Source: Corbicula japonica (taxonomy: Eukaryota > Mollusca > Bivalvia > Venerida > Cyrenidae). Taken from it: 64,000 nt of DNA. Position numbers and translations under genes: made by a program. Of the stretch, positions 1 to 64,000 are shown one piece after another. The stretch is taken from the NCBI GenBank assembly GCA_038501625.1, contig JAZAYU010000006.1, positions 11,082,181 through 11,146,180 of the forward strand, written 5' to 3'. The stretch's first letter is position 1, and every line of letters begins with the position of its first letter. The notes beneath the pieces were generated by a model, which ran no database searches, was not told the DNA's origin, and worked only from the letters and a program-made list of their open reading frames with translations.

Positions 1-104
1 ATGCCAAAGATTAATAAATGATTTTTTGTGATTTCCTTTTTGTCCAAAATACAATTGGAATTTTTGTCAATTATAAGACAATGTATTTCTTAACCCGTGT
101 TTTA

Positions 105-560
105 CGTAAAAGCGAAATATGCCTAATATCAGGGTAAGCAACACTAAAGCACACCCTCCACTCACAGCCAAAAAACAGGAAAGAGAGCATGATTTTATAA
201 AATGATCAGATATATATAAGCAACAACAAACAATTAAAGACAATCAGAAAATGTTGGGGGGTACATGTACCAGCTTGGAACGGTTATTGGAAAACAATTT
301 GCAACGGGGTTTAAACCAGGGTTCTATGGTGCACGAACCTCACACATGCCTTAACAGGTTATAATATGAACAAACAAGTACAAGTTGCCCTGTTGATAAA
401 CCTCCAAACTAACCATCAACCGACGATGTTGCATGCAAAAGCACACACATATAAAACAATAAAAGCCAATGGCGTTGTCCATTAGAACACCTGGAGTTAA
501 TTGTCTAAACATGATGACAGGATTAAAGAAAGATTGACTGGATTGTCAATTAGAAAAAGG
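105..560 (+). repeat. Interspersed repeat R1, copy
   Basis: Diverged copy of a repeat found at least ten times in this window. Landmarks in order are a CACAGCC block followed by an AGAGAGCATG motif, an AACAATTTGC(C/A)AC block, a TTTAAACCAGG block with TGCACNAACCTCACAC, and an AACAAGTACAAGTTG motif. I see no coding capacity and cannot assign it to a named family. Edges are approximate. Confidence 0.6.
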
Positions 561-639
561 GACATTCCAATTGCTACATATTTTCTTTAATGCTAAACAG
601 AAGACCTACCTTTAGGATATTTTAACCTCTCTACACTTG

Positions 640-1140
640 ATCGCTTGGCTTACCTTTGCAGGAGCGACTGATTTAAATGTTTAAGAAGGTTTCCGGAGAA
701 ATCGTGGAAAAGAACCAAAAAGCTCGATTTGTGTTTTTTTTATTCCTGTCTTTGTGTACTTACTGATTTAACTTCAGTCGATCTGATTTCAATGAAGTCG
801 TTGAATACCTGCCAATATCGCTTAACAGTGATTTGAACTACTTTAGAGTAGTAGTATGCTTTGCAGGCTACATTTTACACCTCTGCTTATTTGTGAACCT
901 GGTAGATGCATCCTGTAACATTTTGTTCATAAAATAATGTCACAAATATGATTGCTAGTGACCGTTCCAAGGATGTGCCCTTTCTGATTTCCTTTCTTTC
1001 TTATATTATTGTCTGTGTATAGTAGTCTAAATTAGGAAATTTATGAAATTCTTTGTTGTATTATTATGCTATCTGGTGTTCATCTTATTTCGTGTGTTGG
1101 GTTGTGTGTGTGTGGCGTTTCCTTATATGCTTATTTAACA
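640..1140 (-). repeat. Interspersed repeat R1, inverted copy
   Basis: Reverse-orientation, badly diverged R1 copy. The AGCTCGATTTG and GAATACCTGCCA blocks and the terminal GTGTGTGTGTGGCG block can be recognised. With the preceding copy it forms a loose inverted pair. Edges are approximate. Confidence 0.45.
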
Positions 1141-1314
1141 TTTTTATCACTGCCGATTTGTCTATGCAATATGGCGGCGGTGAAACGTCTCTTTTATTTT
1201 AAATTAACGCTGTTATATCTTCATCCCTCAGTTACTACATTTGACCTACGTTTTGTTTTCCTTTTTTTCTCAGCCCCTCATCATTCACTCGAACATTTCT
1301 ATTCAATATGGAAG

Positions 1315-1650
1315 AAATGCGAAAAATGCATTCCAGGAATTTCCACAATCCGGAAGACACAGCCTCCCCACACAGCCAAAATGTAGAAAGAAAGGGAAAG
1401 CATGGTTTATAAACAATATCAAAATACATGTAGTCACCACAAAAAGTAATGAATATGAGAACCCGATGGGTTACTGCCTTGGACGATCAGTGGTAAAACA
1501 ATTTGCCACTGGGTTGGGGTTTAAGCCAGGTTTTATGGTACAGCAACCTCACACTTAACCAAACAGGTCCTCATAAACAAACAAGTACAAGTTGTCTTGG
1601 TGCAATAACTCCAACCCATTCATAACTAGACAATGTTCGAAGATGGTATT
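1315..1650 (+). repeat. Interspersed repeat R1, copy
   Basis: R1 copy with clear landmarks: ACACAGCCTCCCCACACAGCC, CCCGATGGGTTACTGCCTTGG, AACAATTTGCCACTG, and AACAAGTACAAGTTGTCTTGG. Short open frames here fall inside the repeat and are not gene evidence. Confidence 0.6.
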
Positions 1651-2224
1651 GTTATTATACCAGATATTGACCTGTTTTGTAATTTATCTTTATTATGCCC
1701 TATATCTTATCTCCCTTCTCAGTTAAAATATGTTTTATTCCGGATATTCATTTTGATGAGAAATTTGGCAGTTGAAGCATATATTTATATATTTGTATGA
1801 GATTTGTTCTCTTTTTCAGTAAAAATCAATTTAAAAAATTGTATCATTCTGAATATAGGTGGATACCTTACAAACTCTGTATATAAACAATAAAGGGGTG
1901 GGGAATTATGCAAATTTCCAATTTTTCCTAAAAATCAGTATTGATTCTTTCAATATTTATACCCCAAAATCTCTGATAAAATAGGCGCAATTAAATAATC
2001 AAATATTTTTAAATCTATTGGTATATTAATATTATTTATTGTTTTGTAAAGCAACTACATAGCATTCTTAACTTGAACCATAATAATTCTTGCAGTTCGG
2101 AAACAACCAGATTTGGAAAATTATTGTTTCTGGAAACTTATATGATTTGAACGTCTCCCCATACTTGCAATCAATACTGTTATCATTCCATCCCTCAGGG
2201 ATTGTATTTTACCGTCATTTTTCA

Positions 2225-2350
2225 CTCCCCTCCCCACTCACCTAAATACTCTCATATAACATGCTCTCTCTCTCTTGCTCTATTCTTTTTCGCTGCGTGG
2301 GGATGCTGTGTTTTGTGAGTGTGGCGATTCCTGATATCCATATTTTACTC
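2225..2350 (-). repeat. Interspersed repeat R1, terminal fragment (inverted)
   Basis: Contains the ATGCTCTCTCTC run, the CTGCGTGGGGA block and GTGTGGCGATTCCTGATAT, which is the start of R1 read in reverse. Confidence 0.5.
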
Positions 2351-2545
2351 TTTTTGACAATTTCAATAGGGGTATAATGTATTTAAATAGTTTTTGTCAG
2401 TTCTTGTTATTAAATTGTTTATGTGTGTGTGTTTTTGTGATAGCTTGATTTTCTCTACTTAAATGTACAACACATTTCATTTTCAATTAGATATTCACCA
2501 AGCTTGCGACCTACGTAAATGTCTGTTGAACTTCAACACTTGTTA

Positions 2546-4854
2546 CAACCCGTTTTGTAATAAACACGAGAATTGTAATAATTATAACAATTCACGTTTT
2601 TATAACAAAACGGGTTGTAAGGTATCAACCACTATTGTAATAACGAGAATTGTAATAAATTGTCAAACTTAGTTATTTATGCCTAAAGCGTTTCTATCCG
2701 TAGATAAATTGTTTCTTTAGACAGAAAATTAGCACGTCCTTATTGTCCTTGATCAAGAGTTGACGGTCTCAAAATGACCAATGGCAATTCATGTCAATAA
2801 GCACGTGCTAATTTCTATTCAGAAAACAGTTATTCTGTGAATAGGATCATTTTTGGCAAAAATAACTAAGTTTCACATTTTATTACAATTCTCGTTATTA
2901 CAATACAATTCTCTTGATTACAAACGTGGTTAATATCTTTCAACCCGTTTTGTAATAAAATTTCAAAATGTAATTAAATCTAACACTTCCGTTCATTCAT
3001 ATATAATTTGAGTTTTAATCAATACTTGAAGGTCTCTAAATAATCAAGGACAATTCAGGTCAAAAAGGACATGCTAATTTCTGTCTAAAACAGTTATTCT
3101 ACGGACAGAAACTTTTTGTCAAAAAAAAGTTTTACATTTTATTACAATTCTCGTTATTACAAAAGTGGTTTATACCTTTCAACCCGTTTTGAAATAAAAT
3201 TTCAAAATGTAATAAAATCTAACACTTTCGTTCATTCATATTTAATAATTATTTGAGTTTTAGTCAATACTTGACAGTCTCTAAATGACCAAGGACAATT
3301 CAGGCCAGTAAGAACTTGTTAATTTCTATCTAAAGAAACAGTTACGGATAGAAACGTTTTTGGCAAAAATAACTGAGTTTCACATTTTATTACAATTCTC
3401 GTTATTACAAAAGTGGTTGATAGCTTTCAATCCGTTTTGTAATAAAATTTCAAAATGTAATAAAATGTTCGTTCATATATAAGCTGAGTTTTAATCAGAC
3501 GGTTTTAAATGATCAAGGGCAATTCAGTATGTACTAATTTCTGTCTAATTTCTGTGTTCCCCAAGGCTCAATTTTAGGGCCTCTATTTTTTCAATTATTC
3601 ATTAATGATTTGTCACAAGTCTTATCGACAGCTGTTAATAGCGCAGACTTGTATGCTGATGACACTACAATCAGTGACATCAGCTTTTCCAAAGATATAC
3701 TACAGCAAAATCTTCAGCATTCATTAGATATTCTTGAAATCTGGTGTAAAGAAAATGGCATGGTGCTTAACACTGAAAAAACAAAGGTCATTTTCATCAC
3801 AACTCCGCAAAAAAGAACCAAAATGGGAAATATTCAGCTAAATGTTAATTATAAAAATATCAGTTTAAAACTAACAACAGGAGATAAACTGTTAGGCGTA
3901 CATATACAAGATAATCTTAAATGGGATGTCCATGTTAATAGGCACTGGAGGAAATAACTTAAATAAACTACTCTCGTTATAAAAAAGAGCATGCAAAACA
4001 ATATTTGGACCAGAATATGTAAGTTTTAAGGATGCTATGAACAAAATAAATTCTCTTACTATTCACCAGAGAATTGTACTTCAGAAAGCCAAATTTATGT
4101 TTAAAGTGCATAATAAGCTTGTACCTGAATACATACAAGATATGTACCAATATAGGGAGTCATCCGGTTTCAATATAAGAAATTCCAGCTCTACAGAGTT
4201 TAAAGTACCGCGACCAAGAATAGAATTATTCAAGGAAAGCATGTCTTACTCTGGATCCAGGATTTGGAATAGTATACCGGAAAGCATAAGATTAAGTAAA
4301 ACACTTAATCAGTTTACCATTAATCTAACAAATTGGATAAAGCAGAACTAACTATGATACATACTTCCAAAAACCGCACACCTTTTTTTGATAATAATCA
4401 ATATAACTCTAATACATTGACTGTTAAACATTTTGATTATGATTATTTTGATGATTTCAATTAAACATGATTGATCATGTTCTTAACTTTTATCGATTGC
4501 GTTATATATGTATATTGATTTAATAATTTTTCATGTCTCTGTTTGTATTTTGCATATCATTGTTGTTTCTATGTTTTGTTACTACTGAATATATGTATGT
4601 ACTTATTAAGAGGGCCCCAAGGGAGATTAGTTATTTTGACTAATTGAGTTACCCTTTATAAATAAAGACATTCATTCATTCATTAAAAACAGTTATTAAA
4701 AATAGAGACTCTTTATGGCAATAAAAACATAGTTTCTCATTTTATTACAATTCTCGTTATTACAAAAGTGGTTAATACCTTTCAACCAGTTCTGTAATAA
4801 AAATGAAAATTGTTATAATTATTACAATTCTCGTATTTATTACAAAACGGGTTG
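2546..4854. mobile_element. Non-autonomous inverted-terminus element with internal satellite
   Basis: The left end starts CAACCCGTTTTGTAATAAA and continues with an ACGAGAATTGTAATAATTAT block. The right end is its near-perfect reverse complement for about 50 bp. TA is present at both outer junctions (2544-2545 and 4855-4856). The interior is a ~225-260 bp tandem repeat marked by ACAATTCTCGTTATTACAA at about 2884, 3141, 3390 and 4746. The last unit is interrupted by a LINE fragment. The element encodes no transposase, so it was probably mobilised by an unknown enzyme. The TA duplication and the arms are seen; the superfamily is not determined. Confidence 0.7.
3554..4684 (+). pseudogene. 5'-truncated LINE reverse transcriptase fragment
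   Basis: Translation begins in the RT palm (VPQGSILGPLFF), followed by the catalytic YADD box (LYADDTTI) and a thumb region ending in LGVHIQDNLKWD. After a frameshift near 3940 and an in-frame stop near 3985 the frame resumes (KRACKTIFGP). It ends in the C-terminal region shared by many animal LINEs, with SYSGSRIWNSIPESIR near the end. An AATAAA signal and an (ATTC)n tail at about 4660-4684 mark the 3' end. It lies inside the satellite of the 2546-4854 element. No clear target duplication was found. It is dead: truncated, shifted and interrupted. Confidence 0.85.
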
Positions 4855-4856
4855 TA

Positions 4857-7415
4857 ACAAACCCTTCACAAGACGCCGATCACGTTTTTTGTCATGCGAC
4901 AACTTTCTAAACTGCCCATCCAATCATAAGATACTCACGCAGCGTTCTACTTCAAAACGAGATGTTGCTGTCGATCAATATTTTGTCGTTGCGGGTTCCT
5001 TCTTCTTTTGGTTATTGAACTGAAAAGTTTGTTTTCTAAAGTTTAGATGTTAAATGTAGACTGGAAGCCAAAATCTGCCCGAAATTGAAATTTGTAGTAA
5101 AACCAGCGCAACTAATATGTATTTCTATGCAGTTATTATGATCTGTAACATAGCTAAAAATATATCTCCTTTAATGAACGATCATACATAATTTTTAGAA
5201 CATGAGAGATCTTTCTAGAAGACGCAAAATTTCCAGTTCAGAATGGCCGACTGGCTGACATTTAAACCAGAAATAGCTTGATTTTTCCAGAAATTATGCA
5301 AAAAAGCCTATCAGCAAATAATGTTCACCACGTATAGCGTTAAACGGCTCGCGAGGATATGAACATCGATGATGTTTTTCTCAACAATAGAGCATCAAGA
5401 AAGTCAAGTAGCGATACCAAGACACTCATAACACCAATACGAGACTAACTATAATGACAGTAATGTTTCGATCCAACTTAATTACAAATTTCATTTTTAG
5501 AATGCTTTCGAACTTAACAAAGCATGTCATTTGTTCAAGTTGCCAATTTGTTTTGATTTATTGCACTTTCAAATTAATGTTGTTGTTTTTTGTTAACAAA
5601 TGCAATAAAATAATCTATAAAAGCAATTAACAGTGTATTTTGAATGTACTTTTTTAAAACGCTTGAACAGTTTTAATCTAAAATATTAATAGCAAACTTC
5701 CATATTTAACTCACGTTTTAAATTTCAGTTCAACTCTGTATACTGGCAAGATATTGTTTGAAAGATATATAACTTTTAGCTTGGAAAATCAATAAGAAAC
5801 ACTTAAGGTATCATTCCGTAAATACACTGTACTGGCGTTGTAATCAATAGCTGCTTTCTACATGAATAAACTTATGTACATGTACTACTTACTACTTACT
5901 AGACATTTGCGTGCATTCGGCATCTGTTGAGGATTTAAAAGACAAAGACTAGAAGCAGAATCAACATTGTTTCATCTATAAAAACAATAAAACAGAAACT
6001 TTGAAATCCAATGTGACTATAGTTCAGACAGTTGATTCTGCCATCTAGGGGCAATTATTTGCTCATTGCTACAGCTTAAACATTATATAGTCTCACAAAT
6101 CAAAAAATTGTCTCAGCAGAATCTGTACTCTGCACATTTACGAAAAAAAAACCCAATCCAATCACGTATTCGGTTTACTGTTGTTGTAAATCGCTTGAAT
6201 ATGCCAGAATTAATTAGGAATCAGGCATCGCTAAGGGAGTGCTTGTGTAAATATACAAACATTTTATTTTATATATCGTTAGAAGTCACTATTCTAGACT
6301 TTGCAGATAAGAATGACTCTATCATAGACAATAAGATATACATTTAAGCCACTGAAAACGACAAATATGTAAATATTTGCCACCAGATGTTTATAACAGG
6401 ATCTTCATCCTCACACGTGCCCTGTCAGGTACTCATATTCACAAACAAGTACAAATTGCACAGGGTAATAATTTCCATTTAAAAAAAAAAAAAATTCAAG
6501 ATAACAATAGGCAATGCTACCCTAAATGTGCACACACATGTGCTGAAAGTTGACTGGTCGCCATTTCAGCCAATAAGATGCTTGAGATTTGAGACTGGTT
6601 TCCATGCTCAGTTTTATAACCTTGGGCAATAAACTTTACACGTCATGTCCGGCGACTTTGACTCCCACACCCGACCCTCAATCCCATATTCCATGAGCTA
6701 TCACAAAATACAACAATTATACTAAATAGTCACAAACGTAGTATTTATCTTTATTGATCACAAGAATATTCTTGTAAAGGAAGGAACCTTTGCGTTACAA
6801 AAAGTGAAGAGTATAGGAAAAATTCAATAACTACATGTAAACTTAAACGAAATTTTATCAGAGAATAATACACAAAAAATTCTGGCACATAAGGCAATTC
6901 AAACGAATATAATTATGAATGTATTACATCTTCTTAATAACAACAAGTAACACCAAAATCATCTACAATAGAATTATAATGCGAACTCGTTGTTGACAAT
7001 TTGAAGAGCATGTACCAGTTATACAAATTTTACAAATGGAAGTACAATTTGAAACGAAATAATTAATAAAGCCAACAAAGACGAAAGGTGTTCAGTATAA
7101 GTAGAAATTGCATACATGACCTTGTTTGAATGCAATCTTTAAATGAATGTAACATCACGTTATCTATCTTTAAGTTTTCAATTTGATTATCAGCTGGTCC
7201 GCTTAGTTAACCTCAAAAAATAAATGGTTACAATTAATAACTATTCAAAATTGTTGTTTTTTCGTAATAAAATACGCGAGACAATTTCTTCTCTAGTCGA
7301 AATTTATAAAACTAACACTGCAACTAATCGCAGACCTATTGACTAATTATGAGTAAATAAAATAATATGTATCATAACAAAGAAACAAATGTCCATAAGG
7401 CGTAAGCCCTGAAAA
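4857..7415. other. Stretch without a recognised gene
   Basis: AT-rich sequence. An R1 relic (AACAAGTACAAATTGC) is near 6450 and half of a snapback repeat lies at 6553-6625. An open frame of 93 codons at 6066-6347 resembles nothing I recognise and I do not call it a gene. Confidence 0.5.
6553..6625 (+). repeat. Single arm of the 17.6 kb snapback repeat
   Basis: CGCCATTTCAGCCAATAAGA through GTTTTATAACCTT matches the right arm of the perfect hairpin at 17599-17728. Only one arm is present here. Confidence 0.7.
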
Positions 7416-7421
7416 ATATCA

Positions 7422-7558
7422 ATCACATACACCATTCCTCTAGCGTCAGCGCCGCACCTCTGACTAGGATTTCCAGAATATGGCTGGTCACAATCCGACT
7501 CGACTGTCAGGCTGACAGGCAGAACAAAGACGTTGCCACAAAAGCAGTAATCAAAATT
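7422..7558 (-). CDS. WSC domain exon, C-terminal half
   Basis: On the minus strand a pyrimidine-rich tract ending TTATTACAG precedes an open frame that starts NFDYCFCGN, the central signature of WSC carbohydrate-binding domains. It continues with SGNPSQRCGADARGMVY, the usual SGN..Q.CG...VY end. The exon starts in phase 0. That matches the phase-0 end of the WSC first-half exon at 61398-61537, so WSC domains in this family are split at this point. The usual Cys before SGN is replaced by Tyr (PYSGN), a possible sign of decay. The 3' end is uncertain; no strong donor was seen. It might belong to a minus-strand gene with the exon at 24476-24711, but no matching first half was found between them. 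Confidence 0.65.
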
Positions 7559-7759
7559 CTGTAATAAGAAATAGATAATAAAGTTTTTTAACATATTATT
7601 AGCAACTATAAATCAACTATCGTTTATATACTCATATCATTTGTATCATTTATGTAGCAATAAAACGTTTCATACGAGTTTCTTGAAACTTTAACCTTAA
7701 TGAACAAACACGTTTCGTTAAAAGTAATGCCTGCCGTAAATTTGTTAACGAAAAAAGCG

Positions 7760-7985
7760 AATTATGCATATCAGGAATCGCCACACTAAACAAACACAGC
7801 CTCCCAACGCAGCGAAAAGGAAGAGAGGAAAAGAGAGCATGTTTGTTACAAGTATGTAAATTCAAATACGACGCCACAAACAGTTAACGAAAAAGGGAAT
7901 CCTTTGAGTTACCTCCTTGGAACGGTTAGTGTGGCAAAACAAATTGCCAAAGAGATTGTATGATGAACCCACACAGACTATCGTT
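7760..7985 (+). repeat. Interspersed repeat R1, copy
   Basis: GGAATCGCCACAC, ACACAGCCTCCCAACGCAGC and GAGTTACCTCCTTGGAACGG identify R1. It is truncated after the AATTGCCAAAGAG block. Confidence 0.6.
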
Positions 7986-8624
7986 GTTATAATTATTAGT
8001 AGCCGTATTAACTTATTAAACCAGTTTTTACATTTCCACCCATTCTAATAAAATGGTATAAAGTTGGAGATATTTTGATATTTGTCATTCTCGGTGGTCT
8101 TTCAAAGATCTTTTTTTTGAAAAATTCGCTTTTTCTATATTTTTTAGAAGCATGTGCCTGATTGTAATATTGTGATAACCTTAAATCTTTAGCAAAAATG
8201 GCCAAAAAAAATTCATAAAGATTTAGGGTCACAAACACCTATGTCACATTTATGATTAGTTGAAAAAAAAAATATTGGACACCGTTGTAAAAAGGTGTAA
8301 TCGGACATTAAAGTTAATGATTTTATAAAGAAAGCTTTTTTCAGTGCTGTCATCAGTTAAGTAATTTGAAGGTCGTTGAGCATGATACTTAGTACATTAC
8401 TTCTAAAATTACTGATGTTATTATATTTCTGCCAGTTTAAAGATAGGTGGTTTCAATATCCCAGCCAATAAGGTTTTGGATATTGTCCAATCACCGCCAA
8501 GGATATACTTCCTGCTTTTTTGCCTTAGGCGTTGTCTGTGATATGTAGGATTTATATTCTGAAATCAAGATTCTATTCTGTTTAGTTCCGCCCATTGTTT
8601 TCTCTTTTAGGGCAAACACATTCT
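7986..8624. other. Stretch without a recognised gene
   Basis: AT-rich, with no domain, RNA or clear repeat that I can support. Confidence 0.4.
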
Positions 8625-8945
8625 TTTATCTGGGGACCATTCGCCGCTGAACATGGAATTGTATTAATATGAAAATACCTCATTGAAGGTTCCACGTCCA
8701 TCGCCATATGCCTACCATCGTTTGGGATGGATCAAAATTGTACTGTTTATTGGTTTAAATATTGAGTTGCGCTCAACCCGGAGCTAGGCGGCGTGGGCAG
8801 TAATATGCATTCCCATTTCTGCCCATGAAAGGGTTCAATCAAACCGAGCCTGCAGTATTTTCAAATTTGTCGTGTTCGGTTCCTTCTAATATATTTAAAC
8901 ATGTTTTCCAGCCCCTCAAATAAAGTTCGATTTTACCTCTGTCAT
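8625..8945 (+). repeat. Interspersed repeat R2, copy
   Basis: Second repeat family of the window. Landmarks are GGGGACCAT..GCCGCTGAACATGG, ACCATCGTTTGGGATGGAT, TGAGTTGCGCTCAACCCGGA and AATCAAACCGAGCCTGC. Other copies are at about 21535, 24975, 25441 (partial) and 57735. It is non-coding and unnamed here. Confidence 0.65.
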
Positions 8946-9514
8946 TGCATTTGTGTAGTTTCCCTTCAATTACTCATTGACGCACTTTTCAGTTGTAAGT
9001 GCTCCCGCCATCGGTCCGCTCAGGATCCGAAATGGCCACGCACCAAGGTCAAAGTAACAGCCAAGATATGAAAAATCTACAATGTTTAGTTTAAATCTTT
9101 ATTTATTGGTAAGCTCTGTAAGTATTATTATTATTTCATTCAAACCCGAACATTAAAAAAAACCAAGAAGAATATTTGAAAGATATTTACCAAGCTTAGT
9201 TCGAAGCCTTATTGTAAAGAATATGATTAATTATTCCATAAAGATACGATTATTTAGTCGTATCCTGCTTATTGCTTTAAAGTCGGCATTATAATACCAT
9301 AAATAAAAAATTATGTTTTTAAAATAACACAACTTTTTTCCGACATATGTTTGCCTGGAAGTATCATGTGTGAAGAAACTATAAACTTAAGATGTTAATT
9401 TCTCCCGGTTATTCGTAAAAACCATCTGTAAATTTAAAAAGAAAGGTAATCAACATGATATTATACAGCGCTCTACAGGCCTGGTGATCAACCCATCTAC
9501 AGTTGATTATTATG
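8946..9514. other. Stretch without a recognised gene
   Basis: AT-rich spacer between R2 and R1 copies; nothing supportable. Confidence 0.4.
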
Positions 9515-10044
9515 CTTACCTCTTTGGTTGCACGACGGTGGCAGGGGTTTAAGAGTTTATGAAGGTTTATGGGGAAATATTTTCTTAAAAGAACCTAGAA
9601 GCTCGATTTGTTTCTTTTATCCCTGTCATCGAGATCTTGCTGATTTTACTCCAGGTGCTCTGGTCTCGGTAAGATCATTGAGTACCCGCCATTTGCCTTT
9701 GCAATGCTATTAGCTACTTATGTTTTATATGTTTTTGTGCTTTTGCATGCAACATTGTTTAGCCGATGGGTGGGTTGGAGTTATTTCACCAAGAAAATTT
9801 GTATTTGTTTTGTGATACGAGAACCTGTTGGAGCAAGTGTGAGGTTGGTGCACCCTAGAACCTGGTTTAAACCACAATTGGCAATTTGTTTTGCCACTGA
9901 CCGCTCCAAGGCGGTATCCCCAAATGTTCTCTTTTTCGTTGTTTGTGGAGTCCTATTTGAATTGACATACTTATAACAAACATGCTCTCTCTCTCTCTCT
10001 CTTCCTCTCTTCTTTTTGTCTGCTTGGGGAGGTTGTGTTTTGTG
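9515..10044 (-). repeat. Interspersed repeat R1, split by a BEL/Pao insertion
   Basis: Well-preserved reverse copy of R1. It breaks off at TTTTGTG (10044), where the BEL/Pao long terminal repeat begins, and resumes at 17028 as TTGTGTGTGTGGCGATTCCTG. The retrotransposon therefore inserted into an existing R1 copy. Open frames inside it are incidental. Confidence 0.75.
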
Positions 10045-10492
10045 TGTGGCGAAGTTATATTTTTTTCCACATAAATAAGTAAATTGATAATCAAAACAAC
10101 GATTTCAATGCGTCAAACTATTTAATATTTAATTTCAATTATTTATATTAATAAATCAATATGTTATATGTATTTTAATATTTTAAGCACTTTTAATTAT
10201 ATGATTTAAGTATCCTTTTTATCGTTTCACAATTTTGAACTTTTATATAACACTTTTTCTTTAACTTTAGCACTTTAACATTATTACACTTTTAGTCTGT
10301 CTTTAACACTGGTTCCTAACTAATCCTTTATTACTATAACGTCTGTTTTTATAGACTACTTAGTATGTTTTTAGTCACATGATTATTATGATAAGAGCAC
10401 CGGCGGTTTAAGTTATACCGTCTACACCGGCGGTGAAAGTTGATACAATCTACACCGGCGGTAAAATGTTGGTGATTCGCTTCTTCGCGACA
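10045..10492 (-). repeat. 3' long terminal repeat of BEL/Pao
   Basis: A 448-bp terminal repeat. It contains three copies of a CACCGGCGGT motif spaced roughly 30 bp apart near its plus-strand right end. Adjacent to it at 10493-10507 is CTCCCGCCGGGGAAA, which on the minus strand is a short purine-rich stretch ending in GGCGGGAG, in the place of a polypurine tract. The second copy is the interrupted repeat at 15233-17027. Confidence 0.85.
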
Positions 10493-10528
10493 CTCCCGCC
10501 GGGGAAAAACAAGTAAATCTAGTAGCAA

Positions 10529-11109
10529 CTAACAGTCCGAAATGTCACTGTATTCTGAAGTTTTAACATAAACTGGTTTTAGTAAGTCAATGTTGTAATC
10601 TTTAACTGATTCCTGTAGTTGATTTGTCATAGGTTGTTCCTTCAAGGCAGATATTTCTTCTAACAAATCGAAGCATGAATCATCCTCGCTAATACTATCA
10701 TAATAATTGTTGTTTCTGTCCATATTTGTCTTGTAGCGAGTGGCATTCAAAGCCATTTGTTTAGCATCAATGTCCGAATATTTATGTTTCAATATTAAAT
10801 GCCTGGACAGATAACTTCTTCTTATGAATTTAGCCGTGCAATTACTCTTGATGCACTTCCAAAACTCAATTGGGTTGTGTCGCTCTCTAAAGTGTCTTTA
10901 AAACTTCTACTGTGCTTGTAAATCTTATTACATTCACTGCAGGTGTACATTTTTATGTACTCTAAGTAACATAGTGAAGACATGTCTGCTTTAAATATAA
11001 GATATGTGCACGAGGAACTCGTGCTTTCAATATTTGGCGGTGAATATAATAGTAGAACAGAATTCGCGGTATAAATCACATGACTAAAATAATTTAATTG
11101 CCTATACAC
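10529..11109 (-). pseudogene. C2H2 zinc-finger reading frame downstream of BEL pol
   Basis: Two minus-strand frames (11109-10822 and 10792-10529) join by a one-base shift near 10880. The first holds YTCSECNKIYKHSRSF, the start of a C2H2 finger. After the shift comes a second finger with Cys-x4-Cys (CIKSNC), the hydrophobic core of SYL and His-x4-His (HLILKH). An acidic, Asn/Asp-rich tail follows to the stop at 10529. It lies between DUF5641 and the 3' LTR, where some retroelements carry an extra gene. Whether it is a native accessory gene of this BEL lineage or captured host sequence is unknown. As it stands it is frameshifted. Confidence 0.6.
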
Positions 11110-11290
11110 CGCTGTAAAATCTATTCTTTAAGTTTGCACCGTTGAGTTTTTAAATACAAAAGGTGTATTTTTAACATATAATATTAAGTTAAAACAAGAT
11201 AATTAAAAGCATGTCCATACTTCATAGTGTTAAATACCCTAAATTGAAAGTATGCATTACATTTTGTATTTACGCTTGTAATAATACTTA

Positions 11291-12575
11291 TTAATCGTAC
11301 TGGTAACTTTTAATTTTTTTTAAAGTTTTGATAGCAGTATTTCGTTTAGGCCGGGAGTCTATCTCCTGTTTTGAAGGTATAATCACATCTGTTTTATTTT
11401 GATCACTGTTGTTACACATTTCGATGGGACAGAGGAGCAATAAAGGCCTTTTAATTAATCGTCCGGATGACGTTTTTACACTAGCAGCACGTACAAAACC
11501 GTCTGCAATGGTATGTAACTGTTGGATTATACCTATTTTCCAACAACTACGTGGCAAGTCTTCTTTAATAAGAATTACGTTCCCTATACTGGGAGATATT
11601 TCTGATTGTATGCGACCAGTTTTTAATTGCCTATGTGTTCTCTCTCTTAAATTTAACAAATATTCATCCCGCCACAATTTCCAAAATAAGTTGATTAATT
11701 TATTTCCTTTCTGCCACAAACTTAATAACTTGGTGGCCGAACTTTCGCAAGGGATATAACTTTTGTCCTTGTCATCATCGTCTACATCAGGAACGCTCAT
11801 TCTTGGATCAAGGTTAAAAAATGGTTTGGCGTTAACGTTATGTTAGAATTTATGTCATTTCCAACGTAAACAAGTGGCCGGGAATTAACAACAGCTTCAA
11901 CTTCTTTCAACACAGTAGTTAACTGAATTAAGGTTAACAACTTTCGACCGAGCGTTTTACGCAATGATCGCTTTACTAAACCTACTAAGCGCTCTTAAAA
12001 TCCACCATACCAAGGCGCTCGTTCAACAATAAAATGCCATCTTATTCGTTTCTAGGCCATATAATTTAACACGTCTTCACTTTTTAATACTCGTTTCCAT
12101 AATAAATCAATTGCGGTACTTGCCGTTTTAAACTGTAATGCATTGTCTGAGATTATAGCGTTTGGCACACCTCTTTGAGAAATGAACCTTCGAAATGCAA
12201 GAATAAATTCTTCAGAAGACATATCTTGCACTATTTCCAAGTGTATAGCACGTGTAACTAAACATGTGAACAAGCACACCCATACTTTCTTTTGTTCATT
12301 TGATGTCATAATATATAGCGGCCCGAGATAGTCAAGCCCAGTATTTGTAAATGGCGGTGATGACGTCACTCGTGACTTAGGTAAAGGCGGCATGTCGGGA
12401 ACTTTGTACGGACCACCTTCACAACGTCGACACACACGACACTCCCGAACGACTGATTTTACTATTGCACGTCCTTGCGGGATCCAATATTTGTAACGCA
12501 GACTACTGAGCGTTTGTGAAACGCCCGAATGCAAAATTTGCACATGGTGTTTTTCAACTAATAGTTTGGTAATTT
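11291..12575 (-). pseudogene. BEL/Pao integrase and DUF5641 (end of pol)
   Basis: Read on the minus strand as one frame with three stops. At the start is the zinc-binding region (KLLVEKHH, QILHSG, CRVCRRC). Then comes the catalytic core: first Asp in TGLDYLGPLY, second Asp in ISDNALQFK, and the Glu in ERLVGLVKRSLRKTLGR. The Trp expected before that Glu is a TAA stop. Other stops are a TAG after NYMA (near 12050) and a TGA after FLTLIQE (near 11798). The DUF5641 domain follows (FWKLWRDEYLLNLRER, PRSCWKIGII, RLIKRPLLLLCPIE). It would insert the cDNA of the element, but this copy is dead. The upstream end is cut off at the repeat beginning at 12576. Confidence 0.9.
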
Positions 12576-12990
12576 TGTTCTGCCGATGATTTTTGGTGGC
12601 AGAAACTTAAGAATAAATTCGAATGAATGACGAAGAACACTAAGTCTGTTTTTCTCCTTTATATAATCTTCATATGGAATACCACATATAACAATTTACA
12701 AATGTTCCAGATAGTTATACAAATTTTCTCTGTTGGTAAAACCAAACAATTATTCTAAAGTCCTTCAACGTAATTCAGTTCTTATGGAAAACCATACATG
12801 TTGCACTTTGGATATCAAAATTAGACTGCCATATTAACACAGTAACAAATATTAAATAATAAATCTTGACGACAACAGCAACCAATAAAAACAATTATAA
12901 CATCGAGAGCTTAGGAAGGTGGGGCTGAAAAATTATAGCTTGGGGGATAATTAACCTGTCTGATTGATAATTGCCCCCAAGACCGAAGCT
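12576..12990. repeat. Direct repeat, left copy (~415 bp)
   Basis: Begins TGTTCTGCCGATGATTTTTG and reappears at 14821-15232 in the same orientation with high similarity for about 330 bp. The first bases form a potential hairpin (TTCTGCC ... GGCAGAA). The last 83 bp (12908-12990) are in the opposite orientation to those of the right copy. The two repeats bracket the zinc-knuckle frame, in the manner of LTRs. Bounding ATTT bases may be a target duplication, but the end motif is not a clean CA. Confidence 0.75.
12908..12990 (+). other. Inverted terminal segment, orientation 1
   Basis: 83-bp segment bounded by AGCTTAGG and CCGAAGCT, i.e. by short inverted AGCTT(A/C)GG termini. It is present as its reverse complement in the right-hand repeat (15152-15232). 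Confidence 0.75.
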
Positions 12991-12995
12991 ATGCC

Positions 12996-13728
12996 TATAA
13001 TTGGTGATTATGGCATGTGATACCGGCTAACACTTCTTTTATCTTGATTGGTTGTCAAACTTAAAAGAAATTTTGAGAAATGTCTATCACTCAAAACAAT
13101 GAGAATTATTTCTTTGTTAGCACAACAGATTGCCAAGAGAAACTTAAAATAATCATTAAATTCTAATAAAATGATTTCCGTCGAAAAAAGGGATTTTATA
13201 TTAATTCAAGTATTTCAAATAAAGAATTGATTTTAAAATTTAAATTTTACCAGAAAAAAATTGCAATAAATTTCAGGGCATAACACCACCTCTCCTTTTA
13301 AAATATTTTCACTCCTGTGAAATACAAAATTTCAAATCGAAACAAACATATAGTTAAACACGTAAGCAACAGAATGAACATGGCACGATCAGAAACAGTA
13401 ACGCTAAAGTATTAGAGAATATAAATACCAAATCATACATATCAGTACATACAAGTATCGAAATTCGTATTAATACCAGCATTCACTGAAACCTTTCACG
13501 TTGAATCACGTAACATTTCTGTTGAACGTTCACACATATACGTATGTTTAAGCAATATTTTAGATATTTGAACCAATACTTATTTATATTTTGTTTACGA
13601 AATAATACCTACTAATTTTAATTTTGAATAGCTGTCATTTATTTTTCAGGAATTGTCTACGTTTGTGGTGTATTATTTTAAATATTTCCAATAGTGAGTT
13701 CTTTTTGTAAATCAATTTAGTCTGCAAT
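12996..13728. other. Non-coding part of the inner repeat-bounded unit
   Basis: AT-rich, no frame. On the minus strand it lies between the end of the zinc-knuckle frame and the left repeat, so it would be a 3' untranslated region if the unit is an LTR-type element. Confidence 0.4.
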
Positions 13729-14745
13729 TTAATAAAGTAGGTTGACAACTTTTGAGTCCAGCTCTATAGGTTGGACTGCATTTTTGCACGATGCAGCAAG
13801 ATGGTTATGTTTACCGCAAATACTGCATATGTGTCCGTTTGCTGCACAGTTTCTGGCATGGTGGTAAGTGTTATTTCCACATTTCTGACAGAAGTTGTTT
13901 TTCCTTGCCTGTGAAGTGTTGTCCCTGTGTTTGTAATAAGCATAATTACTTAAAAATAATTGAAATTCCTGTTTTACTTGGTCATGCTGTACTTTAAGTT
14001 TTATTGCATAATCATTGAAATCGCGGTTAAATAAGAGCAAATCATGCCTCTCTTGTTTCAAATTCTGTATTGCCAGTCCTAACCGTTGAACACTCGATTC
14101 TGTAAGTGTTAATTTTATTTCATTTTGTTCGTTATTTGCTTTGATTTCACTTAGTTCCATTTGAAGTTCTAAGTTTTTGTTTTCAAGTACTGAATTCCGG
14201 TTTTCTAATCTGTCAATATCTTTTGCTGTTTTATATTCCTGCACATTTCTTTCGTGTTCTGCCGCTTGGCGACGATTCTGCTCGTTTGCAGTTTGGTTCC
14301 GTAGTTCGTAAACTTTTTCTTGCAACGTTTTATTTGTTTCTTGAAGTTTCTCGTACTTCTGTGTCAGCGAGATCATAACTGTAGAAAATCGTCTGTTGTA
14401 TGTGTCTCTTTCGCACTGGATTTTAGGGAACAACAATTTTAGTTGTTCATTATCAATGTCACAAAACGGCATGAGCGATTCTGCAGTCTTCCGCCTGATG
14501 AACGCTGTCATTCTCTCGTAATCACGTACTTTTGAGCTCGCTGACTTCGTTCCCTTTTCAGCAGAATGACAAACACGTGCAAAGTGTCCAAGTTTTCTGC
14601 ATTTGTTGCACCGAGCATTGTAAGCAGTACATTTAAAAGCGACATGAGAAAGTCCACACTTACTGCAAGATGAGACTCTCGGTTGATGTTCTTTCCAAGT
14701 GAAACAGCTCCTGTCGAACATATTCCTTGGTATTCCGTAAAACAT
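13729..14745 (-). CDS. Gag-like protein with four zinc knuckles around a coiled coil
   Basis: 338 codons, uninterrupted. Near the N-terminus are two Cys/His knuckles: CSKCGLSHVAFKC (a C-x2-C-x3-H-x4-C form) and CNKCRKLGHFARVC (classical C-x2-C-x4-H-x4-C). A long Gln/Glu/Lys-rich stretch, roughly residues 100-265, has the heptad look of a coiled coil. Two more knuckles close the protein: CQKCGNNTYHHARNC and CSICGKHNHLAASC. Such knuckles bind single-stranded nucleic acid in retroelement Gag proteins. The frame stays open upstream of this Met across 14820 into the adjoining repeat, so the true start may be further up. It is flanked by direct repeats. A retroelement Gag is the likeliest reading, though the arrangement is unusual. 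Confidence 0.6.
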   Translation of the reverse strand: MFYGIPRNMFDRSCFTWKEHQPRVSSCSKCGLSHVAFKCTAYNARCNKCRKLGHFARVCHSAEKGTKSASSKVRDYERMTAFIRRKTAESLMPFCDIDNEQLKLLFPKIQCERDTYNRRFSTVMISLTQKYEKLQETNKTLQEKVYELRNQTANEQNRRQAAEHERNVQEYKTAKDIDRLENRNSVLENKNLELQMELSEIKANNEQNEIKLTLTESSVQRLGLAIQNLKQERHDLLLFNRDFNDYAIKLKVQHDQVKQEFQLFLSNYAYYKHRDNTSQARKNNFCQKCGNNTYHHARNCAANGHICSICGKHNHLAASCKNAVQPIELDSKVVNLLY

Positions 14746-14820
14746 ATTTCGATGGGGAGTTTCTGGTTCCGCTCGCTTGGCTAACTTGGAGGTTGGGAAA
14801 GAATTCGACTCTTCACCACG

Positions 14821-15232
14821 TGTTCTGCCGATGATTTTTGGTGGCAGAAACTTAATAATAAATTCGAATGATGAATAACACTAGTCCGTTTTTCTCCTTT
14901 ATATAGTCTTCATATGGAATACCACATATTATAACAATTAACAAATGTTCCAGATAGTTATACAAATATTCACTGTTGGTAAAACCAAACAATTATTCTA
15001 AAATCCTTAACATAAATTTAGATCTTATGGAAAACCATATACGTTGTACTTTGGAAATCCAAAATTAGACTGTCATATTAAAACACTAACAAATATTAAA
15101 TAATAAATCTTGACGACAACAGTAACCAATAAAAACAATTATAAGATCGATAGCTTCGGTCTTGGGGCAGTTATCAATCAGGCAGGTTAATTATCCCCAA
15201 GCTAGAATTTTACAGCCCCACTTACCTAAGCT
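14821..15232. repeat. Direct repeat, right copy (~412 bp)
   Basis: Partner of 12576-12990, starting with the same TGTTCTGCCGATGATTTTTG hairpin motif. Its last 81 bp (15152-15232) run from AGCTTCGG to CCTAAGCT and are the reverse complement of the end of the left copy. At 15233 it abuts the truncated BEL 5' LTR. Confidence 0.75.
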
Positions 15233-15395
15233 CTATTTTGAACTTTTTCTTTAACTTTAACACTTCAACATTATTACACTTTTAGTCTGTCTTTAACACT
15301 GGTTCCTAACTAATCCTTTATTACTATAACGTCTGTTTTTATAGTCTACTTAGTATGCTTTTAGTCACATGATTATTATGATAAGAGCACCGGCG

Positions 15396-16930
15396 TAGTT
15401 ACGTGATGCCATGGTTTGTTAGAGAGTGCCAATGGCCCAGCATCTCCGATTTTAACTCTCTAGGTTGATTAGGGTTACCTCTCCCGAAGCCTTTGTCGAC
15501 CCAACGACTGACCACAAGACAATGGTGTTTTTGGAAGGGTTGTCCCCCTTGGTTTGAAATAAGAGTTTTCCTTCTCCTAGACAGACTGCCTTCCCTGGCT
15601 AACGAGCTCCATCTACCCGAAGCAGTGGTTATGGCGCCACAGGTCCGCCTTCGTCCCTTCTCCTGTTAGTAGTAGCAGGTCCGCCGGGCTAGTTACAAGC
15701 CACGCGTGCAGGCCAGGAGCTGGACTTGGTAGTCAGAGGCTATATTTTACGCAAGCCATTGGGAGCACTTTTTAAGCAATGGGAGCTTATCCAACATTGC
15801 CACCCCCGGCGATGACAACCCTTGGAACCCAGGCAAACAAGTACAAGTCGCTCCCAGATCACCCCATGAGGAACAGGCTTGAGGGATTCACCAAGAACCG
15901 CCTTAAGCGCTCCAGCTTTGTAAATGAAGCAAAGAAGCTGAATAGAGAGTACGCCTCTGAACTAAACATACAGACAATTCCCTTGGGCCGAGCAGACATC
16001 ACCAACCCTACAGCCAATGACCTGTCTGCAGTGAAAGTGGCACTTGCTATTCCTGGACTTGACATGGGCAAACAAGAAAATGAGACCATCCGTAGAAGTC
16101 TGACACTTGCGACTATCTACGCAGACTATCCTTTAGACAGATGGACCCATGTATATACAGATGGGTCAGCCACTAGAGCTATTAAGGATGGAGGCGCTGG
16201 TATTCATATAACATTCCCGTCAGGCCAGAAATCGGCCCATTACATTGCCACTGGGAAGCACTGTAGCAACTACAGAGCAGAGACTGAAGCGCTCATGAAG
16301 GCAGTGTCTCTGATTGAAGACTCAGCAGAAGAGGTTACCTCTGTAGTCTTCCTCACAGATGCAAGATCAGTTCTGGAGGCTCTGCAAAGCAACAATGTTC
16401 CTGAACTAGCACAAGCCATGAACAAGCTTGGGTCTTCCCGCAATGTTGCCCTTCAGTGGATACCATCTCACTGTGGAGTGCCCGGAAATGAGGAGGCTGA
16501 CAAGCTGGCTAGGTTAGGAGCCCAGTTAGAGCAACCAGATAACCAGGTGACATACAAGGAGAAAGCCACCATCATCAAGGCTCTCACAAAGACCAGACAG
16601 GAAGCAGATGCCTACCACATGTTAAACAGACCAGAGCAGGTGGTGATGGTGAGGTTACGCTCAGGGCATGACAGACTGAATGCACACATGTGTAGGAAGT
16701 ATAAATTGGTGCCATCCCCAATATGTCCCTGCGGAGAAGAGGACCAGACTGCAGAGCACATCCTCCAACGATGTAAACGATACGAACAGGACCGAGAAGC
16801 AACGTGGCCACAAGGTGCAACAATCCAGCAGAAACTGTATGGAGATGTTGACGACCTACGGAGGACCACAACTTTCATCGCGGATGCTGGAGTGGTCGTG
16901 TAGAGCGAACGAAAAGAAGAAGAAGAAGAA
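15396..16930 (+). mobile_element. RNase H-bearing LINE fragment
   Basis: Sits inside the BEL 5' LTR. Its bounds are given by comparison with the intact LTR at 10385-10395. The 11-bp sequence GAGCACCGGCG is duplicated with one change on the other side. The 3' tail is (AAG)n at about 16913-16930. It carries only the end of a pol gene, so it is either 5'-truncated or a non-autonomous derivative with its own leader (15396-15778, GC-richer than the surroundings). Confidence 0.85.
15779..16903 (+). CDS. Ribonuclease H domain protein of a non-LTR retrotransposon
   Basis: 374 codons, open. The RNase H fold occupies roughly residues 120-245. Its acidic residues are all present: Asp in VYTDGSA, Glu in NYRAETEAL, Asp in FLTDARSV and the Asp of NEEADKLARLGA after WIPSHCGVPG. 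This enzyme removes RNA from RNA-DNA hybrids during reverse transcription. A C-terminal Cys/His motif (CPCGEEDQTAEHILQRC) follows, as in I- and Jockey-type LINE pol proteins. No reverse transcriptase precedes it. The first Met at 15779 is the only reasonable start in frame. An intact frame in a nested insertion suggests it is younger than its BEL host. Confidence 0.85.
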   Translation: MGAYPTLPPPAMTTLGTQANKYKSLPDHPMRNRLEGFTKNRLKRSSFVNEAKKLNREYASELNIQTIPLGRADITNPTANDLSAVKVALAIPGLDMGKQENETIRRSLTLATIYADYPLDRWTHVYTDGSATRAIKDGGAGIHITFPSGQKSAHYIATGKHCSNYRAETEALMKAVSLIEDSAEEVTSVVFLTDARSVLEALQSNNVPELAQAMNKLGSSRNVALQWIPSHCGVPGNEEADKLARLGAQLEQPDNQVTYKEKATIIKALTKTRQEADAYHMLNRPEQVVMVRLRSGHDRLNAHMCRKYKLVPSPICPCGEEDQTAEHILQRCKRYEQDREATWPQGATIQQKLYGDVDDLRRTTTFIADAGVVV

Positions 16931-17159
16931 GAGCATCGGCGGTTTAAGTTATACCGTCTACACCGGCGGTGAAATTGATACAATCTACACCGGCGGTGAA
17001 ATGTTGGTGATTCGCTTCTTCGCGACATTGTGTGTGTGGCGATTCCTGATATGCATCTATTACTTTTTAGTACTGTTTCTTCTGGAAATCTCGCCTACAC
17101 AAAGATAGGATCAGTTGTGTATTTTTTTTTCTGTATATCTGATACTCAACTAATATACA

Positions 17160-17400
17160 TTCACTGATTTAAAAAGTGAACAATGCTAACAGGAAAGGCC
17201 ACCAAAATTGGAGAGGAGAAGAGAGCATATTTAGATCTATACAATAATCATTGTGTCGTCACCGGTCTCAAAATAGACCGGTGTAAAGACAATAAAACAC
17301 ACTTATACAATAATCAGTTAAAATAACACAAACAATTAACGAAAGTGAGAACACGAGGGCTTACGGAAATTTGAAGTCAATAGTACCATATACGGACTGT
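17160..17400 (+). repeat. Interspersed repeat R1, fragment
   Basis: GAGGAGAAGAGAGCATA and CAAACAATTAACGAAAGTGAG blocks of R1, interrupted by a short duplication around ACCGGTCTCAAAATAGACCGG. Confidence 0.45.
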
Positions 17401-17598
17401 ATATAAAAAGAGCCAAGTTTTGCGTTCCCTTTACCATTAGTTGAAGAGACTTTACCTTATTAACCAAGCGTTTGAAACTCAGACTGTAGCGCTATTTGTG
17501 CAGCGTGTAAACCAGAAACTCTCTCCGTACAAATAGCCAGTACTTTTATGAATAAGTAATCGGTTACCGTTGTCATATCGTGATGATCAGGGTCCAAC

Positions 17599-17728
17599 GT
17601 TATAAAACTGAGCATGGAAACCAGTCTCAAATCTCAAGCATCTGATTGGCTGAAATGGCTACTGGTCGCCATTTCAGCCAATCAGATGCTTGAGATATGA
17701 GACTGGTTTCCATGCTCAGTTTTATAAC
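17599..17728. repeat. Near-perfect snapback (hairpin) repeat
   Basis: Two ~60-bp arms starting GTTATAAAACTGAGCATGG on the left are inverted on the right, with a loop of about nine bases. It looks like a miniature foldback element. A lone arm is at 6553-6625, which shows the sequence is interspersed. Confidence 0.85.
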
Positions 17729-17799
17729 CTTCAGGCCAGTTTTATCTGAATAACCGAAATAAGTACAATAGCATATGACTATGCATTCCAAACTTATTG

Positions 17800-18007
17800 T
17801 GGCAAGTGTGAGGTTAATATACGATAGAACCTGGTTTGAACCCCCCAGTGGAATTATGCTTTCAATTGACCTTTACAAGGCGATAAACATGTCAGGTTTT
17901 TTCTTTCTTAAATTGTTTTTGGTGTCATTATAAATTTATAATTGTAGTTAGCTATGCTTTCTTTTTCTCTCTGCTTTGAGGCTGTTTGTTCAGAGCGTGG
18001 CTATTGC
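17800..18007 (-). repeat. Interspersed repeat R1, inverted fragment
   Basis: AAGTGTGAGGTTAATATACG, AGAACCTGGTTTGAACCCC and the CTTTTTCTCTCTGC end identify R1 in reverse. Confidence 0.5.
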
Positions 18008-18009
18008 TT

Positions 18010-18877
18010 ATAGGCATACGCTAGTTTACAGACACGTTCATAAAAAGTTAGAATTGACTTGCCTTTTCCTGTAAAAAACGAATTCAGAAGAGATTGTGAA
18101 GATCTCCGCAAAACATGGTATTTAATCTTTGTCTTAAATGAAGCGGCACATATTGAAATCTCCTCTGTTTGTGTCACTTTAATTGAGGTATGAATAATTT
18201 GTGCCACAATTATAACAACATATCCAACAGGGACTGAACTTGCGAGTTGTACCGCTTGGTTAGTTTTGCGAATCAATTAATGTTAATGTTTGTGCTTTCG
18301 AAAGTTTTGCTATATTTTTTCTAGTTTTCGAGTTATTTCTACGCGCATAATTAACATTTTACAGTAACGAATGACCCTGCTTTGCAGCCGCATTTATTTC
18401 GAGATTTGATGACAAGTGTCGGGTCGGCTGACCTGTTAATGTTCATAATCAAACAATTTCATAATTTAGTCAATTCTATTCGTCTGCTATACCTTTTTAA
18501 CGATAAAGAGGTTGTGCCCGTCTCTGCATATCTTTGTCTGAAATGAAGGGGTACTTAGAGGCTTATTTCCGATTTGTGTGTTTTCACTCGAGTGATAACT
18601 ATTTAGTGTCATAATGATAACTCGCTGCTCCCGTTCCCCCACTCCTACCCTGATAGCTCGGTTGCCGAAACTTGTGGATAGATCTGCTCAGCTAGTTTTA
18701 ATTATGGACTACTGTTCTGCGATAAATGCTTGTATTGTGGCTAATTATTTATAAAGTTTAAGAAACATTTGGAAACAAACAGTTCAGTTCATATATCGGA
18801 CAAGCTGAAAATAGAAATAGTGCAAAGAAGCTTAAACTTTTTTGAAAGTGGAGGAAATATCGAGAAAATGGCACTGA
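18010..18877. other. Stretch without a recognised gene
   Basis: A 91-codon minus-strand frame at 18001-18276 is unrecognised and lies partly in repeat. Nothing else is supportable. Confidence 0.4.
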
Positions 18878-18879
18878 TA

Positions 18880-20225
18880 CGAGGGGCATTTATAAAGTAC
18901 AAGTATTAATCAGTGTGATTGTTTAACGGTAATCCGAATGAAATTTCTACATGTTATACATGTATGGAAAGCTTAGCCTCCTCTACAGTTACGTGCACGA
19001 GAAAACCGGGTAAAAAAATCGTTACAGTGATTGAAATCTTTACTTGAATCGACCGAGGTCAGATACACTGCAGTTAAAATGGCAGACAAAGAGAACAAAT
19101 TTCAAGATGAGCAAAGAGCTTATTGTAAAGTACGCGCATTGCTCGGCGTTGCTGCACCTGATATTAAAGCAGACTTAGACAAGGTTTATGGGGACTGTGC
19201 TCTCTCATATTCCACGGTTAGAAGGTGGGTTCGCCTTTTTAACTCTGGTAGGGAGGATACAAAAGATGAGGCCCGTCCTGGCCGTCCAGTGACCACAATG
19301 ACTGACGAAAATATTGCCGCTGTTAAAAAAGCTGTGGAAGATGACGCCCGTTGTACAGTCGAGGAGATAAGTGATTTATGTGGCATTAATTCGTCATCGG
19401 TTTTTCAAATATTGACGCGCGTGTTAAAGCTACGCAAGGTTTGCGCCAGGTGGATACCCCACCTCCTCACTGATGATCAAAAGCACGAGCGTGTGCGAAT
19501 AGCGTCCCAGCTGCTTGATACATACAAGAATGCTGACCAAAAACGCATGAATGAAATTGTGACTGGCGATGAAACGTGGGTATATTTTTATGAGCCTGAC
19601 AGTAAACAAAAAAATAAGGTGTGGGTCGGTGAAAATGATGGATGGCCCCAAATTGCCCGTAGAGCTCGCACCTCAAAACGCATTATGTATGCATTATTTT
19701 TCGATTGCCAGGGAATGGTGGCTCGAATTCCTGTACCAGAAGGTAGGAGTGTTACTGGAACATTTTACCGAGATTCGGTACTTGTTGCTGTTGTATGCCA
19801 CTATACTGCAGACCGTCCCCGTACCGGCGTACGCGGAATCAAGCTCCTGCATGACAACGCACCGGCCCACAAGTCAGCGGTGGTAACGTCGAATCTTAGC
19901 GACAACAACATTGATACTTTACCACACGCTCCATATAGCCCTGATCTTGCTCCATGCGATTTTTGGTTAAATCCCTTTATTAAGAACTACATGAGAGGTC
20001 GACGTTTTGAATCCCGGCACGCCGTCGGCAGCGCGCTTTTCCAGTGTCTTAACACTATACCCAAAGAAGCATTCCGAAAAGCATTTTCTGATTGGATTAA
20101 ACGTTTGTAAAAGTGCATACAAGTCAAAGGGGAATACTTTGAAGGGTTGATCTAAAAATTTAAGCAGAAATATTACGTATACAACTAAAGCGCCACACTG
20201 ATTAATACTTTATAAATGCCCCTCG
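18880..20225 (+). mobile_element. Mariner transposon, complete copy
   Basis: Inverted termini begin CGAGGGGCATTTATAAAGTA on the left and match the right end for about 32 bp, except that the left arm has a 5-bp insertion (ACAAG). TA is duplicated at 18878-18879 and 20226-20227. It carries a full-length transposase. A second copy is at 23064-24396. Confidence 0.95.
19079..20110 (+). CDS. Mariner transposase (DD34D)
   Basis: About 343 codons from this Met, the usual mariner length. An in-frame Met lies 16 codons upstream (19031). The N-terminal half has two helix-turn-helix regions (SYSTVRRWVRLFNSG; TVEEISDLCGINSSSVFQIL) that bind the termini. The WIPHLLTDDQK motif links to the catalytic domain. 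Catalytic residues are Asp in VTGDETWVYF, Asp in LLHDNAPAH and a third Asp in YSPDLAPCDFWL, 34 residues after the second. This is the mariner spacing. It acts in the nucleus, cutting the element out and inserting it at TA. No stop or frameshift is present, so the copy could be functional or only recently silenced. Confidence 0.95.
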   Translation: MADKENKFQDEQRAYCKVRALLGVAAPDIKADLDKVYGDCALSYSTVRRWVRLFNSGREDTKDEARPGRPVTTMTDENIAAVKKAVEDDARCTVEEISDLCGINSSSVFQILTRVLKLRKVCARWIPHLLTDDQKHERVRIASQLLDTYKNADQKRMNEIVTGDETWVYFYEPDSKQKNKVWVGENDGWPQIARRARTSKRIMYALFFDCQGMVARIPVPEGRSVTGTFYRDSVLVAVVCHYTADRPRTGVRGIKLLHDNAPAHKSAVVTSNLSDNNIDTLPHAPYSPDLAPCDFWLNPFIKNYMRGRRFESRHAVGSALFQCLNTIPKEAFRKAFSDWIKRL

Positions 20226-20227
20226 TA

Positions 20228-20540
20228 TCTAGCTGGATAACTTCAAACTGCGCCTGGCCCTGTAATTCCGACGACGTAACCAATTGAGCTAACCGAGACA
20301 ACCCCAAAAGAAGGTTTGATCGGATAGCCCTGATAGACTTAATCATTACTGCACGACATCGATAACGGGTTATTTTACTGATAATAGTACTGACTATATG
20401 TACGGGGATACTTTTTAAGGCCGCCACACTGCACAAATAATGCTATTGTGAATTTCAAATGATATTGCTTCTACCTGGGAGCGAACTCGCACCGTCACGG
20501 CGACAGCACATAGCCCTGCATAGATAATTGTCAAGATAAT
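20228..20540 (-). other. tRNA-derived relics
   Basis: Reading the minus strand, CTCGGTTAGCTCAATTGGTTA at about 20285-20305 looks like a tRNA A box. It is followed by CGTCGGAATTACAGG, as in a tRNA-derived SINE head. GTGCGAGTTCGCTCCCAGG at about 20475-20495 resembles a B box. Neither folds convincingly as a tRNA; I treat them as SINE-type relics. Confidence 0.45.
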
Positions 20541-20599
20541 TATTATCAAAATCAATCAAGATTATTAAGATAATTTTCCGGCAAAGAAATCATTTTCAA

Positions 20600-21090
20600 A
20601 AAGTTAAAAATGCAAATCAGGAATGGCAGCATCCAGAAGAGACAGCTTCCAACACAGCCAAAAAGAAGAGAGGAGAAGAGAGCATGGTTACACAATTATC
20701 AGTTTCAAAATAGACGGCACAAAAATAACCGAAAGTAAGAACCCGAGGGTTTACAGCCTTAAAACGGTCCGTGGCAAAACAATTTGCCACTGTGGGTTTG
20801 AAGCAGGTTCTAGGGTGCACTAGCCTCATACTTGCCCCAACAGGTTCTCATATGAACAAACAAGTACAAGTTGTCTTGGTGAAATAACTCCAAACAACCC
20901 ATCAGCTTAACAATGTTGCATGCAAAAGCAGACAAACATATAAAACATAAGAAGCTAATATGATTGCAAGGACAAAGGACAGGGTACTCAATGATCTTAC
21001 CGAGATCAGAGCACCTGGCATCAAATCAGCAAGAACATGATGACATGAATTAAAGTAACAAATCGAGCTTCTAGGTTCTTTTACAAGATT
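20600..21090 (+). repeat. Interspersed repeat R1, long copy
   Basis: The clearest forward R1 copy, running from the AATCAGGAATGG block through ACAGCCTT, CACTTGCCCCAACAGGTTC and AACAAGTACAAGTTGTCTTGG to AAATCGAGCTTCTAGGTTC. Confidence 0.7.
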
Positions 21091-21250
21091 TACCCCGAAG
21101 GTTCTCTTTTTCGTTAGTTCTTTGTGGCGTCCTATTTGAATTGACATACTTATAACAAACAAGCTCTCCCTCTCTTCCACTCTTCTTTTTCGCTGCGTGG
21201 CGAGGCTGTGTTTTGTCAGTGTGGTGATTCCTGATATGCATATATTACTT
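21091..21250 (-). repeat. Interspersed repeat R1, inverted end
   Basis: GAAGGTTCTCTTTTTCGTTAG to GTGTGGTGATTCCTGATATG is the R1 start in reverse, head-to-head with the preceding copy. Confidence 0.6.
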
Positions 21251-21534
21251 TTTCATAACCTTCATAAAATCTTAAACTTCTGTTTTGCAACTAAAGAGGT
21301 AAGCATAATGACCAACTTTAGATGGGTTAATCAGGCATGCAGAGCGCCATAGAATATCATGATGGAAACCTTTTTTTGAATTTACAGATGGTTTAACGAG
21401 TTTTGAGAAAATAACCTTTCCTTTTATTTTCTTAAGTTTATAAATCAAATTTCCGTAAAAACCTTCAGTTTGTTGCAATAGTGATTTTTAACTGCGCCTG
21501 TATCTCTGAATTTAATCTGGATATCGGCGATAAC

Positions 21535-21815
21535 CCTTGCATAAGGTTTTTTTTCTAGAGACCATACGCCGCTGAACATGTAATGGTATTAGTCTAAACA
21601 TACCGCATTGAAGGTTTCATGTTCACCGCCATATGCATACCATCGTTTGGGATGGATAAAAATTGTGCTGTCAATTGGTGTAAATACTGAGTTGCGCTCA
21701 AAATGGGGCTAAGAGGCGTGTGCAGTTATGTGCATTTCCATTATTGTTATGAACAGGCTCGACCAAACCGAGCCTGCAATATTTTCATATTTGTCGTTTT
21801 CGATGGCTTTCAAAA
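21535..21815 (+). repeat. Interspersed repeat R2, copy
   Basis: ACGCCGCTGAACATG, ACCATCGTTTGGGATGGAT, GTTGCGCTCAAAATGGGGCT and ACCAAACCGAGCCTGC identify R2. Confidence 0.65.
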
Positions 21816-22014
21816 ATCCCTTGCCATTTATATTAACCTGTGATACCGATAACCTTGTATTAAAAGTTTTTCTGTTATGCAAAGATTACGTTCTTTGAAA
21901 TCATTCACATTATAACAAGCTCTAGAAAAGCAAACAGGCTGTACTATATTAACCACGTACGATGTTGCACTAGGATCATAGCCGTCTAATAACGGAAAAT
22001 TTATTATTTAAAAT

Positions 22015-22296
22015 TTAAATAAACTGTTTTATCTCCTTTTTGGAAGTGACATATCCATTTTCAATAGAAAGGTCAAGATCAAAAAAGTTTGCTTGCTTAT
22101 ATAAAGTGTTTGTTTTATTAAGTTGTAGTGCATAAGAATACATTTTATTGATCAGAGATGGAAAATGGTTATTATCTATATTCAACAAATCATCGAGGTA
22201 CCTCGAGGTGTTGATAAATGTTTTTTTCCATAAAAAGATTAAGACAAAAAAGATTGCTGAAAACCTGTCTGGATATTTACACATCAATAACATCAA
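22015..22296 (-). pseudogene. Reverse transcriptase fragment, probably Penelope-like
   Basis: The minus-strand frame contains SRYLDDLLNIDN, a YLDD-type RT active-site box. It is followed by YALQLNKTN and FFDLDLSIENGYV, the order seen in Penelope-like and related RTs common in molluscs. The rest of the element is absent and the fragment ends at a stop. It is a relic with no visible termini. The family assignment is from memory of the motif context and is less certain than the RT call itself. Confidence 0.6.
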
Positions 22297-22299
22297 AGG

Positions 22300-23061
22300 C
22301 AGCCGGTAATATGTTCAATCATAAGAACAAAAACTTTCGAATAGCAGGAGGAAATTGTCCAAATCGTTTCTACAAAAACTGACAAAGAAACGTCAAAGAG
22401 GTTTTTTTAAATACACTTTGTATGACATATGCAGTATTTGACATGTGTTAACTCAACAATTGTATACATTTTTATCTCTGTCACAGTAAATATGAAATAA
22501 AAAATATTTTCAAAGTTTTGATTTCATTGTTTTTATTCTTATTGGCTGTGTGTGTATGTTTTGTTGGTTCGTCAATTCCTTTATAAAGCTATGTAACTTA
22601 TGTAATATGGGCAATTTTGACTTAAAATTGGATTATCAGTTTTATGAGGTTTTGGTTCAGTTTTCACGCAATAAAATCAAAGCAATTGCTCAGACAGATT
22701 CACGTTAGAAATAAAAATAAACTATAATATTATTCTATTCAAATTTTGTACTGAGATTAATTGCTTCAGAATAATGGGTACACGAAACATGATACTTGAA
22801 ATATCTAATTCACTTTTCAATATGAAATTATTTACTCTTCAATATCAACGTAGAGTTGTTTGTGCCATTCTGTGGCCATGTGCTTTCGGTATGCAGACTT
22901 GCATACTTTTTTTGCTAACTATTTAACATATATTTTCGGCCCCTTCTTAAGCCCTCTCTTTAATATGTGTTTTTATAAAGTTAACATTGTAACGCATGTG
23001 ACTCTGATAAACAGTTATCGTACTTGCTTAGTTATTACCTACTTATTTTTTATTCATTTAA
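22300..23061. other. Stretch without a recognised gene
   Basis: AT-rich spacer; nothing supportable up to the second mariner. Confidence 0.4.
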
Positions 23062-23063
23062 TA

Positions 23064-24396
23064 CGAGGGGCATTAATAAAGTATTAATCAGTTTGATTGT
23101 TTAACGTTAATCCGAAAGAAATTTCTACATGTTATACATGTATGGAAAGCTTAGACTCTCCTCTACAGTTACGTGCACGAGGAAACCGGGTAAAATCGTT
23201 ACAGTGATTGAAATCTTTACTTGAATCGACAAAGGTCAGATACACTGCAGTTAAAATGGCAGACAAAAAGAAAAAAATTCAAGATGAGCAAAGAGCTTAT
23301 TGTAAAGTACGCGCATTGCTCGGCGTTGCTGCACCTGATATTAAAGCAGACTTAGACAAGGTTTATGGGACTGTGTTCTCTCGTATTCCACGGTTAGAAG
23401 GTGGGTTCGTCTTTTTAACTCTGGTAGGGAGGATATAAAAGATGAGGCCCGTCCTGGCCGTCCAGTGACCACAATGACTGACGAAAGTATTGCCGCTGTT
23501 AAAAAAGCTGTGGAAGATGATGCCCGTTGAACAGTCGAGGAGATAAGTGATTTATGTGGCATTAATTCGTCATCGGTTTTTCAAATATTGACGCGCGCGT
23601 TAAAGCTACGCAAGGTTTGCGCCAGGTGGATACCCCACCTCCTCACTGATGATCAAAAACGCGAGCGCGTGCGAATAGCGTCCCAGCTGCTTGATACATA
23701 CAAGAATGCTGACCAAAAACGCATGAATGAAATTGTGACTGGCGATGAAACGTGGGTATATTTTAATGAGCCTGACAGTAAACAAATAAGGTGTGGGTCG
23801 GTGAAAATAATGGACGGCCCCAAATTGCCCGTAGAGATCGCACCTCAAAACGCATTATGTATGCATTATTTTTTGATTGCCAGGGAATGGATGCTCGAAT
23901 TCCTGTACCAATAGGTAGGAGTGTTACGGGAACATTTTACCGAGATTCGGTACTTGCTGCTGTTGTATGCCACTAAACTGCAGACCGTCCCCGTACCGGC
24001 GTACGCCGAATCAAGCTCCTGCATGACAACCACCGGCCCACAAGTCAGCGGTGGTAACGTCGTATCTTAGCGACAACAACATTGACACTTTACTACACGC
24101 TCCATATAGCCCTGATCTTGCTCCATGCGATTTTTGGTTAAATCCCTTTATTAAGAACTACATGAGAGGTCGACGTTTTGAATCTCGGCACGCCGTCGGC
24201 AGCGCGCTTTTCCAGTGTCTTAACACTATACCCAAAGAAGCATTCAGAAAAGCATTTTCTGATTGGATTAAACGCTTGGAAATGTGCATACAAGTCAAAG
24301 GGGAATACTTCGAAGGGTTGATCTAAAAATTTCAGCAGAAATATTACGTATACAACTAAAGCGCCACACTGATTAATACTTTATAAATGCCCCTCG
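23064..24396 (+). mobile_element. Mariner transposon, inactive copy
   Basis: Same family as 18880-20225, with TA at 23062-23063 and 24397-24398. The left terminus lacks the 5-bp insertion found in the other copy, so its two arms pair better. The coding part is broken. Confidence 0.95.
23256..24326 (+). pseudogene. Mariner transposase pseudogene
   Basis: Aligns along its whole length with the intact transposase at 19079-20110. Breaks seen: loss of one G in TATGGGACTG (about 23367), a TGA in GCCCGTTGA (about 23527) where the other copy has TGT, loss of four A/T bases at AAACAAATAAGG (about 23783), a TAA in CACTAAACTG (about 23973), and loss of one G in GACAACCACC (about 24026). The original stop is also lost, so the last frame runs on to 24326. 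It cannot make transposase but keeps both termini. Confidence 0.95.
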
Positions 24397-24475
24397 TAAC
24401 TTGGGACCTATGTACTCGATCAATAAATTCATGGCTGAATACATGCAAGAAAAAATGGAAAAGATATGTTTTATT

Positions 24476-24711
24476 ATATCTTCTTTTGTAAAAGACCGTT
24501 TCCGCCAAAATTTCTTTCTCACTGGGGTCAAACTGAGAACTGCAGCCTACACATTGCGTAGATGCAGGCAAGTTACAATATTCCTACACAAGTGCACACT
24601 GTCTGCGTCCTAAACTGGCGACATCTAACATCACGTTCGTTACCGGACACATATAACCGTTCAGTGTATTGTCCCTGTAAAATTCTGTCCAAGCTTCTTT
24701 GAGGTCGACAT
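24476..24711 (-). pseudogene. Cys-rich (PAN/apple-like) exon, decayed copy 1
   Basis: Minus strand: a T-rich tract ending GTTAAAG gives an acceptor, and the exon starts in phase 1. The translation keeps the family landmarks WTEFYRDNTLNGYMCP, TQCVGCSSQFD and VFYKRRY of the exon at 58865-59119. A stop occurs after QCALV, and the stretch before TQC is several residues short with lost cysteines. The expected GT donor after the RRY codons is absent. It lies just beyond the right end of the dead mariner. Decayed duplicate of a secreted-protein domain exon. Confidence 0.75.
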
Positions 24712-24974
24712 CTTTAACGAAAACAAAAAAATGCCCAAACGATTAAACTTGAAAGCACAAACACACTGTTAATAAAATTACTAAAAAATATTTAAAATAT
24801 ATAAAATTACTAATAAATACTATTTATAAGTTGATTTCCAACATTACGCTTTCTTTCAGCGGAAATAATGCGGTGAATGATAATGGCGAGAATAGACAAA
24901 ATACAAGATTTTATCTTTATTGTTTTACATTTCTTATTTATGTCATGGACCTAAATTCCCATTAGGTTACTGAT

Positions 24975-25210
24975 CAAATATCTGGGGACCATACGCCGCT
25001 GAACATGGAATGGTATTAATCTGAAAATACCTCATTGAAGGTTCCATGTTCACCGTCATATGCGTGTAATTACTGAGTTGCGCTCAACCCGGAGCTAGGC
25101 AGCGTGGGTTCCCATTACTGCCAATGAACAGGCTCAATCAAACCGAGCCTGCAGTATTTTCATACTTGTCGTGTTCGGTGGCTTGCAAAGTTCCATTTTC
25201 ATCTATTTGT
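24975..25210 (+). repeat. Interspersed repeat R2, copy
   Basis: CTGGGGACCATACGCCGCTG to GTGTTCGGTGGCTTGCAAAG. The central block is shortened. Confidence 0.65.
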
Positions 25211-25329
25211 CCGTAGTGATAATAATTGGCTGCATGGTCACTGGCGTTGCATCTTTTGACCGGGGAAATCTTGTGATCTTGTTGCTCATACTATTCTCAT
25301 ACGGAAGAAAAACGGTGAATAAATGTAAA

Positions 25330-25565
25330 TCAGGAATAGCCCTATTCGGCAAACAGACTCCTCTCACAGTTAAAATGCAGAAATAAAAAGAGAGCATGAG
25401 AACACTCCACAAACAAAATTAACGGTCGTATATATAAGTTTGCGACGGATGCAGTAACATGCATTTACATTACTGCCCATGAACAGGTTCAATCAAACCG
25501 AGACTGCGATATTTTTATTTTTGTCGTGTTCGGTAGCTTTCAAAGTTCCCCTTTTCATCTTTTCC
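25330..25565 (+). repeat. R1 fragment followed by R2 fragment
   Basis: 25330-25425 holds AATCAGGAATAGCC and AGAGAGCATGAGAA of R1. 25441-25565 holds CATTACTGCCCATGAACAGG and GTCGTGTTCGGTAGCTTTCA of R2. Confidence 0.5.
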
Positions 25566-25569
25566 GGTG

Positions 25570-26635
25570 TTGCTGTCATCAAAACATGTCGCACAAGAAC
25601 TTCACAATCTTTTTGGCGGAAAAACATCTGTACATGATATTACAAGAGTATACCATGAAATATTTCATGACAAACATTTCGTCTAGTTGTATACGTTGCA
25701 TGTTTGTTACCATATCTAAATGTGTTGTACACAAATGCTCCTTGTTTTCTTTTGTTGATGGGCATACGACAATCTCCACAAGCCACAAGTTGGTGAATAT
25801 TCATAATAAACTACAAGATGGCGAAAGAAAACATTGAAAAATAGTGTTAAATTAAAGATGATTGCTATAGTTGTGTCAAAAATTCACTTGAATGTAACTT
25901 ACAGATTTTTTTTAAAGGTCCAGCGTTGATGTTTGCTTACAGATATAATATAAAAGTGAACTTATATATATCACCATGCTTGTTAAAATTTAAATGATCT
26001 TTTATTTTTGACAGATTCTCCGCACGGGGTAGGAATATCCGATTTTACAAAATAATCATTAAAACACAATAAATAAATAATAACTATGTAATTTAATCTA
26101 CATTTAAATATAAGTAAATACAGTTTTGTAAAAATAAAAGGTTTTCTTTTTGCGAAATGTTACACGGAAAATATGGTCTTTTTCAAACTTGAAATTGAAA
26201 TTGTCCTACTTCTAAACGATTTAAATTGCTCAAATTTCCCCAAAAATAATTTCAGCAATATTATCTTAAAATAAATTAAGATAATAACGTCACCATGCTG
26301 TTAACGAAAAATTACCTATGGTTAAAATATAAACAGGTACAAAATCATAAATAATTTAAAATCTCAAGCTTGAACTAATTGATTTACAGTAAAATCCCGT
26401 AAAGTCTTTAAGGCCAACTATAATATATGACCAAACAATAAAACTTGAAAATATTAACATACTGTCAGCAAATTGTTTTGAATAAAAACAAAAATAGTTC
26501 GAGGGGTTGATATTTCCGATTTAAAGTCCTATGTCTAGTGAATACCCTAAAACTAATTGAAACTTATTAAAAGGCATTATAAAAAAATAAACAAGAACAA
26601 TATTACGCAAAATGGAGACTCTTCTTAACTTAACA

Positions 26636-26687
<52 letters not shown>

Positions 26688-27745
26688 AATGCCCTATATT
26701 TTTTCTTTCTATTTATATCCTTTTAAACATCTTTGATTAAACAGTGCATCTAGTTATACTTTTATATATGTACAGATATCGAATAACAAAAAAGTGACCC
26801 GTTTATGTACTGACAATTTATATTTATTTTTTCTTCTGACTGTATGTATGTTGAATATATTATGTCTTTCAAAGATGGAATAAATATTGGAATTAAAAAA
26901 ACAAAACAAAACGTTCTTGTATCACCCGAGAATGTGTTTTGCTATACATATCTCGCAAAACGTATTAGTTAATGCTTTCCACTAAGATCATTGGAGAACA
27001 GATGAGAAGAGGAACTTTTCCTTGTTCAAAAACAAACGAAATAACTATAAAACATCATACATGACATATTAATGCATCCAATGTTCAGAAAAAAAACAAT
27101 CGTGTTCTAGTTACTAGTAAAACGATCCTAATATTTAAACTATAAAGGATGGTACTATAAATTTACAAATTATATTATACATTTTATCATGAGTACTTAA
27201 AGTTTCAAAGTAATTGTTAACATGAGCGACAAATTCAAAAAGGCAAGCAATCCGCGGACTTGAGTAGTAGCAAATTGATCGCCTTGGTTACTTCGTTTGT
27301 TGCAGGACAGTAGCAAAGGTCTTTTTAAATATCGAAATGGATACGTTTGTCTGCAGAAACTGATGTTACGGCATCTTTTGTGCATAATTTATTATTTCAA
27401 CAACCATTGGTTTATATGAAAGGAAATTTGATATTTAACCTGTTTGTTTGTCAATCAGCAAATGCTCTCGAACGTTAAGTCGGCCCTTCACATTCATGTT
27501 AGTGACTAAATTGTGAAACAAAACTTTTAACAATGCCGATACAATAATCAATAGTGGGTTAACTTAAATTTATAAGCATTGTTGTAATTGTTTCCCTCAT
27601 AAATCTAAAACATTTGTAACAAATGAAACCATAATTCAGTTATTCATACAATCTGTCAACCTATCAAACCGAGTTTTCTGATTTTTGTTTCAGAAATAAT
27701 TTAGATATAGCATCAAAACAAAATCAGTGATATAACCAATATGCA
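25570..27745. other. Stretch without a recognised gene; (CT)n microsatellite
   Basis: AT-rich. An uninterrupted CT microsatellite of about 44 bp lies at 26641-26684. The last ~80 bp (27665-27745) resemble the sequence before the Cys-rich exon at 58865, including a shared AAAATCA..TATAAC.AATATGCA block at 27720-27745. This is therefore the intron side of a disrupted gene copy. Confidence 0.6.
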
Positions 27746-27754
27746 TTCAATTTC
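27746..27754. repeat. Target-site duplication, left (TTCAATTTC)
   Basis: Nine bases identical to 40592-40600, directly abutting the two ends of the 12.8 kb foldback element. Confidence 0.9.
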
Positions 27755-27776
27755 ATGTGTGTGAAGTTGGCTCTAC

Positions 27777-30688
27777 GTTCGACGCTCGACGTTCGACATT
27801 CCAATTGCAGTTCGACGTTCGACATTCAAATTACAGTTCGACGTTCGACATTCAAAACCAGTTCGAGGTTCGACATTCAAAACCAGTTCGACGTTCGACA
27901 TTCAAAACCAGTTCGACGTTCGACATTCAAAATGCAGTTCGACGTTCGATATTCAAAACCAGTTCGACGTTCGACATTCAAAATGCAGTTCGACGTTCGA
28001 CATTCAAATTGCAGTTCGACGTTCAACATTCAAAATGCAGTTCGACGTTCGACATTCAAAACCAGTTCGACGTTCGACATTCAAAACCTGTTCGACGTTC
28101 GACATTCAAAATGCAGATCGACGTTCGACATTCAAAACCAGTTCGACGTTCGACATTCAAAATACAGTTCGATGTTCGACATTCAAAACCAGTTCGAATT
28201 CGACATTTAAAATGCATTTCGACGTTCGATATTCAAAACCAGTTCGATGTTCGACATTCAAAATGCAGTTCGACGTTCGACATTCAAAACCAGTTCGACG
28301 TTCGACATTCAAAATGCAGTTCGACTTTCGACATTCAAAACCAGTTCGACGTTCGACATTCAAAATGCAGTTCGACGTTCGACATTCAAAATGCTGTTCG
28401 ACGTTCGACATTCAAAATGAGGTTCGACGTTCGACATTCAAACCGAGTTCGACGTTCGACATTCAAAACCAGTTCGACGTTCGGCATTCAAAATGCAGTT
28501 CGACGTTCGACATTCAATACAAGTTCGATGTTCGACATTCAAAACCAGTTCGACGTTCGACATTCAAAATGCAGTTCGACGTTCGACATTCAAATGCAGT
28601 TCGACGTTCGACATTCAAAACCAGTTCGACGTTCGACATTCAAAACCAGTTCGACGTTCGACATTCAAAATGCAGTTCGACGTTCGACATTCAAAACCAG
28701 TTCGACGTTCGACATTTAAAATGCATTTGGACGTTCGACATTCAAAACCAGTTCGACGTTCGACATTCAAAATGCAGTTCGACATTCAAAATCAGTTCGA
28801 CATTCAAAATGCAGTTCGACATTCGACATTCAAAACCTGTTCGGCGTTCGACATTCAAAACCAGTTCGACGTTCGACACTGAAAATGCAGTTCGACGTTC
28901 GACATTCAAAACCAGTTCGACGTTCGACATTCAAAATTCAGTTTGACGTTCGACTTTCAAAACCAGTTCGAAGTTCGACATTCAAAATGCATTTCGACGC
29001 TCGACATTCAAAACCAGTTCGACGTTCGACATTCAAAATGCAGATCGACGTTCGACATTCAAAACCAGTTCGACGTTCGACATTCAGAATGCAGTTCGAC
29101 GTTCGACATTCAAAACCAGTTCGATGTTCGACATTCAAAATGCAGTTCGACGTTCGACATTCAAAATGCAGTTCGACGTTCGACATTCAAAATGCAGTTC
29201 GACGTTCGACATTCAAAATGCAGTTCGACGTTCGACATTCAAAACCTGTTCGACGTTCGACATTCAAAACCTGTTCGACGTTCGACATTCAAAATGCAGA
29301 TCGACGTTCGACATTCAAAACCAGTTCGACGTTCGACATTCAAAATGCAGTTCGATGTTCGACATTCAAAACCAGTTCGACGTTCGACATTTAAAATGCA
29401 TTTCGACGTTCGATATTCAAAACCAGTTCTACGTTCGACATTCAAAATGCAGATCGACGTTCGACATTCAAAACCAGTTCGACGTTCGACATTCAAAATG
29501 CAGTTCGACTTTCGACATTCAAAACCAGTTCGACGTTCGACATTCAAAATGCAGTTCGACGTTCGACATTTAAAACCAGTTCGACGTTCGACATTCAAAA
29601 TGAGGTTCGACTTTCGACATTCAAACCCAGTTCGATGTTCGACATTCAAAACCAGTTCGACGTTCGGCATTCAAAATGCAGTTCGACGTTCGACATTCAA
29701 TACAAGTTCGATGTTCGACATTCAAAACCAGTTCGACGTTCGACATTCAAAATGCAGTTCGACGTTCGACATTCAAATGCAGTTCGACGTTCGACATTCA
29801 AAACCAGTTCGACGTCCGACATTCAAAACCAGTTCGACGTTCGACATTCAAAATGCAGTTCGACGTTCGACATTCAAAACCAGTTCGACGTTCGACATTT
29901 AAAATGCATTTGGACGTTCGACATTCAAAACCAGTTCGACGTTCGACATTCAAAATGCAGTTCGACATTCAAAATCAGTTCGACGTTCGACATTCAAAAT
30001 GCAGTTCGACGTTCGACATTCAAAACCTGTTCGGCGTTCGACATTCAAAACCAGTTCGACGTTCGACACTGAAAATGCAGTTCGACGTTCGACATTCAAA
30101 ACCAGTTCGACGTTCGACATTCAAAATTGAGTTTGACGTTCGACTTTCAAAACCAGTTCGAAGTTCGACATTCAAAATGCATTTCGACGTTCGACATTCA
30201 AAACCAGTTCGACGTTCGACATTCAAAATGCAGATCGACTTTCGACATTCAAAACCAGTTCGACGTTCGACATTCAGAATGCAGTTCGACGTTCGACATT
30301 CAAAACCAGTTCGACGTTCGACATTCAAAATGCAGTTCGACGTTCGACATTCAAAATGCAGTTCGACGTTCGACATTCAAAATGCAGTTCGACGTTCGAC
30401 ATTCAAAATGCAGTTCGACGTTCGACATTCAAAATGCAGTTCGACGAACGACATTCAAAACCAGTTCGACGTTCGACATTCAAAATGCAGTTCGACGTTC
30501 GACATTCAAAACCAGTTCGACGTTCGACATTCAAAATGCTGTTCGATGTTCGACATTCAAAACCAGTTCGACGTTCGACATTCAAAATGCAGTTCGATGT
30601 TCGACATTCATAACCAGTTCGATGTTCGACATTCAAATGCAGTCCGACGTTCGACATTCAAAACCAGTTCGACGTTGGACATTCAAAT
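27777..30688 (+). repeat. 25/26-bp tandem array, left arm
   Basis: Unit TTCGACGTTCGACATTCAAA ending either ACCAG (25 bp) or ATGCAG (26 bp). The two forms often alternate, giving a 51-bp dimer. Three diagnostic variants recur 1183 bp apart (28481/29664, 28721/29904, 28227/about 29411), showing a higher-order block duplicated in tandem. Each unit has three CpG in an otherwise CpG-poor region. Because the unit lacks stops, long open frames appear in several frames on both strands; they are a by-product of the repeat. Confidence 0.95.
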
Positions 30689-30702
30689 TTTTTTTTGAGT
30701 AA

Positions 30703-31280
30703 CTGATGTGTACCTGTATTCCGAATGCAAGTGACTGTTTTTAAACCATTTTGAAGGAATATGGTGCAGTTGCTTAAGAAGGGCCAATTTTACTTTGAAA
30801 ATTTTTGGTTAACTTTTAGTGACTAGAAATTATCCGCACTGAATTTTTTTGACTCGGGAAGTTATGTTCAGGCGATAGCCGGAAGTGATCAGGAATAGAC
30901 CATGTTGGGGTGATCCGGAACTACCCAGTTTCAGTATTTTTATTGAAAATAACGCAATTTCACGTCTTATTCTAAAGCGACTAATGTTTATATTTATTTC
31001 AAATGCAAGTGCCTGTTTCTTTGACCATATTGAATGATTATGGTAAAGTTGCTAAAGTATGGCCAATTTTACCTTGTAAATACTAGGTTACCTTTAAGTG
31101 ACCGGAAATTATTCGGATGTACTGTTTTTAACTAGGAAAGTAATGTTCAGTCGATGGCCGGAAGTGATCCGGAATAGACAATGTAAGGGTGATTCGGAAC
31201 TACCCGTTTTCTGGTTTTTAGTTGAATTTAACGAAATGTCTTAATTTACCCAAACATTAATCCGTACCTATATTCCGAAT
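30703..31280. repeat. Tandem dimer of a ~277-bp unit
   Basis: Copies begin near 30711, 30989 and 31265 with TACCTGTATTCCGAATGCAAG or a close variant; the third is only a start. Shared blocks include GGCCAATTTTAC and GCCGGAAGTGATC. It borders the left array on its inner side. Confidence 0.8.
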
Positions 31281-33988
31281 GCAAGTGACTTAATTACTCT
31301 CTCTCACTCTATTTCTAGACATAATCTGAAATCTGGAAGAAGTGTTCAGGCATTATAGTCTCTGTAAATCGTGCCACTTCCACTCCATTGAATCAAATGA
31401 TGTAGTAATAACGGACTGAACCTCAAAAAGTAATTGTGTGCATGGATATACTCCCTGGGAATTGTACAAATACGAATAATCGATAAATTCAATTTTCCGC
31501 TTATAGTATTGTCAAAACGAAGCATATAATTTCAATCAACATTCATATTTACAGATAACGCATTGTGTACGCAGACTTTCAAGTTTGTTGCATTCTTGCT
31601 TTCACTTCAATTTGGTGATGGTTGTGAGGGGTGGCGGGGGGATTTGGTTAAGAAATACTTATACCGTGGTATGGTGTGACTTGTGCGAACGTTATTTCGT
31701 TTAAAAAAATGATATCTTTTTAGTAACGATTTAAAGAAGAAAAATGCACCAGTGCCGTCAGTGGTGGATAAATCTGAACATTAGTCTATTTTTTACCTCG
31801 AAATGCTGCCTAAAAATAAAAGATTCTACGTTTATTGTTTTGAGATCAAGTAATAATTATACATGCATCTTATGCTTTTAAATAAAAAAAATATGAGACT
31901 ATTTTCATGTCATATCCTGGTTTTGATGTCAGCACAGGAATATGGCACATTTTGTGTCTATATAGACCCTATATTGATTAGGTTTATTAGGGCTTTAAAG
32001 ACAAATTAAAAAATTATCAACACCAGCATGCGCGCCGAGGCTAGTGCTTATCAATATACAATGCATAGAGAAGTCGTTTTGTATGTGATAATTCGTAACT
32101 CTCTTCTACCTCTTCCAAAGAAATAATGTACACATCTGCAATGCACAAAATCCGTTGACGATTATAGTAGAATGACAGATCCGCTCATCATAACTCTGTT
32201 TGAGGAACGCGAATTTTCGAATTTATTCATCAAATTTGGCTTGTTTTTTTTTACTGACGATGACTCCAGCATGAATCCGAAAACAGTTTTTCTAATAGTA
32301 GTTTGTTTTGATATTTACCTTCAAAGTTAGCTATCAATGCCAGTTTTCTGTAGTGACGTCAACGACGCTCACCGAACACTTTTTCCAGGCTTGCAGAAAA
32401 GTGGGGTTTTCAATTGCATTTGTTGAATTTACGGACCCATAAACTCAGTTTTGTAAATTTATTTTTTGAATATAAACCGGTCAGTTGACAGGGGACGATG
32501 GTTTTATCCCCCACTTCAGATATTCAATGTAAAAAATTGTGGTCTCAGTCAAGGACTGGGATGCGATTCATTTGTTCTTTCACATATGAATTGCCGCTGA
32601 AAATACCTTTCCAGTGATGTAAGATTTAACTTTGTGGACCGCTAAACACCGTTTTCGCGTTTAACATAACGCCGCATTTTGCCTTTTTTCTGTCAACTTT
32701 TCAAAATCGTGAAAATTTCCCGAATTAATTTTTGATTGTTTTACTTAAAACGTTTTAAAAAGCAATGCCAATCGAATAAGAGAATAAAATTTGGGGGTCA
32801 TCGACTTTGTTATTGTGCTATTACCATTTAAAGTACCCATATTATTAACTCCGTCAAAAGACACCACAGAGGATGTTGAATTGATTGATCATATAAAAAT
32901 GACATCAAATCGATTGCTCTTTGTTTTTAATTTTGTCAAAAATATCTTGTAAAAATGCTAAAAACAAACATTCCAAAAAGCGTATGATACTATCGTCATT
33001 TCTTTGTACTTATAATTTTATAAACTTTGCTGTTTCTTTGGAAGTTATAGACATTTGAATAAAACTGTTCAAATCTTTAGTCTATGCACCTAATAGAAAT
33101 AGTGTAGCGCCTAAATTTGTTTGCGGTGACGCGTAAAATAATTTTTTTTTTTAATATTTTTTTTCGTAGGCCAAGCAGATCTATAAAAATATCTATCAAT
33201 TCTACGTGCCTTATTTTGTCTTGTAAAAAGTTTAAGGGATGACAAAAAAATAAGCTGTTCGTATGTTTGATTTTCCCAATTATTTTATGCAAATATATAC
33301 CTTTTGGGGGTTGTAAGCTGCGATTTCAAATGGTTGACATTGATTACAATTTCAGCGTTTACTTACAACGTCAGTATGTTGTTTTATTGTTCCATAATGG
33401 GGTGCTCTTAGGGTACGTATGTACCGAGAGCTATTCCATTTATCCACATACATTGCACTTCTTATTGTGCAAATTTTAAATTCGTTAATGACTGATCGAA
33501 GTGTTCAATTTTTTTCTCATAAAATCGTCTAAAAAGTATAGCAAAAGAAGAGATCGTCAAGTTGTTAGTGGTATGTTGCTTGTCAGTGACGATGGGAATC
33601 GCACACCGTAAGAAACCACAAAACCGATGTGAAGGCCTCGGCACTGAGGTATGGAATACGCCCTCCGTTTTCTTGTTTTAATGTACTTTCGCGATAACGG
33701 CTGCGACACGCACACTGACCGCGCAAACTGTGGTTCCTGTACATGTCTGTTTCTTGCCTGCCATAGATTGCTAAAAATGTATAAGAACGGCGATTCCACG
33801 CCTGTATGTCGTGTCTGCGGTTATGCGCAGTATGCGATTTTCACTGTCACGACAATCTGCTTAGAAAGGTACCACGAAACTAAGCAGCATCAGACAAAGA
33901 AAATTGCTGTAAAATTGATTTAGAAAGAATCGGAATTTTTTAACCCTTTCCTATCTATACACGCCTTTTCTCGCATACAGCAAACAAC
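31281..33988. other. Foldback interior without a recognised gene
   Basis: AT-rich. Short frames such as 33557-33799 (minus) and 33651-33923 (plus) overlap each other and show no domain. Nothing resembling a transposase was seen. Confidence 0.5.
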
Positions 33989-33989
33989 A

Positions 33990-34207
33990 AAATGCAGGTT
34001 ATTTTCATAGATTTTTCTTCTCAGTGCCACATCCGGAAATCCCCGACGATTTTGTTCGGAGCGTTCTGATTGGTCGAAATATTGACTTAGTCCGGGAAAT
34101 AGTTTGCACACAAATCGTTCGACCAATCAGAACGCTCCTAAAAAAGCGTCGGGGATTTCCGGAAGTGGCACTAAGGAGAAGAATCTATGAAAAAATAACC
34201 TGCATTT
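33990..34207. repeat. Snapback repeat with ~88-bp arms
   Basis: Left arm from AATGCAGGTTATTTTC to CGTTCTGATTGGTCGAA. The right arm is its reverse complement with a few changes, separated by about 40 bp. A miniature foldback or MITE nested in the large element. Confidence 0.85.
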
Positions 34208-34686
34208 CGGAGGCCGTTTTCTGTTAAATATTACGCGTAATTCGAGCTTTTGGTGAGACCTTTTGACATTTAATGTTAGATCAGACCCAGCTGCGTTGAA
34301 CCACAGCTGTCAGGTTGGAACCCCCCGTATTGTAGGAAAAACAGCCTCTCGAACGGGGGTAGAGTCTGGAGCCGTTCCTGACCAATATTCAATTATATAC
34401 ATAGAATATACATTTTTTAAACTACGATTTTAACGGTGTATTTTCGAATATTTTGATAGAATGGAATAATATTATTGACTTGACACCAATTTTACAAAAA
34501 AACCAACAAAAAACAAGGGCGTATAAGTAAGGGTTGGCAAGTGGGGGGCTGGTCACGCGCCAGTGGTTTTTTATCTACTTCGAAAATGCTCAGTGTGTCA
34601 ATAAACTTTGATATGCGGCAAAACAATTTGCATAACGTCGGAGCCAGTCGCAAAATCGTGCATGTACAAAGACAATTTTATTACTA

Positions 34687-36046
34687 CAGTCCAGTCGCGA
34701 TACTACGAATAGGCATCGGACCAAGCCGATTATTCGTAGTATCGCATTTTTCGTAGTATCGCATTTTTGACATTTGGTTGTTGATACCGTCGCAAATCGT
34801 CAATGTCGTTATATGACGTAATGTGTTATTGCTGTTATATGTCAAGGTCAATAAATAAAAAGGCAAATAGAACATTTCGATGTATTTTATTGTGAAATCA
34901 TGGATCAATCAATACATTTAAATAAATAGCACATTTTTAAATTACATAAAAATCTCCCATTGCTTCACTGCCTCTGTGTTTGTGGCGACATCTTTCGATT
35001 CACCGCACACAGATTTGAATGCAATGTCATTGCGATCCTTGAATCGCGTCAGCCAGCCTTTTTTAGCATCAAAGTCTTCAATGCCTAGGCTTTTAGCAAA
35101 CTGGTTTGCCTTTTCTAGCATTATAGCCCCTGATATAATCGCACCTTGGTCACGTGCACTGCTGAACCATTTGAGAAGAGCTGTTTCCAACTCTTCCCAT
35201 TTACCCGTCTTCAGTGACTTTCGTTTCGGACCAAACTCAAGATAGCCAGATTTGATTTTGTCTGCATTGTCTACCCAAGTAGCCAACGTGCTTGGACTAA
35301 TGCCTAGTTCTTTAGCGATAGCTGTTTGTTGACGCCCCTTTTCAACTTCTATAATAGCCTGGTATTGAACTCAATAGTACGCACCTTTCGTCGCTTTACT
35401 CCCGTTTTTCCCGTCGCGGACATTTCCTATCCAGCTATCCTCCCGGTTGACCCGGTCCCTTCACTGGATTACTAGGAAATCGTAAATTGATAAAATTCTG
35501 ATTCAGCTATCCTCCCAGTTAAAAACCGAGCCCTTCACTGAATTGCTCAGAATGCCGATATCAATTTACTGAAATATTAACTAAGATTCGCCATAGGAAT
35601 AAGATCATGCAGAATTAAATTGCAGAAGTAGAATGACAATCAACACAATTGTTTTAGATTATATACAAGTTTAAACCTTTGACATTAAATCACTCAAACT
35701 GTTTGTTACAAGCAAACACGCCCGCTGATTGCTTACAGAGCATATCGTGTCACAACAGCTTGGGTCGATAATTGCTCAACAATACAAATCACGGATATCG
35801 CTTGAAAAGGTGTGAAAATCACCCGTCAGACCGAAATTCGTTAAATTGCATCCTTGTTACACTGTAAATCAGCTGAAGGGACTGTCATAATTATTCGTTA
35901 TATCGCATTTTTCGTTAAATCGCGTCTTCGTTGTATCGCATCTTTTTTATATTGAATAAAGAAGGAATTCGGACGGGACCGGCCGCCCAATTCGTAGTAC
36001 ACCGTTATTTCGTAGTATCGCGATTCGTAAAATCGCGACTCGACTG
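34687..36046 (-). mobile_element. Pogo-type transposon with only the DNA-binding part
   Basis: Termini CAG(TC)(C/G)AGTCGCGAT are inverted, with TA at 34685-34686 and 36047-36048. Both ends carry iterated TTCGTAGTATCGC or TTCGT.ATCGC motifs, probably transposase-binding sites. About 60-bp AGCTATCCTCCC repeats lie near 35435 and 35507. At 1360 bp it is shorter than full pogo elements and lacks the DDE domain. Confidence 0.85.
34942..35423 (-). pseudogene. Pogo transposase N-terminal DNA-binding region
   Basis: Minus strand from ATG at 35423 (MSATGKTGVKRRKVRTIE). A frameshift near 35370 (beside AATACCAGG) moves the frame to the helix-turn-helix YQAIIEVEKGRQQTAIAKEL and GISPSTLATWV, the CENP-B/Psq-type domain. 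A second domain follows (EELETALLKWFSSARDQGA, FDAKKGWLTRFKDRNDIAFK), the Tc5-type helix-turn-helix. A stop comes after QWEIFM, with an AATAAA shortly downstream. No catalytic domain follows before the terminus. Apart from the one shift the DNA-binding part is well preserved. Such a protein would bind termini without cutting. Confidence 0.8.
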
Positions 36047-36153
36047 TATTACAGTAGTATCATTATATTTCGACGGGACCAGTATTCGCACATAAGCCAT
36101 TGCGGTGCCATTTGCCCAGTTATATTTATTTTAGAAGCTTAATATTTTAGCAT

Positions 36154-38690
36154 TGTTGAACCGAAATTTTCACAGCACATATTTGGCCATTTTCGTACGA
36201 AATCGTCACACGTGTGAAAAATTCGTACCAGTTCTTCACATACGTGTGAAAATTTCGTACGAAAATGGCCAAAAATGTGCTGTGAAAATTTCGAGGCCTA
36301 TTTTCTAACCACCACTAGGTATCAACGAATTTTTCACATAATTATGTGACACATTCCTACGTCTTGCACACATGACTATGTTATGAAGTTAAATCCTGAA
36401 AACTATAATTGTTACTGTTAGCTCTTTAGATTTACATGATTTCTCAGCATTTGAAAATATCTCTAGCTCCTCGGTATCGTGCATTTTTGATGCATGGAAT
36501 CGCTCCTTTGCTCGGGAAAGCATAATTTAAACAAGATGCAACAATAAAGGACCTATAAGTCGTATTGCATTATATAGGAAGTCAGTATAGATATTTTCCT
36601 AGTTCAATCAGGTAGATGCAATATAATTTTGTAAAATGAGAATTTGTAAGAATGTAATCTTGACGTAATCGTAATTTTCGTCAAGCAAACGTCACGCGAC
36701 GAATCGCAATGTTGCGTGTTGTATCGTAAAGTGACGATGTTGTATTGCAATTAAGCAATATCGTATCGCGTTTTTACATGTCGTGCGCTGGGCGACGCAC
36801 GCAATGCGATACGACATGTCGACATTTTCCGAATTTCGTATCGGATTGTCATGCGCTGTATCACCATGTTGCGATGTCTTATCGCACTTACGCTGTCGCT
36901 AGTCGCATAATTATGTGGTATTTACGGAGAGATGTCGTTTTAGAATTTATTAAGAGGTTGTATTTCAATATTATGGAACTAAACCGCAGTCGATCAGTCT
37001 GACACCATTTGACAGACCGGACACATCAATTTGTAAGGATGACCTTCAAACATCGACATTTTCAAATAAATACCTTCTGCAGCGTTTCGGGCCATTAAAT
37101 TTGTGACGCTGTGTATACCCGGAGGCGGCCCTGCAGTGGGATCAAACCACAACATGTCGATGTAAATAACCACAGACAAAATGTCAAATTAAAGGGATGT
37201 AACGCATATAGCAAACTGAGCCAGGCTCATAGTCCAAGGAGGACCAGAATAAATAACTACCCTGAAGTGGTGACGGGGAATGTCACGCGACAACTCGATA
37301 TCGCATCATTGTGATATTACACACGACATTCTCAAACGAAGTTATGAGTATTTCAAAACCTTTATGATATCCATATATCATTATTATATTTCCTGCCAAT
37401 TATGTGATTAGTGTAATCTTATTGATAATGGTGGCAGAGCTTGTGAATCGAGCTAGCCTCTCCTTAAAATTAATTAATTTCACTTAATATGTTCTAAATT
37501 ACTTTGAATATATAGTGGGCAAAGCTTCGAATTCCCGCCAAAACTAATAAGTAAACAAATCTTAATGAATAAGTACACCAATTTTGACAACTTTACAGTG
37601 ATTTTTGGACGAAAATCAGGTTGTAGTCTAATGCAAAGGTTGACATTATTTCAGCCGTTTGATGATCTTACCGGCTCTTTTTTCAAGCAAGTCTTTGTAC
37701 ATTGCCGATTTTTGAAATCAAAGATTTCTGAGTGTGTTGTGTATACCTTCAAAGTCCTTCGGTACCTTTCAAATTTGGCGGGAATTGTGACGACTGTCTT
37801 AAGGCGGGGCCAGGAAAGAAAGAACAACGACCTGCATAACCAAACTTCATCAGTTCAGAGAGTCACTCCGAGGAGAGAATATTCATGGTTATAACGTAAG
37901 TGTTATGTAGATTTTTAATTAATTAATTGCACCCGAAAATATACATGTACTATATAAAGTACTAGTATATTGAATGTGTCTTAATACATAAGTGTTTTCC
38001 TGATCACTGCCTCGCTTTGTATCTTTATACTTGTAGCTATTATGGTGAAATGATAGATTTTGTCTTTTAATACGCCCGAAGGGACGATTTATGTAATGGC
38101 GCTGGTCGTCCGTCCGTCAGTTCGTCCGTCCGTCCGTTTTATGTCCGGACTCATTTCCCAGAAACCATTTGAGCTAGCTTCATGAAACTTGGTATGTAGA
38201 TACAGGGCAATATAAGGATAATGTTCGTCATTTTGATTTTTCTAAGTTTGAGGCTTGCTGTGAGAAAACCAGAAAACTTTGAAAAAAAATGCACATCATG
38301 TCCGGACTCATCTCTCAGAAACCATAGTAGCTAGCTACATGAAGTGTGCTAGGTAGATAGAGGATAATACAAGGATTAGGTCAGCAATTTTGACTTTTAC
38401 GGATTTGATCCTTGTTGTGCGAAAACTAGAAAACTTTGTAAAATAATGCACATCCACCAGTGATTTATGTCCAGGCTCATATCTCAGAAAATTTATCAGC
38501 TAGCATCATGAAACCTGGTATGTAGATAATGGGCAATACAATGATGATACCCGTCATTTTGATTTTTCCCGATTTGAGCGTTACTGCGAGAAAACTGGAA
38601 AATAATGAAAAATAATTCACATCCATCAGTGATTAATGTTCAGACTCCTTTCTCAGAAACTATATGAGCTAGCTTTATGAAACCTGGTAT
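36154..38690 (+). mobile_element. Deletion derivative of the Ginger-like element (inverted copy)
   Basis: Begins TGTTGAACCGAAATTTTCAC and matches, as reverse complement, the right 2.5 kb of the element at 43977-51246. Shared blocks include the CGTACGAAAATGGCC palindromes, a GCGATACGACATGTCG-rich stretch, AAGCTTCGAATTCCCGCC and the CGTCCGTCCG run. The integrase end is missing, and similarity ends inside the satellite at about 38690. It lies wholly within the 12.8 kb foldback element. A 109-codon frame at 37565-37894 has a decayed counterpart in the other copy and no recognised domain. Confidence 0.75.
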
Positions 38691-39010
38691 GTGGATAGAA
38701 TGTAATACAAGGATGATGCCCGTCATTATGATCTTTCCTCATTTTAGCCTTGCTGTGAGAAATCGAGAAAACTTTGAAAAATAATGCACATCAATTAGTG
38801 ATTTATGTCCGGACTCATATCTTACAAACCATATGAGCTAACTTCATAAACCTGATATGTAGATAGAGGGCAATACAAAGATGGCCAGTCATTATGATTT
38901 TTCCACTCTTGAGACGTGCTCTGAGAAAACCTGAACACTTCGAAAAATATGCACATCCGTCAGTGATTTAGTCCGTATTCCTATCCCATAAAGCGTATGA
39001 GCTAGCTTCA
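38130..39010 (+). repeat. Satellite of ~170-bp units
   Basis: About five units marked by GTCCGGACTCAT, GAGCTAGCTTCATGAAAC and TGAGAAAAC. The same satellite in reverse is at 48775-49310. It begins after a CGTCCGTCCG microsatellite. Confidence 0.8.
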
Positions 39011-39084
39011 TGTCCGTTAGACCATCCATCCATATATCCATCCATCCATACATACATACACCCACCCATCTGTATGTCACGGAT

Positions 39085-39625
39085 CGTGTCCGCTCTGTAT
39101 GTCTTGAACCCCATGATGGATTTTCAAATAACTTTGCACAAAAATTAATCTTCATTGTATCAAGACGATGTGCAGAACATAGGTTCGAGCTACCTAAGTT
39201 CAAGGTCAATGTCACATGGGCCCTTCAATGGTCATCAGGCATTTTTGTATGTCCGCTCTGTATCTCTTGAACCCTTTGAAGGATTGTCAAATAACTTTGG
39301 ACTAATGTTGATGACGATGACCAATGATGATGTGCAGAATCAAGGTTCCAGCTACCTAAGGTCAAGGTCACAGGGGCCCTCCAATGGTCACTTGGCGTTG
39401 TTGCGTGTCCGCTTTGTATCTCTTGAACCCCTAGAAGGATTTTCAAATAACTTTGCACAAATGTTCACTGTATCAAGACGATATACAGAACCAAGGTTCA
39501 AGCTACCTAAATTCAAGGTCAAGGTCACAGGGGCTGTCCAAAGGTCATTAGGCATTATTGTGTGTCCGCTTTGTATCTCTTGAATCCCTTGAAAGATTTT
39601 CAAATAATATTGCACTCATGTTCAC
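39085..39625 (+). repeat. Satellite of ~160-bp units with GGTCAAGGTCAC motif
   Basis: Units start TGTATCTCTTGAACCCC at about 39097, 39261, 39417 and 39574 and include AGGTTC.AGCTACCTAAG and AAGGTCACAGGGGCC. The open frames across it reflect the period and are not genes. Confidence 0.8.
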
Positions 39626-39630
39626 TGTAT

Positions 39631-40568
39631 ACTGCATTTTGAATGTCGAACGTCGAACAGGTTTTGAATGTCGAACGTCGAACTGCATTTTGAATATCTA
39701 ACGTCGAACTGGTTTTGAATGTCGAACGTCGAACTGTATTTTGAATGTCGAACGTCGAACTGGTTTTGAATGTCGAACGTCGAACTGGTTTTTAATGTTG
39801 AACGTCGAACTGCATTTTGAATGTCGAACGTCGAACTGCATTTTGAATGTCGAACGTCGAACTGGTTTTGAATGACGAACGTCGAACTGCATTTTGAATG
39901 TCGAACGTCGAACTGGTTTTGAATGTCGAACGTCGAACTGCATTTTGAATGTCGAACGTGGAAATGGTTTTGAATGTCGAACGTCGAACTGCAATTTGAA
40001 TGTCGAACGTCGAACTGGTTTTGAATGTCGAACGTCGAACAGCATTTTGAATGTCGAACGTCGAACTGCATTTTGAATGTCGAACGTCTTCTGCCTTTTG
40101 AATGACGAACGTCGAACTGGTTTTTAATGTCGAACGTCGAACTGGTTTTGAATATCGAACGTCGAACTGCTTTTTTAATGTCGAACGTCGGACTGGTTTT
40201 GAATGTCGAACGTCGAACTGCATTTTGAATCTCGAACTGGTTTTGAATGTCGAACGTCCAACTGCATTTTGAATGTCGAACGTCGAACTGGTTTTGAATG
40301 TCGAACGTCGAACTGCATTTTGAATGTCGAACGTGGAAATGGTTTTGAATGTCGAACGTCGAAATGCATTTTTAATGTCGAACGTCGAACTGGTTTTGAA
40401 TGTCGAACGTCCAACTGCATTTTGAATGTCAAACGTCGAACTGGTTTTGAATGTCGAACGTCGAACTGCATTTTGAATGTCGAACCTCGAACTGGTTTTG
40501 AATGCCGAACGTCGAACTACAATTTGAATGTCGAACGTCGAACTGCAATTTGAATGTCGAACGTCGAA
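39631..40568 (-). repeat. 25/26-bp tandem array, right arm
   Basis: Same unit as 27777-30688, in reverse orientation, about one third as long. Its outer end matches the outer end of the left array monomer by monomer. A few degenerate units lie near 40085-40100 (CGTCTTCTGCC). Frames read on the minus strand here have the same sequence character as those of the left array. Confidence 0.95.
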
Positions 40569-40591
40569 CGTAGAGCCAACTTCACACACAT

Positions 40592-40600
40592 TTCAATTTC
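40592..40600. repeat. Target-site duplication, right (TTCAATTTC)
   Basis: Second copy of the 9-bp repeat at 27746-27754. Confidence 0.9.
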
Positions 40601-40629
40601 TATTATATTTCTTTGTACTTGTATTACGG

Positions 40630-40883
40630 TAGTCGTCTTAAAGGAACTTACGGAATTTTATAGAAATGATAAATTGGGTGGATACAAGTGTCCGACATAA
40701 AACCGTTGTTTGATTTTGCCAGCTTCGGGGATGCACAATGCACAATAAAGTGTTCACAGACGTTTACATGCATCGGGATGTTCTTCGTGCCTACATCCGG
40801 ACGATGTATCTGCTGTAAATCCCAGTTTGACACAAGCGTGAAGAACACTTTAGCGGACTCGACATTTTTACAACGCCGATATT
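40630..40883 (+). pseudogene. Cys-rich (PAN/apple-like) exon, copy 2, disrupted
   Basis: 254 bases, one fewer than the intact 255-base exon at 58865-59119. The translation keeps LKELTEFYRN, YKCP, then after a one-base loss near 40700 LFDFASFGDAQC, CSQTFTCIGMFFVP and QFDTSVKNTLADSTFLQRRY. The donor (ATATT then GTAAGT) is good. The acceptor CAG has become CGG at 40627-40629. The foldback element inserted about 30 bp upstream, separating the exon from its 5' intron sequence, which is now at 27745 and leftward. Inactivated by frameshift, acceptor loss and probably the insertion. Confidence 0.85.
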
Positions 40884-40967
40884 GTAAGTACTTACTTTTT
40901 CAAACATTGTTGATACTAAATAATTAAAAATACATAAAGATGGAGATTTGAAAGCCACTGAACTCGA

Positions 40968-41070
40968 CAAAATGGTAAGTTACGGAAACTTTTGCAGTCT
41001 AAAAGTTGTCGAGCCTTCTCGACAAAACGGTTAAGTATGGAAACTTTGGCAGTCTAAACGTCGTCGAGCC
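40968..41070. repeat. Short tandem duplication (~55-bp unit)
   Basis: GACAAAATGGTAAGTTACGG and GACAAAACGGTTAAGTATGG begin two adjacent copies ending in GTCGAGCCT. Confidence 0.7.
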
Positions 41071-41079
41071 TGCTTGCTC

Positions 41080-42177
41080 CCAGTTATTACGTTCTTAACG
41101 AATTCTACTCTTTTTCTATCGATTATAACCAAATCTCTGTTGTCTTTCCATTTCTACAAGTCTGAGCGACACAAAAGGTGAATAATGAATCCATCGGCTG
41201 TATCTCCTGGCAGCGACCACGTAAACAAGCCTTACAAAGCTACAAGAGCTATCGCAATAATGTAAAACGTTTGCAGATTAACCTAATTGTACTTATTATA
41301 ACAATATAAATTATAGGCATATTGCGAATATCTGTATAATTACGACCTTTTTGAGTATTACTCTCGGTGTTTCTGTGAAAATTGTTTGGTTTAGCCTACA
41401 AATAAAAGACCAGAAAACCTGGATTTAATAACTTTGTGTTCGGAAGACCGCATCCGAGTTCAGCTTTATTGGTAAATAAGTGTCATTGTATTATAATGAT
41501 TTTTGATGCGCAAATTATTGTTTTTATACCGACATTTATTGATCACGGAATGTTCTTTGTGTGCTTTTGTTTATTGTTTGTGGTTTTTTTAAATTGATCA
41601 TTTTATAAACCCATGTTCTCTTTTCCTTTCTGTTTTGGGCTGTGTGAAGAAGCCTAGTTTGTGGATGTAGCCCATTCCGATAAGAATATTTTACTTCTGT
41701 TCGTAAGCGATGTCTTTAAATGTAATATATAAGTGCTGTTTGTTTGGGTCCGACCCATGGCTCATAAACATTTTATAAATACAAGATCTGCAGTTCTCTT
41801 ACAACAGAGCAACACAAATCATGATAACAAATTTGCTGGACATTGAAACCCTTAAACTCTTTATAAGATCAGGTCAGTGGAGTTATAATCACATCTCAAG
41901 CAGAGAGAATAACAGTGCTGATCCATATAACATCCCTCAGACATGAGGAAGGTCACAATGCGGGAAAACTTTAACAGTGTGGTGGTGTTATTATTTGTTT
42001 TCATATCAATATTTATGCACAATGATTTAATTTGTTTCATCATGTTCGAATATGCAGGTTTATTTATTTGATCAATACAATTTTGGGCCCATTTTGGTTT
42101 TTATTCCAGTAAATATTTCAGTTATTCATTCGCATTTGTCACTGTAAGAATAATTGATCGTCCATGTGTATTTCCTA
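41080..42177. other. Stretch without a recognised gene
   Basis: AT-rich, with a possible R1 scrap near 41610-41650. No exon of the WSC type was found here. Confidence 0.4.
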
Positions 42178-42843
42178 TGGAAGCATATTTGCGCCACAAC
42201 TTAACCATATAAAATAACGTGAAAAAAATGGAGGATTTCGCAAAGAAAAGTTTTTTTTGCGAATACAGATAAATTACACACGAAAGAAATTAACACGAAT
42301 TTATTTCTGATAATGCTCTAAATTGCCTCAAGATAAAGATATAGTATCCATGAAAATAATGGAGGATTTTACGAAAACAATTTTTTTTTTCTCGAAAACA
42401 GCTTTTTTTAGCGAAAACATCCATTATTTTCACGTTCTTTTATGTGGTTACGTTGTGGCACAAAAATGCTTCCATAATTTTTAGATAACTGGCATCTTTC
42501 GTTAAATTGTTACGCTTTCATGAAAAGTTATCTGTTTTTCGTTTTACGAAATCTGATTTCGTGAAATCTTCCATTATTTTCATGCAAAAATATATTTCGT
42601 GAAATTTTTAAGGTTCCGTGAAAAGTTATGTGTTTGCGTGAAATCCTCCATTATTTACATGAAAACTTTATCTTTATGTTGTGGCAGTTTAGAGCACTAA
42701 CAGAAATAAATTCGTGTTAACATTACTTTTTTTGTCGTGAAAATATGGATGTTTTCGCGAAAAAAACAACACTTTTTTTTCGAAATCCTCCATTATTTTC
42801 ACGTTATTGTATGTGGTTAAGTTGTGGCACAAATATGCTTCCA
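42178..42843. repeat. MITE-like inverted repeat, two joined units
   Basis: The left end TGGAAGCATATTTGCGCCAC is inverted at the right end (42830-42843 and inward). A third terminus in the right-hand orientation lies at about 42474, so a ~300-bp unit and a ~370-bp unit are fused. Subterminal AATGGAGGATTT motifs recur in both orientations. Non-coding. Confidence 0.8.
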
Positions 42844-43080
42844 TTAGTTTTCCTTCATGTCATTATGAATAATTACAAAGTCATTCTACTTAATTATTGT
42901 TGCTTGGCTAGTGTTATTGAGACGCATTTTGAGATACTGAGTCGCCCTAATAGCAATGCCATGTTTTTAGGTAAAAATGACCAACGACCATGGGTATCAA
43001 CTGCTATACATTTATTTGCTAAAACGACATCACTACAGACCGCAAGCTTTTTGATGAACTGCTTAAAAGTTCCTTTTTAA

Positions 43081-43534
43081 GAATTAACAATGACACTTCG
43101 TTGACACACCGGTCATTTCGCCAGATACTAAGTCGACAAGGTCAATTTTGTTAATAATGCTAAGAAGCACTCAAACAAAATACTGTTTAGAACTGATTTC
43201 ATATCATTACTTTTAGACTTGTCAAAGTTTTTAAAGGGAATCAACAACAGGTTTTCCTTGAAATACAAATGCAATATTGGATTATTGAAAATTTTAAGCA
43301 ATACAAACTTCTAGTTTGGCAAAATTTTGGAGTAAATCGATTGGATAAATGGAATAAAAAATGATCAATATTCAAACTACTTGTTTATTATTCATCCCAT
43401 TTGCTATAAACGTGAAAAGGCGTTGCATATTCGTGACATTTGTGACTGAACTGCGAAACAAAGTAGATCAAATAATGAATTTTAAAGAAACACTTTAATT
43501 TTTATTGTCTCTAAATGAAATTTGTGAGAGCATT
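43081..43534. other. Stretch without a recognised gene
   Basis: AT-rich spacer. The 111-codon frame at 42745-43080 runs out of the MITE-like repeat and shows no domain. Confidence 0.4.
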
Positions 43535-43976
43535 ATGTCGTCCGCCTGTGTGGACGTCCGTCCGTCTCGCATTCGTGCCCGTCCCATAACTTTTTATTGT
43601 CTCATATTAAAATTACCATCACTTCGAGACGACATGTCGCGTGCAACATTCGGGTTGCTACCTTGAAGGTTAAGGTCACAGCATGACCTTGAAGCAAAAT
43701 CATGTCCGGTCCATGACTTTCTTATTTATTGTTAGATTTAAAAATATTTCACAGAAATGATCGCCATATCGAGACTTCGTGTCGCGGGCAACATTTTTGT
43801 CTCTTCATTGAAGGCCAAAGTCACAGCATGATATTTAAGCCAAATTGTGTCCGGACCATAACTGTTTTCAATTATAGTTGGATTTTAAAATAGTTTCACA
43901 GAAATGATTGCCATAACGAGACGACGTGTCATGTGCAACATTCGAGTCGTTATCTTGAAAGTCAAGGTCACAGCAT
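43535..43976 (+). repeat. Satellite of ~145-bp units, left flank of the Ginger-like insertion
   Basis: GTCACAGCAT recurs at about 43675, 43820 and 43967, with GAGACGACGTGTC and TGTCCGGACCATAACT. The array stops at CAGCAT (43976) and resumes at 51247 after the transposon. Confidence 0.8.
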
Positions 43977-44404
43977 TGCTGAACCGAAATTTTCACACAA
44001 ACGAATTCGTCACACGTGTGAAAAATTCGTACGAAAATTTCACATATTTGTGAAAATTTCATACGAAAATATCACATATTTGTGAAAATTTCGTATGGAA
44101 CCTTAGACCCCCCATAAAACAGGTACGAAATTTTCACATGACAAAAAAAGTAGAAAAATGATTTGACAAAATATTGTCCAACGGGAAATTCACATATTTT
44201 TTTGAACAAAGGTACGTATATCAGAGGATCTATCAAACACACGCACGTACCCGCCCAATGAAAATCACCTTTTTGCGTATCAGGAGAATTTCTTCAGGAT
44301 GTTTTGATTCAGTAATTAATCTGAGTTATTCCTCTTATAGCCCAAGCAATGAAGATACGATAGCGTCATGACGAGTGCATTGTTATCGGAGGAACGCGAG
44401 GTCG

Positions 44405-44570
44405 AGTACTACCGGCGGCAGTGCACGCTGCATAGAGTAGAAGGTAAGAGCACCGGCGCTAGTGCACGCTGCCTAGATTAGAATGTAAGAGCTACGCCGG
44501 TGGCCGGGTACGCTGCCTAGAGTAAAAGGTAAGAGCACTACCGTCGGCAGTGCACGCTGCCATAAGTAGA
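44405..44570 (+). repeat. Tandem repeat, ~45-50 bp, GC-richer
   Basis: Four imperfect units of the type CCGGCGGCAGTGCACGCTGC followed by TAGAGTAGAAGGTAAGAGC. Confidence 0.75.
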
Positions 44571-44579
44571 ATGTACGAA

Positions 44580-44940
44580 AATCAGATATGACTTCATTCC
44601 AAAAACTTTAAAACATAGGTTTAAGATTTTACTGAGTACATTAAGAGGAGTAATTCTGTTAAAATCCAACCAAAAGTTTTGGGACTCAATTAGTAATCTT
44701 ACATAACGACCAATGAGCCATGTGTGAACTTTCAATTGAATTTCTTCAATAGTTTCAGAGATATGACTAAATTCCAAAAACTTTAAGCTAGGTTAAGATT
44801 TTTTCTAAGTACATAACTGTGCACAATTCTGTTAAAATCCAACCAAAACGTATGGGACCCGAAGCCATGTGCGACTTTCATTAACTTAATATCTTAAGTA
44901 GTTTCAGAGATATAACTTCATCCCAAAACTTTAACCGGAC
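44580..44940 (+). repeat. Tandem duplication of a ~180-bp unit
   Basis: ATTCCAAAAACTTTAA, TCTGTTAAAATCCAACCAAAA and GTTTCAGAGATAT recur in order twice. Confidence 0.7.
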
Positions 44941-45134
44941 GCGTGTGCCGACGCACGGGTGACTGTAACAGCTCTTCATATTCTTAGAATAGTAGAGCTA
45001 AAAAGGGGCAAAATTCAATAATCATGATGGAGTTATGTATGTAACTTTCCACGCAAATAGCATGTTGTCATCATTAAGGCGTGTTCCAAGTTTTACGGCA
45101 ATGCATCGAGTAATAGCAGAGATAATATAGAAGA

Positions 45135-45390
45135 TAAGATTTTTACGTGTAACATGTACGTGTACGTGTTGCATTTTCCCACGATGCAATGACTCTCGCT
45201 ATAACCACACGTTATCGGTTTTCAAGAAGTAGCAAAATCGCTATTTTACGTGTGAAATTGCAAATTTGAAACCCTTCGTAACTTGTGACGTGCAGATATC
45301 GGGATTGTTCAACGTTGCGTTGCTAAGCACTTATTGAATTAGTGTTGAAATCTTTACACGTACACGTACACGTTACACGTAAAAATCTTA
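45135..45390. repeat. Foldback repeat with ACGTGTACGTGT termini
   Basis: TAAGATTTTTACGTGTAAC with ACGTGTACGTGT at the left end is inverted at the right end (ACACGTACACGTTACACG, AAAAATCTTA). About 35-bp arms around a ~180-bp centre. Confidence 0.75.
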
Positions 45391-45682
45391 ACCTCTATAT
45401 TTTACCTTTTAAAGAATGTTCTAAGATAAAAGGGGCATAATTTAGAGAATAACCATGATAGAGTTAGGTAAATTGTAAATTCAGGAAGTGTTCCAAGTTT
45501 GAAAATGATACATGGGATAACACCAGAGATATTAGAAAATGTCAACTTTTTTGCACGACAAAGACGACGACAACGAGGGGGCTATGACAAAACCTCGACT
45601 TTTTCTTCGAAACAGCCGAGCTAAAGATGAATTTGAAACACAGATAATTAAAAGAAATGTTATTTTTACAAATCACAAATAG

Positions 45683-46270
45683 ACGGAACCAGTCAGAGCC
45701 TTATTTTTATGACGCCTCGTCCAATGTTTACTAGAACAAAATAATAAGTGAACTTTTTAACGATTTTTACCGAAACATTTTTAATTTCAAACAAATATTC
45801 TGATACATGTATATCAAATATTGATATATGGCAAAATATACTTGGTCCATAATATAACATATTTTCATCAGAAAATGTTCAGCATTCTAACTGCAAATTA
45901 CTTGGTCCATAATATAACATATTTTCATTACTGAATGTTCAGCATTCTAACCGTAAAGGCGTGAAATTTACCTCCTAGAATAGTATATATTAACATAAAT
46001 CTCGTACCAGCTGACGGAACCAGTCAGAGCCTTATCTTTATAACGCCTCGTCCAATATTAACTAAAACAAAATAAGTGAAGTTTTTAACGATTTTTACCA
46101 AAGGAAACGTTTTAAGTTCAAACAAATATTCTGATATATCAAATATTGATATATGGCAAAATGTACTTGATTCATAATATAACATATTTTCATCAGAAAA
46201 TGTTCAGCATTCTGACTGCAAATGCGTGAAATTTACCTCCTAGAATAGTATATATCAATAATCTCGTACC
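45683..46270 (+). repeat. Tandem duplication of a ~330-bp unit
   Basis: ACGGAACCAGTCAGAGCCTTA starts copies near 45683 and 46013. Both run through TCGTCCAAT and a TATCAAATATTGATATATGGC block to TCTCGTACCAGCTGA. The first copy contains an extra internal ~62-bp duplication (ACTTGGTCCATAATATAAC). Confidence 0.8.
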
Positions 46271-46432
46271 AGCTGATTCCAGTTGCGCGTAGCCTTAACC
46301 AAGCGTTTGCCCAATTGGAGTCTATTATTACTTTTCTGATTTTTTGAATAACACCACTATTTTACCAAGATGTATAAGAAAGTAACGCACACTCACAGGG
46401 TTAGGAACAGTGTCAATTAAAGCTGGAGATAC

Positions 46433-47234
46433 CTAGATCTTCGGTCTAGGGACGTTCATATTTCTTATTAACTCTACAAAATAACCATCCACCTTTTCCA
46501 ATACGTATCTCATAGAAGGATTTTGATGTAGAATTTTAGAAACAATAATTTCCTGAACTAGAAGCGGTAAAAGTCGAAACGGAAAACGGGTTTTCTTTAT
46601 TTTCTTCTGTTGTCTCTCCTTTATCACTGTTGCACGCTTGGTTCGCAGGGAATCAATAATCGAGGTCTCTCCCTGGTCCTGTTCAAAGTTATCTGGTTCT
46701 GGCGTAGGCAAAACAGTGTCTTCAGTAAATTCACGTAGCAGGTCGACATCGACAGATACACTTAGATAATGCAATCCCTTGTCTTCGGGGAAATATCCGA
46801 TAGGTTAGAATCATAAACCCCATCATTTGATACTAAGGCGCAATGGTCAGCTCCAGCAGCCGACACAACATAACATTGCATGTTGTACTCGCGCATAATG
46901 GCTATTAACGTGATATTATCGCCATATGAGCCGTCTTGTGACATATGCGTTAAGTAGTCGTCAAAGCTTGATGATTTACCGCTTCTCCACTTAGCTGCGC
47001 TTCATCCCTGTAGATTCCATGTTGTTGAAGTTGATGTTTAATGGCTGCGAACTGGCAGTTACCGTCTGGCTCTGGGTTCATTATAACATGCACACCATTT
47101 TGAAATTCTGTATCAAACATCTGAATTTTATCAGCATGTTTCAATACCTGATAATACTGTGCTCGATGAAGTTTCTTTTGAGCTCTGTCTTTGCGATTGT
47201 CTTTGTGATTGTCTTTGCGATTTTTTGTACTTTG
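46433..47234 (-). pseudogene. OTU-type cysteine protease domain of the Ginger-like element
   Basis: Minus strand, same frame as the integrase after a TAA at 47235. A Lys/Asp-rich linker (KDNHKDNRKD) precedes NPEPDGNCQFAAI, with the catalytic Asp and Cys of OTU proteases. Then come YRDEAQLSGEAVN and, after a one-base shift near 46970, DGSYGDNITLIAIMREYN, the conserved WGD..TL.A-like region with Tyr for Trp. After another shift near 46770 comes HYLSVSVD, bearing the catalytic His. A basic C-terminal tail follows. OTU enzymes usually remove ubiquitin; its role in transposition is unknown. All catalytic residues are recognisable but the frame is broken. Confidence 0.8.
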
Positions 47235-48460
47235 TTAATTTTTTGTTGCTTTTGTCGTTCCATTTCCAATGTCAAGCATGTTTTCTACACCAACCCACTC
47301 TTGAACTATATTTTTGTTCTTAGGACTCACATATTCTATTAAATATCTGCCTCTGGAGAGTTTCGCATCTTTTACAATGCCATTTAGTATTCGTCGTTTG
47401 GTGGGAACTCTTTGTCTACTGAATGGATATCTCAATAAAATCTTTTCTCCTTTTTTGTACATACTTGGTTTTTTGGCCCCTTTCACCTGTCGTCTCCTGA
47501 AGGATTTGTATGCTGCAGTCAGACGTATTTTGATTTCATTTCTGCTCAATGACTTGGGTGCCCTAGTATGGCTCCTGCCGTTATAAACTTGAAACGGTGT
47601 CAATTTCCCAGAACTCTCTTTACACTAGTATTAAGTGAATGAGCAATTTGTTGTAAATCACGGACCCAGTTAAATCCAGATTCTTGTCTGCATGCATAGA
47701 TGATTTTGTTTTTCAAAGAACGATTCGACCTTTCGCACTTTCCCTGAGACTGCGGGTAATACGGACGACCATGAACGACTTTGATATTATGCTTCTGCAA
47801 TAATGACTTCATAGCTGGTCCTTGAAATTCCGATCCATTATCGCATTGTATCGTTTCGGGAAACCCATGGTCTAACATTACTTTCTCCAGGGCGGTTGCT
47901 ACTTCTGTCGAGGCCTTCGACTTCAGAGGTTGTGGCATGGTATATCATGAGTAAATATCAATCACTTGCAGTATGTATCTATATGTTGACTCTTGATACT
48001 TTACTTCGAACCCCTTCATGTTTACTATGTCTATCTGCTATCGTTCATTTGACGCTGAAGATTTCACAGTCCTTGGAAATGGCTGGTTTGTAAATCTTGG
48101 GTATTCTTTATGATAGTAGGTACTTCGTTGTAGTATTTCGTTAATACTTCTTTCACTGAAACCTGCATACCGTTCCTTCAATTTGTTATACAATACTCGT
48201 GATCCGCAACCATTATTCTCTTTGAATGTTCTTTCAACATAACTCGGTAACTCTTCCTGTACAATTACAATTTTCCCATAACACATCAAGCGGCCGTCCT
48301 CATGTACAGAAAAATCTTTTCTTTTACGAAGAAGATTAAGTGCCTGTATTTGTTCGTTTGATCTTAGCTTGACTGGAATTTTGAACTCGCCCTTCAACCT
48401 GGAAACAATTATGTCGGACTTGGATTTTGAAATACACCCGAGGGTTTCGCCTCTCGCCAT
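47235..48460 (-). pseudogene. Ginger-like integrase/transposase (D,D35E)
   Basis: The minus-strand frame from ATG at 48460 (MARGETLG) follows a likely acceptor (CTTTTCAATTTCAG). A region with NKLKERYAGFSERSINEIL precedes the catalytic core. The first Asp is in QIDIVNM, with the preceding Trp codon changed to TAG. The second Asp is in IQCDNGSEF and the Glu in GKCERSNRSLK, exactly 35 residues later. A second Trp-to-stop (TGA) follows DIYS. A one-base shift near 47605 leads to the C-terminal part (TPFQVYNGRSHTRAP, KKGEKILLRYP, EYVSPKNKNIVQEWVGVENML). The two stops at Trp codons and the shift make it non-functional. Confidence 0.85.
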
Positions 48461-48774
48461 TTGCCAATGTTCAAGACGACAGACTGAAATTGAAAAGATT
48501 TGTTCTCATTTGAAACGAGCGCTGTTTATAAATCACATACTGTATAACTGTTCATGATAACAACATATTTATTAAAGAGGGGTTAACCAGTATTACAAGA
48601 GCGTGGCCCTCAACAATGTCATATCATCATCACAAGAGGATCAAGATCCTAAAGTCGCTCACCTGCTTAAAAGCTTGTTGCCTTTTAATGATGGTCAAAT
48701 TCAGTAGGGATAAAGGTCATATTGACAATGAAAGCTTGTGTCCATGAGTGCATTTTGTTGTAATATAAAGATTA

Positions 48775-49310
48775 TATAAAGCTAGCTCATATAGTTTCTG
48801 AGAAATGAGTCTGAACATTAATCACTGATGGGTGTGCATTATTTTTCAAAGTTTTCTAGTTTTCTCGCAGTAACGTTCAAATCCGGAAAAATCAAAATGA
48901 CGGGTATCATCACTGTATTGCCCCCTATCTACAAACCAGGTTTCATGATGCTAGCTCATATATTTTCTGAGATATAAGCCTGGACATAAATCACTGATGA
49001 ATGTGCATTATTTTACAAAGTTTTCTAGTTTTCGCACAGCAAGGCTCAAATCCGTAAAAGTCAAAATTGCTGACATAATCCTTGTATTACCCTCTATCTA
49101 CCTAGCACACTTCATGTAGCTAGCTACTATGGTTTCTGAGATACGAGTCCGGACATGACGTGCATTACTTTTCTGGTTTTCTCACAGCAAGCCTCAAACT
49201 TAGAAAAATCAAAAATCAACATTTTCCTAACATTGCCCTGTATCTACATTCAAAGTTTCATGAAGCTAGCTCAAATGGTTTCTGAGAAATGAGTCCGGAC
49301 ATAAAACGGA
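48775..49310 (-). repeat. Satellite of ~170-bp units inside the Ginger-like element
   Basis: Reverse of the satellite at 38130-39010, about three to four units, next to a CGGACGGACG run at 49305-49335. Confidence 0.8.
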
Positions 49311-49335
49311 CGGACGGACGTACGGACGGACGGAC

Positions 49336-51100
49336 GACCAGCGCCATAACATAAATCGTCCCTTCGGGCGTATTAAAAAACAAAAGCTATCATTTCACCA
49401 AAATAGCTACAAGTATAAAGATACAAAAGCGAGGCACTGATCAGGAAAACACTTGTGTATTAGGACACATGTAATAAACTAGTACTTTATATAGTACATG
49501 TATATTTTCAGGTGCAATTAATTAATTAATGAAAAATTTACATAACACTTACGTTATAACCATGAATGTTCTCTCCTCGGAGTGACTCTCTGAACTGATG
49601 AAGTTTGGTCATGCAGGTCGTTGTTCTTTCTTTCCTGGCCCCGCCTTAAGACAGTCGTCACAATTCCCGCCAAACTTTAAAGGTACCGAAGGACTTTGAA
49701 GTCATACACAACACACTCAGAAATCTTTGATTTCAAAAAGCGGCAATCTACAAAGACTTGCTTGAAAAAAGAGCCGGTAAGATCATCAAACGGCTGAAAT
49801 AATGTCAACCTTTGGATTAGACTACAACCTGATATTCATCCAAAAAATCAATGGAAAGTAGTCAAAATTGGTGTACTTATTTATTAAGATTTGTTTACTT
49901 ATTAGTTTTGGCGGGAATTCGAAGCTTTGCCCACTATATATTCAAAGTAATTTAGAACATATTAAGTGAAACTAATTAATTTAAGGAGAGGCTCGCTCGA
50001 TTCACAAGCTCTGCCACCATTTTCAATAAGATTACACTAATCACATAATTGGCAGGAAATATAATAATGATATTTGAATATCATAAAGTTTTGAAATACT
50101 CATAACTTCGTTTGAGAATGTCGTGTGTAATATCACAATGATGCGATATCGAGTTGTCGCGTGACATTTCCCGTCACCACTTCAGGGTAGTTACTTATTC
50201 TGGTCCTTACCATGAGCCTGGCTCTGTTTCCTAGATGCGTTACTTCCCTTTAATTTGACATTTTGTCTGTGGTTATTTACATCGACATGTTGTGGTTTGA
50301 TCCCACTGCAGGGCCGCCTCCGGGTAAACACAGCGTCATAAATTTAATAGCCCGAAACGCTGCCGGAGGTATTTATTTGAAAATGTCGATGTTTGAAGGT
50401 CATCCTTACAAATTGGTGTCAGACTGATCGACTGCGGTTTAGTTCCATAATATTGAAATACAACCACTTAATAAATTCTAAAACGACATCTCTCCGTAAA
50501 TACCATATATGCGACTAGCGACAGCGGAAGTGCGATAAGACATCGCAACATGGCGAAACAGCGCATGACAATCCGATACGAAATTCGGAAATGTCGCCAT
50601 GTCGTATCGCATTGCCGTGCGTCGCCCAGCGCACGACATGTAATAACGCGATACGATATTGCTTAATTGCAATACAACATCGTCACTTTACGATACAACA
50701 CGCAAAATTGCGATTCGTCGCGTGACGTTTGCTTGGCGAAAATTAAGATTACGTAAAGATTACATTCTTACAAGTTCTCATTTTACAAAATTATATTGCA
50801 TCTACCTATGATTGAACTAGGAAAATATCTATACTGACTTCCTATATAATGCAATACGATTTATAGGTCCTTTATTGTTGCATCTTGTTTAAATTATGCT
50901 TTCCCGAGCAAAGGAGCGATTCCATGCATCAAAATTCACAATAACCGAGGAGCTAGAGATATTTTCAAATGCTGAGAAATCATGTAAATCCATAAGAGCT
51001 AACAGTAATAATTATATTTTTCAGGATTAACTTCATATCATAGTCACATGTGCAAGACGTAGGAATGTGTCACATAATTATGTGAAAAATTCGTTGTTAC
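49336..51100 (-). other. Non-coding right part of the Ginger-like element
   Basis: Inverted counterpart of 36300-38100. Includes GCGATACGACATGTCG-type sequence around 50600. A 64-codon minus-strand frame (50478-50672) begins MQLSNIVSRYYMSCAGRRT and matches the start of a frame at 36745-37002 in the other copy. The match is explained by DNA homology and I see no domain. Confidence 0.6.
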
Positions 51101-51246
51101 CTAGTGGTGGTTAGAAAATAGGCCTCGAAATTTTCTCAGCACATTTTTGGCCATTTTCGTACGAAATTTTCACAAATATGAGAAATTTTCGTACGAATTT
51201 TTCACACGTGTGACGAATTCGTTTGTGTGAAAATTTCGGTTCAGCA

Positions 51247-51345
51247 TATCCTTGAAGGAAAATCGTGTCCTGTCCATAACTTTTTTATTTCTAGTTTGAT
51301 TTTATAATAATTTCACGGAAATTAAGTCCATATCAAGAAGAGGGG
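51247..51345 (+). repeat. Satellite, right flank of the Ginger-like insertion
   Basis: TATCCTTGAAGGAAAATCGTG and GTCCATAACTTTTT continue the unit broken at 43976. Confidence 0.7.
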
Positions 51346-51489
51346 TTACATGCAAACCAGAATTTAGTTTCAAAATATTGGTCAGGAAAAAGATTAAACA
51401 ATCATAGTTCTAAGTTTTGTTATACAAAAATCTTAAAATCAATTATTCTTTTTATATATGTTATAAAAAAAGTGAAATAATTTTAAGGA

Positions 51490-51960
51490 ATGGCCACATT
51501 CAGCAGACACAGCCTCCGCACACAGCCAAAAAGTCGAGGAGAAGAGAGCATGGTATTACAATAGTCAGTTTCGATATGGACGCCACAAACAATTAACGAA
51601 ACTGCAAACCCGAGGGGTTACCGCCTTGGAACGGTCAGTGGCAAAACAATTTGCCACTGAGGATTCAAACCAGGTTCTATGGTGCACCAACCTCACACTT
51701 GCCACAACAGGTTCTAATATCACAAAACAAGTACAATTTATCTTGGTGAAATAACCCTCCCATCAGATCAACACTGTTGCATGAAAAAGCACACTAACAT
51801 TAAAACATAAGAATTAGCATCAACAAGTGTCAAAGTGGGCGGGTACTTAATGATCTTACCGAGAGTAGAGTACCTGGAGTCAAATCAGCAAGAACACGAT
51901 GACAGAAATAAGTGAAAAAAATCGAGCTTCTTGGTCCTTTTAGAAAAGAGATTTTCCCAT
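51490..51960 (+). repeat. Interspersed repeat R1, long copy
   Basis: ACACAGCCTCCGCACACAGCC to AAATCGAGCTTCTTGGTCC, colinear with the copy at 20600. Confidence 0.7.
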
Positions 51961-52769
51961 CAACCTTTAGGTGAACATTTTATAAGTTGCAAAGGTATGC
52001 TACGGCCAAAGATTTCTGTTCAACATTTGTCCTTTAGAAAGCCAAATGTTACATTGACCTTTGAGGACGTTTCATGGGTATTGAACGCGAAACTACCTGA
52101 TAAAGGACAATATTTGTGTGATGTTTGGCGGAAAGCCTTCAGCCTTCGAAGTTATGCTGCAAGTCAAGGAGTTTTGCTTACATTTTAAACTGTATATGTC
52201 AAATTTGATTCTAATCTTGGCGCTAGGGTCATGGTTCTTTTAAATGACACCCCACCGCATTTGTGGTGAACACTGAAACGTCAATGACGCGACTGTGCAT
52301 CACTCATCGCACGCAAGCTCAATATATGCCGCATAATTTCGAAAAAATGATGTAGTTATAGCATTTGGTAAACTTATTCTTAAAGCGAAAATTTAATAAA
52401 AAAAACTTGACAAAAAAGGCTATTTTATTCCTAGTTAAAAGGAATGTTTTGTTAAAAACTTTTGACCAAGGTTATTGCCGGGTTTGCGAAATTAAAACAA
52501 ATGGGAAACTGAAACTGACTTTCTTTGATGGAACGCCTATTTTTATACCTTTACATATTCAATGGCATTGTACAATAAAACATACATGTATATATTACAT
52601 AAATTATAAAATCAAGTTTTGTTTAAAGTTAAAATATATACCTGAGCATGTATAATAAAACACTATACTCTAAAACAGCAAATTTAAAATATATCCATAG
52701 GTAAAACAGCATTGTTCATAAGGGTCGATTACATCATATATAAAATTGGCAGTCAATCACATTAAAACT
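51961..52769. other. Stretch without a recognised gene
   Basis: Two frames (51931-52188 and 52365-52655, plus strand) have no recognisable domain. The first begins inside R1. I do not call either a gene. Confidence 0.4.
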
Positions 52770-53235
52770 ATGCGATCAAGTCTCTAAAATAGTAAGTTTT
52801 TAGGATTTTATTAAAAAAATCAAGGGCATTAGACTGTCTAATATATAAAGTCATTGCGTTATAGAGCCTCGGACCAACCATGCAAAACCATCTGTCGGCG
52901 AATGCCTTCTCTGATTGAAAGGAACAACGTATGTTGATTACATGTTGTTAACGATCTTTATCCATGTTTTGTGGGGGACATTTCGTAAACAATTCCTTCA
53001 GATAGAGTGGCGCTTTACCAACTGAACAGTTTTACATCAATGTCAACAATTTAAAGTTTATTCTTGCTTTAACTGCCAGCCAGTGAAAGTCATAAAGGGC
53101 AGTTTTAGAACTTTCAAATTTGCCAAGATTGAGAACAAGTTTCGCACAAAAATGATGTGATTCCGTATAATCTTGGGTATAAATATTGGATACGCTAAGC
53201 AGAATATATTATATTTTTGTACTACAAAGCTATCG
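52770..53235 (-). pseudogene. CR1/L2-type LINE, C-terminal RT fragment
   Basis: One minus-strand frame with two stops reads AKLVLNLGKFESSKTALYDF, HWLAVKARINFKLLTL, then VGKAPLYLKELF, and AFADRWFCMVGPRLYNAMTL ending IRQSNALDFFNKILKTY. This is the conserved C-terminal region after the palm and thumb in many CR1/L2-type LINEs (the LHWLPV and GPRLWNSLP blocks). TAA codons occur after LLTLM and after NMDKDR. The 5' part with the active site is absent. Confidence 0.8.
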
Positions 53236-53299
53236 ATCATTTATTCATTCATGTATTCGTCTTTAAACAATAAATTAAGTCCACGTATTTATAAGCGTG

Positions 53300-55185
53300 T
53301 TTCCAATTAACGGCCTGTCAGGCGTTTTAGCAAGCATAGAAAAGGTGCGCTTGCTATCACGAATAAGATGGAATCATTATGTGTGTACTTCTGAGAGTAA
53401 TCGTAATATATTGAGTTCATCATGGTTTGAAAGACATCTGGGTTGTTTAAACTGTACAAAACCTAACTAATTAAAACAAAGAAAGACTTTCATTACACAA
53501 AATTGCTATTTATAAGTGTAAAGATATACCTATGGCAAACAATATGCATTAGCGTGATCTGAAATCCGAACAAGGTTTTACATTGTTTCCCGACCCATAC
53601 AGTAATGGTTTCTCCCTGCACGTGATAAAGAAAGTGAACGAAAACTTGCATTCTTAAATCATAAAGCTAGAAACTCACTAAATTGATGAAAAAGGAACTT
53701 TGAATGCCACTAAATCTATACTGGCTGGGATATTAGAACAACCCATCTTAAAACTGGCCGAATTATTAAATCAAAAGTAATTGTAGAAGTTAGTTATATA
53801 AACATAAATTAATATTGTGCACAACGACCTTAAAAGGACGTAGCTTGTAACAGCGCTGATTGAATGCACCAGGAGACTTTTTTCCAACCGCCAAACGACA
53901 TAAACAACGCTACTGTGACATTGAAATATGTGAAAATGGAATAATGAAAGCCATCGAACGCGTCAATCACGAATATATTGCAGGCTTTGTCTGATTGACA
54001 AAAACGTACAAATACAGAAAAACTAATACTATTGATAATCGGCAACTGGTTAAGTGTAATTCTTGAAGGCTTATTTTATACAGTAGGATTGACAAGTTGT
54101 CTCGATCAACAACTACATGTATATCATATGGTAGCCTGCGAAATAAATACCTCCTGGTGTCTTAGGCTGGTCAAACATCATCAAATTTTTAAAATAACAG
54201 TCTCAGTTTGTTTGGAATACTTTAAAAAATTGAACTTTTTAAAACACAAGCACCCGCTTTGACCTCTTGGGCCTAAGGACAAACTATTTTAAACAACAGT
54301 GGAATGAAGTTCGCGCGACATGTTACGGACAATCAACAATTAACGAGTGTTTAATATGAAAAATATAAATAAGAAATATCTTTTAAAAAGATAAACGGCG
54401 TTGATGGAAAAGACTTTTGTGTATTAGAAAGAAAGAAATATAGAGCGGGGAATGAGACACAATTAAGTAATCTTATTTTACTTGTTATAGCAGTTGACGA
54501 ACCATCTGTGCCTTCTTAGTATGGCCTAGGGATTAAGCGACCGAGTCATGGAAACCCCATAACTTCATTGAAAGTGTCTGTCCGAAAAAATGTTGAAGAT
54601 GTTGCAGCAATTTCGTCTTGTGGTAATACGTCGATTAAGGTACTTCATACTTTCTCATCATACCTTTTTACTGATGATGTCATTGAAGAGCTGTGAAAAT
54701 AAAATTATTATTTTTTTAACAATTTTCAAAAATACTGTTATTATTTTGTTATAAACAGATGAATATTGATAATTACAGAAGACAATTGTTGAAAAAAATG
54801 AATTTTGTTAGAAAGGTAATAAAATGTGGTACCTGCTTTGTTGTCTAATCCGGGTGTCAAAATAAAGCACTTTCCGCTCAAATATATTAAAAATAATTAA
54901 TTAATATAACAGTATAATAAGAGTTTGTTTGGAAACTGTTGAAAAAATGATAATTTAATTTTCACATCTCATCATTTGTACAACTGTATTATGTGCAAGT
55001 ATGAATTACCTTAAGGAAGCACTGTCTTTCATAGTCTTGATTTACATTCAGTTTCAGTAAAATACCTCTTGTAGAGTTAAAACACAAGATGAATAAATGT
55101 TCTTGAAATATAATAAATATAAATAATAACAACTTGTTTACAAGAGCGAAATCAACTCACTTTTACGTTAATTAATTTTTAAAAA
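53300..55185. other. Stretch without a recognised gene
   Basis: AT-rich. AAAGATAAACGGCGT.GATGG at about 54388-54410 recurs at about 62172. Frames at 53830-54045 and 54032-54262 are unrecognised. Confidence 0.4.
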
Positions 55186-55188
55186 GTG

Positions 55189-55253
55189 ATCCTCCCGAGT
55201 ATTGAACCCGGGCGAGTGCGCTAACCATTACACCAAAGAACCTTTGTGCTTGT
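55189..55253 (-). other. tRNA-derived sequence lacking the anticodon arm
   Basis: Minus strand: TTTGGTGTAATGGTTAGCGC is a clear tRNA A-box/D-arm. It is followed within a few bases by CCCGGGTTCAATACTCGGG, a T-arm/B-box. The anticodon stem-loop that should lie between is missing, so it is a relic and not a working tRNA gene. Confidence 0.7.
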
Positions 55254-55439
55254 GAGCTTGAAATTAACAATCAGTATCAAATAAACTAGAAAGGAACCAG
55301 ACAGAACTAGAAATATCTGCACGTCTCTGTCTTTTTACACTGTGTATTGTACGACAGAGTTTAACTAGAAAAGCTAGGTCAAAAGTGAGCTTAGACAGCT
55401 AACGCCGAATAACGCCGAAAAAAGTGAAATATACATATT

Positions 55440-55610
55440 AGCAATGGCTAAAGGACAAAGCCTCCAACATAGCCAACATGTAGAAAGGCAAAAAGAGGCA
55501 TGGATAATAAAGTGATTTTTGTTTTAAATAGTCACCGCAAACAATTAACGAGAAAGAGAACCAGAGGAGTTATCGCATTGGAACAGTCAGTAGCAAACAA
55601 TAAGTTGCTG
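55440..55610 (+). repeat. Interspersed repeat R1, fragment
   Basis: AGCCTCCAACATAGCCAACAT, AACAATTAACGAGAAAGAGA and GTTATCGCATTGGAACAGTC. Confidence 0.55.
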
Positions 55611-55855
55611 GTAATTGATTCCTCTGTTTGAACTCGAAATTGAATGGCCAATCTTTTGGCCAGTTATCCAATGACACATTATAAAAAAGGCATTATAATT
55701 TTTTACTTGTGCAAACACCGAGATGCGATCAAGTTATAATAATTATAGGTCGACCAAGCTAAATTGGCGATGTTTACAATTATTTATAGAATGTAAACAC
55801 GGGTGTAGGCAAATTTACGCGTTAAAAGTATTATTTTGCCTTTTTATATCACATC

Positions 55856-55939
55856 GCCCTGATAGCTCAGTGGCTAACGCTTCCGGCTGCCATAGGCCTA
55901 ACTTTTTTTCGACACGGGTTCGATTCACACTGACACATG
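55856..55939 (+). ncRNA. tRNA-like sequence (possible SINE head)
   Basis: GATAGCTCAGTGGCTAACGC matches an A box/D-arm and ACGGGTTCGATTCACAC matches a B box/T-arm, 40-odd bases apart. CTTTT shortly downstream could end pol III transcription. The 5' and 3' ends do not pair into an acceptor stem, so a canonical tRNA is not supported. Transcription is possible but unproven. Confidence 0.5.
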
Positions 55940-56084
55940 GCTTTTAACGAAATATTTAAGATTTATATTTTTTAAGTTTTACTGCAGTTATTTCAAAGTA
56001 TTATATGTATTTTGCTTCAGTTAATTATATCGCGTAAATAATTATTGTCTGAATATATTTTAAAAATGTAAACAAAAAAGAAAC

Positions 56085-56176
56085 ATGTTTCGAACCTACA
56101 ACCTATAACAGCGTTTCTACCATTGCATTCTAAAGTGTTTACAAGTCTGCGTTTTAGACCACTCGGCTAACGGGAC
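56085..56176 (-). ncRNA. tRNA-like sequence, Leu/Ser-type D-arm
   Basis: Minus strand: GTTAGCCGAGTGGTCTAAAACGC is an A box of the Leu/Ser style, and GTTGTAGGTTCGAAACATG contains a B box. A TTTCTTTTTT run lies just downstream, like a pol III terminator. The interval is long, as if it held an intron or long variable arm. The acceptor stem is not convincing. Confidence 0.5.
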
Positions 56177-56340
56177 AAGTATTGGGAGCTTTACGCTTTG
56201 TATTTAACAACGATTAAAATATTATTTCACTGTTTTCATGTAACGTCAATGTAAACACGCCAATGTAAACATTGCCAAATTACCGTTGTCTGATAATAAC
56301 ATATTCACTACTCAGCAAAATATGGAAACACATGTCTTGC

Positions 56341-56580
56341 TTTATCGGCGTTGGTAGAAAGGCGAGTTCGACAAAGAGTCCTTCACAGTAACTTGGTTTT
56401 GCAGCCAATACATCGTCCGGATAAAGGCACGAAGAAATACCCGGTGCACGTAAATACCTGTGCCTTGTGTATTATATATTGAAGCTGGTTTAATCAAACA
56501 AAGTTTTTGTTGCCGGACACATGTATCCATCCAATTTGTTCTTTCTGTGAAACTAGATGTAAGTTTCTTTAACTGAACTT
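56341..56580 (-). pseudogene. Cys-rich (PAN/apple-like) exon, decayed copy 3
   Basis: Aligns on the minus strand with 58865-59119 from AAGTTCAGTTAAAG, through a TGTCCGGCAACAAAA block and TCTTCGTGCCTTTATCCGGA, to TTCTACCAACGCCGATA. It is about 15 bases shorter, with indels and in-frame stops. The acceptor CAG is CAT and the donor GT is GC. It is head-to-head with the intact copy 2.3 kb to the right. Confidence 0.8.
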
Positions 56581-57734
56581 ATGTAGTACCAATATAAAAA
56601 TAGAATCAATATTAAATATATATTGGCAATACAAATGGTTTTGTAGATATGTTTAATTATTTGAAATATTTCTGACAAATTAACAAATGCGAAACATCAA
56701 GAAAAAATGATTCTTGATTAGATAGGCTTGACAGGTTACATGAATACATATTGTTTTACATCCCGTAGGAAAATTGATTTTCATTAAAGTGTATGATTAA
56801 TTCTCATCGCCATCTTAATTTGATGAAGAAATGTAATTTCATAAGGCTGTTTTTATGTGTTTGCATGCTCAAAACAGATTGAGGTATTTTAAATGTAACA
56901 GTTTATACTAAGGCAATGTTAACGTGAGGTTTAAATGATTTATAATGCGTTGTTGTTGTTGTCGTTATTGTTTTTTTGATAAGTCGGTATCTGTGCTAAA
57001 ACCAGAAAGATTCGAACAACATTTAAGATTAAAATCAAGTATGAATATTAAAGCCTTTGTCTACAGGGATTTAAAATTAATTTCCCTCCTCTTAAGTGTT
57101 TACATTTATACAGTTTACAACAATGATTTTCATAATGGAGATACATACATTAGTAATATATACATACTTCTATTTTTATATTATCTTATTTTTGTACTCT
57201 TTTGCTATTTCAAGCCAATGAACTGGACAATCAGATTGCGCTATAATTGAATTTGACTCAAGAATACATTTAAACTCAATACCTCAATACTAAAACCCGG
57301 TTATTGTTTTGAAAATAAAATGTTACTCTGACCCACTGTAGAACCTTGTTACGTGTCTGTTCTCCTCCTGCGGCTGCAAAATGTCTGCTTTGTGGTTAAA
57401 CATGTCACTGAATAATGCTAGCAATGCACTAGTCCCTGACGGGTTTAAAGAATTGTGAGTGTACATATCTTTAATACTTATTTTTAAGTAATGCTTAGAT
57501 AAGGGTAAAGTTGCATTTTGTTTATTGTCATTGTCATTAATACAACATAAATCTGCAGTAAAAACTAACTAAAAATATCGTGTATAATCTTCTCATTGTC
57601 TTCTATCCAATAATAGGTTTCATAATAAGAATCCCAGCATCAATAGTAAAAACAGTTCAGATGACTCACAAGCTTTACTAGTTAAGGACACTTGAACGGA
57701 TTTTCTATTAAATGTGTCTGGATTTCATACGCAA
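56581..57734. other. Stretch without a recognised gene
   Basis: AT-rich spacer between the inverted exon copies. A 101-codon frame at 56945-57250 is hydrophobic and unrecognised. Confidence 0.4.
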
Positions 57735-58065
57735 CTTTCCTCGAAATGTGTTAATCTGGAAATACCACATTGAAGGGTCCATTTAAACCACTATATGCAT
57801 ACCATCGTTTGGGATGAATCGAAATTGCAATGTTTACTAGTGGTTGCCCCAGTAGGTTCTGGAATGAACTAAAAAGTACAAGACTTAGTTGTCTTGGTGA
57901 AACAACTCAAACCCAGCCAGTGAGTTGCGTTCACAGCGGTGCTAGGCGGCATGGGCAGTAATCTGCACTTCTATTAAGGCCTTTGAACAAGCTCAATCAA
58001 ACCGAGCCTGCAATATTTTCCTATTCGTCGTGTTTGGTGGTTCTCAAAGCTACCTTGTAATCAGT
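57735..58065 (+). repeat. Interspersed repeat R2, copy with inserted R1 scrap
   Basis: ACCATCGTTTGGGATGAATCG and AATCAAACCGAGCCTGC of R2. The middle (57845-57920) contains AAAGTACAAGACTTAGTTGTC, resembling the AACAAGTACAAGTTGTC part of R1. Confidence 0.55.
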
Positions 58066-58864
58066 TTCTACTACATTCGTCCCTGCTAGGATAGACTATT
58101 ACGTGAAATGAAACTAATAGAATTTGTTTTCAACGTTTAAATACTTAACACAATCATTTTCTTTAACAATTTAACTTATCTCTTGCAATACCGCTTAAAA
58201 TAAGCAGATTGACTTAACTATATGCGTTTTTCCTAAAATGCCTAAAATTTTAAACAAATTGGCGGACGAAAACAAGAAAGGAGGCAGGAAGGGAAAATGA
58301 AGGAGCATGCATTTCGTATTTACGGCCGATCCGTGTATAGGGACTTATAATAACGGAAAATAATCAACTGAAATTATAACTAATGTTTTGCACTTCGAGT
58401 ATATAAATATTGTTTTTTCGAATGTTTCAAACATGTCAAAAAGTAAACAATGTTTTCTTTTCCTTTTTTGTATATGCTCTTTAAATTCATAATATATCTA
58501 CTTCATATAAATTAGCATGCAAAAACATAAATACAGTTTCATGAAACTACATTTCTTTATTAAAATTGGTTTGGCGATTAATAGTAATGCCATTTCTTAT
58601 AAATAATAAACGTGCTACGGAAAATTGATCCAATACGTGAATGAAAATGTATTTCCCTCCGGGATATAAACCCTTAACGATAACACATCCGATACATAAT
58701 GTAACTTGTCAAGCCTATCGAATCAAGATTCAATTATTTACATGATGATTCCTTCATTTGTCAATATTGGTCGCAGATAGTTCAGGATTCATGTACAAAT
58801 AAAATCATTGGTATAACAAATATGCATTTAATTTTTATTTTATTTTTGTATATTGGTACTACAG
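58066..58864. other. Upstream intron or flank of the Cys-rich exon
   Basis: No gene signal. The last 55 bp contain the unoccupied counterpart of the foldback target (AATATGCA then TTTAATTTTT at about 58819-58835) and a T-rich tract leading to TACTACAG. Confidence 0.6.
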
Positions 58865-59119
58865 AAGTTCACTTAAAGGAACTTACAGAATTCTACAGAA
58901 ATGAGACATTGGATGGATATAAGTGTCCGTCAACAAAAGCGTTGTTTGATTTTACCAGCTTCGGGGATGCACAGTGCACGATGATGTGTTCTCAGACGTT
59001 TACATGCATCGGGGTGTTCTTCGTGCCTTCATCCGGACAATGTATTGGCTGCACATCCCAGTTTGACATCAGCGTAAAGGAGTCTTTGGCGAACTCGACT
59101 TTCTACCAACGGCGATATC
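58865..59119 (+). CDS. Cys-rich (PAN/apple-like) domain exon of a secreted or membrane protein
   Basis: Acceptor TACTACAG after a long T-rich tract; donor CGATATC then GTAAGA. Length is 255 bases, phase 1 at both ends, typical of a shuffled extracellular module. The translation has six cysteines in a Cys-x3-Cys (CTMMC), Cys-x2-Cys (CIGC) style. Landmarks are LKELTEFYRN, TSFGDAQC, TFTCIGVFFVPSSGQC and QFDISVKESL. An ATG at 58822 would extend it with a hydrophobic signal-like stretch. That stretch is more likely the pyrimidine tract, because the paralogs at 24.7 and 56.6 kb keep the phase and an acceptor-like site here. It splices in frame to 61398-61537, a WSC half-domain. Function unknown; carbohydrate or matrix recognition is inferred. 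Confidence 0.75.
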
Positions 59120-61397
59120 GTAAGAACCTACTTTTCCAAACTTTGTTGATTGAAGAATTTATCTATTATAGATACAGATTCACATTTTGAAACTTACAGA
59201 GCAAGACAAATACAGTCAAAACCGATGTTTAGTTTGTAAAGGGATTATCATTTTCAAGAATCCCGAACAAACAAATTTTGATGATGATTTTCCGTCCTAA
59301 GACTTCAAAAGGTGACCGTTTGACATGCTTCTTGATCGGAGCATATTGTCCACACTACAGCATAAAATATTATGCATTCAAGAGATATTATTAACTGGCT
59401 GTCGAATATCAATAGTATTAGTATTGCTATATGCCTTTTTTAGTTTCTGCTCTATACATGGGGAATGCGAGTACTCTTTTACTGTCTAAATCACTTTCAG
59501 GGAATGACTCATAACTTTCAGATATTGTTCGGATTACACAACCCACAAATGCTTATCCTTTTCCAAAGGTATATATTTGCACTAAAATTTCAACTTGCAA
59601 TGTCCTTATTTAGATTGTTTTCATTATTAGGGTTTCGTACAGCTTAAACAACCAAATGATTTCAAAGCCCTGATAAACGCAACAAATAACAATTATTTCC
59701 TGAAGTACACACATATTAATTTCATCGTGGTCATGCTAGCCTGAGAACCCTTCCGATGATGGTTGTTTTGAACGCCTCCAAGTGATACAGATATCGCGTA
59801 AACACTGATCTACAAAAATTTGCGTTTGTCTGTCAAAATATTGTCAGAAATTTTAAGTAGCATAGCAAAATGATTTAGTATTATAGCAATATGGTATTTT
59901 AAGGCTGATCTTCAGACATCTGTGCACAAACATGTTGGGTTTAAGAATTTTATCAAGTCAAAATAACATATTCTTTTTTCAAGTTGGATAATAAGGAAAT
60001 GTCCCAATCCTCGAATGCCAGATAATGGCATGTCCTGTTTTCTTTCGAGTGTGGGGTTGCTTATTGGGTACGAGTCAAGAAGAAAAAAGAATATGTTATT
60101 TTGACTTGATAAAATGCAAAAACCCAACATGGTAGTGCCCAGATGTCTGAAGATCGGCCTAAAATACCATATTTTGGCGTGTTTACATAACCTTAACTGT
60201 ATAAAACCGTCTATAACTCTTTCGTTCCTGAAACAAAGTGTCGAGAATACATTGGGCATCAGGTCGCAGAATGTACTGGTAAATTTTAAATTTAATATAT
60301 TATGAAGGCACTTACCTTGCAAAATAAATCCATTGTGACAAAAAAGACCTACTAAATCGCCATTTTTATCCCAATGCAACTTTGTCCTCGCTTAACTTTC
60401 TTCGGAAGCAGTGCCACGTCCTACCCCCTGTTTCTTTGGAACGGCTATAAAATTAATAAAAGTGGAAATACGCCCCTTTTGACAGTTTATCCCTTTTTCA
60501 ACCAATCATTATTAATTATCTTTCGGTCAACTACAGATATCGGCACTATAACCCACCTGATGAGGTATGCAAGAAAGCTTATTAACAGGAGCTAAAAGCA
60601 TAAAATGTTTTAGTCATTAGTTTTTGCCCTGGTGGCGCCATAAAATTCAGAAAAGTGGAAGAAAATGTCAGGTGTTCAATTTTTTAATAGTCGGTTAAGC
60701 TACATAATAAAAAGACCAGCCATTAATGTAGCACCAAAGACTGCAGACAGACAAGAAACACTTTCGAATTATATTCCTACAGAAGCATTGATTATAATTC
60801 AAGACCGACATAAGTATAACATAGTTATAATACATTGTAAAAGAGTATGAGAATCCCGTTTTTCCGAGTTTGCTTTTGAACCAACGATGTTGATTGGCTG
60901 TTATTTTATAATCCAATGATATTGAAGGGGAATTCCCAAAATGAGTTCCTAATTGATTAAAGAAGCGAACGAACAAAATCAAATTCTTAATGTGCGAAAC
61001 CAAGTTAATTTTTGACAGATTTGTCGCATGGAAACGATATATACTTTTCTGACAACTACCAAAATAAACATATTGGTGGTCGACGTCCTCTAGATCTTTG
61101 CATAAAATGTCGCCATTCATGTAATCGGAGTTGCTCTTGATATTTTGCAGATCTGTTCGCTTGTATCACTTTATATTTCTTATCATATTATTTAGTTATG
61201 AGTTTTGCATTATTTGCTGGATGTTAGATTTAATATAACTGTAATAAATAATAGTTGAATGTAAAGGGTGCATTTGGTAAAGTGCATGTCCTACTGTTTT
61301 TACAAAGAAGATATTGATTTTATTTATTTCAAGACAAATAATTGTTCGTTTTCCTCATGAGTTTGCTTAATTTCTTATCACTGTATGTTCTTTTCAG
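59120..61397 (+). other. Intron between the Cys-rich and WSC exons
   Basis: Begins GTAAGAACC and ends TGTTCTTTTCAG. It contains a foldback repeat (59891-60170) and otherwise no recognised gene. Frames at 59465-59647 and 60695-61120 show no domain. Confidence 0.7.
59891..60170. repeat. Foldback repeat with ~88-bp arms
   Basis: ATGGTATTTTAAGGCTGATC through AATAACATATTCTTTTTTC on the left; the reverse complement at 60082-60170 on the right, with about 105 bp between. Lies within the intron. The 155-codon minus frame over it mostly reads the repeat. Confidence 0.8.
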
Positions 61398-61537
61398 ACT
61401 TTTCTTACATCGGCTGTTTCTATGATCTGCTTCCTCATCGTATTCTTAACGGGAAATACACATCAACGGCTACCATGACAACAGAAGAATGCATCTACTA
61501 CTGCATGCAAGGAAACTATACACATGCATTAACAGAG
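61398..61537 (+). CDS. WSC domain exon, N-terminal half
   Basis: 140 bases, entered in phase 1 from the preceding exon and left in phase 0 at GAG then GTAAAG. The translation FSYIGCFYDLLPHRILNGKY and MTTEECIYYCMQGNYTHAL matches the start of WSC domains (YIGC, then T.E.C...C...Y). The second half (CFCGN...) should lie to the right of the window or in undetected sequence; a paralogous second-half exon is at 7422-7558 on the other strand. WSC domains are extracellular and thought to bind polysaccharide. Confidence 0.85.
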
Positions 61538-63954
61538 GTAAAGTTAATTTTTTTACAATTCCTTCTCTTTGTAACAATTAATAAATGTTTTTCTTTCTAT
61601 TTCGTTTTAGATATGCATTAATTACATAATTAGTAGTAATAATCAAGGCTGACATCTATAAGTAACGCATCCAGCTGCGAGAGAATTATTATAAATTTTA
61701 TATTTATTATTAATAATGCATTATTTTTTAAATTTATCTGAAGCATTGTTTGAGAAATCAAAACAACAAAAAGATGAAGACACTATGGATCTTTCCAATA
61801 AAGCCACAACAGAGACAAGTAAAACTGATAACGCTGTATATCTGCAATTTCGATGCAATCTCAAAATTAAATTTTGATAAAATGTGTCCTGGTCACCATT
61901 ATGTGACAACGGGAAATTAAGAATACAGATCATAAAACTGCTTTTTGAAACGAGAGTCGTTTTATGGCCGTCACGCCACACAAATACTACCAATTAAAGT
62001 TATATCAGTTTTCCTTTTAAAACTCATGCAGTGATTTTATCTTGATGTATCTTGTTGTGTTTTAAAATATGAAGACAACTTACCCATTCCATTCTCACAA
62101 ATTCAAATAAAATGAGAGTTGTAGATAGAACAATGATGAAGTATATGAAACAAAAAATATCTTTAAAAAAAAGATAAACGGCGTAGATGGTATATTGGTT
62201 TGAAATGATGCAATTTATAGCTGCTATTATTCACTTCATATTGATTTGTACGTGTAAATTAAATCATTTCATTGAGATACCTACACAATGACTTAAATTT
62301 TTAAATTAAAATTTGAACGTAAAATTACATACCACACATAATAAGGAACAGATAATTAGATTTTAGTTTTATTTATAAATGTGAATTTTATAATTATGAA
62401 AAACGTATTTTAAAGGTCTTGGCTTTATTTATACCTTAAACATAATAAAAAACAATGTATCAATTACCGAGATAATAAATAAATTTAGTAAAGATCTTAA
62501 GACTTATTGTTAGCAATAAAAGAGTAATAAACATTTATAATTGTTTTCTTTGTTAAGAGAATTTCTTATGAATATGAAACAATTCTAGAATATACCGCAA
62601 TTTTCTACACTATGACATCTATATGCTTTAATAGCAATCTTTTAAAAATCATCTCCTGAAAACAGCCACGCTAACATGTTCTAAGATCTGACTTTAGTGC
62701 GATTTCTTTAATATTATAGTTATAGTTTTTTCGCGTAATACATTACACGTAGTTGCCAGATTTAAGACAAGTAAACACATCGTAAAATCCTCAGTCGTGA
62801 TAAAGAATGAATTTTTATGTAAGAAACCTTTTGTAAAGGGTCTTGATTTTGTTTATTCTTACAACATAATGTATTAGATGTATATCAATTGCTGAAAGAA
62901 TAAAAAAAAATTAAGAGAAGATTTTAAATAGCGAACTCATTGTTTATAACGCGTAGCATATTTTAGGCAGTTCCACATACTTTCACTTTCATGTTGGATA
63001 GGTTGATAAAAAGTGACTGTATGTTTTTACAAATAAACCTTACCAGTGACGACTACAATAGTTTGCCTCATTTCAACATCTTTCGACTAAAAAGAAAAGC
63101 AAAGATCTAAACGTCACAGATATCATCGTTTCAAACAAAGTAAACTAATTGTTTAAAAATCCCACTAGATACCTCTCCAACCTGCGAGATGCCTCTCTGA
63201 TGTAAATAGCTACCAATCGAAATAGTTTATTTCTTTTTCCCGCTGCATAATAATAGAATACGAGTATTATTTACAACACTTCATTGGTTAATTAATTAGG
63301 TCAAAAGTGAGCTTAGACAGCTACGCCGAAAAACAAGATTTTTGATAAAGAAACAGTCAAGCAAAATATTGCAATGACTTTTTATAATAAGAGAAGATTT
63401 AAACTATTGACTTTAGAGACGAAATAAAACCAAGCAGAACGAAAAGATGTCCGCTAATTTTAGAAGGAGATTAATGAGACCGCACATTTCGTACATTTTT
63501 AAAACAGTATCCTGTTAATGGTAAATAAAAGCCAGCAGAATTCACTAAAAGGGAAACAATATTACATACGATCACTTGGTGAAAGGTGAACCATTCATTA
63601 AATCAGCCTGTACAGTCACATTTCACATTATGACCGGACAAACTAGACCTTCTTAGGCAATATTGAAATAAAAACGACACAAGAAAAAGAAAGAGTTATA
63701 ATTTGACAACATCGACAGGAAACCATATAAACCACGCTTCCAAGTGTCCATGGCAACAAATCAGACAAGATCTCACAAAATAACCGACATTGCTTTGTTT
63801 ATTTGGAAAGAATATTGGCAATATGTCAGGGATACTACTTCTCATTAGATGCTGCATTTTGATTAATTTATAGTGGAATTAAAGACAAAAAATTACAGTC
63901 TTGATAAGAACCTGCGACCATGTCAACAATTTGTATGCTATCAAAAGTGTTATA
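61538..63954. other. AT-rich sequence, probably intron
   Basis: No exon recognised. Words shared with 54.4-55.4 kb occur at about 62172 (AAAGATAAACGGCGTAGATGG) and 63301 (TCAAAAGTGAGCTTAGACAG). The 90-codon minus frame at 61721-61993 is unrecognised. Confidence 0.45.
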
Positions 63955-64000
63955 CAGTCGAACTTTGATGGCTCGAACACCGATCGCTCGAACACCACCC
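63955..64000. mobile_element. Start of a pogo/Tigger-type terminus, cut by window end
   Basis: TA then CAGTCGAACTTTGATGGCTC followed by two GCTCGAACACC motifs. The CAGT-type end after TA with iterated subterminal motifs resembles pogo termini. Confidence 0.5.

Follow-up and report, generated by a model that had tools for sequence, protein, structure and literature searches.

What kind of element carries satellite DNA at both of its ends, and what moves it? The question is raised by a 12.8 kb segment (27755-40591) of the window that we analysed, a stretch of 64,000 nucleotides from the bivalve Corbicula japonica. An earlier note on this DNA had described exact inverted ends, arrays of 25/26-bp units in opposite orientation inside both ends and a 9-bp direct repeat outside them, and matching within the window confirmed each of these features. 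The two tips match exactly over 30 bp, and the 19-bp tip is present once per strand in the window, starting at 27755 on the forward strand and ending at 40591 on the reverse strand. The perfect duplication TTCAATTTC directly adjoins both ends of the element. With up to 3 mismatches allowed, the array unit, which is mostly 25 or 26 bp long, is found 147 times in the window, with 111 matches on the forward strand (27785-30688), 36 on the reverse strand (39637-40568) and none elsewhere; 100 shuffles gave 0 matches. The two arrays account for 2374 of the 2482 maximal inverted pairs of exact 16-mers lying 200-20000 bp apart in the window. Only one of the 2482, the element tips, is flanked by a direct repeat of at least 7 bp. 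The flanks had also been said to rejoin into a match to an unoccupied paralog, and they do so in an alignment that is ungapped at the junction; the region 56251-56900 contains a second paralog, with a weaker alignment. The insertion put kilobases of satellite DNA within or next to one gene of a small family.

The window copy is non-autonomous, with nested transposons inside (Table 1). Its non-coding core, which we call group I, is 91-96% identical to the cores of other elements in alignments of over 1 kb, and a search of 30703..34686 for Pfam domains found none. The core is interrupted by a pogo-like element, ending at 34686 and picking up again at 36047, which is exactly where the continuation starts in 10 of the 11 other group I elements that have it. 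An open reading frame at 34945-35370 in the pogo-like element matches HTH_Tnp_Tc5 (E 9e-15) and encodes no more of a transposase than its DNA-binding part. The claim that no transposase lies inside stands for the 12.8 kb copy, except for this nested fragment. Further to the right, 36197-38678 has a 93% identical counterpart outside the element, at 51222-48776.

Table 1. Features of the window copy and of its unoccupied paralog (positions in the window)
Feature	Position	Strand	Remark
Left target-site duplication, 9 bp, TTCAATTTC	27746..27754	.	Exact copy at 40592-40600; single copy in empty paralog
Left tip, ATGTGTGTGAAGTTGGCTCTACG	27755..27777	+	Exact inverted match to right tip
Left arm, 111 units of 25/26 bp	27778..30690	+	
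Non-coding core (group I)	30703..34686	.	From blastn of array-masked interiors; common to 13 other elements read
Nested pogo-like element	34687..36046	-	Inverted ends of ~29 bp, TA flanks
Group I core continued beyond pogo-like insertion, ~107 bp	36047..36153	.	Present in 11 of 13 other group I elements
Unrelated repeat	36162..39012	+	169-bp tandem repeats at its end
Unrelated filler, 157-bp tandem repeats	39086..39622	+	
Right arm, 36 units of 25/26 bp	39631..40568	-	Opposite orientation to left arm
Right tip	40569..40591	-	Exact inverted copy of left tip
Right target-site duplication, 9 bp, TTCAATTTC	40592..40600	.	
Unoccupied paralog of insertion site, outside element	58642..59150	+	Joined flanks align without junction gap; target in single copy

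The family that the element represents numbers at least a few dozen copies in the genome. The exact 19-bp tip occurs 107 times genome-wide, and a longer, 36-bp tip, searched with as many as 2 mismatches allowed, occurs 132 times, 66 on each strand, while the reversed-tip controls gave 0 occurrences. Among 100 tip places listed, 30 of the 32 neighbouring pairs less than 50 kb apart are convergent, which supports the foldback-type reading of the earlier note. At least 33 tip pairs span more than 1 kb. We read 20 convergent pairs, including the window copy, 19 of them whole and one (C744) in part. Fourteen of the interiors have the group I core and four another interior (group II). Whole elements of more than 92 bp number 18, and in every one of them all forward units lie ahead of all reverse units, the arms pointing inward from each end. 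Arm lengths range from 0.4 to 11.5 kb across the 18 elements measured, with up to several hundred units per arm, and the right end of C744 has just two array units. Of 2,814 array places 100 were listed, and no array without a tip was seen among these. A 22-bp core sequence matched one Bacteroidia contig with short 7-bp repeats, which we judged a coincidence, and had no match in viral contigs.

The prediction of 9-bp duplications at other loci was borne out. Fifteen of the 20 pairs, counting the window copy, have perfect 9-bp duplications, all different in sequence; two more match at 8 of 9 positions, C744 has a duplication of only 7 bp, and none was found at C750 or at the 92-bp C474. A general lack of 9-bp duplications at other loci, which had been named as grounds for abandoning the reading, is not what the genome shows. 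The element C204 is inserted in a minisatellite whose adjacent units carry the target uninterrupted (the best unit departs from it by 2 substitutions plus 1 deletion over 40 nt) and so gives a second empty site. Since long tandem arrays assemble poorly, the inverted arrays might be imagined as an assembly join of unrelated satellite, with tip and duplication coincidental. The 15 different duplications mean that such a join cannot account for the element, and the convergence of 30 of 32 neighbouring pairs among the tip places listed and the empty sites at two loci also speak against it, so that we regard it as extremely improbable. Even so, the assembly may give the wrong length for individual arms.

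An autonomous partner had been expected elsewhere in the genome. A coding partner was indeed found, in C704 and C744, but neither copy is intact. The open reading frames of C704 and C744 encode protein stretches that are 97% identical, the C744 copy lying within an open frame of 1344 aa. The C704 copy is interrupted by in-frame stops and by a break in frame, while the C744 frame breaks past the E motif and the C744 interior ends ahead of the downstream exons described below. The family's coding gene, as read from these two group II elements, looks spliced. The motifs D, D, CxxH and E are kept in six of eight aligned sequences, two of the six (L051 and L052) being near copies of each other, and the remaining two sequences are partial or diverged. 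The D, D, E assignment is putative and made by conservation only. The DDE core of Mutator (MULE) transposases carries a C(2)H mark. The protein stretches have no Pfam match above cut-off, and the few matches shown for the three C704 open reading frames and the relatives P0005-P0008 are to other families, below their cut-offs, with no MULE profile among them at E up to 10. Pfam scans likewise found no THAP or P-element domain, and no PHD finger in the open reading frames or in the three forward C704 frames up to the right arm, the borders of the downstream exons being provisional. Searches of the PDB with the candidate sequences gave chance matches or none, the AlphaFold model of P0005 (mean pLDDT 39.5) was uninformative on fold, and no relatives were confirmed in viral contigs.

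A downstream exon lies on the same strand, 2.6-7.7 kb past the DDE match, at eight other loci. By its motifs it may resemble the Cys box and His box that peptidases of the ubiquitin-protease type carry; the database searches gave this reading no support, and it is only a lead. One of the two relatives aligned to the exon, P0008, lacks the NTC motif.

The candidate gene is present in two of the 20 pairs read and the group II interior in four, figures that would also suit a passenger gene in a family mobilised by a canonical Mutator-type (MULE/Phantom) transposase encoded elsewhere; for the nematode element Tm1, which is foldback-like and makes 9-bp duplications, a link to a Phantom/Mutator transposase has been reported (PMC3169594). 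Against this, both genome copies more than 90% identical to the candidate protein sit inside tip-bounded elements, and no other DDE-like transposase was found among open reading frames of at least 150 aa in the 19 whole pairs. We therefore consider the passenger reading unlikely. The next seven relatives (43-53% identity) are not beside any tip among the tips listed.

Its architecture places the family among the foldback elements, alongside Tetris, Tm1 and Rehavkus. FB shares the tandem-repeat inverted termini of Tetris. Inverted tandem-repeat termini around a variable middle were found in every whole element of more than 92 bp (18 of 18), together with the duplications of about 9 bp (15 of 20 perfect), a length that also falls in the 8-11 bp range of the Mutator superfamily. 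Tetris of Drosophila virilis is described as having long inverted termini of up to 1,735 bp with 220-bp tandem repeats, a variable middle and 8-10 bp duplications, its report noting no transposase copy found (PMC4079207); the family here differs in its arms of up to 11.5 kb and its candidate transposase. Tm1 of root-knot nematodes, as described, has composite inverted termini with a variable number of ~14-bp tandem repeats, 9-bp duplications, and many non-coding copies beside copies with a putative Phantom/Mutator-type transposase (PMC3169594). Our family shares the repeat-built inverted termini, the 9-bp duplications and the mixture of non-coding and coding copies, but has exact inverted tips where Tm1 is described with non-inverted 7-bp end motifs (PMC3169594), and Pfam gives its protein no match above the cut-off. 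Rehavkus-1_TC of Tribolium, described as Mutator-related, is 9.5 kb long with a 9-bp duplication and 164-bp satellite units in its inverted termini, mostly five and eight monomers (PMC6446971, PMC10218199), and the hosts named for Rehavkus are arthropods and annelids (PMC6446971). Judged against these published descriptions, our family has the same 9-bp duplication and satellite units within inverted termini; compared by description only, it differs in its unit of 25/26 bp and its several hundred units in the longest arms; Pfam found no PHD finger in the frames scanned.

Two further systems are set apart by the duplications. Galileo, of the P superfamily, is likewise internally repetitive in its long termini, whose repeats bind the DNA-binding domain of the transposase (PMC3688188), but is described with 7-bp duplications and termini of up to ~1.25 kb (PMC3573991), where our family has 9-bp duplications, arms to 11.5 kb and no THAP-bearing P-type transposase found; membership in Galileo/P is therefore rejected. 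Helentron/HINE elements of the Pacific oyster are reported to carry the dispersed satellite-like arrays that are commonest there (13 clusters, 49% of arrays detected; PMC7492417), so that a transposon is known to disperse such arrays in a bivalve, and a carrier of this type could be proposed here. HINEs, as described there, have a central array, no inverted arms and no target-site duplication seen (PMC7492417), whereas our family has a pair of arrays in inverted orientation, tips that are inverted too, and 9-bp duplications; this proposal has next to no chance of being right. In a limited literature search (molluscs, minisatellite-ended transposons, the unit sequence) no prior report of the element was found. 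The new points would be the satellite-scale arms, the interchangeable interiors, the unclassified putative transposase and the conserved downstream exon.

The window copy is thus very probably a non-autonomous member of a cut-and-paste (DDE-type) transposon family with foldback architecture. The D, D, CxxH, E protein of C704 and C744 would be the transposase; it would bind the tips (and probably the units of the arrays as well), cut at the tip and join it over a 9-bp stagger. Since tip and units alone would be needed, interiors would be free to vary, and may be lost, swapped or filled with transposons of other kinds, of which the window copy is an example. Unequal exchange would lengthen and shorten the arms independently, and the left arm of the window copy, which holds an internal duplication (offset 1183-1190 bp, ~99% identical), gives direct evidence of arm growth. 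A bolder reading, which we consider possible yet doubtful, is that of a separate DDE transposase lineage outside the catalogued superfamilies, its gene combining coding minisatellites, a DDE core and a peptidase-like downstream exon, with the ends recognised through satellite-scale, multi-site arms, in a family that both generates and carries satellite DNA.

In this one genome a foldback family can be read in its coding and non-coding copies, its duplications and its empty sites, and a transposon is seen to carry kilobases of satellite DNA per move. Repeated termini as multi-site binding platforms have been shown for Galileo and are described as untested for Foldback and Phantom (PMC3688188). 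Because arm length varies so widely within this one family, the platform idea is directly testable.

Finally, the two window arms were compared unit by unit. A first alignment hinted at a co-linear unit order, but this did not survive a register control: the outer four units of the two arms are in no better register than at many other placements (rank 327 of 3286), so a conserved unit order is not claimed. Within-arm versus between-arm unit distances gave no clear separation (p 0.018 for the 25-bp unit and 0.36 for the 26-bp unit). An open reading frame in the array has a single weak protein match, at 29% identity.

The foldback element proposed at 27755-40591 in the earlier note, on the basis of exact inverted tips, opposed arrays, flanking direct repeats and an empty paralog, is real and was correctly read. 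The 19-bp tip occurs in the window exactly once in each orientation (+ at 27755, - at 40591), the exact match between the two tips runs to 30 bp and TTCAATTTC abuts each of them. Inside the tips lie 111 array units in + and 36 in - orientation, mostly of 25 or 26 bp, while no unit was found elsewhere in the window or in 100 shuffles. Among the 2482 maximal inverted 16-mer pairs in the window, 2374 of which are within the arrays, only the tip pair is flanked by a direct repeat of at least 7 bp, and the flanks, once joined, align with the paralog (58642-59150) straight across the junction. Two stretches of the left arm recur 1190 and 1183 bp away at ~99% identity, which is evidence of recent growth of this arm; we infer unequal exchange or a similar process.

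The single-copy reading can be extended to a family with a candidate transposase. A search of the host assembly (1.07 Gb, 1630 contigs) returned 107 exact 19-bp tips, against 0 for the reversed control, and 132 matches to a 36-bp tip when 2 mismatches were allowed, 66 per strand, again with a control of 0. Among the 100 of 107 exact tips listed there are 32 neighbouring pairs less than 50 kb apart, of which 30 are convergent, one is ++ and one is --. Apart from one of 92 bp, the convergent pairs (29) have spans of 4.8-41.8 kb with a median of 17.1 kb; the largest starts at base 1 of its own contig. The 36-bp tips, 100 of 132 listed, add at least four further convergent pairs (on contigs C1, C57, C1353 and C1450). 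A stretch of three consensus units (77 bp) has 2,814 exact matches in the genome and 0 in the control; those listed (the first 100, seemingly sorted by contig) are all in the left arm of the C1 element, with none in the 20.9 Mb preceding it.

Target sites were read at 20 of the 34 convergent pairs listed, comprising the window copy, 18 whole pairs and, in part, C744 (the left tip plus 75 bp of flanking sequence, and the rightmost 9,980 bp with flank); elements are named here by host contig. The 9-bp duplication recurs at further loci: it is perfect in 15 of the 20 pairs, window copy counted, and all 15 are different, with a mean G+C of 22%. It matches at 8 of 9 positions in C115 and C45b, is 7 bp long in C744, and among the pairs read is lacking at C750 and at the 92-bp pair. 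A second empty site is provided by C204, which interrupts a minisatellite: adjacent repeat units carry the target once and unbroken, the best of them differing over 40 nt by 2 substitutions and 1 deletion. The family moves as a unit with a 9-bp duplication, inward arms and varying interiors. The 92-bp pair (C474:122473-122564 in host assembly G000) consists of two facing tips with one unit each and is possibly a recombination or abortive product.

All 18 whole elements above 92 bp have their + units entirely to the left of their - units, including C45b, where the left arm passes the midpoint and is broken by a gap of ~250 bp. The 36 arms range from 423 to 11,475 bp (median ~2.9 kb), and C58 is almost wholly arm, with 2.2 + 2.3 kb around ~160 bp that retain short pieces of a common core. 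This core, of several kb, is common to 14 elements including the window copy (group I); identity is ~90-96% for the majority of the best alignments shown, one pair reaching 98.7% across 3.5 kb. The core contains no ORF of at least 150 aa. C750 does have such an ORF, a 932-aa endonuclease/reverse-transcriptase frame (locus L046:5644-8439) in an apparent LINE nested in the element. C3, C81, C704 and C744 have in common an interior different from the core of the 14. When C3, C81 and C704 were compared with the 14, only C81 gave matches, which we take for nested repeats: the longest are 753 bp (78%) with C224 and 288 bp (90%) with C57, and C45b shares 206 bp at 93%.

A coding partner had been expected elsewhere, and C704 and C744 carry a candidate transposase, although neither copy is intact. 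In C704 a series of ORFs occupies element positions 7033-12886; its upstream part is made of coding tandem repeats of 339 and 126 bp, and its downstream part contains the motifs DSTGS, TDHS, CSAH and NAPVENWF. Coding tandem repeats, with a lysine-rich 42-aa unit, open the gene both at C704 7033-10145 and at locus L049:4677-6936. The middle C704 ORF has 38 genome matches, C704 itself among them. C744 matches at 97% within an open frame of 1344 aa; seven relatives follow at 43-53%, of which three are in stop-free frames of 625-828 aa, and the rest are shorter or weaker. C744 was aligned with three relatives from the host genome (L050-L052) and four proteins of a large collection (P0005-P0008). 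The D, D, CxxH and E are kept in C744, L050, L051, L052, P0005 and P0008, L051 and L052 being near copies of one another; the later motifs are not kept in P0006 and P0007, which are partial or diverged. C704 is broken by stops and a frame break; in C744 the frame breaks past the E motif, and the gene is followed directly by the two units of the right end. Pfam searches with the protein pieces and relatives gave few matches, all below cut-off. Relatives at 43-45% in G000 (C34:4370526, C24:2925806 and C37:3404012) have, besides long open frames, the downstream exon of C704; they adjoin none of the tips listed and belong to other families.

That exon corresponds to a further C704 ORF (element 16448-16855) with 26 matches. 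At eight other loci (C34, C36, C37, C24 twice, C45, C1 and C6) it lies on the strand of the DDE match, 2.6-7.7 kb past it, and from this recurrent spacing the exon and the DDE core very probably belong to one spliced gene. A decayed copy at C16:4965286 (47% with stops, one piece 76%) lies ~8 kb inward of a solitary right tip (C16:4973519) and is perhaps another old coding copy. The exon has a conserved motif, HYC...WYDGL, and the DDE tail has NTCT..NGLTI in C704, C744, L050, L051, L052 and P0005 and lacks it in P0008. The two motifs bear a possible resemblance to the His and Cys boxes, respectively, of ubiquitin-type peptidases, a likeness for which Pfam and PDB gave no support.

The design is already known, as in FB, and what is new lies chiefly in the satellite-scale arms and the unclassified transposase. 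A DDE transposase acting in trans would recognise the tip and units, and non-coding copies would rely on rare coding copies, both of those found being broken. The arms could be multi-site binding platforms by analogy with Galileo, where binding to the repeats has been demonstrated (PMC3688188). Rehavkus (PMC6446971, PMC10218199), Tetris (PMC4079207) and Tm1 (PMC3169594) match in design, while Galileo (PMC3688188, PMC3573991) and the Helentron array carriers (PMC7492417) differ. The duplication and arms fit the descriptions of Rehavkus and Mutator, and Pfam gave no MULE or PHD profile match in the candidate transposase. A bivalve transposon survey (PMC10294476) uses profiles of 17 superfamilies, and the word "foldback" is absent from its main text.

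Pfam searches of all six frames of the window-copy interior, with E up to 0.1, had matches at a single site, which is a DNA-binding fragment of pogo type within a nested element. The core ends at 34686, where this element begins, and resumes at 36047 in 11 of the 13 remaining members of group I, with the start falling exactly there in 10 of them, so the pogo insertion is later than the core. A 2.5 kb repeat is present both inside and outside the window copy at 93% identity; it has a palindromic start, GCTGAACCGAAATTTTCAC, found also at 43977, and 169-bp tandem repeats at the opposite end, and is unclassified. The two mariner-like elements of the window are 95% identical.

Features of the window copy and other elements in the window
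Feature	Position (strand)	Remarks
Left array units	within 27785-30688 (+)	
Right array units	within 39637-40568 (-)	
Family core	30703-34686	
MITE-like stretch	33990-34207	palindromic, within common core
Nested pogo element	34687-36046	inverted ends ~29 bp, TA flanks
Core, resumed	from 36047	~107 bp
Other repeats	~36160 to 39630	
2.5 kb repeat, inside	36197-38678 (+)	
2.5 kb repeat, outside	48776-51222 (-)	
Mariner-like element 1	18877-20230	open 359-aa transposase frame at 19031-20107
Mariner-like element 2	23061-24401	shorter open stretch only
Retroelement fragments	12055-12606 (-), 15776-16900 (+), 3538-3954 (+)	integrase, RNase H, reverse transcriptase domains
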